Source: Paraburkholderia sp. ZP32-5 (GTDB taxonomy: Bacteria; Pseudomonadota; Gammaproteobacteria; Burkholderiales; Burkholderiaceae). From it: 64,000 bases of DNA. The notes beneath the pieces are model-generated. The model ran no database searches and had not been told where the DNA came from. It saw only the letters and a list, made by a program, of their open reading frames with translations. The stretch spans positions 1,426,001-1,490,000 of the forward strand of contig NZ_JAJEJP010000001.1 of assembly GCF_021390495.1 (NCBI RefSeq). Direction: 5' to 3'. The position numbers and the translations under genes are program-made. Below are positions 1 to 64,000 of this stretch, piece after piece (within the stretch, counting starts at the first letter, position 1; the number at the start of each line of letters is the position of its first letter).

Positions 1-3000
1 ATCTGCAAGGACTGCCCGATTGCGTGCTGCTGCTCGTGCCGCAACGCACGGCGACGCTGTCGCACACGCTGCGTTGCGCGCATTGGCTGGCGTCGTTCGC
101 GGCGCGGCGTGCATGGATCGCGCTCGAGCTCTGGCAAACCGGCAGCGACGATCTTCAGATCGACGCGTTGCGACTGCTTTCCAAAGAGAGCGGTTTGCCG
201 CTCGTCGCAGCGGGAGGCGCGCTGATGCACACGCGCTCGCGCAAGCCGCTGCAGGATACGCTGACCTCGATCGGTCTCGGCACGCCGCTATCGGCCTGCG
301 GCTATGCGCTGGAGGCCAATGCGGAGCGGCATCTGCGCACGCGTGTGCGGCTGGGCAAGCTGTATCCGAGTGATACGCTCGAAGAGACGCTGCGCATCGC
401 CGCGTTATGCCGCTTCTCGCTCGATGAGCTGCAATACGAATACCCGGAGGAACTGGTACCCCGGGGCGAGTCGCCGCCGAGCTATCTGCGCAAGCTGGTC
501 ATGGCCGGCGCGATGGAGCGCTGGCCGGGCGGCCTCGACCTGAAGCGGATCCAGCAGATCGAGAAAGAGCTGAACCTGATCGCCGATCTGAAATACGAAA
601 AATATTTTCTGACGGTGCACGATATCGTGAGTTTCGCGCGCTCCAGAAACATCCTGTGTCAGGGGCGAGGGTCGGCGGCGAATTCGATCGTGTGCTACTG
701 CCTGCATGTGACGGAAATCGATCCGGTCAGCATGAACATGCTGATCGAGCGATTCATCTCGCGCGCCCGCAACGAGCCGCCCGATATCGACGTCGACTTC
801 GAGCATCAACGGCGCGAAGAGGTGATCCAGTACATCTATGCGAAGTACGGTCGTCATCGCGCGGCGCTGACGGCATCGCTGATCACCTATCGCGCGCGCA
901 GCGCGCTGAAAGACGTCGGCAAGGCGCTGGGTCTCGAAGCGTCGCTGATCGAGCGGATCAGCAAGTCGCAGCAATGGTGGGATGGGCCCGACGCGGTGGC
1001 TGCCTATCTGGCCGAAGCAGGCTTCGATGCGAGCTCGCATATCACGCAGAATCTGATCCGGCTCACCAGGGAGCTGCGCAATTTTCCGCGGCATCTGTCG
1101 CAACATGTCGGTGGCTTCGTGATCGCGAAGGATCGATTGTCGCGGCTCGTGCCGATCGAAAACGCGTCGATGAAGGACCGCAGCGTGATCGAGTGGGACA
1201 AGGACGATATCGACGCGCTCAAGCTGCTGAAAGTCGACGTACTTGCGCTCGGCATGCTGTCGGCGATTCGTCGCGCGCTCGAGTTCGTCGCGTTGCGTCG
1301 CGGTTTTCCGCGGTTCCGGATGCAGGACATCCCGCGCGAGGATCGTGGCGTCTACGAGATGTGCGGCCATGCGGACACGATCGGCGTGTTCCAGATCGAA
1401 TCGCGCGCGCAGCAAAGCATGCTGCCGCGTCTGAAGCCGAGCGAGTACTACGACCTTGTGATCGAAGTGGCGATCGTGCGGCCGGGGCCGATTCAGGGTG
1501 GCATGGTGCATCCGTATCTGCGCCGCAAACAGAAGCTCGAACCGATCGATTACGCGAAGGAAGAATTGCGGCCAGTGCTTGAACGCACGCTCGGTGTGCC
1601 GATTTTCCAGGAGCAGGTCATGCATCTGGCGATGGTCGCGGCGGAATATACGGGCGAGCAGGCCGACGAGCTCAGGCGCGCGATGGCCGCCTGGCGGCGC
1701 AAAGGCAATCTCTCGAAGTATCAGAAGGATCTGACCGATCGGATGCTGGCGCGTGGCTATGAGCAGTCGTTTATCGACCGCATCTGCAAACAGATCGAAG
1801 GCTTCGGCGAATACGGTTTTCCCGAAAGTCACGCGGCGAGCTTCGCGTTGCTGGTCTATCTGAGCGCGTGGCTGAAGCGTTATGAGCCGGCCGCTTTTCT
1901 GGTGGGTTTGCTGAACAGCCAGCCGCTGGGTTTTTATTCACCGTCGCAACTGGTGCAGGACGCGAAGCGTCATGGCGTCAAGATACGGCCGCCCGATGTC
2001 AGCGTGAGCGACTGGGAGTCGACCTTCGAGCGGCGCGATGCCGAAGGACAGCGAATCGTGGCGGACGAGACCCGGCTGCGTCGTCAGTACGCGGTGCTGT
2101 CCGCGCAGCAACTGCGCAATCTGTCCTTACCGCATCTGAAAGCGAGCCGGACGGTCCGGCTCGCCGCGCGGCGCCGGACCGCGCGCATATTCCAGCCGTC
2201 GGCTACCTATGGCGCGCGCGGGCCGGCGGTGCGCATTGGTCTGCACCTGATCAAGGGGCTCGCGCAGGAGGCCGCCGAGCGCATCATGACGGCCCGCCGC
2301 GCCGCGCCGTTTGCGGCCGTCGACGATCTCGCGCGTCGCGCGGCCTTGACGCGGCGCGATCTCGAGGCGCTGGCCGCGGCGAATGCGCTGGCCAGCATCG
2401 CGGGTCATCGGCGCGAGGCGTGGTGGGCCGTGACCGCGCAGCACACGGTACCGAAGCTGCTGCGCGATGCGCCGATTGCCGAAGCGTCGCTCGCGCTGCC
2501 GCCGGCCAGCGAGCATCGTGAGATCGTCGACGACTACGCGAGTCTCGGTCTCACGCTCAATCGTCACCCTCTCGCGCTGTTGCGCGCGCGTCTCGCGAAG
2601 CAGCGTTTTCGCACGGCAGCCGAGCTCGCCACCTGCGGACATGGCACGCTCGCGCGCGCGTGCGGCATCGTCACAGTGCGACAGCGGCCGGGCACGGCGA
2701 ACGGTACCGTATTCGTTTCCATCGAGGATGAAACCGGCTCGGTCAATGTGATTGTCTGGCCGTCGCTGGTGGAAAAGCAGCGCAAGGCGTTGCTGGGTTC
2801 ATCGCTGCTGGCGGTCTATGGCGTCTTGCAGCGCGACGACGGTGTGACGACGGGGGGTGACAGGGCAGACATCACGCGTCATGCGAACGAGGCTCGGGAG
2901 GCTGAGCGGCGCGGTGGCGCAAAGCAGAAAAGCCGCCACACGCAGAAGGGCGAGGTGGTTCATCTCGTCGCTCATCGTCTCGAGGATTACAGCGCATGGC

Positions 3001-3038
3001 TCGGGGAACTAGCTACGACGAGCCGGGATTTTCATTAA
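1..3038 (+). CDS. dnaE2: Error-prone DNA polymerase ImuC/DnaE2 (5' end outside window)
   Basis: This is a C-family polymerase alpha subunit that works with ImuA and ImuB in SOS-induced translesion synthesis. The frame is already open at base 3, so the N-terminal part of the PHP domain and the true start lie upstream; a GTG at 24 is only an internal codon. Visible are the palm motif PDIDVDFE (nt 780-803), the DnaE2-typical segment FGEYGFPESHAASFALL near nt 1805-1855, and a C-terminal OB-fold starting near nt 2660 (ACGIVTVRQRPGTANGTVFV). The end, LEDYSAWLG then TAA, is typical for the family. About 1011 residues are present; the family usually has 1030-1100, so roughly the first 50-100 are missing. 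imuA and imuB are expected just upstream. Family assignment is firm. Confidence 0.93.
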   Translation, partial: LQGLPDCVLLLVPQRTATLSHTLRCAHWLASFAARRAWIALELWQTGSDDLQIDALRLLSKESGLPLVAAGGALMHTRSRKPLQDTLTSIGLGTPLSACGYALEANAERHLRTRVRLGKLYPSDTLEETLRIAALCRFSLDELQYEYPEELVPRGESPPSYLRKLVMAGAMERWPGGLDLKRIQQIEKELNLIADLKYEKYFLTVHDIVSFARSRNILCQGRGSAANSIVCYCLHVTEIDPVSMNMLIERFISRARNEPPDIDVDFEHQRREEVIQYIYAKYGRHRAALTASLITYRARSALKDVGKALGLEASLIERISKSQQWWDGPDAVAAYLAEAGFDASSHITQNLIRLTRELRNFPRHLSQHVGGFVIAKDRLSRLVPIENASMKDRSVIEWDKDDIDALKLLKVDVLALGMLSAIRRALEFVALRRGFPRFRMQDIPREDRGVYEMCGHADTIGVFQIESRAQQSMLPRLKPSEYYDLVIEVAIVRPGPIQGGMVHPYLRRKQKLEPIDYAKEELRPVLERTLGVPIFQEQVMHLAMVAAEYTGEQADELRRAMAAWRRKGNLSKYQKDLTDRMLARGYEQSFIDRICKQIEGFGEYGFPESHAASFALLVYLSAWLKRYEPAAFLVGLLNSQPLGFYSPSQLVQDAKRHGVKIRPPDVSVSDWESTFERRDAEGQRIVADETRLRRQYAVLSAQQLRNLSLPHLKASRTVRLAARRRTARIFQPSATYGARGPAVRIGLHLIKGLAQEAAERIMTARRAAPFAAVDDLARRAALTRRDLEALAAANALASIAGHRREAWWAVTAQHTVPKLLRDAPIAEASLALPPASEHREIVDDYASLGLTLNRHPLALLRARLAKQRFRTAAELATCGHGTLARACGIVTVRQRPGTANGTVFVSIEDETGSVNVIVWPSLVEKQRKALLGSSLLAVYGVLQRDDGVTTGGDRADITRHANEAREAERRGGAKQKSRHTQKGEVVHLVAHRLEDYSAWLGELATTSRDFH

Positions 3039-3216
3039 CCGGCGCAGGCTGGCTCCGCTGTACGCGATCGATACGGGCTTGCGTTGCTCGTGCAAGCTCG
3101 CCGCGGATCATCTCGCTACGAAAATGCAGCAATGGCAGGCGAATCGCCATCTATGCCAATCGACTTCGAGCGTTTTCAGGCAGCATGAAACCTGGTGCGG
3201 GGCCCGCGCTCAGGGC

Positions 3217-4140
3217 TCAAGCCGCCGATGAATCGCCTCGCCACGGAAACGCGGTCAGCACCTCGCGGATCGCCGCGTCAAACGGAGTACGCCGTCCGAT
3301 CCCCAACGCCTCCAGACGGCTTGACGCCAGATGGCAGTTGTGCGGGCGAGGCGTCGCATCGATTGGCGTGCGCTGCGGCGTCAGATGTGCATCGAGTTGC
3401 AGCGCTTCGGCGAGACGCACGGCAATCTCGTACTTGGTCATCGGTTCGTCGCCCGACCATTGGACGATGCCGGAGATCGTTTCGCCGTTCGCATGCCATT
3501 CGAGCATTTGCCGGATCACGAATGCGACATCCGGCGTGTAAGTCGGATAGCGAATCGCCCATGCGTCCATCGTGGCGGGCTGACCATTGGGGGCGGCCGA
3601 TGCGGCGATCGCCGGCACGAGACTCGTCACCGCCGATTCCGACCAACTGACGATCGGCCCATACAGAAGCGGCAAACGCAGTACGCAGCCGCGTTCGGCC
3701 GTTTCGCTCAGCGCCCGCTCTCCGTCGAGCTTGCTGTGGCCGTACGCGTTGAGCGGCGCGGGCGCGCTGTCGTGGCGATAGGGCGGATGGGTGCCGTCGA
3801 ACACGTAGTCGGTCGACAGCGACAGGGTCCACGCGCCGCAGTGGTTCGCCGCCGCGGCAATGGTGCGCACGGCATCGACGTTCAGCGCGCGGGCCAGCGC
3901 CGGATCGTGTTCGCAGACATCAGGGCGGCGCTCCGCCGCGGCAATCACCACTGCATGCGGCGCCACGCGATCGATGAACTGTCTGACGGCCTGCCCGTCT
4001 CGAATGTCTAGCGTGACGCTTTCCGGTGATGGCCGGCTGAACGAGGTCGAGAAGATTTGCCAGCCGGTCTCGCGCGCCAGTTCGTCGACCAGCGCGCGGC
4101 CGAGCAGCCCTGAGCCACCGATGACGGCAACCTTGAACAT
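3217..4140 (-). CDS. RmlD-like NAD(P)-dependent sugar-nucleotide reductase
   Basis: This 307-residue extended short-chain dehydrogenase resembles RmlD (dTDP-4-dehydrorhamnose reductase) and its paralogue MAT2B. It has an N-terminal Rossmann motif GGSGLLG (residues 8-14), the STDYVFDG segment (109-116) and the YGHSK catalytic Tyr-Lys pair (Tyr133, Lys137). The ATG at 4140 is chosen because it sits directly before the beta strand FKVAVIGG; longer upstream readings cover the copper chaperone gene. No other rhamnose genes are nearby, so a role in dTDP-rhamnose synthesis is not supported by context. It lies 14 bp downstream of the copZ-like gene in the same direction and may share its transcript. 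The substrate is unknown. Confidence 0.85.
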   Translation of the reverse strand: MFKVAVIGGSGLLGRALVDELARETGWQIFSTSFSRPSPESVTLDIRDGQAVRQFIDRVAPHAVVIAAAERRPDVCEHDPALARALNVDAVRTIAAAANHCGAWTLSLSTDYVFDGTHPPYRHDSAPAPLNAYGHSKLDGERALSETAERGCVLRLPLLYGPIVSWSESAVTSLVPAIAASAAPNGQPATMDAWAIRYPTYTPDVAFVIRQMLEWHANGETISGIVQWSGDEPMTKYEIAVRLAEALQLDAHLTPQRTPIDATPRPHNCHLASSRLEALGIGRRTPFDAAIREVLTAFPWRGDSSAA

Positions 4141-4154
4141 GATCGTCGCCCCGT

Positions 4155-4370
4155 TTAGCTGACCGACGTGACCGCAGAAGTGACCGTGTAGCCGGCTTCG
4201 TCGATTGCAGCCTTCAGCGCGTCGACGGACTGCGCCGAATCCACCACGACGCGGCCCGCCGCGAGATCCACCTGAACCCGCGCGGCGGCGTCGTGTTCGC
4301 GAATCGCGTTCGTCACAGCCGCGACACAATGCTGGCAGCTCATACCTTCTACGTGGAGTTCGATCGTCAT
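4155..4370 (-). CDS. copZ: CopZ-like copper chaperone (HMA domain)
   Basis: This 71-residue protein is a single heavy-metal-associated domain with the Cu(I)-binding motif GMSCQHC (Cys12, Cys15). Such proteins buffer cytosolic copper and pass it to exporters or regulators. The gene is divergent from a CueR-type regulator, and the MerR-type operator lies between them, which supports copper control. No P-type ATPase gene is next to it, so the export partner must be elsewhere. The name copZ is functional shorthand; the metal is inferred from the motif and the regulator. Confidence 0.88.
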   Translation of the reverse strand: MTIELHVEGMSCQHCVAAVTNAIREHDAAARVQVDLAAGRVVVDSAQSVDALKAAIDEAGYTVTSAVTSVS

Positions 4371-4438
4371 TGCAGACCTCGGTGGAATCAGTTGGCGGAT
4401 AGTTGAATTATGCCTGCCGATCCGTATTTAGGCGGCTG

Positions 4439-4459
4439 ACCTTCCAATCATGGGAAGGT
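4439..4459. promoter_or_regulatory. CueR-type operator with 19-bp promoter spacer
   Basis: A perfect 7-7-7 dyad, ACCTTCC-AATCATG-GGAAGGT, lies between copZ and cueR. On the plus strand it sits between a -35-like CTGACC (4436-4441) and a -10-like TACGAT (4461-4466) separated by 19 bp. That over-long spacer is the hallmark of MerR-family activated promoters, and the dyad matches the CueR consensus. The promoter reads toward cueR. Whether copZ uses the same operator from the other strand cannot be seen. Confidence 0.85.
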
Positions 4460-4493
4460 GTACGATCGACTCAAATCCTGAGAGGAAACGATC

Positions 4494-4916
4494 ATGAATA
4501 TTGGCGAAGCGGCCCGCGCGTCGGGCGTCACGGCGAAGATGATCCGCTATTACGAAAGCGTCGGTCTGCTGACGGCGAAGGCGCGTACGAGCGCCGGTTA
4601 TCGCGTATACGGCCCACAGGAAGTGCATTCGCTGCGTTTCATCCGGCAGGCGCGCCGGCTTGGCTTTCTGGTCGAGGATATCCGGCGGTTGCTGGCGCTA
4701 TGGAACGATCGCTCGCGCGCGAGCGCCGAAGTCAAGCGGATCGCGCTCGAGCATGTCGCGGAACTCGATCGCCGCATTACTGAACTGACTGACATGCGCG
4801 ACACGCTTGCACATCTCGCCGATCACTGCCACGGCGACGACCGGCCCGATTGCCCGATCATCGAGCGGCTTGCCGATACGGACCTGGTTTCAGGGCAGGG
4901 TTGTCATCCGCTTTGA
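4494..4916 (+). CDS. cueR: CueR-type Cu(I)-responsive MerR regulator
   Basis: This 140-residue MerR-family activator has the N-terminal winged helix (MNIGEAARASGVTAKMIRYY), a dimerisation helix and a C-terminal metal loop CHGDDRPDC. The loop is C-x7-C (Cys112 and Cys120), the spacing and numbering typical of CueR for monovalent copper, silver or gold. It is transcribed from the 19-bp-spacer promoter just upstream and is divergent from the copZ-like chaperone. An AGAGGAAACG ribosome site precedes the ATG. Autoregulation is likely from the operator position. Confidence 0.93.
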   Translation: MNIGEAARASGVTAKMIRYYESVGLLTAKARTSAGYRVYGPQEVHSLRFIRQARRLGFLVEDIRRLLALWNDRSRASAEVKRIALEHVAELDRRITELTDMRDTLAHLADHCHGDDRPDCPIIERLADTDLVSGQGCHPL

Positions 4917-5219
4917 CCTTGAGCAACGCTCGGAGGCGAGTCGACTTTGAATTGCTTGCGACCCGTTCAAGCGCTTTGCACATTAATGGTGCGCGAATTG
5001 ACGGCGAGAATTGGGGGTGCGACTTCGACAGCGATAAATCTCAATAAAATCAGACATATTCATGCACATTGTCTGTGCATTATTCCAAAATGGAATGCGC
5101 ATCATGCGGGCATTTCACTGGTCAGGTTGCACTATCGGGCTATAATTCGGGTTAACCCTTTTACGGGAAATCCCTGATGTCCGATCACCGGGGATTCGAT
5201 CTGATCCTTGGAGAACGTC
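4917..5219. other. AT-rich regulatory region before the DUF3563 gene
   Basis: No gene is seen here. The region holds two short dyads: ATGCACA-TTGTC-TGTGCAT (5062-5080) and TTCCA-AAA-TGGAA (5083-5095). A TATAAT hexamer lies at 5141-5146, a plausible -10 box, although I find no convincing -35 at 17 bp. A ribosome site, TTGGAGAA, ends near 5215. The dyads could be regulator sites for the small gene downstream. Confidence 0.45.
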
Positions 5220-5366
5220 ATGTTTGCATACTTTCTTGAAACGCTGAGCACCTGGTTCGAAACCGCCGAACGTGACCGCCGCGAAGCCTACCTCGCATCG
5301 TCGTCGGATATCGTCCAGCTTGAACAGCGTATCCGCTCGCTCGAAACCAACGGTTATTCGCTGTAA
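5220..5366 (+). CDS. DUF3563 family small protein
   Basis: This 48-residue protein starts MFAYFLETLSTWF and ends RIRSLETNGYSL. It matches the DUF3563 family, which is common in Burkholderiaceae and has no known function. It is predicted to be mostly one amphipathic helix, rich in Glu and Arg after an aromatic start. The start is supported by TTGGAGAA a few bases upstream and by a strong -10-like TATAAT about 75 bp before. A hairpin terminator follows 60 bp after the stop, so it is probably a monocistronic unit. Confidence 0.8.
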   Translation: MFAYFLETLSTWFETAERDRREAYLASSSDIVQLEQRIRSLETNGYSL

Positions 5367-5425
5367 GTCTCAACCTCTGGTTTGACCGGGCGTGCGTAAT
5401 TTGCGCGACCATTGCAGTAAAGCGT

Positions 5426-5450
5426 AAGCCCCGTCGAAACGGGGCTTTGT
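5426..5450 (+). terminator. Rho-independent terminator after the DUF3563 gene
   Basis: The stem AAGCCCCG pairs with CGGGGCTT around a TCGAAA loop, followed by a short T run. It lies 60 bp after the DUF3563 stop. Confidence 0.8.
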
Positions 5451-5613
5451 CGTATCTGGAGCCTGAAATTTCCGCTGCCGGTCGCGGTTCTCGAACCGCC
5501 GTCGCATGGAAGCTGGTGATGGCGAATATCGACTAGCTTCGTAATTCAGACCGAGGTAAGGTAAGACGTTTTCGCGCAAGCCGGGACTACATTCATAACC
5601 GACCAGGCCGCCC

Positions 5614-5967
5614 ATGTCCTCCGTCCGCTCGCTCCAATCATTCCAATCCGCGCTGACCATGGCCGCCGTGGTGGCGTTGACAACCATCTGTGCCGTTCCC
5701 GGTGCGTTCGCGGTATCCGATAGCGCGCGCAGGCCGGTGATTCTCGATACGCTGGGTGGTATCAACGACGGTCAAAGCGGTACGGTGCTGCTTAGCGCGC
5801 CTCCCGTGACACAACCGATCGTCGCTGCGCCGTCCCCCGCGGCGCCCGCCGAGTTGCCGCAGGAATCGTCGCCGCCGTTCGTTGTTGCGCCGTATATCCA
5901 GTTGCCGGTGGGCGGTAGCACGCCAGTGCGTCCATCGCCGCCTCGCCCGTTGCCCGCTCCTCGATAG
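5614..5967 (+). CDS. Small exported Pro-rich protein, unknown function
   Basis: This 117-residue protein has a probable signal peptide (hydrophobic segment LTMAAVVALTTICAVPGAFA, cleavage after about residue 33). The mature part is short and rich in Pro, Ala and Val, ending PPRPLPAPR. No catalytic motif is visible. It could be a periplasmic linker-like or cell-wall-associated protein. Codon use is like the neighbours, with strong G/C third positions, which favours a real gene. The start is not certain because no strong ribosome site precedes it. I do not recognise the family. Confidence 0.55.
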   Translation: MSSVRSLQSFQSALTMAAVVALTTICAVPGAFAVSDSARRPVILDTLGGINDGQSGTVLLSAPPVTQPIVAAPSPAAPAELPQESSPPFVVAPYIQLPVGGSTPVRPSPPRPLPAPR

Positions 5968-6405
5968 GCTTGTAAAGCCGTAAAAAAAAGTCCGGCGACG
6001 GGTCTTGTCTCCGATTTGCTTCTTTCGGGGCATCGCGTTGCGATGGGGTTTTCCGCGTCATTGAACAGTCGGTTGCCGATGCACTGTGGTGCGCGGTCGC
6101 AAGGGGTGTCTGGCCGAAGCGTTCCTGCAATGCGAGCCTGCCGGGATCGGCTGAGAGGTTCCTGCCAACTCGTTTTCCTTCCGTCATGTCGTGACGTACT
6201 GAGCCTTCTCCCGCTGTGCGGAGCGCGCGGTCGCACGTATTGCCCACGCGCGGGCGCGCGTTCGCGACGTCGCATTGGGGTTTGGGCGCATGGCGTACAC
6301 GAAACCGTCCGACGACAATCGTTTCGCGCTGCGCCGTCTCGAGCCCACAACGTGGCACGCGCGCGTCAATGCTTCGATCGGCAAACAGAACAAGGAGACA
6401 TCGAC
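5968..6405. other. Intergenic region before the binding-protein gene
   Basis: This 438-bp stretch has no gene I can support. An open frame runs through it into the binding-protein gene, but the signal peptide begins at 6406, so the upstream part is not coding. A ribosome site AAGGAGAC lies at about 6391-6398. A segment at 6101-6160 resembles the first half of a TPP riboswitch but lacks the second half (see rejected items). Confidence 0.5.
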
Positions 6406-7446
6406 ATGCCAATTCACTGGATGCAGCGTGCCACGCGCGCCTGCGTAATGCTGTTTGCGCTTGCCGTGCTGCCCGGCGCGGCGTTCGCGAAGGACACCCC
6501 CGAAAAGCCGACGCTGACGATGGCCGTCGGTGGTTTGCCCGGTCTTTACTATTTGCCGGTGCTTGCCGCGCAACAGCTTGGCTACTTCAAGGATGAAGGC
6601 CTGAATGTCACGCTCGCGGATTTCGCGGGCGGTTCGAAGGCGCTCGAAGCAGTGGTGGGCGGCAGCGCCGACGTCGGCGCGGGCGCCTTCGAGCACACGC
6701 TGTTCATGCAGGCGAAGGGGCAGCACTATCGTGCGTTCGCGTTGATGGGCCGCGCGCCGCAGATCGTTATTGCCGTCGTGACATCGAAGGCCGATCAGAT
6801 CAAGTCGCTCGCGGATTTCAAGGGCGCGAAGGTCGGCGTGAGCGCGCCGGGTTCGTCGACGGATCTCGTGTTGACGGTGGCCTTGCGCAAGGCCGGCGTG
6901 CAACGCAGCGACATTTCAGCGATCGGCGTCGGCAGCGGCGCGACTGTGTTGGCCGCGGTGAGCAACGGACAGATCGACGCGCTTTCCAACGTCGATCCGA
7001 TGATGACCAAGCTCACGCGCAGCGGCGCGATCAAGGTGCTGGTCGATACGCGCACGGTGAAGGGCACGAAGGACGTGTTCGGCGGCACGATGCCCGCGGC
7101 GACGCTCTACGCGCCGGAGACTTTCATCCAGAAAAATCCGAAGACAACACAGGCGCTGACCAATGCGATCGTGCGCGCGAACCGCTGGCTGCAAACCGCG
7201 AGCGACGCCGATGTGCTGAAGATGGTGCCGCAGGCCTATCTGCTGGGCGACCCGACGCTCTATATCGAGGCTTTTCACAACGTGCGCGACGCGTATTCGC
7301 CGGACGGCCTGATGCCCGCGGACGGCCCGGCGACTTCGTTGCGCGCGCTGTCGTCGTTCGATAACCGGCTCGACCCGAAGAAGATCGATCTGAGCGCGAC
7401 CTACACCAACGATTTCGCGATCAAGGCAGCCGCGCAGCTGAAGTGA
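6406..7446 (+). CDS. ABC-type periplasmic binding protein, NMT1/THI5/SsuA-like
   Basis: This 346-residue protein has a signal peptide ending GAAFA (residue 27), then an NMT1/THI5-like fold starting LTMAVGGLPGLYYLPVLAAQQLGYF. That sequence is typical of substrate-binding proteins for sulfonates, nitrate, taurine or pyrimidine precursors. The ATG at 6406 is chosen for its AAGGAGAC ribosome site and the signal peptide. No permease or ATPase gene is adjacent, so it is an orphan binding protein in this window and its ligand cannot be told. Confidence 0.85.
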   Translation: MPIHWMQRATRACVMLFALAVLPGAAFAKDTPEKPTLTMAVGGLPGLYYLPVLAAQQLGYFKDEGLNVTLADFAGGSKALEAVVGGSADVGAGAFEHTLFMQAKGQHYRAFALMGRAPQIVIAVVTSKADQIKSLADFKGAKVGVSAPGSSTDLVLTVALRKAGVQRSDISAIGVGSGATVLAAVSNGQIDALSNVDPMMTKLTRSGAIKVLVDTRTVKGTKDVFGGTMPAATLYAPETFIQKNPKTTQALTNAIVRANRWLQTASDADVLKMVPQAYLLGDPTLYIEAFHNVRDAYSPDGLMPADGPATSLRALSSFDNRLDPKKIDLSATYTNDFAIKAAAQLK

Positions 7447-7656
7447 GCGGGGCGGGTTATCCGGTTGCGCGTGGTGCGGGCATCCGCGGACTCACGCGGG
7501 ATGCATGGGAATACAGGCGCAACCGGTACAGAATCGCTTTGATAAGACGCGGCACGATACTGCGTAGGACAGCGCGGCTTCAGTGCCGCGCGGCGCATTG
7601 CCAACCTGAGCGCTCTGCGTCAACGCTCAGGCGCGTTTCACGCGCAAACACCGCAT

Positions 7657-8502
7657 TCAATTGCCGCGATATTCGACCTTGAACGTCGCTGCCTTGTCTT
7701 CGCCAAGCAGCTCGACGAGCCAAGGCATCTGATCCTTCAGCATCTTCGCGAGCGTGTACGGCGGATTCAGAATGAACATGCCGCTGCCGAAAAGTCCAAA
7801 ACCGTCGGCCGGCGGATTGCTGACAGTCAGGCTGACGTGCAGCCAGTTGTCTTTTTGCAGCTGCTTCAGCTGATCCGGGAAACGCTGCGATTCGGGACGC
7901 TTGACCTGCGGATACCAGACCGCATACGTGCCGGTCGGAAAGCGCTTCAGGCTTTCCTCGACGCAGCGCAGCGTGCGCGTGTAGTCGCGCTTGTCTTCAT
8001 ACGACGGGTCGAGCAGCACCAGCGCCCGGCGCGGCGCCGGTGGCAACAGCGCGAGGATGCCGTCGAAACCATCGCCCGCGTAAAGCATCGCGCGGCGCCC
8101 CGCGTCGCGGAAATTGTGCCGCAGCACGTCGATTTCGGTGGTGTGCAGTTCGAACAGACGCATGCGGTCCTGTTCGCGCAGTTGCCGCCACGCGATATAC
8201 GGCGAGCCGGGATAAAAGCGCAGTTGGCCATCGGCGTTGAGCGCGCTGACTTCATCGACGTATTCGGCGAAGAGCGATGGCAGGTCGTTGCGTTCCCACA
8301 ATTTGGCAATGCCTGTCTCGAATTCGCCGGTCTTGGTCGCGTAGCCTTCTTTCAGCGAATAAACGCCGGCGCCCGCATGCGTGTCGATATACCAGTAGGC
8401 TTTGTCCTTCTGGCCGAGATAGCGCAATAGCTGCAACACGACGGTGTGTTTCAGAACATCGGCGTGATTGCCGGCATGAAAGGCGTGGCGGTAGCTGAGC
8501 AT
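7657..8502 (-). CDS. rlmJ: 23S rRNA (adenine(2030)-N6)-methyltransferase RlmJ
   Basis: This 281-residue methyltransferase begins with the very characteristic MLSYRHAFHAGNHADVLKH, so the ATG at 8502 is well supported. It contains YIDTHAGAGVYSL (the SAM-binding region) and the catalytic segment LLDPSYE, where the family usually has DPPYE, a Pro-to-Ser variation. It methylates A2030 in 23S rRNA. It stands alone between a convergent binding-protein gene and an aldo/keto reductase gene read in the same direction. Confidence 0.93.
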   Translation of the reverse strand: MLSYRHAFHAGNHADVLKHTVVLQLLRYLGQKDKAYWYIDTHAGAGVYSLKEGYATKTGEFETGIAKLWERNDLPSLFAEYVDEVSALNADGQLRFYPGSPYIAWRQLREQDRMRLFELHTTEIDVLRHNFRDAGRRAMLYAGDGFDGILALLPPAPRRALVLLDPSYEDKRDYTRTLRCVEESLKRFPTGTYAVWYPQVKRPESQRFPDQLKQLQKDNWLHVSLTVSNPPADGFGLFGSGMFILNPPYTLAKMLKDQMPWLVELLGEDKAATFKVEYRGN

Positions 8503-8618
8503 GATGAGAAGAGGCTGGAAAGAGCGCAGGCTGGCCCGGGGACTACGGTGCGCGGCCGCGTATTGTACGCGACCCCGCACCGCCGGCTATCTGCCCGGTT
8601 ATCAGCGGGGCTGTGCGC

Positions 8619-9590
8619 TCACTCGTGAGCGTCGCCGATGATTTCCTCGATCCGCTGTTTGATCTCGGGTGTGATGCGCTCGGCCACTTCAATGGATTTC
8701 ATGTTTTCGCCGATCTGCTCGACCCGCGAAGCGCCCGTGATCACGGTGCTGACGTTCGGATTTTTCAGAATCCACGCAATCGCGAGCTGACCGACCGTGC
8801 AGCCGAGTTCGTCGGCGAGCGCGCCGAGCTGGCCGACCACGTTGTTGCGGGCCGGGTCGGTGAGCGCCTTGCGCAGCCAGTCATAACCCTGCAACTGAGC
8901 GCGGCTGTCGGCGGGCACGCCATCGCGATACTTGCCGGTGAGCAGGCCGGACGCGAGAGGGCTCCACGTGGTCAGGCCGAGACCGATGTCTTCGTAGAGC
9001 CGCTTGTATTCCTGCTCGACGCGCTTGCGGTGAAACAGGTTGTATTGCGGCTGTTCCATGACCGGTTTGTGAAGATGATGCCGTTCGGCTATTTCATAAG
9101 CGGCGCGGATTTCATCGGCGCTCCACTCGGAAGTGCCCCAGTACAGTGCCTTGCCGCGCGAGATCATGTCGCTCATCGCCCAGACCGTTTCTTCGATCGG
9201 CGTGTTCGGGTCGGGACGATGACAGAACACGAGATCGACATAATCGAGTTGCAGACGCTTCAACGAGCCGTCGATCGCGTTCAGCAGATATTTGCGATTG
9301 AGCGTGTAGTACTGGTTCGGCGCTTCCGTGAGCCCCCAGAAGAACTTCGTCGAGACGACGTAGCTCACGCGCGGCCACGCGAGTTCCTTCAGGGCGTGGC
9401 CCATGATTTCCTCGGATTTGCCGGCGGCGTAGACCTCGGCGTTGTCGAAGAAATTGACGCCGGCGTCGCGTGCCGCGGCAAGCGATTCACGCGCGGCGCG
9501 ATGATCCACCTGGTTGCCGTACGTGACCCACGAGCCGATGGACAGTTCGCTGACTTGCAGGCCGGAACGGCCCAGACGTCGATAGTTCAT
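8619..9590 (-). CDS. Aldo/keto reductase, Kv-beta/YghZ-like
   Basis: This 323-residue NADPH-dependent TIM-barrel oxidoreductase resembles the voltage-gated potassium channel beta-subunit group (YghZ-like). The catalytic tetrad is visible: Asp and Tyr in [15 protein letters not shown], Lys in VVSTKFFWG and His in VFCHRPDP. It is full length, starting [20 protein letters not shown], with AAGGAGAC upstream. The likely role is reduction of small aldehydes such as methylglyoxal; this is a family inference. Confidence 0.9.
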
Positions 9591-9813
9591 GTATGTCTCC
9601 TTGTTGGTGATGCCACGAGAATCGAACCGGAAACGCCCAGTTTAAAGAGATATGACGCGGCGTGCGTTTTACCTATGCGCGTCACAGGGTTCATGCACAA
9701 TAGCAAGGTTGACCGCCGTGCTGTATCCGCCGAACGGTCTATGCCGTTTGGCCGACTTCACGCCGCGCGCGGTCTTGTGGTCTCATTGCTCATCAACTGC
9801 ATGGAGGTTCTGG

Positions 9814-10611
9814 ATGTCGTCTCTTAACACGAATCTGAACGGTAAGGTCGCTGTCGTCACGGGCGCCGCAAGCGGCATCGGCAAGCAGATCGCGTTGACT
9901 CTTTCCGCGGCGGGCGCGGCGATCGCCATCGCCGACCTGAACCAGGACGGCGCAAACGCCGTCGCCGAGGAAATTAAAAAAGGCGGTGGCAAGGCAATCG
10001 GCGTCGCAATGGACGTGACCAACGAAGACGCGGTGAATCAGGGTATCGACAAGGTCGCCGCGGAACTCGGCTCGATCGACATCCTCATTTCCAACGCCGG
10101 CATCCAGATCGTCAATCCGATCGAAAACTATTCGTTTTCGGACTGGAAGAAGATGCAGGCCATTCACGTGGACGGCGCCTTTCTGACCACCAAGGCCGCG
10201 CTCAAGCACATGTACAAGGACGATCGCGGCGGCATCGTGATCTACATGGGCTCGGTCCATTCACATGAAGCGTCACCGCTGAAATCCGCCTACGTGACGG
10301 CCAAGCACGCGCTGCTCGGCCTTGCACGTGTGCTCGCCAAGGAAGGCGCGAAGCACAACGTGCGCTCGCATGTCGTGTGTCCGGGGTTCGTGCGCACGCC
10401 GCTCGTCGACAAGCAGATTCCCGAACAGTCGAAGGAACTCGGCATCAGCGAGGAAGAAGTGGTCAAGCGCGTGATGCTGGGCGGCACGGTCGACGGCATT
10501 TTCACGACGGTCGAAGACGTCGCGCAGACGGTGCTGTTCCTGTCGACCTTCCCGACGGCCGCGCTGACAGGTCAGTCGTTCATCGTGAGCCACGGCTGGT
10601 ATATGCAATAA
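9814..10611 (+). CDS. 3-hydroxybutyrate dehydrogenase (SDR)
   Basis: This 265-residue short-chain dehydrogenase interconverts (R)-3-hydroxybutyrate and acetoacetate in the breakdown of polyhydroxybutyrate. It has TGAASGIG at the NAD site (residues about 16-23), the NAG motif (SNAGIQI), a catalytic Ser in YMGSVHS and the Tyr-Lys pair in [10 protein letters not shown]. The ATG at 9814 follows a GGAGG site at about 9803. A downstream patatin/DUF3734 gene starts 11 bp after the stop and is probably in the same operon, which suits storage-polymer metabolism. Confidence 0.88.
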
Positions 10612-10622
10612 GGAGAGTGCCC

Positions 10623-11855
10623 GTGGCGCAACCCAATCTGAAGCGGGCGCGCGTGGGCGTGTCCGGTGACGGGGAGGGCGCCGGTCCGGCGGCCGCTGCC
10701 AACCCGCGCCGGCATCTCCAGTTGCCCAACTACCAAACCATCGCGCTGATGCTGCAAGGCGGTGGCGCGCTGGGCGCCTATCAGGCCGGCGTCTTTCAAG
10801 GGCTGTATGAAGCCGGCATCGAACCGAACTGGCTTGCGGGCATTTCGATCGGCGCGCTGAATACGGCGATCATCGCGGGCAATCCACCGGAAAAGCGTGT
10901 CGAGCGTCTGCTGCAATTCTGGGAGACGATCTGCCAACCGGCATTCGGGCCGCCGCTCCCCGCTTTTGTCGAACACGCGCTGTTCAACTCCAGCGAAGCG
11001 GTGCGCAAGGCTTTTACCGCGACGCAGGCGATCAGCGCGCTGGTCGAAGGGCAGCGGGGCTTTTTCGTGCCGCGTTTTCCGCCGCCTCTGCCCACGGTGT
11101 CCGGGCCGCCGCAAATGGCGAGCTATTACGACACCACGCCGCTCAAGGCCACGCTCGAGTCGCTCTGCGATTTCGATCGGATCAATTCGGGCGAGATGCG
11201 CGTGTCGGTTGGCGCGGTCAATTGCGGCACCGGCAATTTCGCGTATTTCGACAATACACATACGACGCTGAGGCCGGAGCATTTCATGGCGTCGGGTGCA
11301 TTGCCGCCGGGGTTTGCGGCAGTCGAGATCGACGGGCAGTACTACTGGGACGGTGGCCTGATGTCGAACACGCCGCTCTACGAGGTGATTCAGTCCACGC
11401 CGCGCCGCGACACGCTCGCGTTCCAGGTCGATCTATGGAGCGCGATCGGACCGGTGCCGGACAACCTCACCGATGTGCAGGGGCGCATGAAAGACATCCA
11501 GTATTCGAGCCGCACGCGCCTTGTCACCGACATGCTGCAGCGCTCGCAGCGTTTCCGGCATGTGTTGCGTGAGGTGTTGGACCGCGTGCCTGTCGAACAG
11601 CGCGAGGACCCATGGTGCAAGCTGGCCGAAGACCTGTCGTGCTCGAAGCGCTACAACGTGATCCACCTGATATACCGGCACAAGGAATACGAAGGGCACT
11701 ACAAGGATTTTCAGTTCGGGCTGTCGACAATGCGCGAGCATTGGCAAAGCGGCCTCGACGATATCCGCCATTCGCTCGATCAGCCTGATTGGCTCGACAT
11801 GCCGGACAACGACGCGGGCTTCGTGACGCACGATATCCATCGCGATTCGCGTTGA
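10623..11855 (+). CDS. Patatin-like phospholipase with C-terminal DUF3734
   Basis: This 410-residue protein starts at a GTG with AAGGAGAG overlapping the upstream stop. After a basic leader of about 40 residues comes the patatin fold: oxyanion motif LQGGGALGAYQAG, nucleophile GISIG (Ser of G-x-S-x-G) and catalytic Asp in WDGG. The C-terminal third, ending KDFQFGLSTMREHWQSGLDD, matches DUF3734. The partnership with 3-hydroxybutyrate dehydrogenase recurs in Burkholderiales. It may act on lipids or storage polymers; the true substrate is not shown by sequence. Confidence 0.87.
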   Translation: MAQPNLKRARVGVSGDGEGAGPAAAANPRRHLQLPNYQTIALMLQGGGALGAYQAGVFQGLYEAGIEPNWLAGISIGALNTAIIAGNPPEKRVERLLQFWETICQPAFGPPLPAFVEHALFNSSEAVRKAFTATQAISALVEGQRGFFVPRFPPPLPTVSGPPQMASYYDTTPLKATLESLCDFDRINSGEMRVSVGAVNCGTGNFAYFDNTHTTLRPEHFMASGALPPGFAAVEIDGQYYWDGGLMSNTPLYEVIQSTPRRDTLAFQVDLWSAIGPVPDNLTDVQGRMKDIQYSSRTRLVTDMLQRSQRFRHVLREVLDRVPVEQREDPWCKLAEDLSCSKRYNVIHLIYRHKEYEGHYKDFQFGLSTMREHWQSGLDDIRHSLDQPDWLDMPDNDAGFVTHDIHRDSR

Positions 11856-11955
11856 ATTCGCGCGGCATTTTCGTCGCGCTCGTAGAGTGTTCGCTAAATT
11901 CTCGCGACAGAAAGAAGCCGAAGTTTTATCAGCAGGCTTTGCCGATCAGGCAATA

Positions 11956-11994
11956 AAAAACGGCGCCCTTTTCACAAGAAAGGGCGCCGTTTTT
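11956..11994. terminator. Bidirectional terminator between patatin and aminotransferase genes
   Basis: A 16-bp perfect stem (AAAAACGGCGCCCTTT with its complement) around TCACAAG is flanked by A and T runs. It serves the convergent genes on both sides. Confidence 0.9.
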
Positions 11995-12059
11995 ACAGGC
12001 GGCTGCAGCGTGAAATCCGCGACCCGGCGCGGCAAGCTTCCGCCGCGCCGCCAAATGCC

Positions 12060-13259
12060 TTACTTCAGCACGTGAGCAATCGCGTTAGCGACGACGTCGA
12101 GATTGCGCGTGTTCAGCGCGGCCACGCAGATGCGGCCCGTGTTCACTGCATAGATGCCGAACTCTTCACGCAGACGATCCACTTGCGCAGCGGTCAGACC
12201 CGAGTACGAGAACATGCCGCGCTGCGCGTTCACGAAGCCGAAGTCGCGATCGACGCCGTTTGCCTTCAGACGTTCAACGAGGCCATTGCGCATTGCGCGG
12301 ATACGGTCGCGCATCTCGCCCAGTTCCGATTCCCACGTGGCGCGCAACTCCGGCGACGCGAGCACGGCCGCGACGATCGAGCCGCCGTGCGTCGGCGGGT
12401 TCGAGTAGTTCGTGCGGATCACGCGCTTCAGTTGCGACAACACGCGTGCCGATTCTTCCTGGCTCGACGTGATGATCGACAGCGCACCGACGCGCTCGCC
12501 GTACAGCGAGAACGACTTCGAGAACGACGACGACACGAACACGTTCAGTTCCTTGGCCGCGAACAGGCGCACGGCTGCCGCGTCCGCGTCGATGCCGTCA
12601 CCGAAGCCCTGGTAGGCGATGTCGAGGAACGGCACGAGGTTGCGCGCCTTGACGACTTCCACCACCTGCTTCCATTGTTCGACGCTGAGGTCGACGCCGG
12701 TCGGGTTGTGGCAGCACGCGTGCAGCACGACGATCGTGCCCGCTTCATAGCTGTTCAGCGCGGCGAGCATGCCGTCGAAGTTCACACCGTGTGTCGGCGC
12801 GTCATAGTACGGATACGACTCGACGGTGAAGCCGGCACCTTCGAACAGCGCGCGGTGGTTTTCCCAGCTCGGATCGCTGATCGCGACCTTGCTGTTCGGA
12901 TTCACGCGCTTCAGGAAGTCCGCACCGATCTTCAATGCGCCCGTGCCGCCCAGCGCCTGCGCCGTGACGACGCGGCCTGCGGCGATCAGCGGCGAGTCGT
13001 TGCCGAGCAGCATCTTTTGCACGGCTGCATCGTATGCGGCGATGCCTTCGATCGGCAGATAGCCGCGCGGCAGCGCGGCTTCGACGCGGGCCTTTTCCGC
13101 ATCGCGCACGGCGCGCAGCAACGGAATCTTGCCTTCTTCATTGAAATACACGCCAACACCGAGGTTGACCTTGGTGGTGCGCGTGTCGGCGTTGAAGGAT
13201 TCGTTCAGGCCCAGAATCGGGTCGCGGGGAGCAAGTTCGACGGCGGAGAACAGAGACAT
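12060..13259 (-). CDS. tyrB: Aromatic amino acid / aspartate aminotransferase (class I PLP)
   Basis: This 399-residue class I aminotransferase is full length, from MSLFSAVELAPRDPILGLNE to the stop. The PLP-binding Lys lies in SSSFSKSFSLYGERVG, and the Asn/Asp and Tyr ligands in HACCHNPTGVD and DIAYQGFGDG are present. It transfers amino groups between aromatic amino acids or aspartate and 2-oxoglutarate. It stands alone and ends at the shared terminator. The choice between TyrB and AspC preference is not possible from the sequence alone. Confidence 0.9.
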   Translation of the reverse strand: MSLFSAVELAPRDPILGLNESFNADTRTTKVNLGVGVYFNEEGKIPLLRAVRDAEKARVEAALPRGYLPIEGIAAYDAAVQKMLLGNDSPLIAAGRVVTAQALGGTGALKIGADFLKRVNPNSKVAISDPSWENHRALFEGAGFTVESYPYYDAPTHGVNFDGMLAALNSYEAGTIVVLHACCHNPTGVDLSVEQWKQVVEVVKARNLVPFLDIAYQGFGDGIDADAAAVRLFAAKELNVFVSSSFSKSFSLYGERVGALSIITSSQEESARVLSQLKRVIRTNYSNPPTHGGSIVAAVLASPELRATWESELGEMRDRIRAMRNGLVERLKANGVDRDFGFVNAQRGMFSYSGLTAAQVDRLREEFGIYAVNTGRICVAALNTRNLDVVANAIAHVLK

Positions 13260-13824
13260 GATGGGATGGGCAGCAGTTGTAAAAGAGGGCGGCTTCGCGC
13301 GCGCGGCGGCCTGGCCTTTGCCGTCGGCGGTGTTCGGGAGGTTCGACGTGAGTCTGGCGAAACGCGAAAACGGGGACGGCCTTCAGGGAGCGGCGAGCAA
13401 GCGCAACGTCGCATTGTAACGAATCCGGGCGCGTTTTTCGGACGACGGAACCTGCTCCGGGCAATTATTTGCTTGAAAAACAGGCGCTCCGCGGCCATGT
13501 GTGGAGGCGAGAAAGCCGCGTCGTCCCGGTCTGATCGAAGGTGCGAGGCAGACGAGGCGCGCGGCGGCAGGTTTATCGCGCGCGCCGGCATCAGTGGCGC
13601 GCAACATACAGTGAGCCCACGCGTGGACAGTGCTGCACGCCCACCCAAAGGGCCATAACATACGTCCGCCAACGCCAACGCCAACGCCAACGCCAACGCC
13701 AACGCCAACGCCAACGCCAACGCCGCGATAGCCGGCGCGCTATCCAATCCTACGCAAGCCCGCTCGATCGTCGCTTTGCGCAACCCGTTAGAATGATTCT
13801 TTGCCCCAGGCCCGGCCGTCCCTT
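13260..13824. other. Divergent intergenic region before uvrB
   Basis: This 565-bp region lies between the divergent aminotransferase gene and uvrB. Open frames here have no recognisable product and are probably spurious. It contains the CGCCAA hexamer array. I see no LexA-type CTGT-N8-ACAG box upstream of uvrB. Confidence 0.5.
13667..13724 (+). repeat. Tandem hexamer CGCCAA, nine copies
   Basis: Nine perfect copies of CGCCAA run from 13667 to 13720, followed by a partial CGCC. The array ends about 100 bp before the uvrB start. Short perfect arrays like this slip during replication, so copy number may differ between strains. Confidence 0.97.
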
Positions 13825-15918
<2,094 letters not shown>

Positions 15919-16235
15919 CGCGTCCTTTCACTTGGGCGTGGCCATGCGCCACGCCTTGTTCAACTTTACCGGCCGTCGGCTCCCCGCCGGAATTGCCCAC
16001 ACGCCGCAGCTCCCACCTGCCTAATCGTTCGACACGCCTGCCACCGGCTTCCTTAAATGTGCCTTAAGACCCTTATGGCGCAAGGTTTGGCGTGCTTCCG
16101 CGTTTGTTCTCACTGGGGAACAATGATAAACTTGCCAATATTGAGAATGGTTCGCATTTAAATTTACATCTGGCTTGCGCGGCGCACTGTTCCAATGAGT
16201 TCGATTCCAGTCTGATAAAAACAAGGAGTTTCACA
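15919..16235. other. Intergenic region upstream of ftrA
   Basis: No gene is seen. The left half is GC-rich downstream sequence of uvrB; the right half is AT-rich and carries the Fur-box-like site at 16143-16161. An ACAAGGAG ribosome site ends near 16228. Confidence 0.5.
16143..16161 (+). promoter_or_regulatory. Fur-box-like site upstream of ftrABCD
   Basis: The 19-bp segment beginning GAGAATGGTTCGCATTTAA matches about 12 positions of the Fur 19-mer GATAATGATAATCATTATC. It lies in an AT-rich patch about 75 bp before ftrA. Iron-dependent control fits the operon's role, but the match is imperfect. Confidence 0.5.
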
Positions 16236-16784
16236 ATGCGCATTTCTTCATTGGTGCGGGGCGGCGCGGCAGCGGTAGCCGCCGTCGCGGCGTTGTCGGC
16301 CACGGCTGCCGAGTACCCGATCGGCAAGCAGCATATCGAGGGTGGCATGGAAATCGGCGCGGTTTATCTGCAGCCGATCACGATGGAACCCGAAGGCATG
16401 ATGCGCAAGGCATCTGATTCGGACGTCCACCTCGAAGCCGACATTCACGCGGTCAAGAACAATCCGACTGGTTTCGCGGAAGGCGACTGGATGCCGTATC
16501 TGCAAGTCCACTACGAGCTGACGAAGGCCGGCTCGACCCAGGCACAGAAGGGCGACCTGATGCCGATGGTCGCCAACGACGGTCCGCACTATGGCGACAA
16601 CGTCAAGCTGCAAGGTCCGGGCAAATATCATCTGAAGCTGATCGTCGAACCGCCGATGCAGATGGGCCACATGTCGTTCGGCCGCCACGTCGACAAGGAA
16701 ACCGGCGTGGGTCCGTGGTTCAAGCCGTTCACGATCGAGTACGACTTCACGTTCGCCGGTATCGGCAAGAAGGGCGGTTATTGA
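16236..16784 (+). CDS. ftrA: FtrA: periplasmic P19/Tp34-type iron-binding protein
   Basis: This 182-residue protein has a signal peptide (cleavage near ATAAEYP, about residue 25) and the P19/Tp34 fold. Conserved ligand regions are visible: GGMEIGAVYLQPITMEPEG, a Met-rich PPMQMGHMSFGRH and the C-terminal FTIEYDFTF. In related systems this protein binds iron or copper in the periplasm and feeds the Ftr1-type permease. It opens a four-gene operon (FtrA-P19, FtrB-cupredoxin, FtrC-permease, FtrD-ferredoxin) known for ferrous iron uptake. ACAAGGAG sits just before the start. Confidence 0.9.
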   Translation: MRISSLVRGGAAAVAAVAALSATAAEYPIGKQHIEGGMEIGAVYLQPITMEPEGMMRKASDSDVHLEADIHAVKNNPTGFAEGDWMPYLQVHYELTKAGSTQAQKGDLMPMVANDGPHYGDNVKLQGPGKYHLKLIVEPPMQMGHMSFGRHVDKETGVGPWFKPFTIEYDFTFAGIGKKGGY

Positions 16785-16935
16785 TCGCCGCGTCCAGGCC
16801 GCTTGCGTTGCGCGAGCGGACTTTGATTGCGCGGTCGCGCGGCGCTGAATCGGCGCATTGGTGAATGCAGCAGACGGCGCGCGGGTGTCCGGTGTTACAG
16901 CCGGTGTCGGCGTGCCGTGTTTTCCGGAAGGGCTC

Positions 16936-17268
16936 ATGGGAATCAACCGAAAGATCGCGATGTTCGCCGCCACGTTTTTGCTGGCGGGCGCAGCTCAAGC
17001 AGCCGACCTGCCGACCTTCAAGCTGGAAATGAACGACGGCAAGCTGAATCCTGCACGTATCGAAGTGCCGGCGGGGCAGCGTATCAAGATCGAAGTGCGC
17101 AACACCGGCAAGGGCGCCGCTGAGTTCGAGAGCGTGCAGTTGCGCAAGGAAAAAGTTTTGGCGCCGGGCGCCGAATCGTTCGTCGTGATTGCTCCGCTAG
17201 AGCCGGGCGAATACAAGTTTTTCGACGATTTCCACCAGCAGGCGCAGGGCGTGATCGTCGCGAAGTAG
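16936..17268 (+). CDS. ftrB: FtrB: periplasmic cupredoxin-like protein
   Basis: This 110-residue exported protein has a signal peptide ending AAQAAD (about residue 23) followed by a cupredoxin-1 domain (FKLEMNDGKLNPARIEVPAG to FFDDFHQQAQGVIVAK). In FtrABCD systems it is thought to oxidise Fe(II) or pass electrons during uptake. The ATG at 16936 is chosen because it begins the signal peptide and follows GGAAGG; an upstream extension would add unrelated residues. It lies 151 bp after ftrA and 81 bp before ftrC in the same direction. Confidence 0.88.
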   Translation: MGINRKIAMFAATFLLAGAAQAADLPTFKLEMNDGKLNPARIEVPAGQRIKIEVRNTGKGAAEFESVQLRKEKVLAPGAESFVVIAPLEPGEYKFFDDFHQQAQGVIVAK

Positions 17269-17349
17269 CCATGGCCTCGAACGCGAGCGCGCCGCGTGAG
17301 GCGAGCGCCTCCGTTCGCGGGCAGTAAGAGCATCGAAGGGAGAGCTTCA

Positions 17350-18195
17350 ATGGGTCAGATTCTGTTCATCGTGTGGCGGGAAAGTGTCGAGGCGCTGCTG
17401 GTCGTCGGCATCCTGTATGCGTGGTTGAAAAATGGCGACGCCGACGCGCGCCGCGGCTTGCCGTACCTGTGGGGCGGCGTGGCGGCTGGCGTGATTGCGG
17501 CGGTGGCGCTGGGCGCGGCGCTCGTCGGTTTCACCGAGGTGCTGTCCGGCGATGCGCAGGATTATTTCCAGACCGCGATGGTGCTGATCGCCTGCGTGCT
17601 GATCGTACAGATGGTGCTGTGGATGAAGCAGCACGGCCGCACGCTGAAGCGCGACATGGAGCAGTCGCTGCAGAAGAGTCGACGCGATTCGAACTGGTGG
17701 GGCGTTTCGGTGCTGGTCGCACTGGCGATTGCGCGTGAAGGCAGCGAGACGGTGATCTTCCTGTACGGCCTCGGCTTCGGCCAGTCGGGTCATGTCGACG
17801 GCACCCAGATGCTCGCGGTCGTGCTTGGCCTCGCGCTTGCATTCCTGACCTTCTACGTGCTGCAACTGGGCGGCAAGTTCTTCTCGTGGCGGCACTTCTT
17901 CCGCGTCACCGAAATCATGCTGCTGTTCCTCGGCGCGGGCCTGTTCCAAACCGGTGTCGACAAGCTGATCGACAAGGAAATCCTGCCGACGCTCGTCGAC
18001 CAGCTGTGGAATTCGTCGGCGATCCTCGACGATTCGAGCACCTTCGGCTCGCTCGTGGCGACGCTGACCGGCTATCGTGCCCATCCCGCCTTGATGAACC
18101 TGATCGCTTACGCGGTGTACTGGGGCGTTGTCTATCTGCTCGTGCGCCGGGCGAATCGCAAGCCGGCGCAGCAGACGGCGGGGCGCGCGGCATGA
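17350..18195 (+). CDS. ftrC: FtrC: Ftr1-family high-affinity iron permease
   Basis: This 281-residue membrane protein has about seven hydrophobic segments. It carries the two iron-translocation motifs of the FTR1 family: WRESVEALL (R-E-x-x-E, near residues 9-17) and AREGSETVIF (R-E-G-x-E). It probably moves iron across the inner membrane with FtrA, FtrB and FtrD. The stop overlaps the ftrD start (ATGA), so the two are translationally coupled. Confidence 0.93.
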   Translation: MGQILFIVWRESVEALLVVGILYAWLKNGDADARRGLPYLWGGVAAGVIAAVALGAALVGFTEVLSGDAQDYFQTAMVLIACVLIVQMVLWMKQHGRTLKRDMEQSLQKSRRDSNWWGVSVLVALAIAREGSETVIFLYGLGFGQSGHVDGTQMLAVVLGLALAFLTFYVLQLGGKFFSWRHFFRVTEIMLLFLGAGLFQTGVDKLIDKEILPTLVDQLWNSSAILDDSSTFGSLVATLTGYRAHPALMNLIAYAVYWGVVYLLVRRANRKPAQQTAGRAA

Positions 18196-19601
18196 GCGCC
18201 GTGATGGCCCCGCGTCCGGGCCGCCTCGCGGCGGCCGGCCAGTGGATGCAGCGCCACGGCGCGGTGATCCGCGGCATCCAGTGGGTCGTGGTTGCGGTCT
18301 ACGCGTTCCTGATCATCGTGCCGGCGCTGATGCCGCTGCCGGACGACACCGCGCATCTGTGGAACAACCTGACGCTGGCTGCGCAATTCGTGTTCTGGGG
18401 CATCTGGTGGCCGTTCGTGCTGCTGTCGATGGTGATGCTCGGCCGCGTGTGGTGCGGCGTGCTATGTCCGGAAGGCGCGCTCGCCGAATTCGCGAGCAAG
18501 TTCGGCCGCGGCCGCGCGATTCCGCGCTGGATGCGTTGGGGCGGCTGGCCGTTCGTCGCATTCGGTATCACGACGATTTACGGCCAGATGGTCAGCGTCT
18601 ATCAGTATCCGAAAGCGGTGCTGCTGGTATTGGGAGGCTCGACCTTCGCGGCGATCGTGATCGGTTTGCTGTACGGACGCGAGAAGCGCATCTGGTGCAA
18701 ATACCTGTGCCCCGTCAACGGGGTTTTTGCGCTTCTGGCGCGCCTCGCGCCGTTCCACTACAAGGTCGATGAAGATGCGTGGCGCCGCTCCTATACGAAC
18801 GGCGAGCACGGGCATCGCGTGATTCCGATCAACTGCGCGCCGCTCGTGCCGTTGCGCAATATGAAGGGCGCGGCGGACTGCCATATGTGTGGCCGTTGCA
18901 GCGGCCACCGCGACGCGATTGCGTTGACGTGGCGTAAGCCGTCGACTGAAGTGGTGCAACTGGGTGACAAGCAGGCAAATCCGTGGGATACCGCGCTGAT
19001 CCTGTACGGCCTGCTTGGCATCGCGATCGGCGCGTTCCACTGGACCGCATCGCGCTGGTTCATCGATCTGAAGATGTTCTCCGCGACGTGGCTCGTCGAT
19101 CACGACATCACATGGCCGCTCGAGACCAACGCACCGTGGTTCCTGTTCACGCATTACCCCGAGCAGAACGATGTGTTTTCGTGGCTCGACGGCTCGCTGC
19201 TGATCGGCTACATCCTCGCGACGGCGCTTGTGTACGGCACCGCGCTGCTGCTGTTGCTGGCCGGTGCGACCCGCATGCTCGGGCGGTTTAACTCGACCCG
19301 TCTGCATCATCTGACGCAAGGGCTGATTCCGATCGCCGGCGCGGGCGTGTTCCTCGGGCTCTCCGCAACGACGCTATCGCTGCTGCGCGCCGAGCACGTG
19401 CCGCTGTGGTGGGCATCGGATCTGCGTATCGCGATTCTGGTGATTGCGAGCGCGTGGAGCGCATGGCTCGCCTGGCTCGTCACGCGCCGCTATAGCGAGC
19501 GTTTCGTGCAGCGCGCGCTGGCGATGGTGTGGTTCGTCGCGGCGCTGGGTGTCGTCAATAGCGCGTGGTGGCTGATGTTCTGGGGCTGGGCGTCGAAGTA
19601 A
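18192..19601 (+). CDS. ftrD: FtrD: polyferredoxin-like membrane protein
   Basis: This 469-residue protein begins at the ATG that overlaps the ftrC stop by 4 bp. It has several membrane segments and NapH/RdxA-like cysteine motifs: CGVLCPEG, CKYLCPVNG and, further on, CHMCGRCSGH, which could hold Fe-S clusters. In FtrABCD systems it supplies or accepts electrons across the membrane during iron uptake. A strong hairpin terminator follows 50 bp after the stop and ends the operon. Confidence 0.9.
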   Translation: MSAVMAPRPGRLAAAGQWMQRHGAVIRGIQWVVVAVYAFLIIVPALMPLPDDTAHLWNNLTLAAQFVFWGIWWPFVLLSMVMLGRVWCGVLCPEGALAEFASKFGRGRAIPRWMRWGGWPFVAFGITTIYGQMVSVYQYPKAVLLVLGGSTFAAIVIGLLYGREKRIWCKYLCPVNGVFALLARLAPFHYKVDEDAWRRSYTNGEHGHRVIPINCAPLVPLRNMKGAADCHMCGRCSGHRDAIALTWRKPSTEVVQLGDKQANPWDTALILYGLLGIAIGAFHWTASRWFIDLKMFSATWLVDHDITWPLETNAPWFLFTHYPEQNDVFSWLDGSLLIGYILATALVYGTALLLLLAGATRMLGRFNSTRLHHLTQGLIPIAGAGVFLGLSATTLSLLRAEHVPLWWASDLRIAILVIASAWSAWLAWLVTRRYSERFVQRALAMVWFVAALGVVNSAWWLMFWGWASK

Positions 19602-19650
19602 GTTTTTAGTCTTTCACCCGGCCGGCGGCTCTCGCTGGCGCCGAAAACAG

Positions 19651-19685
19651 AAAAGCCGTGGGATGTTGCCATCCCACGGCTTTTT
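19651..19685. terminator. Terminator after ftrABCD
   Basis: A 15-bp perfect stem, AAAAGCCGTGGGATG with its complement, has a TTGC loop and a T5 tail. The mirrored A run makes it usable from both strands. Confidence 0.92.
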
Positions 19686-19891
19686 CATTTTCTGCCTGAC
19701 GGTTACGCGGCTTTTCGCGCGTCCGCTTCCAGTGAGAACCAAAAAAGCGGCCTGGCTTGCTGCGACGGCTGGCTTGGTGTTTGCACGAAGGGGTCTAGTT
19801 CTCGCGTGCAAGCCGTCGTGGCTGGCTAATGCCCAACACCTCTCTGGGAGGTGGTCCCCACAATACCCGGTACGTACTTCGTGTTGCGTCG

Positions 19892-20152
19892 TTACTTCGT
19901 CAGAATCAGCTTGCCCAGACGCGTGGCGCGCAACTGGTACGTCTCGCCGTTGTGCACGATGCTGATATGACTATGGCCTTGCAGCAGCGCTTCGCTGCGC
20001 AGAGTCCGTTCCGATGTCTCGCCCGAACCGTTCGCGCGCTCCGTGGCGGATTTCGCGACGGGGGTTGCCGTCGTCGACGCTTTCGGACGGCTGGTCAGCG
20101 CGGCCGCCGCGCGGCGCAGGCTGAGCGTGGAGGGGCGGGTGAGATCGGTCAT
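19892..20152 (-). CDS. hemP: Hemin uptake protein HemP
   Basis: This 86-residue protein ends with the HemP signature, GHSHISIVHNGETYQLRATR then LGKLILTK. The N-terminal half is low-complexity, rich in Ala, Ser and Thr. In Burkholderia and relatives HemP is a small Fur-controlled protein needed for haem uptake gene expression. A Fur-like box lies about 40 bp upstream. No haem receptor or ABC genes follow here, so it is a solitary hemP. Confidence 0.88.
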   Translation of the reverse strand: MTDLTRPSTLSLRRAAAALTSRPKASTTATPVAKSATERANGSGETSERTLRSEALLQGHSHISIVHNGETYQLRATRLGKLILTK

Positions 20153-20190
20153 TCGTTTTAGCTTGTTCGTCGATTCGATAAGTTGATTCT

Positions 20191-20211
20191 AAATGATAAC
20201 CATTCCTATTT
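20191..20211 (-). promoter_or_regulatory. Fur-box-like site upstream of hemP
   Basis: AAATGATAACCATTCCTATTT resembles the Fur consensus. It lies in an AT-rich patch 40-60 bp before the hemP start, as expected for an iron-repressed promoter. Confidence 0.6.
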
Positions 20212-20335
20212 CCAAGCTTGAGAAATTCATCGGATTCGACTTCTGATAGCTGAATGAAAGAGCGGCACGACAACTTCGCAGGGCCGTCCTGGGCACGGCC
20301 CGGAGGGCGCACGGGCAGGACGCCCGCGCGGTATT

Positions 20336-20821
20336 TCAGTGCAACGGTCCCGGTTCCTGCCGGGTCACCACGTACTGGCGGATCAACCGAACGGTATCGA
20401 TGTCGTTTTCACGGTACGCGGACTTGACGATCTCCTGCGTCTGCACGGCGTCCTGATCGGTCGTCGAGACGGGCAGCGTGGTCGCATACTCGAAGCGCAG
20501 GAATAGCTGCAGCTCGTCGGGCTGCTCGATCGTCATCGTCAACGAGCCGCCGACGTAGTCCGCGGTCTGCTGGATGTCGTAGCGCACGCTCCGGCTTTCC
20601 TGCAGCGTGACACGATCGCGCACGGTCGCCTGACCGTAGTGCAGTTCGCGCTCCAGCACATTGCCCTCGCGCGACAGAATCGTGCAGCTGTCGAGGCCGA
20701 TCACGAACAGTTGCGGCTGCTCGGCGCGCAGCACGAGCCCTTCCCACAGTTGATCGCGGGTCATCGACTCGACGAGGGGATTCAACGGATCGTTGATCTG
20801 GATGAGGTGTTCGAAATTCAA
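20336..20821 (-). CDS. SRPBCC-fold protein of the DUF1857/AtaL group
   Basis: This 161-residue protein begins MNFEHLIQINDPLNPLVESM, typical of the DUF1857 branch of the SRPBCC (START-like) superfamily. These proteins form a hydrophobic ligand pocket; no enzymatic motif is visible. It is alone and full length, between hemP and an OsmC gene in the same direction. The ligand is unknown. Confidence 0.82.
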   Translation of the reverse strand: MNFEHLIQINDPLNPLVESMTRDQLWEGLVLRAEQPQLFVIGLDSCTILSREGNVLERELHYGQATVRDRVTLQESRSVRYDIQQTADYVGGSLTMTIEQPDELQLFLRFEYATTLPVSTTDQDAVQTQEIVKSAYRENDIDTVRLIRQYVVTRQEPGPLH

Positions 20822-20903
20822 GACGACTGCGTCCTATGAAAATGTTGCAATACCCGCGCGTTGCAATCTCTGTGGCCTGTTAGCGCGGGCGCCTGCCATG
20901 CCG

Positions 20904-21302
20904 TTACGCGACGGCGAGAGCGGAGCGGATCGAAATCGTATGGGTGAGGATCTTGTGCACCGGACACGCATTGGCAATTTGCAAAAGCCGTTCCCGCTGC
21001 TCGTCGGACAGCTCGCCTTCGAGGATGATCTGACGATCGATGGTCGAACCGGCGTCGCCGGTTTCCATCGATAGTTTGACGCGCACGCCCGCAAGTGGCC
21101 AGCTTTTGCGCTGCGCGTACATCTTCAGCGTGATCGACGTGCAGGCGCCGAGACTCGATAGCAGCAGCGAGACCGGCGTCGGACCGCGATCGCCGCCGCC
21201 GAGCGATTCGGGTTCGTCGGCGAGCCATGTGTGCTTGCCGTCGTCGAAGATGACCTGGAAATTCGTCGAGCCAATATGGGCGGTGACGGTGGACTCTGCC
21301 AT
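20904..21302 (-). CDS. OsmC/Ohr family protein
   Basis: This 132-residue OsmC-fold protein has the two reactive cysteines of the family: one in [14 protein letters not shown], the other in [11 protein letters not shown]. The family reduces organic hydroperoxides. The ATG at 21302 begins [11 protein letters not shown], the normal N-terminus; an upstream start would add an unlikely basic leader. It could be an OsmC-like or YhfA-like member; a detoxification role is inferred. Confidence 0.88.
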
Positions 21303-21539
21303 GCGCGTTCCTCTGCAAGGGACGGAAAAGCGTCGCGCGTGGCGGCTCACTGCGAGGAAAGGCGCGCCGCGCGACAGGAGCCGTTATTGTGACCGAATTT
21401 GACGGCGTTCGCGCCCCGAGACCCGGAGTCTCGCGCGCGTGAGGAGTAGTGGCGCATGCTCCGGGCTGCTTACCAGTACCAGTACTAGTACCAGGCGCGG
21501 TAGCCAGCGCGAATGGCGGGTGTTGGTGCCCGCCGCGCG

Positions 21540-22427
21540 TCAGTGTGTAATCGCGCCCATCCGTCCCGCCTGATAGTCGATCACTGCCTGGCGGATTTCG
21601 TCCTCGGTGTTCATCACGAACGGACCATAGCGCACCACCGGCTCCTTGAGCGGCACGCCGCCGAGCAGCAGCACCTCGAGCGGTTCGTCGCCGGCGGAGA
21701 GGGTCACGGCGTCACCGTCGTCGTTGAACACGACCATCGTCCGCGCATCGATCGCCTGACGCGCGTCACCTTCACCGTACTGGCCCTTGCCGGACAGGCC
21801 ATAAGCGAAGACGCGATAGTCGGCCGGCACAGGCTGGCGAATCGTCGCGCCCGGTTGCAGCGAGAAATGCTGATACAGGATCGGCGTGCGTGTCTCGATC
21901 GCGGCGTGCACGCCGAGCGCCTCGCCAGCGATCACTTTCACGCGCACCTTGCCGTCCTCGGACGTCGCGACCGGAATGCTCGCCGACGGGATTTCCTGGT
22001 AGCGCGGCGCGATCATCTTGTCGCGGCGCGGCAGATTGACCCACAGTTGCAGGCCGTGCACGCGGCCACCGGTGCGTGTGAACTCAGGATCGGGCATCTC
22101 GCTGTGCACGACGCCCGCGCCAGCGGTCATCCATTGCACGTCGCCCGCGCGCAGCGTGCCGGAATGGCCCGCCGAGTCCTTGTGACCGAACTGGCCTTCG
22201 AGCGCGTACGTGACTGTTTCGAAGCCGCGATGCGGATGGTCGGGCGCACCCTTGGCCTCGCCGGGCGCGTAGTCGACCGGTCCCATTTCATCGAGCAGCA
22301 GGAACGGATCGAAGTCCATCAGCAGACGTGTCGGAAACGGACGGTGGACGATAAAGCCGCCGCCTTCAGTCGTGCGAATCGCGGGAAACGTGCGTTCGAT
22401 CGTGCGTGACGTGCTCATCAATATCAC
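21540..22427 (-). CDS. Pirin family protein
   Basis: This 295-residue bicupin has the N-terminal metal site: HPHRGFETVTY (two His), the His-rich stretch GHKDSAGHSG, and MTAGAGVVHSE (His and Glu). Bacterial pirins can have quercetin 2,3-dioxygenase activity or modulate metabolic enzymes. The start may be the ATG at 22418 (MSTSRTIERTF) rather than 22427. It is divergent from a LysR-type regulator 113 bp away, a common arrangement that suggests control by it. Confidence 0.9.
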   Translation of the reverse strand: MILMSTSRTIERTFPAIRTTEGGGFIVHRPFPTRLLMDFDPFLLLDEMGPVDYAPGEAKGAPDHPHRGFETVTYALEGQFGHKDSAGHSGTLRAGDVQWMTAGAGVVHSEMPDPEFTRTGGRVHGLQLWVNLPRRDKMIAPRYQEIPSASIPVATSEDGKVRVKVIAGEALGVHAAIETRTPILYQHFSLQPGATIRQPVPADYRVFAYGLSGKGQYGEGDARQAIDARTMVVFNDDGDAVTLSAGDEPLEVLLLGGVPLKEPVVRYGPFVMNTEDEIRQAVIDYQAGRMGAITH

Positions 22428-22540
22428 CTCGAAAAATGGGGAATAGCGTTATTTTTGAAACATGGAGCTATTATAGGGACCGTTTTTCGACATTCCAGCC
22501 GCCATCGGGCAATGGATTGTTCTGTTAATGGAACGATGAG

Positions 22541-23539
22541 ATGAAGATCGATTCACATAACCTCAATGATCTGATGTACTTCTCGCAGGTTGTCGAGCAT
22601 GGCGGTTTTTCCGCGGCGGAGCGGGTGCTGGGCATCTCGAAATCGCGGTTGTCGCGCCGGCTCACGGAGCTGGAGGCATCGCTCGGCGTGCGCCTGTTGC
22701 AGCGTTCCACCCGCAAGCTCGCGCTGACCGAAGCCGGGCAGCTGTTCTATCAGCACTGTCAGGCGATGCTGAGCGAAGCGCAGGCGGCGGTCAATGTCGT
22801 GCAGCAGTTGCGCTCGTCGCCACGCGGCACGGTACGCGTAAGCGTGCCGGTCACGATCTCGCAGACGATCCTGTCGACCATCCTGCCCGAATTCATGCAT
22901 CGCTATCCGGAGGTACGCGTCGTGATGCGCGTGACGAACCGCGTGGTCGATCTGTTCGAGGATGCGATCGATGTGGCATTGCGTGTGCGCTCCGATCCGC
23001 CGGAAAACGCGAACATCGTCGTGCGGCCGTTGTGGCGCACTCAGCAGATGCTGGTCGGCGCGCCGAGCCTGTTGCAGCAGAATGCACCGCCGCTCACGCC
23101 GGCCGAACTGAACCGCTTCGAAACGCTCGACGTACCGACCAGCGACGGCCGCCATGTGTACAACCTGATTTCACCCGACGGCACACGGCATGCGCACGAG
23201 CACGAACCGCGCCTCGTGACCGCCGATCTGATGACGATCCGCGAGGCGGTGCTTTCCGGGGTCGGCATCGCCGCGCTGCCGGAAATGATGTACGGCGCGG
23301 CATTGAGAGCGGGGCAGTTGTCGCCGGTGATGCCGGGTTGGACTTTCCCGACGCCGCAGTTGTATGCGGTGTTCGTGTCGCGTCAGGGGATGGTGCCGGC
23401 GGTGCGTGCGTTCGTCGATTATCTGGTCGAGATGCTCGATCCGGACGATGGCAAGCACATCATGGGCGAGTGTCCGGTGCGCGACGAAAAGGCGGCAAAG
23501 CAGCGCGCGCTTGCCGACGTTCCGGCCGCCGCGCTATAA
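22541..23539 (+). CDS. LysR-family transcriptional regulator
   Basis: This 332-residue regulator has an N-terminal winged helix-turn-helix (DLMYFSQVVEHGGFSAAERV then LGISKSRLSRRLTELE) and a periplasmic-binding-like effector domain. Its closest style is the AaeR/DmlR-type group of short-HTH LysR regulators that often control adjacent divergent genes. It is divergent from the pirin gene and probably regulates it. The effector is unknown. Confidence 0.9.
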   Translation: MKIDSHNLNDLMYFSQVVEHGGFSAAERVLGISKSRLSRRLTELEASLGVRLLQRSTRKLALTEAGQLFYQHCQAMLSEAQAAVNVVQQLRSSPRGTVRVSVPVTISQTILSTILPEFMHRYPEVRVVMRVTNRVVDLFEDAIDVALRVRSDPPENANIVVRPLWRTQQMLVGAPSLLQQNAPPLTPAELNRFETLDVPTSDGRHVYNLISPDGTRHAHEHEPRLVTADLMTIREAVLSGVGIAALPEMMYGAALRAGQLSPVMPGWTFPTPQLYAVFVSRQGMVPAVRAFVDYLVEMLDPDDGKHIMGECPVRDEKAAKQRALADVPAAAL

Positions 23540-23661
23540 CGCGCACTGCAAATCGTTTTTAGCATTTAAGCGTGGGCTGTCATCACTACTTTCAATGGCT
23601 GTTTGCTTGAATGCGCGCGTGCCCGAGCCTATAGTGAAATCCCTTCGCTAAGGAGTCCCCT

Positions 23662-23781
23662 ATGCGAAAACTCATGGCCGCTATCATAGCGGGCCTGATA
23701 GGGCTGACCGCGCTGTCCGTGTCGACCACGGCCGTCGCATGCGGTGATATGAGCCATCAGTCTTCGGCCGATGGCAAATGA
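23662..23781 (+). CDS. 39-residue exported small protein, unknown
   Basis: This short gene encodes MRKLMAAIIAGLIGLTALSV and continues to VACGDMSHQSSADGK. It looks like a signal peptide with a possible cleavage after AVA, leaving a tiny Cys- and His-containing tail. The ribosome site AAGGAG at 23650-23655 is ideal, and a strong terminator follows 34 bp after the stop, which together support a real transcript. I do not recognise a family. A lipobox-like context (TAVAC) makes a small lipoprotein possible. Confidence 0.6.
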   Translation: MRKLMAAIIAGLIGLTALSVSTTAVACGDMSHQSSADGK

Positions 23782-23814
23782 TCCCGCCGCCCGAAGGCGC
23801 CTAGCGCGCACAAA

Positions 23815-23846
23815 AAAAGGCCTTCATCTGACGATGAAGGCCTTTT
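23815..23846. terminator. Bidirectional terminator between the small gene and exbD
   Basis: A 14-bp perfect stem, AAAAGGCCTTCATC with its complement, has a TGAC loop and T/A runs on both sides. It serves the convergent genes. Confidence 0.92.
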
Positions 23847-23905
23847 ACTTTTGGGCTGCGATTTAAAGCGTGTTCGGTGCCTTGTTTCGCGAGTTACTCC
23901 GCAAA

Positions 23906-24325
23906 TTACTTTGCTTTGGGCTGCGTGACGAAACCGATCTTTGTGAGGCCGCCCGCCTGCGCGGCCGACATCACTTGCGCGACTTTCTCGTAAGGCACCT
24001 TGCGATCCGCATCGAGATGCAATTCCGGCTGCGGGCTCGTTTGCGCGGCCTGCGCAATCTTCGCCGCAAGCGCCGCGTCGTCGACCTTGGTGTCGTCCCA
24101 CAGGACGTCGCCGTCGGCATCGATCGACACCGTCACCTGCGCGGGCTTCGTGTCTTCCTTCTGACTGCTCGCGTGCGGCAGATCGATTTTCACAGCATGA
24201 CGGATCACCGGAATCGTCACCATGAAGACGATCAGCAGAACCAGCATCACGTCGACGAGCGGCGTCATGTTGATCTCGTTCATCAGGCCGTCGTCATCGT
24301 CTCCGGCGAAGGGGCTCATTGCCAT
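23906..24325 (-). CDS. exbD: Biopolymer transport protein ExbD
   Basis: This 139-residue protein has one N-terminal membrane segment with the essential Asp: NEINMTPLVDVMLVLLIVFMV. The rest is a periplasmic domain. It forms the proton-driven motor with ExbB that energises TonB. The ATG at 24325 begins MAMSPFAGDDDDGLMNEI, the family's normal start. It ends the tonB-exbB-exbD operon. Confidence 0.93.
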   Translation of the reverse strand: MAMSPFAGDDDDGLMNEINMTPLVDVMLVLLIVFMVTIPVIRHAVKIDLPHASSQKEDTKPAQVTVSIDADGDVLWDDTKVDDAALAAKIAQAAQTSPQPELHLDADRKVPYEKVAQVMSAAQAGGLTKIGFVTQPKAK

Positions 24326-24341
24326 CGGAATGCCTCGTCGA

Positions 24342-25076
24342 TCAGTTGGCGTTGGCGCGGGTCGCGAGACGCAGACCGTCGCGCTTGGACGACGACAGGC
24401 GGGCACCCGTCACGAAGAACGCATGCAGCCCGTGCGCGAAGCGGCTCAGCTTCGCGACGATCGCCTTGTTGGCGCGCGTCAGTGCGTTATAGCCGAGCAC
24501 AGCGGGAATCGCGACGAACAGACCGAACGCGGTCATGATCAGCGCTTCGCCGACCGGGCCGGCAACCTGATCGATCGACGACTGGCCGCTTGCGCCGATC
24601 GCGAGCAGTGCGTGATAGATGCCCCACACCGTGCCGAACAGACCGACAAACGGTGCCGTGCTGCCGATCGACGCGAGAATCGCGAGGCCGCTCTGCATGC
24701 GCGCGACGCTTTCGTCCATCGTGTCTTTCAGGCAGCGCGTGACCCAGTCCGACACGTCCATGCGGTCGTGCAGATGCGGCTGCGTCTGGTGATGATGATC
24801 AGCCGCTTCCTGGCCCGACAGCGCGAGCGCGAGGAACGGGTTGTCCTGCGGCGTGGACGAACCGCCACCGAGTTTCTTCACACCGTCGGCGAGATCGTCG
24901 GAGTGCCAGAACGACCGTTCGGCATCCTTCGTGAGACGCTTCAAGCGCATCACGTTCCAGCCTTTGATGACGATCACGCTCCACGACAGCACCGACATGA
25001 TCAACAGCGTGAGCGCGATACCGCGCGTCACGAAATCCCCTTGCGCCCACACGTGCGCCATTCCGTAGTTTTGCAT
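24342..25076 (-). CDS. exbB: Biopolymer transport protein ExbB (TolQ/MotA family)
   Basis: This 244-residue inner-membrane protein has three hydrophobic helices; the last two (GSTAPFVGLFGTVWGIYHAL and EALIMTAFGLFVAIPAVLGY) carry the conserved Thr/Ser-lined channel. It lies 26 bp after tonB and 16 bp before exbD. The start at 25076 (MQNYGMAHVWAQGDFVTRGI) fits the family. Confidence 0.93.
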   Translation of the reverse strand: MQNYGMAHVWAQGDFVTRGIALTLLIMSVLSWSVIVIKGWNVMRLKRLTKDAERSFWHSDDLADGVKKLGGGSSTPQDNPFLALALSGQEAADHHHQTQPHLHDRMDVSDWVTRCLKDTMDESVARMQSGLAILASIGSTAPFVGLFGTVWGIYHALLAIGASGQSSIDQVAGPVGEALIMTAFGLFVAIPAVLGYNALTRANKAIVAKLSRFAHGLHAFFVTGARLSSSKRDGLRLATRANAN

Positions 25077-25102
25077 TGCAATTCCTTTTTTGAAATCTGC
25101 CC

Positions 25103-25831
25103 TCAATCGTCCAGATTGAAGTTGTAAGGCTGGGTATACGCGGCTCGAACTGGTTGGCCGTTCTCGATATATGGCTTACACGTGCTCGCGTGGACAGCGG
25201 CGAGCGCGGCGTCGTCGAGACGGCTAAAGCCGCTGGTCTTCTTGAGTTCGATGTTCTCGAGCTTGCCGCTCAACCCGACCACGAACTTCACGTACGCGGT
25301 GCCGGTCTCGCCGCGGCGCCGCGACAGCGCCGGGTAGTCAGGCTTGGCGATGTTGCAGTCGAGGTGCGCGACATTTTTCGGCGCGGCGATTTCCATCGTT
25401 TCCTTGCCGATCGCCGGTGCCGCGGCTGCTGGCGGCGGCGCCGGCGCGGCGGGCGCGGGCGGCGTCGGAGCGGGTGCTGCAACCGGTGTCGGCGACGGCG
25501 CGGCGGCCTGCGGCAACGGCGTCGGGGTCGGCCTGGGCGTCGGTTTCGGCTGTACCTTGGGCTTCGTATGAACCGGCGGCGTCGGCTGCGGAGGCGGTGG
25601 CGCGATCGATTGCAGCGCGGGCGCGGCGACCGGTGCGGGCGGCAACAACTCGGCGGTCATCACATGCGATTCGAGCGCCGGCTGCACCGGATCGTGACGC
25701 AACGTCATGATCACCGCCAGCAATGCGACGTGAATCGCCGCCACCACGGCGGTAGCGCTCAGCACGCGGTAATTCGTACGGGTGGGCAAAGCCAGCGGAG
25801 CGCCGGCGGAGACGGGATGCGGAGCCTGCAT
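25103..25831 (-). CDS. tonB: Energy transducer TonB
   Basis: This 242-residue protein has a single N-terminal membrane anchor (VLSATAVVAAIHVALLAVIM), a Pro/Ala/Lys-rich periplasmic spacer of about 90 residues, and a C-terminal TonB domain starting at PDYPALSRRRGETGTAYVKF. It transmits energy from ExbBD to outer-membrane receptors for siderophores, haem and others. It is first of tonB-exbB-exbD. A 20-residue membrane peptide gene precedes it. Confidence 0.93.
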   Translation of the reverse strand: MQAPHPVSAGAPLALPTRTNYRVLSATAVVAAIHVALLAVIMTLRHDPVQPALESHVMTAELLPPAPVAAPALQSIAPPPPQPTPPVHTKPKVQPKPTPRPTPTPLPQAAAPSPTPVAAPAPTPPAPAAPAPPPAAAAPAIGKETMEIAAPKNVAHLDCNIAKPDYPALSRRRGETGTAYVKFVVGLSGKLENIELKKTSGFSRLDDAALAAVHASTCKPYIENGQPVRAAYTQPYNFNLDD

Positions 25832-25879
25832 GTTAGCGTGGCAGCGCGCCGCTCAGGCGGCACGTCAGACAGGACATCG

Positions 25880-25942
25880 TCATGTTCGGAAAATCAGCAG
25901 CGAAATGAACAGGGTAGTCACGAAACCAATCAGCAATTCCAT
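25880..25942 (-). CDS. 20-residue hydrophobic peptide upstream of tonB
   Basis: A short gene reads MELLIGFVTTLFISLLIFRT and stops with TGA. It is preceded by a strong ribosome site (TAAGGAG) 8 bp before the ATG, better than most in the window. The peptide is one membrane-spanning helix with a single acidic residue at its start and a basic residue at its end. It ends 48 bp before the tonB start. It could be a small membrane peptide working with TonB/ExbB, or a leader peptide. Its size makes chance possible. Confidence 0.5.
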   Translation of the reverse strand: MELLIGFVTTLFISLLIFRT

Positions 25943-26063
25943 CTCGAACTCCTTACTAGAGGTGAGCGGGTAGCTGGCTGGTACGAATACTGGCTTGCTG
26001 ACGGCAGTGGGATAAAACTAACTCGAGCGTACTGCGAATATGTGGCAGAAACGCGGCACATCC

Positions 26064-26098
26064 AATGTCGCACTAAACGTTACATTAAATGTCGCGAT
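26064..26098. repeat. Two 24-bp-spaced direct repeats around an ACATT-A-AATGT dyad
   Basis: AATGTCGC followed by AAAC occurs twice, starting at 26064 and 26088, exactly 24 bp apart. Between them is the dyad ACATT-A-AATGT at 26082-26092. The set lies between bfd and tonB, upstream of both the 20-residue peptide and tonB. It looks like a regulator binding region, for example for a TetR- or MarR-type protein, but no such gene is nearby. Confidence 0.5.
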
Positions 26099-26156
26099 AA
26101 ACAGTGACACATGAAAATATCCTGAGCGCGCCTTGCGTCGCGCCCAGACCGCTAGC

Positions 26157-26411
26157 TCAGGCTGCCTTGCGCTCGTAGAACGCTACCTGCGCCACCTGCG
26201 CGACGGTCTGCACGTGCTGGTGTTCGACAACACCGCAGCGGCTCGCACAGACGCCGCTTTGCAGCATGACGTCGCGCACGGACTGCTCGCACTTCCCGCA
26301 GCATGAGGCGACCCCGAGTTCAAACTGCAACTCGTCGAACGAATCGATACCTTCCGCGATCGAGGAGCGGATTGTGCGGTCGGAAACGGATTTGCAGACA
26401 CAGACAATCAT
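26157..26411 (-). CDS. bfd: Bacterioferritin-associated ferredoxin Bfd
   Basis: This 84-residue [2Fe-2S] protein has the Bfd ligands Cys4, Cys6, Cys38 and Cys41 (MIVCVCKSVSDRTIR ... CCGKCEQ). It reduces iron cores in bacterioferritin and frees iron under starvation. A near-perfect Fur box lies 23 bp upstream of the start. The bfr gene is 1.4 kb away with murI between. The C-terminal tail (about 25 residues) is longer than in short Bfd proteins and has an extra Cys pair (CASRC). Confidence 0.93.
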   Translation of the reverse strand: MIVCVCKSVSDRTIRSSIAEGIDSFDELQFELGVASCCGKCEQSVRDVMLQSGVCASRCGVVEHQHVQTVAQVAQVAFYERKAA

Positions 26412-26433
26412 GGCAGGCGTGATAGCTAACGTT

Positions 26434-26452
26434 AATGCGAATTATTATCATT
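26434..26452 (-). promoter_or_regulatory. Fur box upstream of bfd
   Basis: On the minus strand the site reads AATGATAATAATTCGCATT, a close match to the Fur consensus. It sits 23-41 bp before the bfd start, where it would cover the promoter. Iron repression of bfd is the known pattern. Confidence 0.85.
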
Positions 26453-26684
26453 TTGTTCGAGCCGTTTGGCAAGCACCCCGTGCGATTTTTTGTAACAAAA
26501 CCAGCCTGTCGAAAGGGTTTCGTCAGAGGGATAGGTCGCTAGGTGGCGCGTCGTCGAGCGCGGCGCAAGCGTGGGAAGGGCGCGGGCAAGCAGCAAGAAG
26601 CGCCAGCGAGGGCACTAATAACGCAGCGACATCAACGGGAAAGCGCCTGCGAGAGCCGCCGGTAGAACGCCTTGCGCGCGAGCC

Positions 26685-27572
26685 TTACGCCGCCCGCGAA
26701 TCCGGCGTGGCGGTGCGGCGCGACGGAATCAGCACCTGCTCGACCGCCGCGTCGATATGCAGCAGCGTCGCGGCGAGTTGTTGCTGATGGATGCCATCGT
26801 CGGTGGAATAGAAGAGGGGCAGCGGGGTATCGGCCACGGATGTGGCGGCGCGTACGCCATGCTGGCCCAGCACGCGTTCCAGTTGACGTGCAATTGCGAC
26901 GCTCGTGTCGATCAGCATGAGCCGGTCGCCGACGATATCGCGGATTGCCGCATCGAGAAACGGATAGTGAGTGCAGCCGAGCACGAGCGTATCGGCGCCC
27001 GCGTCGAGCATCGGTTCGAGATAGCCGCGCAGCAGCGCGCGTAGTTCGGCCGAGCCGACATCGCAACGCTCCACCGCCTGCACGAGCCCATGACCCGGCT
27101 GGCACAGAAAGCGGCAATCGGCGGCATAACGTTCGAGTAACCCCTGGAAGCGGGCGCTGCGCAGCGTTGCCTGCGTCGCGAGCACACCGGCGACGCGGCT
27201 TTTCGATTGCAGCGCGGCCGGCTTGATGCCCGGTTCGACGCCGATCAGCGGAATCGGCAGCTTTTCGCGCACCAGCGCGATCGATTGCGCGGTCGCCGTG
27301 TTGCACGCCACCACCAACGCCTTCGCGCCGCGTTCGACCAGCCATTCGCCGATCGCGAGCGTGCGGTCGGCGATGAAGTCATCGTCGCGTTCGCCATACG
27401 GCGCGTACAGCGAATCGGCGACGTACAGGATCGCTTCGTCGGGAAGTTGCGCGCGCACCGCCCGCAGCACGGACAGACCGCCGAGCCCCGAATCGAAAAT
27501 GCCGATCGGCGCCCGCGATGCGGCGCCACCAGTGAAAGTCCGGACAGTCGGGGAGAGCGAGGGTGCGGGCAT
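26685..27572 (-). CDS. murI: Glutamate racemase
   Basis: This 295-residue racemase makes D-glutamate for peptidoglycan. Both catalytic cysteines are visible, in VACNTATA and LGCTHYPFL, as is the N-terminal signature IGIFDSGLGGLSVLRAV. About 20 residues precede that signature, somewhat long for MurI; the true start could be a later codon. It stands between bfd and bfr but is not functionally tied to iron. Confidence 0.93.
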   Translation of the reverse strand: MPAPSLSPTVRTFTGGAASRAPIGIFDSGLGGLSVLRAVRAQLPDEAILYVADSLYAPYGERDDDFIADRTLAIGEWLVERGAKALVVACNTATAQSIALVREKLPIPLIGVEPGIKPAALQSKSRVAGVLATQATLRSARFQGLLERYAADCRFLCQPGHGLVQAVERCDVGSAELRALLRGYLEPMLDAGADTLVLGCTHYPFLDAAIRDIVGDRLMLIDTSVAIARQLERVLGQHGVRAATSVADTPLPLFYSTDDGIHQQQLAATLLHIDAAVEQVLIPSRRTATPDSRAA

Positions 27573-27799
27573 AGGCGTGGAAAACGGATGTAATTCGACG
27601 CTCGGAGAAAACAGCGGAAACCGGTTAATGCATCAGACTGCGGAAGTCAGACCGCGCGCTAAAACGTTCGCAAGTATATCGCCCGCGCGGCGCGGTTCAG
27701 CGCGAATGCTTATCCGCCGATCCATCAATGCATGTCGCAACCGCTCGCGCGCCGGCGAACTGCATGCGCCGCCGGGCGCGACCGGTTGCCATGGTCCGA

Positions 27800-28279
27800 T
27801 CAGGATTCGACCGAACCCATCGCACTTTGCTGGTAGTTCTGGATACCGACCTTATCGATCAGATCGAGCTGGGTTTCGAGCCAGTCGATATGTTCTTCGG
27901 TGTCGTCGAGAATCGTCGTAAAGATTTGACGCGAGATGAAATCACGCACCGATTCGCAATACGCAATCGCTTCCTTGCAGGTGCCTTGTGAAATCTGCTC
28001 GAGCTTCAGATCGCATTCGAGGATCTCTTTGGTTTCCTCGCCGATCAGCAGTTTGTGCAGGTCCTGCAGATTCGGCAGACCGTCGAGCATGAAGATGCGC
28101 TCGATCAGCATGTCGGCGTGCTTCATTTCGCCGATCGACTCATCGTATTCGTGCTTGCCGAGTTTTTCGAGGCCCCAATGGCGGTACATCCGTGCATGCA
28201 GGAAGTACTGGTTGATCGCGGTCAGCTCGTTCTTGAGCTGCGCGTTCAGATATTCGATGACTTTCTTGTCGCCTTGCAT
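27800..28279 (-). CDS. bfr: Bacterioferritin
   Basis: This 159-residue ferritin-like protein has the dinuclear-centre ligands Glu18, Glu51, His54 and further Glu residues at the expected spacing, and the haem ligand Met52 ([14 protein letters not shown]). It stores iron as 24-mers with haem at subunit interfaces. The ATG at 28279 ([20 protein letters not shown]) is the family's usual start; upstream in-frame codons have no support. Confidence 0.95.
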
Positions 28280-28430
28280 GTTATTTCCTTTTCTGGGGAC
28301 CTTGAATTTCCAACAACAATAAACGCCATACCTGAAAAAGCCAAGGAAACCGGCACAACTTTTGACAAGGTTTGCCAGATCGTTTCCGGCTTCGCGCGCC
28401 GCACGGTTCATGCATGACGCGCGGCAATAA

Positions 28431-28458
28431 AAAAGCCGGGACCGCTGCCCCGGCTTTT
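28431..28458 (-). terminator. Terminator after the fumarase gene
   Basis: The stem AAAAGCCGGG pairs with CCCGGCTTTT around ACCGCTGC. It lies about 40 bp downstream of the fumarase stop on the minus strand and before the bfr promoter region. Confidence 0.85.
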
Positions 28459-28496
28459 CACTTGCTTAACAGGCTCGTGCGGATGCTAGCGGCGTA

Positions 28497-30020
28497 TCAC
28501 ACGGTCGCGACCGGAATCTTGCCGATCTTCGCCTGCCATTCCTTCGGACCGGTCTGGTGCACGGAGGTGCCGTTCGAATCGACGGCCACCGTCACCGGCA
28601 TATCCTGCACGTCGAACTCGTAGATCGCTTCCATGCCGAGGTCTTCGAACGCCAGCACCTTCGCGCTGCGGATCGCTTTCGACACCAGGTACGCGGCGCC
28701 GCCCACGGCCATCAGATATGCGGCCTTGTGCTTCTTGATCGACTCGATCGCAACCGGGCCGCGCTCGGCCTTGCCGATCATCGAGATCAGACCGGTTTGC
28801 GCGAGCATTGTCTCGGTGAACTTGTCCATACGGGTCGAGGTGGTCGGGCCCGCCGGGCCGACCGCTTCGTCGCGCACCGGATCGACCGGGCCGACGTAGT
28901 AGATCACGCGATTCGTGAAGTCGACCGGCAGCTTTTCGCCCTTCGACAACATATCGGCGATGCGCTTATGCGCGGCGTCGCGGCCCGTCAACATCTTGCC
29001 CGACAGCAGCAGCGTCTGACCCGGCTTCCAGCTGGCCACTTCTTCCGGCGTCAGCGTGTCGAGGTCGACGCGCTTGCTGGTTTCTGTGTTCGGTTCCCAG
29101 TGCACCTTCGGCCATGCGTCGAGCGACGGCGCTTCGAGCTTCGCAACGCCCGAGCCGTCGAGCGTGAAGTGCGCGTGGCGCGTGGCCGCGCAGTTCGGGA
29201 TGATCGCGATTGGCTTGGACGCGGCGTGCGTCGGCGCGGCCATGATCTTCACGTCGAGCACGGTGGCGAGGCCGCCGAGACCCTGCGCGCCGATACCGAG
29301 CGCGTTGACCTTCTCATGCAGCTCGACGCGCAATTCCTCGATCCAGTCCTTCGGGCCGCGAGCGATCACGTCCTGAATGTCGATCGGGTCCATCAGCGAT
29401 TCCTTGGCCATCACCATCGCTTTCTCGGCAGTGCCGCCGATGCCGATGCCGAGCATGCCCGGCGGGCACCAGCCTGCGCCCATCGTCGGCACGGTCTTCA
29501 GGATCCAGTCGACGATCGAGTCGGACGGGTTCAGCATCGCGAACTTCGACTTGTTCTCCGAGCCGCCGCCCTTCGCCGCGACCTGCACGTCGACGGTGTT
29601 GCCCGGCACGATCTCGTAGTGGATCACGGCCGGCGTGTTGTCCTTCGTGTTCTTGCGCGCGCCTTCGGGCGGGCTCACGATCGACGCGCGCAGCACGTTG
29701 TCCGGGTTCAGGTAACCGCGGCGCACGCCTTCGTTGATCATGTCGGTGACGCCCATCGTCGCGCCGTCCCAACGCACGTCCATGCCGACCTTCACGAACA
29801 CGGTGACGATGCCGGTGTCCTGGCAGATCGGCCGCTTGCCTTCGGCGCACATGCGGCTGTTGGTCAGGATCTGCGCAATCGCGTCCTTCGCGGCCGGGCT
29901 CTGTTCGAGCTCGTAAGCGCGGCCGAGCGCTTGAATGTAGTCGAGCGGATGGTAGTAGCTGATGTATTGCAGCGAATCAGCGATGCTCTGAATCAGGTCT
30001 TCCTGTTTGATGACGGTCAT
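28497..30020 (-). CDS. Class I fumarate hydratase (4Fe-4S)
   Basis: This 507-residue enzyme hydrates fumarate to malate in the TCA cycle. It belongs to the oxygen-sensitive class I: the N-terminal domain has cluster-ligand cysteines in CQDTGIVTVFVKVG, GWCPPGMLGIGIGGT and PNCAATRHAHFTLDG; the C-terminal swivel domain has VGPAGPTTSTRMDKF. It is full length. It stands alone in front of a UPF0114 gene 52 bp upstream in the same direction. Confidence 0.93.
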   Translation of the reverse strand: MTVIKQEDLIQSIADSLQYISYYHPLDYIQALGRAYELEQSPAAKDAIAQILTNSRMCAEGKRPICQDTGIVTVFVKVGMDVRWDGATMGVTDMINEGVRRGYLNPDNVLRASIVSPPEGARKNTKDNTPAVIHYEIVPGNTVDVQVAAKGGGSENKSKFAMLNPSDSIVDWILKTVPTMGAGWCPPGMLGIGIGGTAEKAMVMAKESLMDPIDIQDVIARGPKDWIEELRVELHEKVNALGIGAQGLGGLATVLDVKIMAAPTHAASKPIAIIPNCAATRHAHFTLDGSGVAKLEAPSLDAWPKVHWEPNTETSKRVDLDTLTPEEVASWKPGQTLLLSGKMLTGRDAAHKRIADMLSKGEKLPVDFTNRVIYYVGPVDPVRDEAVGPAGPTTSTRMDKFTETMLAQTGLISMIGKAERGPVAIESIKKHKAAYLMAVGGAAYLVSKAIRSAKVLAFEDLGMEAIYEFDVQDMPVTVAVDSNGTSVHQTGPKEWQAKIGKIPVATV

Positions 30021-30071
30021 GGCTAGCTCAGTGGGGAGTGGCGCTTGTGTGCGGATCGCGGTGCAACGCGG

Positions 30072-30689
30072 TCAGTCTTGCGCCTTCATGGGAGTGGAAC
30101 CTTTGAGGCCGCCCGCGGCATGCAGCGCCGCGGGCTCTTCGAAATGCTTGGGATGCGTGTGCGTGGTAAGTCGATCGACGAGCGCCATCACGACTGCCGA
30201 GACGAGGAACGCGACGTGGATGATCACCTGCCACATGATCGTATGGGTCGAATTCTGCTCGGGGCTGATAAAGGTCTTCAGCAGATGGATCGATGAGATG
30301 CTGATCAGCGCCATCGACAATTTGACTTTCAGCACGCCCGCGTTCACGTGGTCGAGCCATTCCGGTTCGTCCGGATGACCGTCGAGGCCGAGGCGCGACA
30401 CGAACGTTTCATACCCGCCGATGATCACCATGATCAGCAGGTTCGAGATCATCACCACGTCGATCAGGCTCAGCACGACGAGCATGATGCTGGTCTCGTC
30501 GAGCTTCATCGAGTCGGTGACCAGATGCCAGACTTCCTTCAGGAACAGCACGACGTAGACCGCCTGCGCGACGATCAGGCCGAGATAGAGCGGCACCTGC
30601 AGCCAGCGGCTCATGAAAATCAGAAGGGGCAGCGCGCGCATCGGGCGGCGCGGACGGGCGGAGGCGGGTCGCGAGGCGGACATAGGCAA
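30072..30689 (-). CDS. UPF0114 (YqhA) inner-membrane protein
   Basis: This 205-residue protein has about four hydrophobic helices and the UPF0114 landmarks: MVIIGGYETFVSRL, HVNAGVLKVKLSMALISISS and IHLLKTF. Function is unknown in the family. The start is ambiguous: MPMSASRP (30689), MSASRP (30683) or MRALPLLIF (30641) are possible. It is 51 bp upstream of the fumarase gene and may be co-transcribed with it. Confidence 0.88.
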   Translation of the reverse strand: MPMSASRPASARPRRPMRALPLLIFMSRWLQVPLYLGLIVAQAVYVVLFLKEVWHLVTDSMKLDETSIMLVVLSLIDVVMISNLLIMVIIGGYETFVSRLGLDGHPDEPEWLDHVNAGVLKVKLSMALISISSIHLLKTFISPEQNSTHTIMWQVIIHVAFLVSAVVMALVDRLTTHTHPKHFEEPAALHAAGGLKGSTPMKAQD

Positions 30690-31477
30690 CGATCAGATCA
30701 GACGCGGATGACGGAACGTGGACCAAGGCGCCGGCCGGCATGCCGGCTGCGCGGATGAGTCGGGCGGGCGGACCGGGCGACGGTTCGAGCATCCCACTCG
30801 AATGTGTCACCGGCACGCAAGCCCTGGCGCCGACGGTGCGGTGCGCGGTCACTGAAGGCCGCAAAGCTCGCGTCAGGCGCGCTATTGTACAGCGTCGGTC
30901 GAATTTGCTGCCGCGGGATGGGTGTGGGGTGGGTGTGGGCGACGGTGCGCCGCCTTGAGATGATGAGAAACAGCGTGAGCGATTCACGCTGGAATCCGGA
31001 CGGCCAGTTCAGTTAGCATTGTAAAAGGGCACAAACCAGCGCAAGGGCGCTATCGGCAGTGCGCTGCTGGTACGGCATGCGATGTGCTGATCGTCTGTAA
31101 TGATCGATCAGGACGCAAACGACGCATGACGCGCCGCATCGTATCAACCGCCGAATTCGCGCTGTGTTCGCGTTGCGTCGGCGTCGAGTTTCTTGTCTGA
31201 CTAGCGCAGCGTTCATTGACGCTCTAAGGGTTTTCGCTTGGCGATCAAGGCTCTATACGTAAGTGGCCGGTAAGTTCAAGCGCTTATGGTTGGCATGAAT
31301 GCACGGGTGGGACAGCAGTCTTGCCTTGCACACACGGATGTTGCGTTGCCGCACGGCCAGTTGCCGCGGCACCGCGAGGTGGGAGACAGCGCCGCTCGAA
31401 GCGGCTCGAACAGGACAAGGCGAGCATGACGCGCGCCGGCACAGGTTTTACGTTTCATCTTCACCAAGGGGTTGTCG
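30690..31477. other. Long intergenic region upstream of acs
   Basis: This 788-bp stretch separates the divergent UPF0114 and acs genes. I see no gene that can be supported. It contains a small perfect dyad AGCGTGA-GCGAT-TCACGCT at 30972-30990. The length suggests complex control of acs, which is usual for this gene, but no specific site is recognised. A CCAAGGGG ribosome site precedes acs. Confidence 0.45.
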
Positions 31478-33460
<1,983 letters not shown>

Positions 33461-33602
33461 GAGGGCTTTGCAAGAAGGCTTCAAGGGACGGTGAACGTCC
33501 GTCGTGATGTGTGAGGGAGCGTATCGGCCGATACGCTCCTGGGCATCAGACGCGGCGTTCCGCTTCAAGCATCCCGATCGAACGGCATCAAACGGCTTCA
33601 AT

Positions 33603-33650
33603 AAAAAGGCATCGCGCGGACAATCCCAATTGCCTGCCCGATGCCTTTTT
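33603..33650 (+). terminator. Terminator between acs and the DUF4212 gene
   Basis: The stem AAAAAGGCATCG pairs with CGATGCCTTTTT around a 24-base loop. It lies 143 bp after the acs stop and just before the DUF4212 start, so the transporter genes would need their own promoter or read-through. Confidence 0.75.
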
Positions 33651-33663
33651 GATACATAGGCGC

Positions 33664-34086
33664 ATGGCCGCGCCGCACCTTTCCTCCCGCACCACGCTGA
33701 ACCCAACGCCCGAACCACCTCCGGTCTCGGCGGCGATGGCGCTTGCGCATCGCAAGTACTGGCGTTTCAATCTCGCGCTGATTGCAACACTGATGACGCT
33801 CGGCTTCATCGTGTCGTTCGTCGTGCCGCTGATGGCGCCGGCGCTCGCGCCGGTGCGCATCGGCGGCTTCAGGCTGCCGTTCTACTTCGGCGCGCAGGGC
33901 GCGATCCTGATCTACCTCGCTCTGATCGTCGTCTATATCGTGCTGATGCAGCGCGCCGACCGCCAGCTACAGCGTGCATTCGAAGCGGACTCGAGGCGAA
34001 ATGCGACAAGCGATGCCGCTACCGGCTCCACGGTGAGTTCCACCAACGGCGCAGGCATGAACGCACCGGCCGCGCGCGGACGCTGA
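33664..34086 (+). CDS. DUF4212 small subunit of a sodium/solute symporter
   Basis: This 140-residue protein has two membrane segments (FNLALIATLMTLGFIVSFVV and GAILIYLALIVVYIVLMQRA), typical of DUF4212, which is always paired with a large SSS-family symporter. The ATG at 33664 follows the terminator by 13 bp; the family normally starts just before the HRKYWRFN segment, so the Pro-rich leader is extra. The symporter gene starts 6 bp after the stop. Confidence 0.85.
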   Translation: MAAPHLSSRTTLNPTPEPPPVSAAMALAHRKYWRFNLALIATLMTLGFIVSFVVPLMAPALAPVRIGGFRLPFYFGAQGAILIYLALIVVYIVLMQRADRQLQRAFEADSRRNATSDAATGSTVSSTNGAGMNAPAARGR

Positions 34087-34091
34087 GCGCG

Positions 34092-36110
34092 ATGAAGCTC
34101 ACGCATCGGCTGATCCGCTCCTACGCGCTTTATACGCTCGGCTTCCTGCTGTTCGTCTACGTGATGTCGCGCATCGAGCGCACCACCGGCCCCGGCGTGT
34201 GGATCGGCTACGTGTTCCTGTTCGTGCCGATTGCGGTGTATGCGGTGATCGGCGTGCTGTCGCGCACATCGGATCTGGTCGAATACTACGTCGCGGGGCG
34301 GCGCGTGCCGTCGGCGTTCAACGGCATGGCGACGGCGGCCGACTGGCTGTCGGCCGCGTCGTTCATCGGGCTTGCCGGTTCGATCTACGCGACGGGCTAC
34401 GACGGTCTTGCTTATCTGATGGGCTGGACCGGCGGCTATTGTCTCGTTGCGTTTCTGCTTGCGCCGTATGTGCGCAAACTCGCGCGCTATACGATTCCCG
34501 ATTTTCTCGGCACGCGCTTTTCGAGCAACGCGGTGCGCGGCCTCGCGGCGCTGGCAGCGATCCTGTGTTCGTTCGTCTATCTGGTCGCGCAGATCCAGGG
34601 CGTCGGCCTGATCGCGACGCGCTTTATCGGCGTCGATTTCGCGGTCGGAATTTTCTGCGGGCTCGCCGGCATCCTGGTGTGCTCGTTTCTCGGCGGCATG
34701 CGCGCGGTTACGTGGACCCAGGTCGCGCAGTACATCATCCTGATCGCGGCGATCCTGATCCCGGTGTCGATGATCGCGCATAAGGACGGCCTCGGCTGGG
34801 TACCGCAAATCAGCTACGGCCGCTTGATGGAGCGCATGGAAGGGCTTGAGAAAGCCGTGCGCGACGCGCCGCTCGAAGAGCGCGTGCGCGACGACTACCG
34901 GCGCCGCGCCGCGTTGATGCAGATGCGGCTCGACACGTTGCCGCAATCGTTCGCCGACGAGAAGCGGCGGCTCAGCGACGAGGTCGCGGATCTACGCCGC
35001 CACAACGGCCCGTTGCGCGAGATCAAGGAGCGTGAACGCGCGCTCGAACAGTTTCCGCGCGATGCCGCCGCCGCGCAGATCGTCTGGACCCAGCAGCGCG
35101 AGGAAATGCTGATGCGCGCGGCCGCGCCGGTGCCGATGCACGAGCCGTTTCCGGCGGTCGGTGATCAGGACCGCGGCACCCATGAGCGCAATTTTCTATC
35201 GCTGCTGCTGTGCCTGTCGCTCGGCACCGCGAGCCTGCCGCATATCCTGACGCGCTATAACACGACGACGTCGGTGGCGTCCGCGCGGCGCTCGGTCGGC
35301 TGGACGCTCTTTTTCGTCGCGTTGTTTTACCTGACCGTGCCGGTGCTGGCGGTGCTGATCAAGTACGAGATTCTGACGAACCTCGTCGGCCATCACTTCT
35401 CCGATCTGCCGCAATGGCTGATGCAATGGCGCAAGGTCGAGCCGAGCCTGATCAGCCTCGCCGATACGAATGGCGACGGCATCGTGCGCTGGAGCGAGAT
35501 TCAGATGCAGCCCGACATGGTCGTGCTCGCGGCGCCGGAGATCGCAGGTCTGCCTTACGTGATGTCGGGGCTGATCGCGGCGGGCGCGCTGGCGGCGGCG
35601 CTGTCGACCGCGGATGGCCTGCTGCTGACGATCGCGAACGCGCTGTCGCACGATGTCTACTACCACATGGTCGACCCGGCGGCGTCGAGCCAGCGGCGCG
35701 TGACGATCTCGAAGATTCTGCTGCTCGGGGTGGCGCTGTTTGCGTCGTATGTCGCGTCGCTGAATACGGGGAATATCCTGTTTCTGGTCGGCGCGGCGTT
35801 TTCGCTGGCGGCGTCGAGCCTGTTCCCGGTGCTGGTGCTCGGCGTGTTCTGGAAGCGCACGACACGGCTCGGCGCGGTGGCGGGGATGGTGGCGGGGCTC
35901 GTCGTGTGCATCTATTACATCGTGTCGACGTATCCGTTCTTCACGCAGATGACGGGCTTTACCGGCGCGCGCTGGTTCGGCATCGAGCCGATCAGCTCGG
36001 GCGTATTCGGCGTGCCGGCGGGGTTTCTGGTGACGATTGCCGTGAGCCTGATGGATCGCAAACCGGATGCTTATACCGTTGCGCTGGTGGACTATATCCG
36101 GCATCCGTAG
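34092..36110 (+). CDS. SSS-family sodium:solute symporter with EF-hand-like loop
   Basis: This 672-residue transporter belongs to the solute:sodium symporter family (VC_2705/ActP-like), with about 13 membrane helices. The SSS signature region is near LAALAAILCSFVYLVAQIQG. Between helices lies a long soluble insert (about residues 240-370) rich in Arg and Glu. A canonical EF-hand loop DTNGDGIVRWSE (Asp458 to Glu469) follows, suggesting calcium binding. With DUF4212 and the nearby acs, short-chain acids such as acetate are the likely substrate; this is inferred. Confidence 0.88.
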   Translation: MKLTHRLIRSYALYTLGFLLFVYVMSRIERTTGPGVWIGYVFLFVPIAVYAVIGVLSRTSDLVEYYVAGRRVPSAFNGMATAADWLSAASFIGLAGSIYATGYDGLAYLMGWTGGYCLVAFLLAPYVRKLARYTIPDFLGTRFSSNAVRGLAALAAILCSFVYLVAQIQGVGLIATRFIGVDFAVGIFCGLAGILVCSFLGGMRAVTWTQVAQYIILIAAILIPVSMIAHKDGLGWVPQISYGRLMERMEGLEKAVRDAPLEERVRDDYRRRAALMQMRLDTLPQSFADEKRRLSDEVADLRRHNGPLREIKERERALEQFPRDAAAAQIVWTQQREEMLMRAAAPVPMHEPFPAVGDQDRGTHERNFLSLLLCLSLGTASLPHILTRYNTTTSVASARRSVGWTLFFVALFYLTVPVLAVLIKYEILTNLVGHHFSDLPQWLMQWRKVEPSLISLADTNGDGIVRWSEIQMQPDMVVLAAPEIAGLPYVMSGLIAAGALAAALSTADGLLLTIANALSHDVYYHMVDPAASSQRRVTISKILLLGVALFASYVASLNTGNILFLVGAAFSLAASSLFPVLVLGVFWKRTTRLGAVAGMVAGLVVCIYYIVSTYPFFTQMTGFTGARWFGIEPISSGVFGVPAGFLVTIAVSLMDRKPDAYTVALVDYIRHP

Positions 36111-36161
36111 CGGGTTTGCGTGAGCGCGAGGGTGGGGTATAGCGGAAGGCGCGAAGTTTGC

Positions 36162-36167
36162 TATAAT
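36162..36167 (+). promoter_or_regulatory. -10 box of the tRNA-Ser promoter
   Basis: A perfect TATAAT lies 12 bp before the tRNA gene. No clear -35 box is seen at 17 bp, which is common for stable-RNA promoters in GC-rich genomes. Confidence 0.6.
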
Positions 36168-36179
36168 TCGGCTCCCCGC

Positions 36180-36270
36180 GGAGAGATGGATGAGCGGTTT
36201 AAGTCGCACGCCTGGAAAGCGTGTATAGGTTAATAGCCTATCCGGGGTTCGAATCCCCGTCTCTCCGCCA
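36180..36270 (+). tRNA. tRNA-Ser (anticodon GGA)
   Basis: This 91-nt gene includes the encoded CCA. The acceptor stem GGAGAGA pairs with TCTCTCC; the anticodon arm CACGC-CTGGAAA-GCGTG gives anticodon GGA for UCC/UCU; a long variable arm (TATAGGTTAATAGCCTA) is typical of class II tRNA-Ser; the T arm is CGGGG-TTCGAAT-CCCCG. The 3' 14 bp are the attachment core of a genomic island and are duplicated at 63,874-63,887. Confidence 0.97.
36257..36270 (+). repeat. attL core: 14-bp repeat in the tRNA-Ser 3' end
   Basis: CCGTCTCTCCGCCA is identical to 63874-63887. The upstream 13 bp (T arm) also match partly, giving about 21 of 27 positions overall. Confidence 0.92.
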
Positions 36271-36585
36271 AAACGTGCAATAACCCCTTGATTTTACATG
36301 AAAATTGAGGGGTTTGTTTTTTTGACTATCAAGTCGACTTACAAGCGATTCAGGGGCGGTTGTGAGCACCTTTTGGTAGTCGCTCACGGTGACGGTCTAT
36401 ATAATTGATTCATCGATGGCGCGTTGACCCGCCGTCGAACGACGAAGCGACACGGTTTGACGGTCGCAAGTCGTTGATCTTGACTGACACGGTTCTCGTG
36501 TCACGTTTTCGAATCTTCCCGATTGCAACGTTCGCGCATCCGATTGACCTCGGAGGCGTTCGTTCGTCCATTAGAGACCATCACG
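36271..36585. other. Left-end region of the island
   Basis: No gene is supported. Besides the hairpin it holds TTGACTATCAA (36322-36332) and GACTTACAA (36336-36344), both of which recur beside the right attachment site. They look like integrase arm-type binding sites. The rest is AT-rich and could hold a promoter for the next gene. Confidence 0.6.
36282..36316 (+). terminator. Hairpin directly after tRNA-Ser, supplied by the island
   Basis: AACCCC pairs with GGGGTT across an AT-rich arm (TTGATTTT with AAAATTGA, imperfect), followed by a T-rich run. It lies 11 bp after the tRNA, inside the island end, and would stop tRNA transcription in place of the original terminator. Confidence 0.7.
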
Positions 36586-36885
36586 ATGAAATTGGAACTG
36601 CCGCAGGGCGTCAAGCCCCGGTTTGCGCTCGGCCGTTTGCTGGCCACACCGAGTGCGTTGGCCGCCCTGATCCTGGCGGAGATATCGCCTGGCGATCTGC
36701 TAAAGCGTCACGTCGAAGGGGATTGGGGCGACGTCACGCTGCACGACTGGAGGGAAAACGAATTTTCCGTGAAAGCTGATTTGCGGTTGCTTTCTAGCTA
36801 TATGTTGAAGACCAATGTGCGCGTGTGGGTCATCACTGAAGCCGACCGGTCGATCACAACGTTATTGCTGCCGGACGAGTATTGA
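36586..36885 (+). CDS. Small ICE/plasmid-associated protein, unknown function
   Basis: This 99-residue protein starts MKLELPQGVKPRFALGRLLA and ends WVITEADRSITTLLLPDEY. That pattern matches a family often found on plasmids and integrative elements and sometimes labelled, without good reason, a type I restriction subunit. No methylase or nuclease motif is visible, so I do not accept that label. It is compact, probably globular, and full length. The ATG at 36586 is chosen for the family's N-terminus. It is convergent with an XRE gene 10 bp away. Confidence 0.75.
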   Translation: MKLELPQGVKPRFALGRLLATPSALAALILAEISPGDLLKRHVEGDWGDVTLHDWRENEFSVKADLRLLSSYMLKTNVRVWVITEADRSITTLLLPDEY

Positions 36886-36895
36886 TGGTGTTTGC

Positions 36896-37153
36896 TTATC
36901 GCGGTAGGGCAGAGATCGACATCGCCTGAAATCGGTCGATAAAGTCGTGGGGGTCAGCGTCGAGTGCGCGGAGGATGTCGAGAAGTTCGATGAGGTCGAT
37001 CCGACGTACACCACTTTCGTACTTGGACACGAACGTCTGGGTCCGGTCAAGCCGATCCGCAACGTCCTGCTGGAGCAGGCCGCGTTGTTTGCGCAGTTCG
37101 GTAAGAAGCCTGGCAATCAGCGGGTAGCGATGGTCGTGAAGTGGATGGGTCAT
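36896..37153 (-). CDS. XRE-family helix-turn-helix regulator
   Basis: This 85-residue protein is a single Cro/C1-type DNA-binding domain: LLTELRKQRGLLQQDVADRL then DRTQTFVSKYESGVRRID. It has no effector domain. It is divergent from a small membrane-protein gene 35 bp away and may repress the shared promoter. Such regulators are common in integrative elements. Confidence 0.88.
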   Translation of the reverse strand: MTHPLHDHRYPLIARLLTELRKQRGLLQQDVADRLDRTQTFVSKYESGVRRIDLIELLDILRALDADPHDFIDRFQAMSISALPR

Positions 37154-37188
37154 AGACGAATTCTAGATGTGCATACACAATATGCGAT

Positions 37189-37563
37189 ATGGGCATATGG
37201 TATAAATCGGGGGTGTGCATGGTCTGGATGATCTGGCCGCTTGGCGCGGCCGTCACGGCGCTCAGCATCGTATTCGACATGCGGAGATTGATGATCAACC
37301 GCGTCGGGCTGTCGAGTATGGGGTGGGTTGTCGCGTGCGTATGCGCTGGCCCGTTGGCAGGCGGGGCCTATCTGATCCTGCGTCGGGGTGCACGCAGGCA
37401 ATTGGTCGAGGCGGTGTGGCGAATCGCCGGGGACCAGTTTCAGCCGGTCGATTTGCGTCGCGCCCGATTGATCGCCTTGCTTCGTAGTGGCCTCGTCGGC
37501 GCGCCGGTGTTTCATGCATGCATGAAACAGCTCGACGCCGAGCGGCCAGCGACGGGGACATGA
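37189..37563 (+). CDS. Small membrane protein, unknown
   Basis: This 124-residue protein has two hydrophobic helices (MVWMIWPLGAAVTALSIVF and MGWVVACVCAGPLAGGAYLI) followed by a basic cytoplasmic tail. A start at 37219 (MVWMIW) is an alternative. It is divergent from the XRE gene. I do not recognise the family; similar small membrane proteins occur in integrative elements. The tail (RRARLIALLRSG) might contact nucleic acid or lipid. Confidence 0.6.
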   Translation: MGIWYKSGVCMVWMIWPLGAAVTALSIVFDMRRLMINRVGLSSMGWVVACVCAGPLAGGAYLILRRGARRQLVEAVWRIAGDQFQPVDLRRARLIALLRSGLVGAPVFHACMKQLDAERPATGT

Positions 37564-37582
37564 ATTTCGAGAAAGGACAAAA

Positions 37583-37921
37583 GTGAAAAGAAATCTGACC
37601 ATGAAGAAACAGGCCGCGCGCCTAGTCGCTCTTGCGGTAGTGGGCGGCGTAGTGATCGTTGGCGCGAATTACGGGATCGACGAGTGGGCCGGGCGTGATT
37701 TGGTTAGCAGGCAGATCGAGGGTGCCGAATTTCAGCACACAAGTCACGGCGACCACGCCGGTGTGTTCTGCGGCGAAGTGTCGGGCGTCAACGGATTCGG
37801 GATGAGAACCCCCTACATGCGCTTTGTTGCGACTTCGGGACGTGTAGAGATTGCGCCGCTTACGCTCGACCGCGAGAAGGTCGAAACATTTGATCGTGAA
37901 TGGAGAGCACAGTGCGAGTAG
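37583..37921 (+). CDS. Small membrane-anchored protein, unknown
   Basis: This 112-residue protein has one N-terminal hydrophobic segment (ARLVALAVVGGVVIVGANYG), then a soluble domain with two cysteines (Cys in GVFCGEV and in RAQCE) that could form a disulfide outside the cytoplasm. The start is a GTG at 37583 or an ATG at 37601. It follows the previous gene by 19 bp and is probably in one operon with it. No family is recognised. Confidence 0.6.
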   Translation: MKRNLTMKKQAARLVALAVVGGVVIVGANYGIDEWAGRDLVSRQIEGAEFQHTSHGDHAGVFCGEVSGVNGFGMRTPYMRFVATSGRVEIAPLTLDREKVETFDREWRAQCE

Positions 37922-38090
37922 GGTGCCGCGCGACTGGATTCGCGTTCAGACAGCAAATCAGAGGACGCGTCGTCAGGGCGATGCTGCGGTTAGTTATAGA
38001 AAAAACCGCACGTTGGAAAAGTGCCTATCTCTGCCTTTACTGCGGCGTTGTGTCCAATCCCGTGCGTGATGCCATCCCTGGAGAAAAGTT

Positions 38091-38996
38091 ATGGCAGCGG
38101 TAACCGTACTGATTCCCGCCCGCAACGCGGAACAGACTCTGGCTGAGACCCTTCAGAGCCTTGTGAACCAGACCTTCAAGGATTTCGAGGTCGTTCTAGT
38201 CGATGACGCTTCGACCGATCGCACCGCCGAAATCGCGCAGAGTTTCCAGTCGCGGCTGGAGATCAGGATATTGTCCCCCGGGACTCATTTGGGCGCTGCC
38301 GGAGCAGCCAACTTCGGGTTGCGTGTCATTGAGAGCGCCTACATCGCCCGCATCGACGCCGACGACATTGCGATGCCGACCCGATTGGAAAAGCAGGTTT
38401 CGTTTCTGGAGGCCAACCCTCATGTGGATGTGCTTGGCACCGGGATGGAACTCTTCAGTGAGCAGTCCGGTGGCGAGGTTCGCTTATCGATCAAACCAGA
38501 AGATGACGCTTCAATTAAAACTGCCCTGATTCAGATCTGCTCGTTATCGAACGGTAGCGCGATGTTTCGGAAGAGCTTTTTCTACGATGTCGGTGTGTAC
38601 GATGCCCGTCTCGTTGTTGCCGAGGATTACGACCTGTGGTGTCGCGGGGCGTTGTTAGGAAAACGCTATGCGAATCTGGCGGAGCCGCTTACGCGCTACC
38701 GGCAGCACCCAATATCGATCAGCATTCAGAAATTGCAGCAGCAACGGGAACTGGACCTACTGGTCAAGCGCAAATATCTGACAGCACTTCTTGATGGCGC
38801 GCCACCGGCCCACCTTGCCGAGTTCTTCTCCCTGATGACGGAATTCAACAGTCGCGAGATAGCGCTACGGGTCGTGCAGCAATCCACGCCGCTGCTGTTC
38901 AAGCTGTCTCGGAAGATGCCAAACGAACCTCTGTTTGGAACTATCGTCATCGAATGCCTGGGTCGGCATCTACAACAGAGACGTGTTCAAATCTGA
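38091..38996 (+). CDS. Family 2 glycosyltransferase
   Basis: This 301-residue GT-A enzyme begins VTVLIPARNAEQTLAETLQS, has the nucleotide-sugar motif VDDASTDRT, the metal-binding DxD region in RIDADDIAMP, and an acceptor-region VAEDYDLWCRG (the ED that provides the catalytic base in this family). It transfers sugars to glycans or lipids. It is alone: no other polysaccharide genes are near, so the acceptor is unknown. It might modify the secreted protein encoded downstream, but nothing proves this. Confidence 0.88.
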   Translation: MAAVTVLIPARNAEQTLAETLQSLVNQTFKDFEVVLVDDASTDRTAEIAQSFQSRLEIRILSPGTHLGAAGAANFGLRVIESAYIARIDADDIAMPTRLEKQVSFLEANPHVDVLGTGMELFSEQSGGEVRLSIKPEDDASIKTALIQICSLSNGSAMFRKSFFYDVGVYDARLVVAEDYDLWCRGALLGKRYANLAEPLTRYRQHPISISIQKLQQQRELDLLVKRKYLTALLDGAPPAHLAEFFSLMTEFNSREIALRVVQQSTPLLFKLSRKMPNEPLFGTIVIECLGRHLQQRRVQI

Positions 38997-39579
38997 ACAG
39001 TTAGCTCGCGACGCATTGCTAGATTCCGGACATGTAACGTCTGCGAGTCAATTGCATCTTCTTGCTCATCTTGCAGATTGATTTCTGGAAAATCTGAGCC
39101 GTCCTCGATGCAGAGAGACTGCTGTCTGCCAAGGTAAAGAAGTTCGGAATCGTAGGCACGGAAGGAAGTTCCAGCAGCCTGCCAGCGGTATATAAATATG
39201 TTAATTGCATAAAATGAAATTTGAAATTACGAGCATTCAGCAATCTGACATACCTCCGCGAGGACGCTGCATAAAAGAGGCTCTTTCGGGCGCTCACTAT
39301 GTGTTGAGTTCATAGTTATATATCTGTACGAATAGAAGGATTTTTGTAATATTTCAATTTTATGAAAATGATAGCGCAATTGTCGTAATATTTAGTAATC
39401 GAAAAATGTTCGTGTTATTCAGTAATTACGGTGGCAAATATTTCTTAATTTATGTAATTTAGCACTCGCTTAGAGTTCCATCGCGATGCCTAGGTTAAAT
39501 GGTCTGCGCCTCCGGGAGGGGGCTGGTCCTCGTTATCTCTGAAATTATAATTTGGCGCTATTATTGATTTTAGTGAAAA
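38997..39579. other. AT-rich region before the secretion cluster
   Basis: This 583-bp region is among the most AT-rich in the window, with long A/T runs between 39,300 and 39,460. No gene is supported. A TATAAT lies at 39546-39551 close to the next gene, without a clear -35 box. Such AT-rich DNA in a GC-rich host is a typical target of H-NS-like silencers, so it may act as a regulated promoter region. That is an inference. Confidence 0.5.
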
Positions 39580-40410
39580 ATGAAAATATTCGCCGCGATG
39601 CCCTGCTTGTTGTATTTAAATATGATGCCGTTGACCTATGGCGCAACGTTAGATGTCGCGAATATTCCGTTGACCTACTATGTTTCGCGTCTACCGCAAG
39701 CAGATAGTATTAATCAGAGTATCTCAAGTCGAGCTAAGGTCTTGCGCCGTACGAGTTATAGCAACCACTCCGAAGGATGGTTGGAGTTGGTGTCATCGGA
39801 CGCATCCTCGATAGACCAACCCCAGCGAGAAAAATCCGCACGATGGTATGACGAAAAGATCGTCCGACCAAAGTCTATCGACGATTTGCTTTCAAATATC
39901 AAGAAGATTATCGAAGGTAACTCGCTTTTCGAGCGAACTTTTTATTCTGCGGAAAATTTAGACAAATATTTTGGCGCTTTAACGGTCAAGCTTGGGAGTG
40001 AGTCCGACGTGCCCGATCAACATGGGGCTGTGTGGGCGGTAGTGACGAATTTCGACAACATCCTCGGATTACATGATGATGGTCATTTAAATGGAATGGT
40101 GTCTAATTCAGAGCTTTCGATCGGAATGGCAGATGATTCAGAAGATCGCGTGAAAGCGTACTTAACTCTGATCATCGGACATGGTGGTCCGTCTTTTCAA
40201 CAAGTTCAAAGTCTGTTTGCGGACGAGCTGACACTAGATACGTCGATTTCGCACCATCCACCGTCGCCTGCGATTGCGCCGCACGGAAATGAAGGTTGGC
40301 TTTATCGGTATAAAGATGATCATGAAGTCGTTCGTGGATTGTTCAAATTTAATAATGCCGGATTGCTTTCAAGTGCATCATTTCAATTGGTAAGACCAAA
40401 AGGGGAATAA
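39580..40410 (+). CDS. Exported protein preceding the secreted metallopeptidase
   Basis: This 276-residue protein has a probable signal peptide (MKIFAAMPCLLYLNMMPLTYGA). The mature part has no motif I recognise. Its stop is 3 bp before the start of the 1180-residue cargo gene, so the two are almost certainly co-translated. By analogy with peptidase operons it could be a periplasmic inhibitor, a chaperone or a surface partner of the cargo. Low GC, like the cargo gene. No close family is recalled. Confidence 0.65.
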   Translation: MKIFAAMPCLLYLNMMPLTYGATLDVANIPLTYYVSRLPQADSINQSISSRAKVLRRTSYSNHSEGWLELVSSDASSIDQPQREKSARWYDEKIVRPKSIDDLLSNIKKIIEGNSLFERTFYSAENLDKYFGALTVKLGSESDVPDQHGAVWAVVTNFDNILGLHDDGHLNGMVSNSELSIGMADDSEDRVKAYLTLIIGHGGPSFQQVQSLFADELTLDTSISHHPPSPAIAPHGNEGWLYRYKDDHEVVRGLFKFNNAGLLSSASFQLVRPKGE

Positions 40411-40413
40411 CAC

Positions 40414-43400
40414 ATGACAACCTCGGTGCCGCTTACTTCGCTTTCAATCACTCAATTGACCGCTGCTTTCGGAGATTATCCGAACTATTTGAGTGGACTG
40501 TTGTCCGCTTCGCAGACTTCGCCTTATCTAGCAGGGCTGATCAACGCGTTTACTGCAAAGGGAGGGAGCTTTCAGGTACCCAACGATAGCGCTGCTGACA
40601 CGTCTTCGGACGGGCAAGTTATCTCCATCGGGTCGGGTCTGTTTCAGTCAACGACGACGGTCAACGGTGTCAGCCAAACGACTGGATATTCTCCGTTGGT
40701 CATTGCAACGGCTCTGGGTCACGAGCTCGGCCACTCGTTGCTGCCAGGAGGCCAAGGTGATGTGTTAGGTCCGTCGAATAGCCCGACTGCGGCAACTGCA
40801 AACGGATTGGCGAATGAAGGTGTAGCGGTTGCTTCCGAGGACATTGTGGCGATCCAGCTAGGACTGACTGGGCTAGGTCTGATACCTCAGACGATGTACT
40901 CGGATCCGAACAACGTCATAACACCATTATTAAACCAAATTGCGCAATCTGAAGGCATCAATGTTTCCCAGCTAACGTATGGTGACCCTGCGACACTGCA
41001 GTTTACTGCACCAAACACCGCTGCCACCAATGCGGCGTCGTCAATCTACGCATTAGGAAATCCATCGACCGCGCCAGGATTGACCTACTCTCAATACTAT
41101 GCAGATGCGTGGATAGTTAACGCTTGCGGAGGAATCCCGGCGTCTTCAGTTAACTGGTCGCTCGTCAATCAATCGATGTTCACGTACGTAAATAACCCGA
41201 ACGGTACGTGTTCGATAAACACGTCACAGATTCCACTTCTACAAGGAGCAGGAGGTGGCATGTCGCCCGCAATCAGTGGCACGCTGTCCGCGCCGACACT
41301 CGACGCGAGTGGCGCGTCCACGTCAACCTTTATCGACTCCAACGGCGATGTCGTGTCTTCGGTGCTCTCTGGAATAGATGGTTCGATTATCGCAAGCATT
41401 TATGACCCGTCGAATGGCGCCTTGGTGGGTATCAATGTGGCGAGCACAAACGGTCAGTCGCTGGTCGATACGAGTCTGACTGGCACGGGCGGAGCGATCA
41501 CTTCAGTAACAGAGCAAGGCGGTACTGTAAGCGTTCAGGCGAGCGGAGCGAACGTAGTGATAGGCGCAGATGCGACGGCCTCTGTCAACGGAGGCGACAA
41601 TCACATTGATTTGAGCGCGGGCGATAGTTTAAATGCGAGCGGCAACAACGATAACGTTAGCGTAGGCCAAAATTCCACTGCAGTGGTGAATGGGAGCGGC
41701 GCAAATATTCAGTTGTCCGGCAACGATACTGTAAATGCCAACAACGCCACTATTCAGGACTCCGGTTATAGTGGCACGGACACTGTGGTGGGTTCTGGTA
41801 ATAACATTGGCACCACTGCTGGATTGACCGTCAATGGCGACAGCAACACAGTTTATGATTATAACGATGGTCTCGCAACGAACATTAATGGCAACGGCAA
41901 TACCTACAGTGGCCAGGATAGTGAATCAATTGGCGTTATTGGTAGCAACAACAACATTACGGCCGGCGAGTTGCCAACGATAGATGTCGCAGCAGGAACC
42001 GACAACACCATTCAGAGCCTAGGCTCAAATGTAACACTGGGCGCCGGTGCGAGCATACAGGTATCGGGCGAGGACGCCACGGTTCAATCGACTTCTTACG
42101 GCACGGACGAAGCCGGCGATCTTATAACCACTACCAACATATACGATCAACAAGGTTCGGACACCACTCCGATAAGTATAACTACAACGGTGACGAACCC
42201 TGACGGAGATATCATTAGCGAAAGCAACACCTCCTCGGTCGACGACGGTGGGGACTACTATACCGTTAATTCCACGATAACTTCGAGCGATGACGGCTCG
42301 CAAGAGCTTACTAATACATATACGGACGACCAGGGAAATACAACCGCAATTCTTGATATAGGCACTGACATATTTGGAAATCGGACGTCCGCTAGCCTTA
42401 CGGAGTATCAAACTGATAATCAAAATGCGTTTGTGGAAACTGCATCCTACTCAGACGGGGTTGAGACAGGCTGGACTGAAAAGGACTATGACGATTCCAA
42501 TAATCTTATTGCAGATACCACTGGTACGTACGATAACGGCCAGGAAGACGCAACTACTACCCGATACGACGATGGTGTTAAGACTGAGGTAGATACATAT
42601 ACCGACGGCACCATATCCCAGGCAGACTTATACGACAATGGCGCCGTGACCGAGTCGGATACGTACACCGACGGGAGGATATCCGAAGCAGACTTATACG
42701 ACAATGGTGTTAAGACTGAGGTGGATACATATACCGACGGGACCATATCCCAGGCAGACTTATACGACAATGGCGCCGTGACCGAGACGGATACATATAC
42801 CGACGGGACCATATCCCAGGCAGACTTATACGACAATGGCGTCGAGACCGAGAAGGATATATATACCGACGGGACAATATCCGAAGTGGTGCCGTATGTC
42901 GATGGCGTACCCGGCACTCCTTGGACGCCATCAGATGGCGAAGATCCGCCGGACGATGGCGGTGTGCCAACCGGAGATCCGGGGGACAACAATGGTGCGC
43001 CGTCTGGAGGGGAACCTCCTGACGACGAGGTGCCGGATCCGCCCGAGTTATCTATCCCGGATCCAGGTATCGATGAGTTCGGTTTGCTCGGATTCGCCGG
43101 TAGTCAGTCGGTAATCACAGACGAGCTTAACAGCGACACCGGGTCGATCGCTGCGCAGCGCCTGAATAGTGGCGACTACGCGGGAGCGGCAGCGGCCCAA
43201 AACGGCTTTCAGCAGGCCCGTGAGATGGCGAGCGTGACGCCGACATCGGGCACAGGCAACGTCGCGGGCATCGGCACTAAATGGGCTGGTAATGTGATTA
43301 CCTGGAGCTTGTCCGGTGACGTGGGGAGCCAATACGAGGCCGAAGCACAGCAGGCGTTTGCAACGTGGGCAGCCGCTTCGGGCTTGACGTTCGACGAGGT

Positions 43401-43956
43401 TTCGGGGTCTGCAGCCGCTGATATCCGAATCTCATTCGGAAATCTCGACAGCGCAACGACCGGCGTAGTCGGCTATACGACGCTTCAGAGCGCCGGCGGA
43501 ATTACTGCGGCTGCGTCCATCGAACTGGAAGATCCGGGCCAAGATGCCCTGGTCACAGGTGCGGGTGGTCAGCTTACGTATTCGGGCACCGATGCGACCC
43601 TGGAGCAGGTTATGCTGCACGAGATCGGGCATGCTCTGGGTTTGGCAGATGACTCGGATCAGGACTCGATCATGTACTACGAGTTGACCTCCAGCAATTC
43701 GACGCTGGACAGTACCGATATTGCAGGAATCCGAGCGCTACTATATGGTGCGCCGGGTACCTCGATTTCAGGCTTTCCGGCATCGGTGCTCAGCAGTGGT
43801 CAGTCGACGGCCGCGCAGAATGCACCAGCCAATGATCGCTTGAACCATCTCATCGCGGGAATGGCGTCGTTCGATCCCCAGGGGGCTGCAAGCACGCACC
43901 TTACGCATGGCGAGCATGTTCATCACCATGACATGCTCGCGGCCAGTGCTGCATAG
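40414..43956 (+). CDS. Type I-secreted 1180-residue protein with two zinc-peptidase motifs
   Basis: No N-terminal signal peptide is seen, as expected for type I cargo. Residues 1-270 hold a zincin-like motif HELGHS (103-108) with a downstream NEGVA that could supply a third ligand. Residues about 370-560 are NG- and ND-rich, beta-helix-like repeats (SGNNDNVSVGQNSTAVVNGS). Residues 722-831 are five 22-residue repeats. A Pro/Gly/Asp-rich linker follows (835-890). The C-terminal part is a matrixin/serralysin-like peptidase: HEIGHALGLAD (1069-1079) and Met-turn DSIMYY. The end is His-rich (GEHVHHHDMLAASAA) and probably includes the secretion signal. The type I secretion genes follow. Confidence 0.85.
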   Translation: MTTSVPLTSLSITQLTAAFGDYPNYLSGLLSASQTSPYLAGLINAFTAKGGSFQVPNDSAADTSSDGQVISIGSGLFQSTTTVNGVSQTTGYSPLVIATALGHELGHSLLPGGQGDVLGPSNSPTAATANGLANEGVAVASEDIVAIQLGLTGLGLIPQTMYSDPNNVITPLLNQIAQSEGINVSQLTYGDPATLQFTAPNTAATNAASSIYALGNPSTAPGLTYSQYYADAWIVNACGGIPASSVNWSLVNQSMFTYVNNPNGTCSINTSQIPLLQGAGGGMSPAISGTLSAPTLDASGASTSTFIDSNGDVVSSVLSGIDGSIIASIYDPSNGALVGINVASTNGQSLVDTSLTGTGGAITSVTEQGGTVSVQASGANVVIGADATASVNGGDNHIDLSAGDSLNASGNNDNVSVGQNSTAVVNGSGANIQLSGNDTVNANNATIQDSGYSGTDTVVGSGNNIGTTAGLTVNGDSNTVYDYNDGLATNINGNGNTYSGQDSESIGVIGSNNNITAGELPTIDVAAGTDNTIQSLGSNVTLGAGASIQVSGEDATVQSTSYGTDEAGDLITTTNIYDQQGSDTTPISITTTVTNPDGDIISESNTSSVDDGGDYYTVNSTITSSDDGSQELTNTYTDDQGNTTAILDIGTDIFGNRTSASLTEYQTDNQNAFVETASYSDGVETGWTEKDYDDSNNLIADTTGTYDNGQEDATTTRYDDGVKTEVDTYTDGTISQADLYDNGAVTESDTYTDGRISEADLYDNGVKTEVDTYTDGTISQADLYDNGAVTETDTYTDGTISQADLYDNGVETEKDIYTDGTISEVVPYVDGVPGTPWTPSDGEDPPDDGGVPTGDPGDNNGAPSGGEPPDDEVPDPPELSIPDPGIDEFGLLGFAGSQSVITDELNSDTGSIAAQRLNSGDYAGAAAAQNGFQQAREMASVTPTSGTGNVAGIGTKWAGNVITWSLSGDVGSQYEAEAQQAFATWAAASGLTFDEVSGSAAADIRISFGNLDSATTGVVGYTTLQSAGGITAAASIELEDPGQDALVTGAGGQLTYSGTDATLEQVMLHEIGHALGLADDSDQDSIMYYELTSSNSTLDSTDIAGIRALLYGAPGTSISGFPASVLSSGQSTAAQNAPANDRLNHLIAGMASFDPQGAASTHLTHGEHVHHHDMLAASAA
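42577..42906 (+). repeat. Five tandem 66-bp repeats inside the secreted-protein gene
   Basis: Five 22-residue units encode variants of VKTEVDTYTDGTISQADLYD plus NG. Units 1 and 3 are identical in protein; the others differ at a few positions, mainly VKTEV versus AVTES/AVTET. The DNA is also nearly identical, which means recent expansion or gene conversion. The unit looks like a MORN-like or beta-hairpin repeat rich in Asp, Tyr and Thr. Confidence 0.92.
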
Positions 43957-44218
43957 ACTCCGTTTGACACTATAGATACGCGAGGGAGTCGCATCGGCGT
44001 TCCACCAGACCCTATCTCGAGTTCGTCCAGCTCAGGGTCCAGATCGCCGTGTGCGCTCCTTCAGTGAAATCGCCAACATCGAGTTCGATGGAATCAAGCG
44101 TCCGTCAGTGCAATTGAATATCGACCAGGGTGCTTTCGGTCGGTGTTAAACGTACTCAAGACGTGCAGCGATCAAACAGCATAGTCAGGAACAGGTAGCG
44201 TCGCTGCCCCACATATCG
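43957..44218. other. Intergenic region between cargo and secretion genes
   Basis: This 262-bp region holds no supported gene or clear terminator. The ABC transporter start has no strong ribosome site. A promoter for the secretion genes could lie here. Confidence 0.4.
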
Positions 44219-46348
44219 ATGACCAATCCAGAACAAGACGCTGCGCGCGACAGCGATTCGGGGATTTCTGCGCTTGTATTGATCGCACGCTTTCACGGTA
44301 TCGCTGCCGATTCTGATCAATTGCGCCACGCAGCCGGGATCAAGTCGGCCGCTTTCGAAGTCAATGACCTAATTCTGTCGGCTCGCGCGCTCGGTCTCAA
44401 AACTCGCGCGATCCGGATATCGTTGAATCGCCTGGATCGCACACCATTTCCGGCTCTTGCGCTCGACAAGAATGGCCGTCATTTCATCCTCGCGGGCTTC
44501 AAGGGTGGAAGAGCTTTGGTGTTAGACGCTGGTGAGAATATCCCCAAACAGGTTTCGCCAGAAGAAATGCTGGCACGCTGCGACGGCAATCTTCTGGTCT
44601 TTGCTTCGCGTGCGTCGTTGGCCGGAGAGCTCTCTCGCTTTGACTTTTCCTGGTTTATTCCAGCCGTCATCAAGTACCGTCGCCTGCTGTTGGAAGTCCT
44701 TCTTGTCTCCGCCGTTTTACAGTTGTTCGGACTCGTATCTCCACTGATGTTCCAGGTCGTTATGGACAAGGTGCTGGTCAATCGAGCGATCAATACTTTG
44801 AACGTCGTTTGTATTGCCTTGCTGATCAGCGGAACATTCGAGATTCTGCTCACGATGCTGCGCAACTATGTCTTTGCGCACACAGCAAATCGCATCGATG
44901 TTGAGCTCGGAGCACGGCTCTTCCGCCATTTGTTGGCGCTACCGTTAGCTTATTTCGGCTCCCGTCGGGTCGGCGACACGGTTGCCCGCGTAAGGGAGCT
45001 GGAGAACATTCGCAGCTTTTTAACCGGTCAGGCATTGACGGCCGTTATCGACCTGTTTTTCTCGTTCATCTTTCTGGCGGTCATGTCGATTTACAGCGTT
45101 TGGCTGACGCTGATCGTCGTCATTTCCTTACCCGTGTACGCGACTATCTCCGCGACACTTAATCCAGTGCTACGGCGTCGGTTGAACGAGAAATTCTCAC
45201 GTGGCGCCGACAACCAGTCGTTCCTGGTGGAGGCGGTGTCTGCAGCGGAAACTGTCAAATCAATGGCAGTTGAGCCGCAGTTTACGCGGCGCTGGGACAA
45301 TCAGCTTGCAGCATACGTCTCCGCCGGCTTTCGCGTGAGCGAATTGGGCAATGTGGGCCAGCAACTTATCCAGTTTGTGGGCAAACTGGTCACGTTATCC
45401 ACGCTTTTCTTTGGAGCAAAGTTGGTCATTGACGGCAAGCTATCCGTCGGCCAGCTCATTGCCTTCAACATGATGTCTCAGCGAGTTGCGGCACCGGTGC
45501 TCCGTCTCGCACAGCTCTGGCAAGACTTTCAGCAGATCGGCATTTCGATGGCCAGACTCGGCGATATTCTCAATACACGCACCGAGGTGCCGCAAAGTCG
45601 TCAGGCATTGCCTGCGCTCAAAGGCGATGTCAGCTTTCACGGCATCCGTTTTCGATATCGCCCCGATGGTCCTTCCATTCTGAACGATGTCTCGCTCGAT
45701 ATTCGTGCGGGCCAGGTGATAGGCGTAGTAGGCCGCTCCGGCTCAGGAAAAAGTACGCTGACCAAGCTTCTGCAACGGCTTTACATCCCTGAGCAAGGAC
45801 GTGTGCAAATCGATGGGATTGATCTCGCGCTCGCCGATCCCGCGTGGTTGCGACGACAGATTGGGGTCGTGCTTCAGGAAAACCGTCTGTTCAATCGTTC
45901 GATCCGGGATAACATCGCCGTGACCGACACAGGCGCTCCGCTTGATGTGGTCATTCGCGCTGCAAAGCTCGCTGGTGCACACGACTTCATTTCGGAATTG
46001 CCAGAAGGATATGACACGATAGTAGGCGAAAACGGTTCCAGTCTTTCAGGCGGTCAGCGCCAACGCATTGCTATAGCGCGTGCGCTTGTCACAAACCCGC
46101 GCATCCTCGTCTTTGATGAGGCTACGAGTGCGCTGGACTTTGAGACCGAGCGAATCATTCAGAACAACATGCGCGCCATGTGTCACGGACGGACAGTGAT
46201 TATCATCGCCCATCGGCTCACAGCGGTGAGGCACGCAGACCAGATCATTGCCATGGACCGAGGGCAAATCATCGAACGGGGGCGTCACGACGAACTCCTC
46301 AAGTTGGGTGGATATTACGCGCACCTCGTCTCTCTTCAGAACGACTGA
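44219..46348 (+). CDS. Type I secretion ABC transporter (HlyB-like)
   Basis: This 709-residue transporter has three domains. Residues 1-130 are a C39-like domain: the position of the catalytic Cys reads DSGISALVLIARFHGI, with Ala instead of Cys, while the His (GRHFILAGF) and Asp (VLDAG) regions remain; it is therefore a non-cleaving docking domain as in HlyB. Residues about 155-440 are six membrane helices. The ATPase has Walker A GRSGSGKST (505-513), signature LSGGQ (609-613) and Walker B RILVFDEAT. It exports unfolded cargo across both membranes with the HlyD and TolC proteins that follow. Confidence 0.93.
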   Translation: MTNPEQDAARDSDSGISALVLIARFHGIAADSDQLRHAAGIKSAAFEVNDLILSARALGLKTRAIRISLNRLDRTPFPALALDKNGRHFILAGFKGGRALVLDAGENIPKQVSPEEMLARCDGNLLVFASRASLAGELSRFDFSWFIPAVIKYRRLLLEVLLVSAVLQLFGLVSPLMFQVVMDKVLVNRAINTLNVVCIALLISGTFEILLTMLRNYVFAHTANRIDVELGARLFRHLLALPLAYFGSRRVGDTVARVRELENIRSFLTGQALTAVIDLFFSFIFLAVMSIYSVWLTLIVVISLPVYATISATLNPVLRRRLNEKFSRGADNQSFLVEAVSAAETVKSMAVEPQFTRRWDNQLAAYVSAGFRVSELGNVGQQLIQFVGKLVTLSTLFFGAKLVIDGKLSVGQLIAFNMMSQRVAAPVLRLAQLWQDFQQIGISMARLGDILNTRTEVPQSRQALPALKGDVSFHGIRFRYRPDGPSILNDVSLDIRAGQVIGVVGRSGSGKSTLTKLLQRLYIPEQGRVQIDGIDLALADPAWLRRQIGVVLQENRLFNRSIRDNIAVTDTGAPLDVVIRAAKLAGAHDFISELPEGYDTIVGENGSSLSGGQRQRIAIARALVTNPRILVFDEATSALDFETERIIQNNMRAMCHGRTVIIIAHRLTAVRHADQIIAMDRGQIIERGRHDELLKLGGYYAHLVSLQND

Positions 46349-46364
46349 CTAGAAATATTTAACA

Positions 46365-47786
46365 ATGAATTCCATCCGAGTTCTGGCAATCGGTGACCTG
46401 TTACGTCGTTACGGCGCGGTATGGCGCACGGCCTGGTCGATTCGTGACCAGCTCGACACGAAGCCGCGTCTGTCTCATGAGATAGCATTCCTGCCAGCCA
46501 ATCTGGAATTGGTCGAAACACCGGTTCATCCGGTTCCGCGATGGACGATGCGTATCATCGTCCTCCTGGCATTGGCCATTCTGCTAATCGCGATTTTTGG
46601 GCAACTCGACATCGTAGCGGCCGCGAAGGGCAAACTTCTCCCCGATGCCCGGATCAAGATCATACAGCCGGCAATCACAGGTGTGGTTCGCAGTATTCTG
46701 GTACAGGATGGTCAGCGTGTGGCAGCTGGCCAGGTCCTCATGGAACTTGATCCCACACAGGCGGCGGCGGATACAGACAAGGCACGCGCGTCAAAGATCG
46801 ATGCGGAGCTTGCTATTTCTCGAGCCCAGGGCTTGCTTGAAGCGCAAAGCAACGGGCTCGCGCCGGCTGTGCACGCTGTCGAGGGTGCGTCGCCAATCCA
46901 GCAGCGCGAAACGCAGCATTTCGCGGATGGTTTGTATCAGGAGTATCGAGACAAGCTACACAGCGCAGAGGCCGAACTGCTCAAACGCCAGGCTGAGCTT
47001 GAAACGACTCGTGAGGAAATAGCAAAGCTTGCTGACACTGCGCCGCTCGCCCGACAGCAGGCCAATGAATATCAGGCGCTTCTTGCTGAAAAATACGTGG
47101 CACGGACCGATTATCTGGACAAGGAACGTACGGCGTTAGAGCAGGAGCATGAACTCACTGCGCAGCAAAGTCACGCTCACGAGCTCGTGCAAGGGATCAG
47201 CGAACAGCGTGCTGATATCGACTCGATAACTTCGCAGTTTCGCAGCACACAGCTTGATAGTCTCGACAAGGCCACACAGCAATTGGAGCAGAGCCGCAAC
47301 GATCAGACGAAGGCAGACACTCGTCAAAAGCTGATGAGTCTGACGACACCTGTCTCCGGTACCATTCAGCAACTGCAAGTCCATACGCTTGGCGGCGTTG
47401 TGACAACTGCACAAACTTTGATGGAGGTTGTGCCAGACGATACCGTCGAGGTCGAAGCAAATATAGAGAACAAGGATATCGGCTTTGTAAAGGCAGGTCA
47501 GACCGCGATAGTCAAAATTGAAGCATTTCCTTATACCCGATTCGGGTATCTCACAGGCAAAGTCGTTTCCGTGTCGAACGATGCGATTCAGGACAAGAAG
47601 CTTGGACTAGCTTTTGTAGCTCATGTCCGCCTGCCAACAAACCGCATACTGGCGAACGGCCAGTGGATCCGCCTGACGCCTGGCATGGAGGCGACGGTCG
47701 AAATCAAGACGGGCAAGCGTAGCGTTGCACACTACTTCCTCGATCCGGTGATCCAGACGGCGCAGGAGAGTCTGCGTGAGCGCTAA
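46365..47786 (+). CDS. HlyD-family membrane fusion protein
   Basis: This 473-residue adaptor has one N-terminal membrane helix (IIVLLALAILLIAIFGQLDI), a lipoyl half (KIIQPAITGVVRSILVQDGQ), a long coiled-coil hairpin (about 150-330) and a C-terminal beta-barrel domain (VEVEANIENKDIGFVKAGQT). It links the ABC transporter to the outer-membrane channel. It starts 16 bp after the ABC gene and overlaps the TolC gene by 11 bp. Confidence 0.92.
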   Translation: MNSIRVLAIGDLLRRYGAVWRTAWSIRDQLDTKPRLSHEIAFLPANLELVETPVHPVPRWTMRIIVLLALAILLIAIFGQLDIVAAAKGKLLPDARIKIIQPAITGVVRSILVQDGQRVAAGQVLMELDPTQAAADTDKARASKIDAELAISRAQGLLEAQSNGLAPAVHAVEGASPIQQRETQHFADGLYQEYRDKLHSAEAELLKRQAELETTREEIAKLADTAPLARQQANEYQALLAEKYVARTDYLDKERTALEQEHELTAQQSHAHELVQGISEQRADIDSITSQFRSTQLDSLDKATQQLEQSRNDQTKADTRQKLMSLTTPVSGTIQQLQVHTLGGVVTTAQTLMEVVPDDTVEVEANIENKDIGFVKAGQTAIVKIEAFPYTRFGYLTGKVVSVSNDAIQDKKLGLAFVAHVRLPTNRILANGQWIRLTPGMEATVEIKTGKRSVAHYFLDPVIQTAQESLRER

Positions 47787-49257
47787 TGCTATCCGGATTT
47801 GGTGTGCGGCGATTTTTGCCACAGTGGGTTTGTCGGCGGTGAATCAATGTAACGCATGGGAATTCGATCCACTCTTCGCGCAGCGGTCGGTACTCCCCAC
47901 GCCGGCCGCAAGCATGCCAGGAGATGTCGCCCTGCGTATCTGCGTATTCGAGTCAATTCCGAATCCACTGCCTCTTCAGGAGGCGGTAGAGAGGGCTCTC
48001 TGCATAAATCCGAAGACTCGGGAAGCCTGGGCTAACGTAAAGATTGCCGCAGCAGATGTCGGGGTGGCCCGGGGCGCGTATTTGCCGACGATTTCGGCGG
48101 ACTGGCAAGGCGTACGCGACGATACGAATACCGACGTCATTGGACATCCGGAATTCAGTTCGAACTATCGCAACAGCGTGCTTCGAACCGAAAGTGTTTC
48201 TCTGAACTGGGTGCTCTACGACTTTGGCGGGCGTTCCGCGGCGCTGGCCAATGCGAACGCCTTGCTTGCGGCGGCAAAAGCGAATCAAGAGGCAGTACTG
48301 CAGACGGCATTTGCAGGCGTGGCGAAGGACTACTACGCCGCGCAAGCAGCCCAAGGCACCTATCTCGCGTCCCAGGAGATTGAGCAGACTGCTCTTACAA
48401 GCTTTAAAGCAGCGACTGCGCGCGCGAATCGTGGCATTGCTTCGATCAGCGATGAACTGCAGGCACAGACATCTTGGGCAGAGGCAGTGACAAGTCGGAC
48501 AAAGGCGTTGGGAGACTGGCAAAGTGCTGTAGGTAGCCTTGCATCGGATATGGGCCTTGATGCGAGTATGCCCCTTTCGTTACCTCCTGTCGGAGACGGC
48601 GTTAAGCCGGGGGCTGAGTTCACAGAGTCGGTCGACGAATTGATCCGGGAAGCAAAACGTACGCACCCCAGCGTACGTGCCGCGCAAGCCCAGCTTGAGG
48701 CCGCGTCGGAAAAGACGAAGCAAACGCGTGCTGCTGGGCTCCCGACGCTGAGTTTAGTTTCGAAATACAGCTGGAACAATCAACCGACGACGCTGGAAGT
48801 CGGAACGCCTCAATTTCCGGCAAGCGGCCGCGAATGGTATATCGGTTTTCAAATTGCAATACCAATCTTCGAAGGCTTTACGCGTACCTATCAAATTCAC
48901 GACACGGAGGCCAGAACCGAACTGCAGCGCTATACGCTCAACGAAGTGGAGCAGCAGGTAGGGCTTGACGTATGGACGAGCTACCAGACGCTAAAGACCG
49001 CGACCGACAATCTGGATAACACCGCAATGTTGCTGGATATCGCACAGCGATCCTATGACGCAGCGCAAGGTCGCTATCAGGTTGGTGTTGGCAGCATTGT
49101 CGAACTGCTTAATGCGCAATCGTCACTCGCGGCTGCAAAGCGCCAACGGATTCAGTCGCTGACGGATTGGCGCTCTGCGAGGCTTCAGCTTGCATCGAAA
49201 CTGGGAACACTTGGGATATCAGACATCGCTGAAGGCAATTCCGTGGCAGGCAAGTGA
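47776..49257 (+). CDS. TolC-family outer-membrane channel
   Basis: This 493-residue protein has a signal peptide (cleavage near QCNAWEF, about residue 26) and two TolC repeats. Landmarks include LQEAVERALCINPKTREAW, WVLYDFGGRSAALANANALL and the C-terminal RYQVGVGSIVELLNAQSSLA, all typical of type I secretion TolC proteins. It starts at a GTG inside the end of the HlyD gene, showing translational coupling. It completes the secretion machine. Confidence 0.92.
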   Translation: MSANAIRIWCAAIFATVGLSAVNQCNAWEFDPLFAQRSVLPTPAASMPGDVALRICVFESIPNPLPLQEAVERALCINPKTREAWANVKIAAADVGVARGAYLPTISADWQGVRDDTNTDVIGHPEFSSNYRNSVLRTESVSLNWVLYDFGGRSAALANANALLAAAKANQEAVLQTAFAGVAKDYYAAQAAQGTYLASQEIEQTALTSFKAATARANRGIASISDELQAQTSWAEAVTSRTKALGDWQSAVGSLASDMGLDASMPLSLPPVGDGVKPGAEFTESVDELIREAKRTHPSVRAAQAQLEAASEKTKQTRAAGLPTLSLVSKYSWNNQPTTLEVGTPQFPASGREWYIGFQIAIPIFEGFTRTYQIHDTEARTELQRYTLNEVEQQVGLDVWTSYQTLKTATDNLDNTAMLLDIAQRSYDAAQGRYQVGVGSIVELLNAQSSLAAAKRQRIQSLTDWRSARLQLASKLGTLGISDIAEGNSVAGK

Positions 49258-49845
49258 CTTCGCGGGACGGTACCGGTCTTGCAATCAAACTGTTCGCTAA
49301 CGCCGCCGGTGAATACATGCGCAACGCCACCGCCAGACTCAAACCCGGATTACGTTCCGGTTACGTGATCACCCGTTTCGGTCCCGTGATCGCTCATTCC
49401 GGCATCGTGATCACGCGTTTCGGAAACCTGTGATCGGCGATCACGATCAACCGAAACGACTGATCACGATCATTCGGAATCCGTGATCACGATCCGCCGA
49501 AATGCGTGATCACGTTCGCCGGAATACGCAACGTGATCCCATTCGTCACCCTTTGCCCCGTGAATGGTTGACGAACTGATGGCTGGTTGTAGCCTCGCCT
49601 CGTCGATGAAAGCGCGGAGCGGTTTCACTGTATCGAAACGGTCGGCGACCGCCTGCCATCGGTTCAGCTCACGCTGCGCGGTTTTTCCGGCCAGCAAGCT
49701 AGCGGATCTGAGCAGCGACAGATGGACGGCAGCCGCGGCCGAGTACCATCCTTGCGTGGCAGGCCCGTTGGGCTGCAAGTGCGATTTCTCAAGGCACCAC
49801 GTTTCAGCAAGGGTACGTAGCGTTGCATGGTTTAAACTTTAACTA
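49258..49845. other. Junction between secretion and replication modules
   Basis: No gene is supported. The first half has an array of GTGATCAC-type repeats (49365-49540). The second half has an open frame on the minus strand without convincing similarity. The region marks a sharp change of gene orientation and looks like the scar of a past insertion. Confidence 0.5.
49365..49540. repeat. Eight degenerate GTGATCAC repeats spaced 21-30 bp
   Basis: Copies begin near 49365, 49386, 49407, 49430, 49460, 49483, 49506 and 49533. Each has GTGATC or TGATCAC next to TTTCGG, CCGAAA or CCGGAAT. Arrays like this form the ends of some IS21-family elements, where they bind the transposase. No istA or istB gene is next to it, so it is likely a remnant end. 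A replication-origin or protein-binding array is the other option. Confidence 0.6.
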
Positions 49846-52161
49846 CTATGAATTCAGCGCTAGGCCCCTAAAAATCATTGACTGACTAATGCGCTTTTGT
49901 TGGTAATCAAGAGCGAGCATCCTGACTCTGAACTTCTTTTGAGTGAGCGCCGCGAGTCGCAGCCGTTCCACAAATGCCTGATAGGATTCGAACGCGTCGC
50001 TGGACCGTACGCTCAGGTCCTTGCCAGTTCTGCATTTCGCTTCTATCCATCGTTGCACCGTATCAGCCGATTCGTGAGCCATGTCGGTCGCCTCTTCAAC
50101 TTTGCGACACGTGCCGAGCCCATGCTTCAGATACCGTTTCGCCCCCTCTATCATCCAGTTCAAGATACCCGAAGACTCAGCGGCTAGCTCCGAATCCAGA
50201 TTGCTGTTGCGATCGCCTCCTTCGAACTGACGCGTGAATGGTAGGACGACCACGCGACGCCATAGAGCCTGGTCCTCATATTGCCAGTCCGGCATCGCGT
50301 TTGTGCTAATCAACAATTTGCACTGAGGCTTGAACATTTCCTGTCCTTCGTAGTTGTGCCGCCCCGTCAGTGCGTCATTGCCCGTCAACTGCTTGAAGAA
50401 TGGTTCGTCGATCCCGTTTTTCCGCTCCGTCTCAGTGCAGAACGCGGCTCTGACACCTCGCAAGGTCATGATGGCCGGCGTCGGTCCGTTGCCGTTTCCT
50501 TTGCTTGCCCCCTTCATTAACGCGGGAGAAAGCGTCGTGTAATACTTGTCACCCATCACAGTCTGAATTGCGCGGGTCAACGTACCCTTACCGTTACTAC
50601 CGCTCCCGAGCATGAAGAATGCCTTCTGCTCATTGCTGTGTCCGATGAAAAGGTAGCCAAGGACAGTCTGCAGATACCGGCGATAGTCGTCGGAGCCCGC
50701 GATATCCCTGATAAACTGGTGGAACGCCGGGCACTTCGCTGATTCGTCGAATCGAGCTGCGGTCGATCGCGATACCATGTCCTCTGGTCGCGCTTGCCGA
50801 AACTGACCGGTTCGCAAATTGACCACGCCGTCCGGAACGCCGAGCAACTCGGGTTTGAAGTCAAAATCTTCGCCTTTCGCATCGAGCTCCGGATAGGTGA
50901 GAAATTCCTCAAGCATCTTGTTCGCTTGCACGAAGCTCTTAAGGCCATTCAGCGCGCGGACGGCACCTTCAGCCTTCGATGTTCGCGCCGTTGCCAAGAG
51001 GTCTTTTATGATGCCCTGAAGTACCCGTGCTGTTTCCTTCCGGTCGTTACGCCAGACACCGTTGGTGAACACATAGAATGCCTTCTCATGGATTTTTAGC
51101 CGGCCAGATAGCATGTCCTTCGCGTATTCAACGATATCCGGCGACGACGTCGGAATCCATGTTTCGCCATTTTTTTGGGTGCCACTATCGAATTGCTTCG
51201 CATACCAGCGAAGGCTTTTTATCGTCCGTCCTTCGCCTCGACGAAAGCCGTCCCACGTGGGCTGCTGATCGGCTTCGTTGTACTTTTCGGATGCGGCGCG
51301 AGACCACGCGTCCCAGACCAAAAAGCCCGATTTGCTGGGATCCCAATCATGGATCGCCGCGCCGATGTCAAACCAGACTTTGCGTTCTGTAGCCGGTACG
51401 GTTCGCAGCAATTCCTCGACTTCTTGCCGCGTCATCTGATCGGGAGAGCGTTCCACCTCGGCTCGCGCGAGTCGCGCCGACGGATTGTTCAATCGCGGTG
51501 GTGTACTGCTTTTACTCATCGTCGATTTGATCGTACCACCGAGCGACTTCACTATACGACTGGCCGGCACAGCATCAGGACGCGCCTTTGCCTGAGACAG
51601 TCGGGCAACAAAGTGTTCCCGATCAGTCTTCCAATTAATTGTTCCAGCCAGCCGGAACGCACGACCTAAATCCGTCGCCTGCACATCGCCACCCAGAGCG
51701 TTAGCAAGGGAGAGGGCGAGATCCTGGTATTCCGACAGGCTGCATTTGACGCGGAAATAGATGTGGTACCTGCATTTGGAGCTTTGAACGATGAACGCTG
51801 GTTTGACCTTCGCTATGATGGTCTCAACCTCCGCCTTGGTCACCCGCCGATCTAGATCGACGACAAGAAACCGTATGCCTTTGATATTTTCCTTCTTGCG
51901 ACCCAGACCGTCTGTCCGTTGAGGGACGACCGAAACATTGTGGCCTGACTCGCAGAGCTTTGCGATTTTTGCAATCGCATCCGCGGTCGGCTTGATATAG
52001 TGAATTTCCCCAGCACTTTTATTGGTTGAGTGATAGGTCTGGACCGTGAGCATTGAGTTACCCGTGGCTTCGGAGATTAGCTCAAGGTGACGAAGCATAA
52101 ATTTCGCGTCGCACCGTGGGTTGTTACCTACTGACTTCGGGGGGGTATTTTTCGCTGCCAT
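49846..52161 (-). CDS. P4-type primase-helicase (RepB-like primase, SF3 helicase)
   Basis: This 771-residue replication protein has an N-terminal archaeo-eukaryotic-type primase domain (FLVVDLDRRVTKAEVE, SSKCRYHIYFRV), a PriCT-type segment (WFDIGAAIHDWDPSKSGFLV), a D5_N domain and a C-terminal superfamily 3 helicase with Walker A GSGSNGKGT near residue 520. It resembles phage P4 alpha-type proteins that initiate replication of satellite elements. It would let the island replicate after excision. It lies downstream of the AlpA gene, both on the minus strand. Confidence 0.92.
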   Translation of the reverse strand: MAAKNTPPKSVGNNPRCDAKFMLRHLELISEATGNSMLTVQTYHSTNKSAGEIHYIKPTADAIAKIAKLCESGHNVSVVPQRTDGLGRKKENIKGIRFLVVDLDRRVTKAEVETIIAKVKPAFIVQSSKCRYHIYFRVKCSLSEYQDLALSLANALGGDVQATDLGRAFRLAGTINWKTDREHFVARLSQAKARPDAVPASRIVKSLGGTIKSTMSKSSTPPRLNNPSARLARAEVERSPDQMTRQEVEELLRTVPATERKVWFDIGAAIHDWDPSKSGFLVWDAWSRAASEKYNEADQQPTWDGFRRGEGRTIKSLRWYAKQFDSGTQKNGETWIPTSSPDIVEYAKDMLSGRLKIHEKAFYVFTNGVWRNDRKETARVLQGIIKDLLATARTSKAEGAVRALNGLKSFVQANKMLEEFLTYPELDAKGEDFDFKPELLGVPDGVVNLRTGQFRQARPEDMVSRSTAARFDESAKCPAFHQFIRDIAGSDDYRRYLQTVLGYLFIGHSNEQKAFFMLGSGSNGKGTLTRAIQTVMGDKYYTTLSPALMKGASKGNGNGPTPAIMTLRGVRAAFCTETERKNGIDEPFFKQLTGNDALTGRHNYEGQEMFKPQCKLLISTNAMPDWQYEDQALWRRVVVLPFTRQFEGGDRNSNLDSELAAESSGILNWMIEGAKRYLKHGLGTCRKVEEATDMAHESADTVQRWIEAKCRTGKDLSVRSSDAFESYQAFVERLRLAALTQKKFRVRMLALDYQQKRISQSMIFRGLALNS

Positions 52162-52418
52162 GATTTTTATTTAAAAGTTGATGTCCCCCTTCCTCCGTGT
52201 AGGATGTGTAGGCAAATCGTCTGTTTCCTTCTCCTTTTTCTTCCTCGATCAGTTGAAGGAAAAAATAAGAGAGTTATAGACGTATCCCTACACGTCGCAC
52301 ACGGTTCTCTCCTTCCTCGTGAGAGGGGAGGGGGCAAGATGACGTGGTTAAATTGAAGGCGCGGTTGGCGAGGATGGAGCACGAAGAGGTGAGAACCCCG
52401 GGGGCGCACTTTCCCTCG
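52162..52418. other. Region between alpA and the primase gene, possible iterons
   Basis: This short AT-rich stretch has GTGTAGG at 52197-52203 and 52206-52212, and the inverse CCTACAC at 52287-52293. These could be binding sites for the primase or AlpA near an origin, but the repeats are short. No gene is seen. Confidence 0.35.
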
Positions 52419-52643
52419 CTATTTACGGCGATCGATCCGGGCCTGAACCCATGCCTCGATTTCCTGCGCAACCCAACCGACGGAGTTCGCAGTTAGCCGT
52501 ATTGGTGTAGGGAAGGTGCCGAGTTTGATTCCGGCATAGATGGAAGATCGCGAAAGGCCCGTGATCTGCTCCACGGCCTTGCGACGTAGGATCGTTGGAG
52601 CGTGCCAGTTTGGCAACTCCGTCGTAGTTTGTTTGATTGGCAT
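52419..52643 (-). CDS. AlpA-family DNA-binding protein
   Basis: This 74-residue MerR-like winged helix protein has the AlpA signature: ILRRKAVEQITGLSRSSIYA then FPTPIRLTANSVGWVAQEIE and WVQARI. AlpA proteins activate or act as excisionases for P4-type integrases. It belongs to the P4-like module with the primase gene and the integrase 10 kb away. Confidence 0.93.
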   Translation of the reverse strand: MPIKQTTTELPNWHAPTILRRKAVEQITGLSRSSIYAGIKLGTFPTPIRLTANSVGWVAQEIEAWVQARIDRRK

Positions 52644-52782
52644 GATGTCGTCCGGAATGTCAGCCGTGAGAACGGCATGGACAACATCATGCAGGCTTGG
52701 AAGGGGGGAAATTCGGAGCGAAATTTTTTATGTTTCGCTCCGCCCTGTGCCGGTGGCCGTATGCCATGCTGACGATTGATTG

Positions 52783-53556
52783 CTAGCGGCGAACGTTCTG
52801 TTCTGCCGCCGGCATCTTTTCGTGTCTTTTTGCCGCCGTAGCGATGGCAATGTAGCGAAATTCGGTGAAAGGTTTGGCGCTGTCATCGACCATCTTTCTG
52901 ATATTCTCGGCGATTTTGGCCCTTGGGCCACTCCAGCGTTTTTCTTTGATGATCCATGGGGCGTTGGCTAACCGCATCCATTTAAACTTGGCAACGTCGG
53001 TGTTATCGCCCTCGTTGTCACTTGTTGCGTCTAGCAACCGCAAATACCAAAGGAAATTTGGCCTATCGAGCTGTGGCTGCGAATCTAGATACTTGGTCTC
53101 TGGAGATTCAAGGCCCCGGATATGGTCAACTCTGGATTGCAAAATCGGTTCAGCACCGTTCAATAGTTCCTTGATGGCTGTTTTGGAGTGCAGTGCCGGG
53201 CGCAGATGGAAAATGAGCGCAATCTGGTCGTGCTGCAACGTGGCTTGCCATTCCATCGAGGCAATCGATGTCGGTTTGGGTGAGCTTGAAATGCCAGCAA
53301 AAGCAACGCGTGGTTTCTTGTCGTATGGCTGGTCGTAGCGACGGTAATAGCGCAGCATGAATGTCGACGCGATTTCTTTTTTCTTCGCTATGCGTTTTGA
53401 TTTTTTCTTGATTTTTAATACTGCGTCGCACTCATCTCGGAATTTACTGTTCCGGCGCAAAAATTCCCATGCCCATCGGCGGGGTTCCCAACATTCCCAG
53501 CCCTTGTAATCGGCCTCGCTACTCCCATCTGGTCGATCTTTTTGAATTTTAGTCAT
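52783..53556 (-). CDS. Protein with N-terminal DUF6499-like motif, unknown
   Basis: This 257-residue protein has WAWEFLRRNSKFRDE near residues 28-42, resembling the DUF6499 start found in many integrative-element proteins that are often followed by DUF2285. The middle is basic (KKKSKRIAKKKEIAS), suggesting nucleic-acid binding. The C-terminal half has no recognised domain. It lies upstream of alpA in the same direction and could be a regulator of the module. Confidence 0.7.
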   Translation of the reverse strand: MTKIQKDRPDGSSEADYKGWECWEPRRWAWEFLRRNSKFRDECDAVLKIKKKSKRIAKKKEIASTFMLRYYRRYDQPYDKKPRVAFAGISSSPKPTSIASMEWQATLQHDQIALIFHLRPALHSKTAIKELLNGAEPILQSRVDHIRGLESPETKYLDSQPQLDRPNFLWYLRLLDATSDNEGDNTDVAKFKWMRLANAPWIIKEKRWSGPRAKIAENIRKMVDDSAKPFTEFRYIAIATAAKRHEKMPAAEQNVRR

Positions 53557-54579
53557 TTGTCGTCTGATTATAGATAAATACGCTTGAAAAGACCCATCGT
53601 GCGTATACGGTTCGGTTGGCGTAGTTTTGATGTCGCCCTCGAAAACCCTCCTTACGGATAAAAATTTAAACGAGAGGGTATAACCTGCGAGTACATACGG
53701 CTCGGCTTGGTCTAGGACCAGGTAACGCCTAAAACTGCGGAGAAATCCAACTTGGTACCCGGACGTCGGTCATACTAAGTTACCCATTTTGCCGGAATGA
53801 TGTGGTATCTGCGCACAGTCTCGAGCAATTCGGTAGGAGGGTGGATATGACGGAGCAGACCGAGGTTTTATGATGACATGATCGGTGAGCGACCACTCGC
53901 GGGCCGATTTGTGCCGCTGGTATGAGTCACACGGTTATCATCCGAACGGCTACCTGACTTCCTGGTACTGCCCGATGCTCAACGCACGCTAGTCGGCCTT
54001 TGCGGGCGTTGGGACCGGACGACCGCGACGTCAGCATGCGGCCGGCGGTTTGGCTTTGCTGCCGAATGACAGCTTTCTCGATCAGCGAACTCATACCCGC
54101 AACCGTGAGTGGTCTTTCAACAATCGAGAGGACATTGCGCTTTTGTGCGTAATATCGGCTTTGTGCGAGCAATGCGTATCCCCATCGACCCGGTAGTACA
54201 GGAACGCAAATAGCTCCGCGGCGCGGAATTCACATCGAGATAGCGAATATATAATGCCAACCCGGCCATGCATTGAAGCGCTTGACGACTCGCATTCGGT
54301 CTACATCGAAAGGTGAGTTGATGCTGAAAGTACTTGACAAGCTCGTCGCCGAACGCGCCAACGTCGGTTGGGGACTATGCCCAAGATTCGGCGCGGAGCT
54401 GTGGTGGATATAGCCTGCGGTGTCGGCCAATGCCACCGGCCGAACGTGTGGGGTCATCGATCCTCTATCCTCGCACCGTACGATGACGAAGGGGTTCATG
54501 CTGAGGCCCTGTCCAAGATGCATACAGAGGACTTTGTAAGCTTTTCAAGCGGGTTACAAAAAGAAAATCGAGGGAATAA
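53557..54579. other. 1-kb non-coding region before the giant RT gene
   Basis: No gene here can be supported; short frames look like degraded fragments. The region is mixed in composition. It contains related motifs ATACGGTTCGGTTGG (53605-53619) and ATACGGCTCGGCTTGG (53695-53710). A short frame at 54322-54414 has a weak ribosome site and no known product. Because several defence reverse transcriptases use an adjacent non-coding RNA, this region is a natural place to look for one, but I cannot show a structure. Confidence 0.45.
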
Positions 54580-57500
54580 GTGGATCGATACGATATCAGT
54601 GAGGTACTGACCAAGGTTTCACTGGAAGACGTGGTTAGGCGACTTGGCATCGAAACCGAGCGGCACGGCTCACAGACGCGGGCGCTTTGTCCGTTTCACC
54701 AAGACACCCGGCCTTCACTGAATCTGTATCAGGCAGAAGGCGCTTCTCCTGCGCACTTTCACTGTTTTGCTTGCGGTGCCCACGGCAATGCCATTGACCT
54801 AGTCAAACAAGTCGAGGGGTTGGACTTCCTGCCAGCAGTGAAATGGCTGACTCAGCAATTTGGCCTCACTTCCACGCTTCGTCTGTCCCCGACGAAGAGC
54901 GAACGAAAAACTGTCAGTCAAGCCGCACTGGACTTTGCGCTAAGCACCTTTGACGTAAAGCACGACGCTGAACTGTTTAAGGCATGGTGCGCCGAACGTG
55001 CGTTCGAGGAGGGGTTTCTATACGATCAGGGGCTCCGTTGCATTTCGCACGGCGTCTTGGTGGAGGCCTTGCAGAGTAAAAAACTGGAGGAGCGCACCGA
55101 ACTGATCGATGGGCTGGAGAGCCTAGGACTGATCAAGCGTCTACGCTCCCCATCTTCGACCGAACAGTGGAAACTGGATTTGCGCGACCAGTTCCGCGAC
55201 TGCTTCCACGATGGCCGCGTCGTGATCCCGATTCGTAGCGCCGATGCCAAACAGCCCAAAGTGATCGGCTTTGTGGGCCGCGCGCTCCAGAGCCTCCCTC
55301 CGGAAGGAGTAGCGAAGTATCTGCTCACATCGGGCTTCGATAAAAGCAATCACCTGTTCAATGCGACCGATGCCTTCAAGGCTGTCGAACACGCATTGAA
55401 GCACGGCCAACCGGCTACGCTTTATCTGGTTGAAGGGTTTCTCGACGCGCTGCGGATGAAGTCCTTAGGGCAGCCAGCTGTAGCGCTGATGGGCGTCAGC
55501 CTGAGCAATGGCCAACTGGAATTGCTGAAGGTCCTGGCTGAGAACGCGACCGGGAAGGGAGAGCTAGCGTACAGCGTCTTCCTAGACAGTGACTCAGCCG
55601 GCTTTGGCGGCGCCAACCGATTGGTGCGCAGACTACTTGACCTACCAGGTGTGGACTTGCGGTGGGTCGGCCTGCCTTGGCGAATCGAACCAGCACTGGG
55701 CAAAGACCCAGACGCCTGCCTGCTCGACGTTGCGTCCGCCGAGCAAGCAGCGGGCTGGTTACAGCGCTTCGAATTGCCAGCCGAAGGGGTACTCCTTGCG
55801 GGAGAGTTGGGAAGCCAAGACGCATCCGAGCTTGCGGCACTTCGCTGGCATCACCTAGCTGTGACGGTCCGCGAACGTGCACTGTTCAGAACGGCCATGA
55901 CGGTCAAGCGCCTTTACGGTCACCGGTTGGCTGAAGCGCCGGCGATGCGGCTGAAAGACAGCCCATGGCCATGGGCCCAGCAATTGCAAGCGGTCTTGCT
56001 GGGATCCGTCGGTGGAACGCGGCCCAGTGAGCGCAGCCTCTACCTGGAGGAAGAGCGTCCGCGAGCGGCCTTGGCCCGAAGGCTTGCATACCATGGTGCG
56101 CGCCGCGGCGAACTTCCTTGCGATGAAAGTGCTTGGCAAATTTTGAATGGCAATGAGTATCTGTTTGACGAGACGGTTCTGGATCGTCTCAGAGCCGCTG
56201 TTCAGGGAAAGTTGTGGCATCAAGCTGCGCCTTTTGATGCCGTGCATCTACCGCGCAAGCTTACGGCCAACAAGGATGTACTTGACGATCCTCGCCGCAA
56301 GGTAATGCCCCACCCGGCTGACCTGCATGCTCAGCAGTTATTCCTTAATGAACTGCTCACCCATCGGCATGATCGCCTGAGCGCAAGTGGTCTCGCGTTC
56401 TCGGCGTACATCCCAGCAGTGCGTTGGTATTCCTCCCGACAGGAGGTCTTGGTTACCGGCATGTACGAGGCCCTCAACGAGCCCGATCTCGAATGGGGTG
56501 AGCCTAAGACCTTGAGCTTTGGCTATCAGATCGACATGGATGTTTTGGAGGGTGACAAGACTCCCTCGGACCAAGGCATGTTTCGGCCTTTCGGCCAATG
56601 CTGGCGTGATTTCATGGCGAGTTTGATGCGCCAGTGCCATTCCATTGGGCCACGGGTACATGTGCTGCGTCTGGACGCCAAGCGCTATTACGACTCGATC
56701 CAGCGTTACGTGGTACGAGAAGAGCTTCTGAAGCCTCTGTCTACGGCGCTTCGCGACCACAATCCAGAAGGTTTTTCCAGCATGTTCGGGCTGACCATCG
56801 ACTCGTCAGAACGGGATGGTGCGCTGGAGCGACTATTAACTGACCTGATCTTCGGTCACGAGTATCACGACCCCGAGGTTGCAGGCAAAACCCGGCGCAG
56901 CGAAGAAGTGACCGGTATACCTCAGGGGCCGGTCTTTTCAGCCTACATCGGCACCATTGCCCTGTTTCCGGTGGACGATGCAGCACGAAGGTTCATCCGC
57001 CGTACCCGTACCGAAGAGTCCGGCCCCGATGGCAAGCCCCACCCCCGCGCTGGTTACGCGCGCTATGTGGATGACATCGTGCTGTTCGCAGACAACGAAG
57101 CACTATTGACGGAACTGCGCGAAGTACTGCAGGCCAAGGCCGCCGAGCATTCGATTTCCTTGATTCACAAGGGTGAACGTGTGCGCTCCGGCACGCCGTC
57201 CCAAGTAATGCGCCAGCTTAACGACGGGCGGGGACTGGCAGCGTCCGTGCCCGCCTGGGAACCCCCAATCGTCGGTGACGGCGAGTCTGATTGGAGCCTA
57301 GGTGACGACCTGCCCAAAGTGGATCGCCAGTGCGCCCTACAGATGCTTCGGCATCCAGCGCTGATGGATCGGCCCGAGGACATCATTGATCAGGTGAAGG
57401 CTGCGATGAGCGCGCCTGATCTGCGGGTTAGTGACTTGGGGCTATGTGCTCGCTGGCTGTGGTGGCATATTGCCATCGTGGACCGGCCCGTCGATTCTGA

Positions 57501-60500
57501 GCCTGCGTGGACCTACTTTTGGAGCCACTGGAATGAGGTTTGCGACGGCCACGACTGGGCTTCGGCCTTCAAAGAGCGCGGCTACGACACGCTCTTTGCG
57601 GTTGAAGGGCTGGACAAACTGCTTGATCCTAATCCTTGGCAATTGAACGGCCAGTTACTGACTGAGCGCGACAAGAGGCGGATCGATCGCATTGCTCTGG
57701 CCCGCTTGGTCTACAAGCCCGACTTCTTTGAGAGCGTGAGACCTGCCACGAACAGCGACCATGTGAAGCGCCGGACACGGCTGGTGGCGCGTAAAGCTTG
57801 GCGATTGGTTGGCGAGGAGCCGGCGCCACCGGTGGTCGCGCCACAAGGCAACCGTGAGTTGACAGCCGTTGAATGGTTGTGTCTGGCGGGTACGTTACTG
57901 TTCAACGCATCGGGTAATGAGGATCCGTTGGCTGCGCTCAGGAACCGCTTACCCGTCCAACATAATGAATTGGCCCTCGCGCAAACTGTCGTTTGCCAAT
58001 TGATCGGCCAAGGCGTTGCGATCAGTGCCAACGCAGAGGTAGGACTTGCCATCGACTTTGTGGTCAGAAGTGCGCGGCGTGATGTGCGACTGACTGTGCT
58101 GTCTAGATTTCCAAAACTGCTTTCAGGCATCGGGGGCAATCAGAATCTCCGGCTGATTCCGCACTTGCCTGTTCTGAATCACGAAGCCGAATCGATTTAC
58201 GAGATCGATACAGAACCCGGAATTGATGGCAGATCTCTGTACCGTTGCTTTCTCCGCGGTGAGACTCCCAATGGACCTGAAGTGGTGTCTCACTTCGTGC
58301 AAGCGGCTCTGCATTCGGGGTCGTCAAATGCAGCCGAGACAAGACCGATCTACTTTAAATTGATCGAACTCAGTGCCTCCACAATTCGTCATGGCAGGAG
58401 TGTGGTGCCACAGCCGTGGAGCGAATTAAATGCCTCCGAAGTAACACTCTCGGCACCCAAGACTCATTTAGCTGCGTGTCTATTTCTAGCTTTTCTGGCG
58501 ATGCATCGATGGAAAGGGGACAACGAGGATCGAATTGCGTATGTTCCGTTCCGGCCTCAGTTGTTTCAGGATGGAGAGGGAGGGAGGGTGACGCTTCATC
58601 TTCTCGCCGATCCGGTTCCGCGCAATCTGCTGGGCGTCAGCGCGTGGTACCACGACCGTGACGAACGAGTGCAGTCGGAAAATGTGCCGCTGGAGGGCGC
58701 AGAAATGTGGCGCGTGGGTTGGGCCGTCGCCGACGTGCTGGGCGTGGCTGTAGACATGGCAGGCGAGACTGGCGAGCGCGACGAGCTACTTGACGATATC
58801 GAGGAATCAGACAACGAGGCGCATGCCAAGCAGGTACTGGAAAACTATGTGCTGCGCCAGCAGTTACGCAAGTTGCAGGGAAGCTATCTGTCGTCCGCAA
58901 ATATTGATGCTGCACTAGACACGGTCTCTTCGTTGCCCGGCACGGTGAATCGAGCACTGAAATTATTGCAAGACTTTCCTGCGGACCTGGACCTGGACGC
59001 ACAGGTGCGGCATGTAATTCTGATGGAAGCCGAAAGCCGAGCCATGGCCATGCGAATGAACATGCGCAGTGGTGATGACTTGCGGCACACACTGCATCGA
59101 GCGTTCCCAGACGCGTTGGCTCGATTGCCATTGTGGGTCGTGGCAGGACTTAAATTGCTGCGGCCAACCGGCCAAACGACCTCATTACGCCCTGAACCGG
59201 CGCTGATGTTGGGCCTGTACCGCGCGCTGTATCCAGTTCCGAGCAAGCACGAGGCCGAAGCACCGGCAACGTCGCTGCGTATGGCGCTGGTGCTAGCTAC
59301 CGTGGGCATTGGCCTGCGTGGTAGCGTAGCGGCGCTTTGGGGCTACGCCGCAGACTTGGGTTCGCGCCGTATGAGCGAAAGCTTGAACTTGCCGGCTGAT
59401 TGGGAGATGCCGGACATGGCTCGCCTGGATCCGCAGGGTGATTACCGGGCGATACGCAAGACGCTGTTCGACGGCGATTGGCCTGCACTGTGCAAGGCGA
59501 GCCCATGGCAATGGATGCTTGCCATGATCGGCTTGCTCGATGCCAGCTTTGCGCAGGCCTTCAAACTGCATTCGTTGAAAGAGTTATTTGCGGTGCTCAG
59601 CGTTTGGCAGACCAAGCCTGCTCGCGCCGATGATGCAGACGTGGCGGAAGAGCCTTGGCCCTTCGACGCGTTGCCGAGATTCACGCTGCAACAATGCGAG
59701 AGTTTGATACAGGCGTTGCCCAAAGCGCTGTGCGAGCTCGATCGCGAGCGAGGTATGCGCGTTGTATGTGTTCATGGCAGGACGTTTGGTCGTAGCCGCG
59801 ACACCGACGAATTCATAGATGCCACGGGGGCCGGTTGGCAAATGAGCAGGCCGCAGTACACCAGCCTGTATGCCAACTCGGTCGAAGAATACCGCCCCCT
59901 GATGGGCAGCCGGGTGCTTAAGGTCTGGACGGAAACACGCCGTATCACGGACGATGATCTGCTGGCCCTACACTCGCTTGATACCAAGCTGGGAAAGTGG
60001 CTGCCATCTCAAGCGGATGTGATCGACACGGTTAAAACAGGCGTGGCAGTTCGGTATCACCCCGCGGCGACCGATTACGTTAAAGCCGGCACTGCAACTC
60101 CGCTAACAAATGATGTGACGAACGACTCGCTAGCGTATCCAGATGAAGCCGACGGCCACACTACAGAGCCGCTGAATTCACAGTCTGAGGTAGTTGATGA
60201 CCAGCCCATAGTGCCGCCGCAACCAGAGACGTCGGCCGAAAGGCACTCAGGCTCGCTCTATTTCGAACGGTTGCCTGAATGGCAAGGTGAGTCGTGGAAA
60301 AATCGCCTCGGAGGCGAGACAAATCATGACCGGGGAGCACGAATCAGCTCGCACTTCCGCGTCGCGCTGTTTCAGTCCCGAGTGGATGAAAGCTACGCTC
60401 ACCCGATAGTCGAAGTCGGTCTGGGCGGCTTGCCTTTAGCCAATTCATCGCGAGATGCACTCCGATCCGAATTGGAGAATCGCGACCTTAAGACAGTAAG

Positions 60501-62085
60501 CAAATCCGCTCAGCGACATTCTGAGTTTCTTTGGCGCCACGACAAGAAAGTCATTTCTTGGCCAGAGCATCGGCGTCGGGTGCTACTGAGCCAAGCCCTG
60601 AAGGCTTGCAGAGACCTGAAGGTGGAATTATTGGTTTTGCCCGAAGTGTCCGTTCGACCGGACACAGTGGCATGGTTGAAGACGCAGCTTCCGAATTTCC
60701 CTGGGTTGGCCGTGCTTGCGGGTACCTATCGGCATTTCGAGGCAACTGACGGTGGCGATCACTTGAAGGAAAGGTTGACCCTGTTGTGGGCACCGGACAA
60801 AGCGCTTGAAGTGCCGCTCGGGTTGGAGGGGGACAAAGGGGTTATCGAGTTGCAGCGTGATAAGAAGTACCGCGCCGTGGCAGCCCATGAACTGTTCCGG
60901 CCGAGTACCGATAAGTTACAGCCGCTATACACCGAAGAGAAAGTGGTGGGGGAATTGCGCCGCATCCGAGATCGCGCGAAGAAGGGTGAATGGTCAGCTG
61001 ACCAACTGATTCCGCTGTTCCAAGCTTTGCTCCATGGTCCTCAGAAGCTGCGTTACTGCATGGAGCTAATTTGCTCTGAGTTGTTCGTGCTTACAAGCCC
61101 CGCCAACCGGTCGCCGCTGCAACAAGAGTTGGCCAAGATTTTGCAACTGTTTGGCGGAAATCCCTCCGAAGCCAAAACGATTGTCAACGATGACGTCATC
61201 GCACTTGGCGAACTACTGACGTTCGCGCAATTGCAGCGTGAGCGACGGTCCGTGTTGCTGGTCCCCGCTTTCACAAGCCGGAGCAACGACTATTGGCATG
61301 CTGGTCAGGCCAGCGTTTTGGCGTCTGGCACGGCTACCGTGTTCTGTAATGCGGCTAACAAGAAGATCAGCATTGGCGGTAGCTGTTTCATCGGCATTGA
61401 CTCCGTTAACGGCGTGAAACCTGAACACGCCGGTATCGTACGTCTGTTGACTCCGTATCACGGTTGGAGCAAGGGCATTCTGCAGGCTGACTGCAAGGGG
61501 GCGCTGTCGCCGACCGATCAAGCCTTGGTGGTCGTGGATCTCGATCCGGTGCATGTGGTAAGTGGCAAGCCACGTCCCCAATTGCTGCCCGAACCCATGT
61601 CTTTGGTGGCGTATTTGCCCGTTGTGGAGGTGATAGACAAGGTGAAAAACGCCGAAGGACTAGCAAATGCGTTGAACAAAGAACTGACTCTGGAAGGATG
61701 TAGAAAGTTGCGCGAAATGTTGACGAATGAGGCCTTTCCGGAAGCATGTGGGCAATTGCACGTCCGTGATGATTTCGCCAAAGCGTTCACGGAACTGCTT
61801 GAAGCAAAACAAAACGGGCAGCTGAATCCAGAGACAGGTGGAGCGAAATTGGAAAAATTCAAAGACTTCTTCGGTGATTCACGCGCTATCCGCGAGCGCA
61901 TCTTGGCTTGGCTCCGGGATCGTCATCAGCAACCCGCCTCAAAGGCTGGCGAGCTGCGTCTGGAACCAGTTTGGCTGGACTTTCTGGTCGCGGATCTGAC
62001 TTGGCGACATAGCGACGACAAGTGTCCTGAAGTCCGTGTCCCGCCATTGCTGGACGAGTCGGCGATTGATTTCAGCAAGAGCTGA
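54580..62085 (+). CDS. Giant primase (CHC2-Toprim)-reverse transcriptase-nitrilase fusion
   Basis: This 2501-residue protein starts at a GTG after GAGGGA. Domains: a CHC2 zinc finger (Cys37, His40, Cys62, Cys65); a Toprim fold with VEGFLD (Glu285, Asp289) and DSD (Asp336, Asp338), together DnaG-like; a reverse transcriptase at about 600-850 with motif A LDAKRYYDSI (Asp699, Asp705), IPQGP (780-784) and YVDD (829-832); a region of about 1000 residues with no recognised domain; a charged linker (about 1830-1910); and a C-terminal nitrilase fold with LLVLPEVSV (Glu2022), Lys2095/2096 and LICSELF (Cys2165). RT-nitrilase fusions are known defence proteins (DRT/UG class). It neighbours the integrase, a usual cargo position. 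Confidence 0.92.
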   Translation: MDRYDISEVLTKVSLEDVVRRLGIETERHGSQTRALCPFHQDTRPSLNLYQAEGASPAHFHCFACGAHGNAIDLVKQVEGLDFLPAVKWLTQQFGLTSTLRLSPTKSERKTVSQAALDFALSTFDVKHDAELFKAWCAERAFEEGFLYDQGLRCISHGVLVEALQSKKLEERTELIDGLESLGLIKRLRSPSSTEQWKLDLRDQFRDCFHDGRVVIPIRSADAKQPKVIGFVGRALQSLPPEGVAKYLLTSGFDKSNHLFNATDAFKAVEHALKHGQPATLYLVEGFLDALRMKSLGQPAVALMGVSLSNGQLELLKVLAENATGKGELAYSVFLDSDSAGFGGANRLVRRLLDLPGVDLRWVGLPWRIEPALGKDPDACLLDVASAEQAAGWLQRFELPAEGVLLAGELGSQDASELAALRWHHLAVTVRERALFRTAMTVKRLYGHRLAEAPAMRLKDSPWPWAQQLQAVLLGSVGGTRPSERSLYLEEERPRAALARRLAYHGARRGELPCDESAWQILNGNEYLFDETVLDRLRAAVQGKLWHQAAPFDAVHLPRKLTANKDVLDDPRRKVMPHPADLHAQQLFLNELLTHRHDRLSASGLAFSAYIPAVRWYSSRQEVLVTGMYEALNEPDLEWGEPKTLSFGYQIDMDVLEGDKTPSDQGMFRPFGQCWRDFMASLMRQCHSIGPRVHVLRLDAKRYYDSIQRYVVREELLKPLSTALRDHNPEGFSSMFGLTIDSSERDGALERLLTDLIFGHEYHDPEVAGKTRRSEEVTGIPQGPVFSAYIGTIALFPVDDAARRFIRRTRTEESGPDGKPHPRAGYARYVDDIVLFADNEALLTELREVLQAKAAEHSISLIHKGERVRSGTPSQVMRQLNDGRGLAASVPAWEPPIVGDGESDWSLGDDLPKVDRQCALQMLRHPALMDRPEDIIDQVKAAMSAPDLRVSDLGLCARWLWWHIAIVDRPVDSEPAWTYFWSHWNEVCDGHDWASAFKERGYDTLFAVEGLDKLLDPNPWQLNGQLLTERDKRRIDRIALARLVYKPDFFESVRPATNSDHVKRRTRLVARKAWRLVGEEPAPPVVAPQGNRELTAVEWLCLAGTLLFNASGNEDPLAALRNRLPVQHNELALAQTVVCQLIGQGVAISANAEVGLAIDFVVRSARRDVRLTVLSRFPKLLSGIGGNQNLRLIPHLPVLNHEAESIYEIDTEPGIDGRSLYRCFLRGETPNGPEVVSHFVQAALHSGSSNAAETRPIYFKLIELSASTIRHGRSVVPQPWSELNASEVTLSAPKTHLAACLFLAFLAMHRWKGDNEDRIAYVPFRPQLFQDGEGGRVTLHLLADPVPRNLLGVSAWYHDRDERVQSENVPLEGAEMWRVGWAVADVLGVAVDMAGETGERDELLDDIEESDNEAHAKQVLENYVLRQQLRKLQGSYLSSANIDAALDTVSSLPGTVNRALKLLQDFPADLDLDAQVRHVILMEAESRAMAMRMNMRSGDDLRHTLHRAFPDALARLPLWVVAGLKLLRPTGQTTSLRPEPALMLGLYRALYPVPSKHEAEAPATSLRMALVLATVGIGLRGSVAALWGYAADLGSRRMSESLNLPADWEMPDMARLDPQGDYRAIRKTLFDGDWPALCKASPWQWMLAMIGLLDASFAQAFKLHSLKELFAVLSVWQTKPARADDADVAEEPWPFDALPRFTLQQCESLIQALPKALCELDRERGMRVVCVHGRTFGRSRDTDEFIDATGAGWQMSRPQYTSLYANSVEEYRPLMGSRVLKVWTETRRITDDDLLALHSLDTKLGKWLPSQADVIDTVKTGVAVRYHPAATDYVKAGTATPLTNDVTNDSLAYPDEADGHTTEPLNSQSEVVDDQPIVPPQPETSAERHSGSLYFERLPEWQGESWKNRLGGETNHDRGARISSHFRVALFQSRVDESYAHPIVEVGLGGLPLANSSRDALRSELENRDLKTVSKSAQRHSEFLWRHDKKVISWPEHRRRVLLSQALKACRDLKVELLVLPEVSVRPDTVAWLKTQLPNFPGLAVLAGTYRHFEATDGGDHLKERLTLLWAPDKALEVPLGLEGDKGVIELQRDKKYRAVAAHELFRPSTDKLQPLYTEEKVVGELRRIRDRAKKGEWSADQLIPLFQALLHGPQKLRYCMELICSELFVLTSPANRSPLQQELAKILQLFGGNPSEAKTIVNDDVIALGELLTFAQLQRERRSVLLVPAFTSRSNDYWHAGQASVLASGTATVFCNAANKKISIGGSCFIGIDSVNGVKPEHAGIVRLLTPYHGWSKGILQADCKGALSPTDQALVVVDLDPVHVVSGKPRPQLLPEPMSLVAYLPVVEVIDKVKNAEGLANALNKELTLEGCRKLREMLTNEAFPEACGQLHVRDDFAKAFTELLEAKQNGQLNPETGGAKLEKFKDFFGDSRAIRERILAWLRDRHQQPASKAGELRLEPVWLDFLVADLTWRHSDDKCPEVRVPPLLDESAIDFSKS

Positions 62086-62519
62086 GCCAAAGCAATCAGT
62101 TCCCACCTCTCTGGCGGAAGCGTCAGCGACCGCTTTCAATTTTCCGGGTGGCTTCGGCCTGTCGCGGAGGCAGATCCCAGCCTCTGAAAAGCGGTCGTTG
62201 CTCAACGAAAACGGAATGGCTTCTACGGATCGAGAGTGTGAGTTCACTGATGGGGAAAGCTGTCGCGCCTCCTTCTAGTCGCCAACGTTGGCCGTCGGCC
62301 GCATTGCTGACATAGAACCCAGTCCGCTTCGACGTCAGCTTTGGCCGACGACTCGCCGACCGATACACTGCACGAATAGCCGTTCCAGTTTGCAACCGGC
62401 CATAGCCATAGCCCACGGGTCGGGTCGAAAGGTGGTTGTGGATCGACTGCAGTCCTCGCCGCTCTCGGATCGTTAGAAGGATGAAATTCGATAGTCGCAG
62501 TAGCAAGGCAACGACTGGC
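62086..62519. other. Region between the giant gene and the integrase gene
   Basis: This 434-bp stretch has no supported gene; an open minus-strand frame at 62123-62533 has no recognised product and overlaps the integrase end. No clear terminator is found after the giant gene. Confidence 0.4.
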
Positions 62520-63713
62520 TTAACGACCAGCAAGATAGTTAGCCCAATCAGCCATCATCGCCGCGCGTTTCGTAAACAGGTCACCGCGCGCGTAGGCGGC
62601 CTCTGCTTTATCCTTGAGCAGGTGTGCCAGCGCGGCTTCGGCAACTTCACGCGGATAGTGCGTCGTCTCGCCAACCCAATCGCGGAAGGTTGAGCGGAAA
62701 CCATGAGCCGTCAGATCACTACGTTCCATGCGTTTCAACAACTGCAAAAGGGCCATATTTGATAGCGGGCTTTGTTCACGCTGCCCCGGGAACACGTACT
62801 CGTTCTGCCGGACTGACTTCATCGCCTTGACAATGCGAATCGCAGCCTTGGACAAAGGTACGCGATGCTCCTTTCCAGCTTTCATCCGCTCGGCCGGAAT
62901 GGTCCAGATTGCCGCGCTTAGGTCAAACTCATCCCACCTTGCACCGATTATTTCGTTGGTACGAGTTGCAGTCAGAATCAGGAGTTCGAGCGCTTTGGCT
63001 CCCGTGTTGTCCAGTTTGCGAAGCTCAACCATGAACGCAGGTGCGTCGGAGTAGGGCAGGGCGGCATGATGCTCGACCTTCTGCACCTTCGACCGCTTCG
63101 GAAGCAGATGATCGAGGTGGCCTTTCCAGCGCGCCGGGTTTTCTCCGGAGCGGTAGCCGCGCACGGTTGCCCAATCGAGTACGGACTCGATCCGTCCACG
63201 AACGCGCGAGGCAGTCTCGGTCTTTTCCGTCCAGATCGGCTCCAGCGCCTTCATGACGAGCGCAGTATCGATCGCCGACACCACAAGCGACCCGAAGTGC
63301 GGTGACGCATAGGTATCAAGCGTATTCGTCCACTGATCCGCGTGTTTGGCATTCTTCCAACCACTGCGATGAGCTTCGATATATGCCTCCGCGCACTCGT
63401 CGAACGTTTTGCTTTTCGCCGCTGTGGCCTTGGATGACGCACGCTGCTGTTCCTTGGCGTCGAGCGGATCAACGCCTTCTAGCAACTGTTTGCGCGCCGC
63501 GAGGGCAAGCACGCGCGCGTCGGCAAGACTTACAGTGTGTAAGGGGCCTAGGCCCATACCCCGGGCCTTGCCATTTTTCATATAACGAAAAAGCCACGAT
63601 TTGACACCGCCTTGGGTGATTTGCAGGTAGAGGCCGCCCCCATCACCGTGAAAGCCGGGCTTCGTGAGCTTGCCGATTTTCGTTGCGCTGAGTTTGTTAA
63701 TTGCGTGTGCCAT
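62520..63713 (-). CDS. P4-type tyrosine integrase
   Basis: This 397-residue recombinase has the N-terminal arm-binding DUF4102 domain (HGDGGGLYLQITQGGVKSWL), a core-binding domain and the catalytic domain with Arg251 (TATRTNEI), His337-x2-Arg340 (AHGFR), His364 (ALAHLL) and the nucleophile Tyr374 (AAYARGD). It integrates into tRNA genes. It lies just inside the right attachment site and reads into the island. Arm-like motifs flank its promoter side. Confidence 0.95.
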   Translation of the reverse strand: MAHAINKLSATKIGKLTKPGFHGDGGGLYLQITQGGVKSWLFRYMKNGKARGMGLGPLHTVSLADARVLALAARKQLLEGVDPLDAKEQQRASSKATAAKSKTFDECAEAYIEAHRSGWKNAKHADQWTNTLDTYASPHFGSLVVSAIDTALVMKALEPIWTEKTETASRVRGRIESVLDWATVRGYRSGENPARWKGHLDHLLPKRSKVQKVEHHAALPYSDAPAFMVELRKLDNTGAKALELLILTATRTNEIIGARWDEFDLSAAIWTIPAERMKAGKEHRVPLSKAAIRIVKAMKSVRQNEYVFPGQREQSPLSNMALLQLLKRMERSDLTAHGFRSTFRDWVGETTHYPREVAEAALAHLLKDKAEAAYARGDLFTKRAAMMADWANYLAGR

Positions 63714-63732
63714 AGCGTCATTCTAACGATTT

Positions 63733-63753
63733 GACTTACAAATTGACTATCAA
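63733..63753 (+). promoter_or_regulatory. Putative integrase arm sites at the right end
   Basis: GACTTACAA (63733-63741) and TTGACTATCAA (63743-63753) are exact copies of motifs at 36336-36344 and 36322-36332, on the same strand but in the opposite order. They lie 20-40 bp upstream of the integrase start, so the integrase may also regulate itself there. Confidence 0.65.
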
Positions 63754-63873
63754 AATATCTCTGGATTCAGGCGATCCGGGGAGGACTGCTGTGGAATCGA
63801 GATTCTGTGAAACCCTTGCTGGGCAAGGGATTGATGGAATTGCGTGGAATCGTGCGGAACCGGGTTGGTATGA

Positions 63874-63887
63874 CCGTCTCTCCGCCA
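63874..63887 (+). repeat. attR core: 14-bp copy of the tRNA-Ser 3' end
   Basis: CCGTCTCTCCGCCA repeats the tRNA end at 36257-36270. The preceding 13 bp match the T arm imperfectly. It marks the right boundary of the island. Confidence 0.92.
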
Positions 63888-63897
63888 CCCAACAGAT

Positions 63898-63924
63898 AAG
63901 GCTCCCAGATGTGGAGCCTTTTTG
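63898..63924 (+). terminator. Probable original tRNA-Ser terminator, displaced by the island
   Basis: AAGGCTCC pairs with GGAGCCTT around CAGATGT and is followed by TTTTG. It lies 10 bp past the right attachment repeat, exactly where a terminator for the tRNA would have been before insertion. Confidence 0.8.
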
Positions 63925-64000
63925 TTTTGGGTTATTAAAGTGGGGTTGGGTGATTGGCGGGAAGTGAATTCCGCTCGTTGGCGGCGCCTTCGCCGGGCGT

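Follow-up and report, generated by a model that had tools for sequence, protein, structure and literature searches.

The gene at positions 54580..62085 (+) of the window, by which we mean the whole 64,000-nucleotide stretch of Paraburkholderia sp. ZP32-5 DNA that was analysed, encodes a member of UG29, which is already catalogued by PADLOC as a candidate defence reverse transcriptase (RT), and its architecture is not new. A single chain carries a DnaG core, a UG/Abi-like RT with a helical domain and a nitrilase with an intact tetrad, and these modules have been conserved and selected as a set. The architecture is firm and a defence role, taken alone, is probable; for the mechanism we infer, giving it even chances, that UG29 may be a DRT1-like abortive-infection enzyme in which the RT product would control the nitrilase effector and the primase would act as primer maker or single-stranded DNA (ssDNA) sensor. 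A family in which primase, RT and nitrilase have stayed on one chain across phyla, next to an exonuclease or a relative of DRT1's own partner in some members, lets priming, product turnover and the effector be probed directly by mutation. The parts of the gene are listed below with residue numbers of the window protein.

54580..62085, +, UG29 protein gene: GTG start, 2501 aa, single open frame
54580..54873, +, DnaG-type zinc-binding domain, residues 1-98, with C37, H40, C62 and C65 (Pfam PF01807 3.9e-18 and conservation)
54898..56019, +, DnaG RNA-polymerase (Toprim) domain, residues ~107-480, with R140, R234, K246, Y247, E285, D289, D336, D338 and D376
56047..57234, +, reverse transcriptase, residues ~490-885, with D699 and YVDD 829-832 (Pfam, profile, predicted structure, fold match)
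57232..57315, +, low-confidence loop after the palm, residues 885-912, including S889 (predicted model and conservation)
57325..59739, +, helical region, residues ~916-1720, fast-evolving (predicted model; fold match only to about residue 1142)
59755..59997, +, small beta-rich subdomain, residues ~1726-1806 (secondary structure of the model)
60013..60252, +, disordered linker, residues ~1812-1891, near-neutral (predicted model and dN/dS)
60262..61599, +, nitrilase domain, residues ~1895-2340, with E2022, K2095, E2104 and C2165 (conservation, predicted fold)
61600..62082, +, C-terminal helical tail, residues 2341-2501 (predicted model, family alignment)

Family assignment and integrity of the gene

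The PADLOC model RT_UG29 (PDLC03767) matches the window protein with 2744 bits, covering residues 1-2491 on model positions 1-2278 of 2280, and among the matches listed the runner-up is RTasDnaG-like with 245 bits, the remaining models giving at most 33.5 bits. Comparison of profiles found no difference between the window protein and the RT_UG29 catalogue family. The name UG29 reportedly originates in the survey of UG/Abi RTs by Mestre and coworkers in 2022. The literature searched held no experiments on UG29 and no paper combining RT, DnaG, nitrilase and antiphage activity, and no RT paper among the matches listed used the name. The RTasDnaG-like model hits UG29 at the primase end and in a short stretch of the nitrilase end (window 61528-61680), and it may have been built from broken UG29 genes. 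A second, partial match to UG29 in the same genome (over residues 7-352, in a 666-aa frame, 54 bits) was read as the host DnaG.

The preliminary description, made from the sequence alone, had proposed a single frame of 2501 residues with intact motifs and about twice the length of ordinary RT-nitrilase proteins. The open frame at 54580-62085 (+) was confirmed, DRT1 has 1229 aa, and the catalytic residues checked are all in place and kept across the family.

Distribution and conservation of the family

With a family profile built from residues 611-2501 of the window protein and two plasmid relatives, the search of genome contigs gave 83 pattern matches and 50 confirmed loci, designated here by L numbers. 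The two plasmid relatives were found by tblastn: a full-length protein of Polaromonas naphthalenivorans (WP_011798575.1) with 58.8% identity and a distant one of Sphingomonas aerolata with 28.9%. Judged by record titles, mostly from the genus, the loci belong to Beta-, Gamma-, Alpha- and 'Delta'-proteobacteria, Lachnospiraceae, Oscillospiraceae, Planctomycetaceae, Pedosphaera and Acidobacteriota. One full-length frame was present in 41 of the 50 loci, which rules out a chimera or an assembly error; the others are cut by contig ends (L034, L046, L058 and L067), short (L056 and L073), broken (L040 and L069) or split in two (L053). At L053:8096-15561 the gene consists of two frames with a four-base overlap, one for primase-RT and the other for helical-nitrilase parts, a natural module boundary. 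On the S. aerolata plasmid (L004:11971-19344) the gene is cut by the end of the record and lies in no annotated feature among those listed.

The 57-row family alignment comprises 44 full-length or near-full-length proteins (from 41 loci, the two plasmids and the window) and 13 pieces. These 44 proteins are 2388-2636 aa long (median 2523), and all of them have the same four modules with every catalytic residue checked. Whole-gene dN/dS was 0.18 against each of two relatives (L043 and L026), and by module it was 0.16-0.18 for the primase, 0.14-0.15 for the RT, 0.17-0.18 for the helical part, 0.14-0.15 for the nitrilase and 0.22-0.25 for the C-terminal tail; residues 1805-1890 gave 0.98 and 0.69. 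All modules are under purifying selection and in use, and the linker is unconstrained.

The family looks rare. The UG29 model matched 387 of 398 genomes sampled from the phylum, but outside the window genome the best match had 207 bits and the matches listed lay within the first 473 model positions, in DnaG; because the primase part of RT_UG29 also matches DnaG, the model is unusable for counting carriers. A search of complete E. coli genomes for near-identical DNA gave no UG29, and two scans of viral contigs gave no confirmed one. Phage records matching UG29 numbered 36, and the best 10 of the 36 consisted of nine matching over the primase range only (residues 1-467) and one 2.4-kb record. 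This last, a 2438-base record labelled Cyanobacteria phage AS-1 (DQ115810.1), encodes a fragment that matches UG29 residues 764-1200 at 57.7% identity; the DNA may come from a host or a contaminant.

DnaG-type primase part

Pfam recognised a CHC2 zinc finger (residues 5-98, 3.9e-18), DNAG_N and Toprim_2 (residues 282-378, 1.5e-5), and the motifs are CPFH at 37, CFACG at 62, LVEG at 283 and LDSDSAG at 335. The CHC2 finger and the Toprim part proposed in the preliminary description are therefore both present, but Toprim belongs to a DnaG catalytic core; a lone Toprim domain was ruled out, since both the zinc-binding and the RNA-polymerase domains of DnaG are present. C37, H40, C62, C65, E285, D336 and D338 were kept in all 51 covering rows of the family alignment. 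When DnaG positions were compared with six DnaG-like proteins found with the model as reference, R140, R234, Y247, E285, D289, D336, D338 and D376 were identical in 44/44 UG29 proteins and K246 in 41/44. Other positions vary more among these 44: K255 is conserved in 34 and replaced by R in 9, D378 is conserved in 38 and replaced by N in 6, D207 is found in 34 and R347 in 17, and R210 is mostly replaced.

UG29 thus has the two DnaG domains, the zinc ligands and the Toprim acids in common with DnaG, but its NCBIfam DnaG score of 141.3 bits falls short of the cut-off of 283.6 bits, and it lacks a Pfam match to the helicase-binding domain and varies at some charged positions. Because the metal-binding acids are strictly conserved, the alignment favours primase catalysis over mere ssDNA sensing.

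Another primase-RT fusion is UG10 (PMC8934634); according to the available text of that paper its primase is AE_Prim_S_like/COG4951, whereas that of UG29 is DnaG-type, and UG10 models gave at most 21 bits on UG29 (UG10_large 21 bits). The same text, which describes myRT, reports that nitrilases are fused to RTs of classes 1 and 5, and a primase to those of class 10.

Reverse transcriptase and helical region

The RT hallmarks, YxDD and the motif A aspartate, are both present in the window protein, and the YVDD that had been called intact stands in place at 829-832. Pfam RVT_1 matches residues 664-861 (1.4e-6) with 28.6 bits, slightly below the cut-off of 29.6. D699, D831 and D832 occur in all 52 covering rows of the 57-row alignment and Y829 in 51, the one exception, H, coming from a fragment of a frame-broken copy. 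The RT fold begins near residue 490, and the extent of 600-850 given earlier was too short at that end.

Concerning placement of the RT among UG/Abi enzymes, the PADLOC call to UG29 runs end to end, the best solved relatives of the RT profile are DRT2, DRT1, DRT9 and Drt3a, and AbiK, Abi-P2, AbiA and DRT4 folds align over 350-437 residues of the RT and helical part of the predicted model. The small beta-rich subdomain (window 59755-59997) lies outside all fold matches listed. We also built an RT tree from 37 sequences and 196 columns (18 UG29, 5 Drt1a, 2 UG5, 1 UG17, 4 group II and 7 unlabelled RTs), few groups with long branches. In it UG29 stands apart from all other RTs (split 96), its nearest group being UG5. 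Drt1a and UG17 were grouped there with group II and unlabelled RTs (split 86) and a UG/Abi clade was not recovered, so that this small tree cannot prove placement of UG29 in that clade. By the preliminary description an RT outside the UG/Abi clade would have spoken against a defence role; taken with the profile and fold matches, the RT does not clearly fall outside, nor does it cleanly fall inside. Searches for the Drt2 and UG10 families returned mostly other RTs. The UG5-nitrilase RT, perhaps the DRT5 of PMC13275509 by our own guess, has the RT and the nitrilase model match in common with UG29, but its frames in the two full-length loci found are 1017 and 1073 aa.

Nitrilase and C-terminal end

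The nitrilase motifs are LPEVS at 2020, KKYR at 2095 and ELICSEL at 2162. E2022, K2095 and C2165 were found in all 47 covering rows of the 57-row alignment, and K2095 is the likely catalytic lysine because position 2096 varies (K in 38, R in 9). Glu2022, Lys2095/2096 and Cys2165 had been named as apparent active-site residues; they are in place, but a second invariant acid, E2104, had been missed, which is unchanged in all 44 aligned nitrilase sequences (alignment position 803). The set Glu-Lys-Glu-Cys is catalytic in nitrilases, and with E2104 the tetrad E2022-K2095-E2104-C2165 is complete.

Pfam gave no nitrilase match in the window protein or in 34 members, and the nitrilase profile against PDB sequences gave chance matches only. 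Foldseek with a 1200-residue predicted model gave a best nitrilase match of E 1.0e-3 and probability 1.00, and the best 40 rows were all of the nitrilase superfamily; the predicted fold is that of a nitrilase, as had been supposed, and since this E is just 1.0e-3 the fold call leans on VIA-align. The solved DRT1 chain was absent among the fold matches listed, which excludes nothing, and BFVD held no match at E up to 1e-3.

Neighbouring genes

Clustering of 637 frames around UG29 loci pointed out a DEDDh exonuclease gene, which adjoins UG29 in 9 of 11 alphaproteobacterial members: downstream in L059, L060, L062, L064, L065, L066 and L072, upstream in L061, and as the ninth case on the S. aerolata plasmid (L121:208-1098), where an annotated 3'-5' exonuclease directly follows UG29, just past the start of the record. 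L062 and L065 appear to be two copies of the same element. The two genes tested gave Pfam RNase_T at 4.5e-15 and 2.9e-18. The exonuclease was not found beside L063, L069, 40 other genome loci or the Polaromonas plasmid, whose flanks are of varying length and some of them short.

In two gammaproteobacterial hosts, Psychromonas (L049, 15981-16877) and Pseudoalteromonas (L053, 15548-16462), a homologue of Drt1b/RTasTM directly follows UG29 (1.1e-40 and 7.8e-49), overlapping its end when called from the first start codon. L053 has a further Drt1b-related frame at 16449-16922. Among 702 frames of the window and the next 15 kb, no relative of DEDDh or Drt1b was found at E up to 1.

We also scanned by PADLOC, at 1e-15 and without a control set, 108 neighbour proteins taken from the 170 nearest frames, those omitted being mostly small frames, with L069-L074 left out. 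The best 25 of 93 families included DEDDh (7), Drt1b (3), HerA (2) and mad8 (2) and, once each, type I restriction, type IV restriction, Jet, SoFic, MzaE and Orf5/HEC-06 (GmrSD). The earlier UG/Abi survey may already report the association with the exonuclease and that with Drt1b, and priority is not claimed.

Possible mechanism

According to the available text of PMC13275509, DRT1 makes template-free, protein-primed DNA, and DNA adducts keep its nitrilase, which has a catalytic tetrad, in a filament; the RT site and the nitrilase site are both required, as is T4 helicase for activity, the priming serine is S402, and drt1b adjoins about 18% of drt1 genes. As far as that text goes, DRT1 and UG29 have in common the RT, a helical (repeat) domain and a C-terminal nitrilase with an intact tetrad; a Drt1b-type gene adjoins UG29 in L049 and L053, though none lies at the window. 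On the other hand, Drt1a (~1230 aa) is half as long, the available text mentions no primase for DRT1, the Drt1a model gave 33 bits on residues 683-844 only, and S402 has no clear match in UG29.

In the DRT1-like reading, the zinc-binding and primase domains would bind the ssDNA that becomes accessible as a phage replicates, and would synthesise or hold a primer; the RT would extend this primer, or a protein-linked start, into non-genomic DNA; and this product would determine how the nitrilase oligomerises. During infection the nitrilase would then attack some amide or nitrile metabolite so that the cell stops. Where present, the DEDDh exonuclease may trim the DNA or reset it, and the product of the Drt1b-type gene may be a partner or a second effector.

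How synthesis would be started divides two narrower readings. It is possible, though doubtful, that the DnaG core lays a short RNA primer on phage ssDNA which the RT extends, the product reporting phage replication and switching the nitrilase on, with protein priming unneeded. The zinc ligands and E285, D289, D336, D338 and D376 kept in 44/44, the low dN/dS of the primase and its sharing of a chain with the RT speak for it, and in loop 885-912 no Ser, Thr or Tyr reaches 90% conservation; however, R210, R347, D207 and D378 vary, and DNA synthesis by the class 3 enzymes DRT1 and DRT5S/L needed no added template and proceeded in a way that indicates protein priming (PMC13275509, available text). 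A fuller version of primase-primed synthesis, which we hold to be rather unlikely, is that a true DnaG primase synthesises RNA primers on phage single strands for extension by the RT, and that the resulting RNA-DNA or DNA is the signal gating the nitrilase as killer, with DEDDh as the reset switch in alphaproteobacteria. If true, this would be a primase-started defence RT, distinct from RNA-templated, protein-primed and retron types.

Alternatively, though we judge this unlikely, DNA synthesis may be protein-primed and template-free on the precedent of DRT1 (PMC13275509, available text), the DnaG part serving to sense or grip ssDNA, with its polymerase activity unused. A tentative counterpart of S402, and a weak candidate for protein priming, is S889, which lies in the low-confidence loop 57 residues C-terminal of D832 and is S in 44/49, but it is replaced by Y, G or E in the other five, and the metal-binding acids, being strictly conserved, argue for primase catalysis.

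Genomic setting

The gene lies in a small island, satellite-like or integrative, that spans roughly 49.8-63.7 kb, and the tyrosine integrase that had been noted beside it was found there. The other features of this island are as follows.

49846..52161, -, P4-family primase/D5-type protein (Pfam, NCBIfam)
52419..52643, -, AlpA-type regulator (Pfam PF05930 1.4e-18)
52783..53556, -, PF20109 regulator-like protein (Pfam)
54422..54579, +, upstream stretch, probable promoter/leader (similar to L043 and L026 by blastn, and less clearly to L034, by alignment only)
62520..63713, -, tyrosine integrase of the island (Pfam), 434 bases past the end of the UG29 gene

Neither a tRNA in the next 15 kb nor a convincing direct repeat was found to mark the ends of the island, and among the matches listed in 58 same-genus genomes the flank matches were never close together. 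Since DNA similarity to L043 and L026 is confined to the gene and short flanks, from about 150-160 bases before the start codon to about 80 bases past the stop, UG29 moves as a one-gene unit. That UG29 is instead a replication or repair enzyme of the mobile island without a defence role is very unlikely: its primase and RT domains and an island with an integrase and a P4-type primase would fit, but that P4-type primase is the island's own and has no relative by the 52 other UG29 loci (blastp, 1e-6), integrase relatives occur in just 5/52 and an AlpA relative in 1/52, and the similarity ends close to the gene. We know of no replication role for a nitrilase, which also speaks against such an enzyme. 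The PF20109 protein likewise had no relative among the 52 loci.

A family-wide upstream ncRNA was rejected as a candidate: an nhmmer seed of four sequences recovered its own four members and otherwise nothing better than E 0.04, and Rfam gave no match at 49000-64000 at E up to 1. Beside the island, window 40414-49257 holds a type I secretion-like cluster (C39 ABC transporter, HlyD and outer-membrane channel) that includes a peptidase M10 protein of 1180 aa, and 710 bases of its HlyD gene are repeated elsewhere in the genome with 99% identity.
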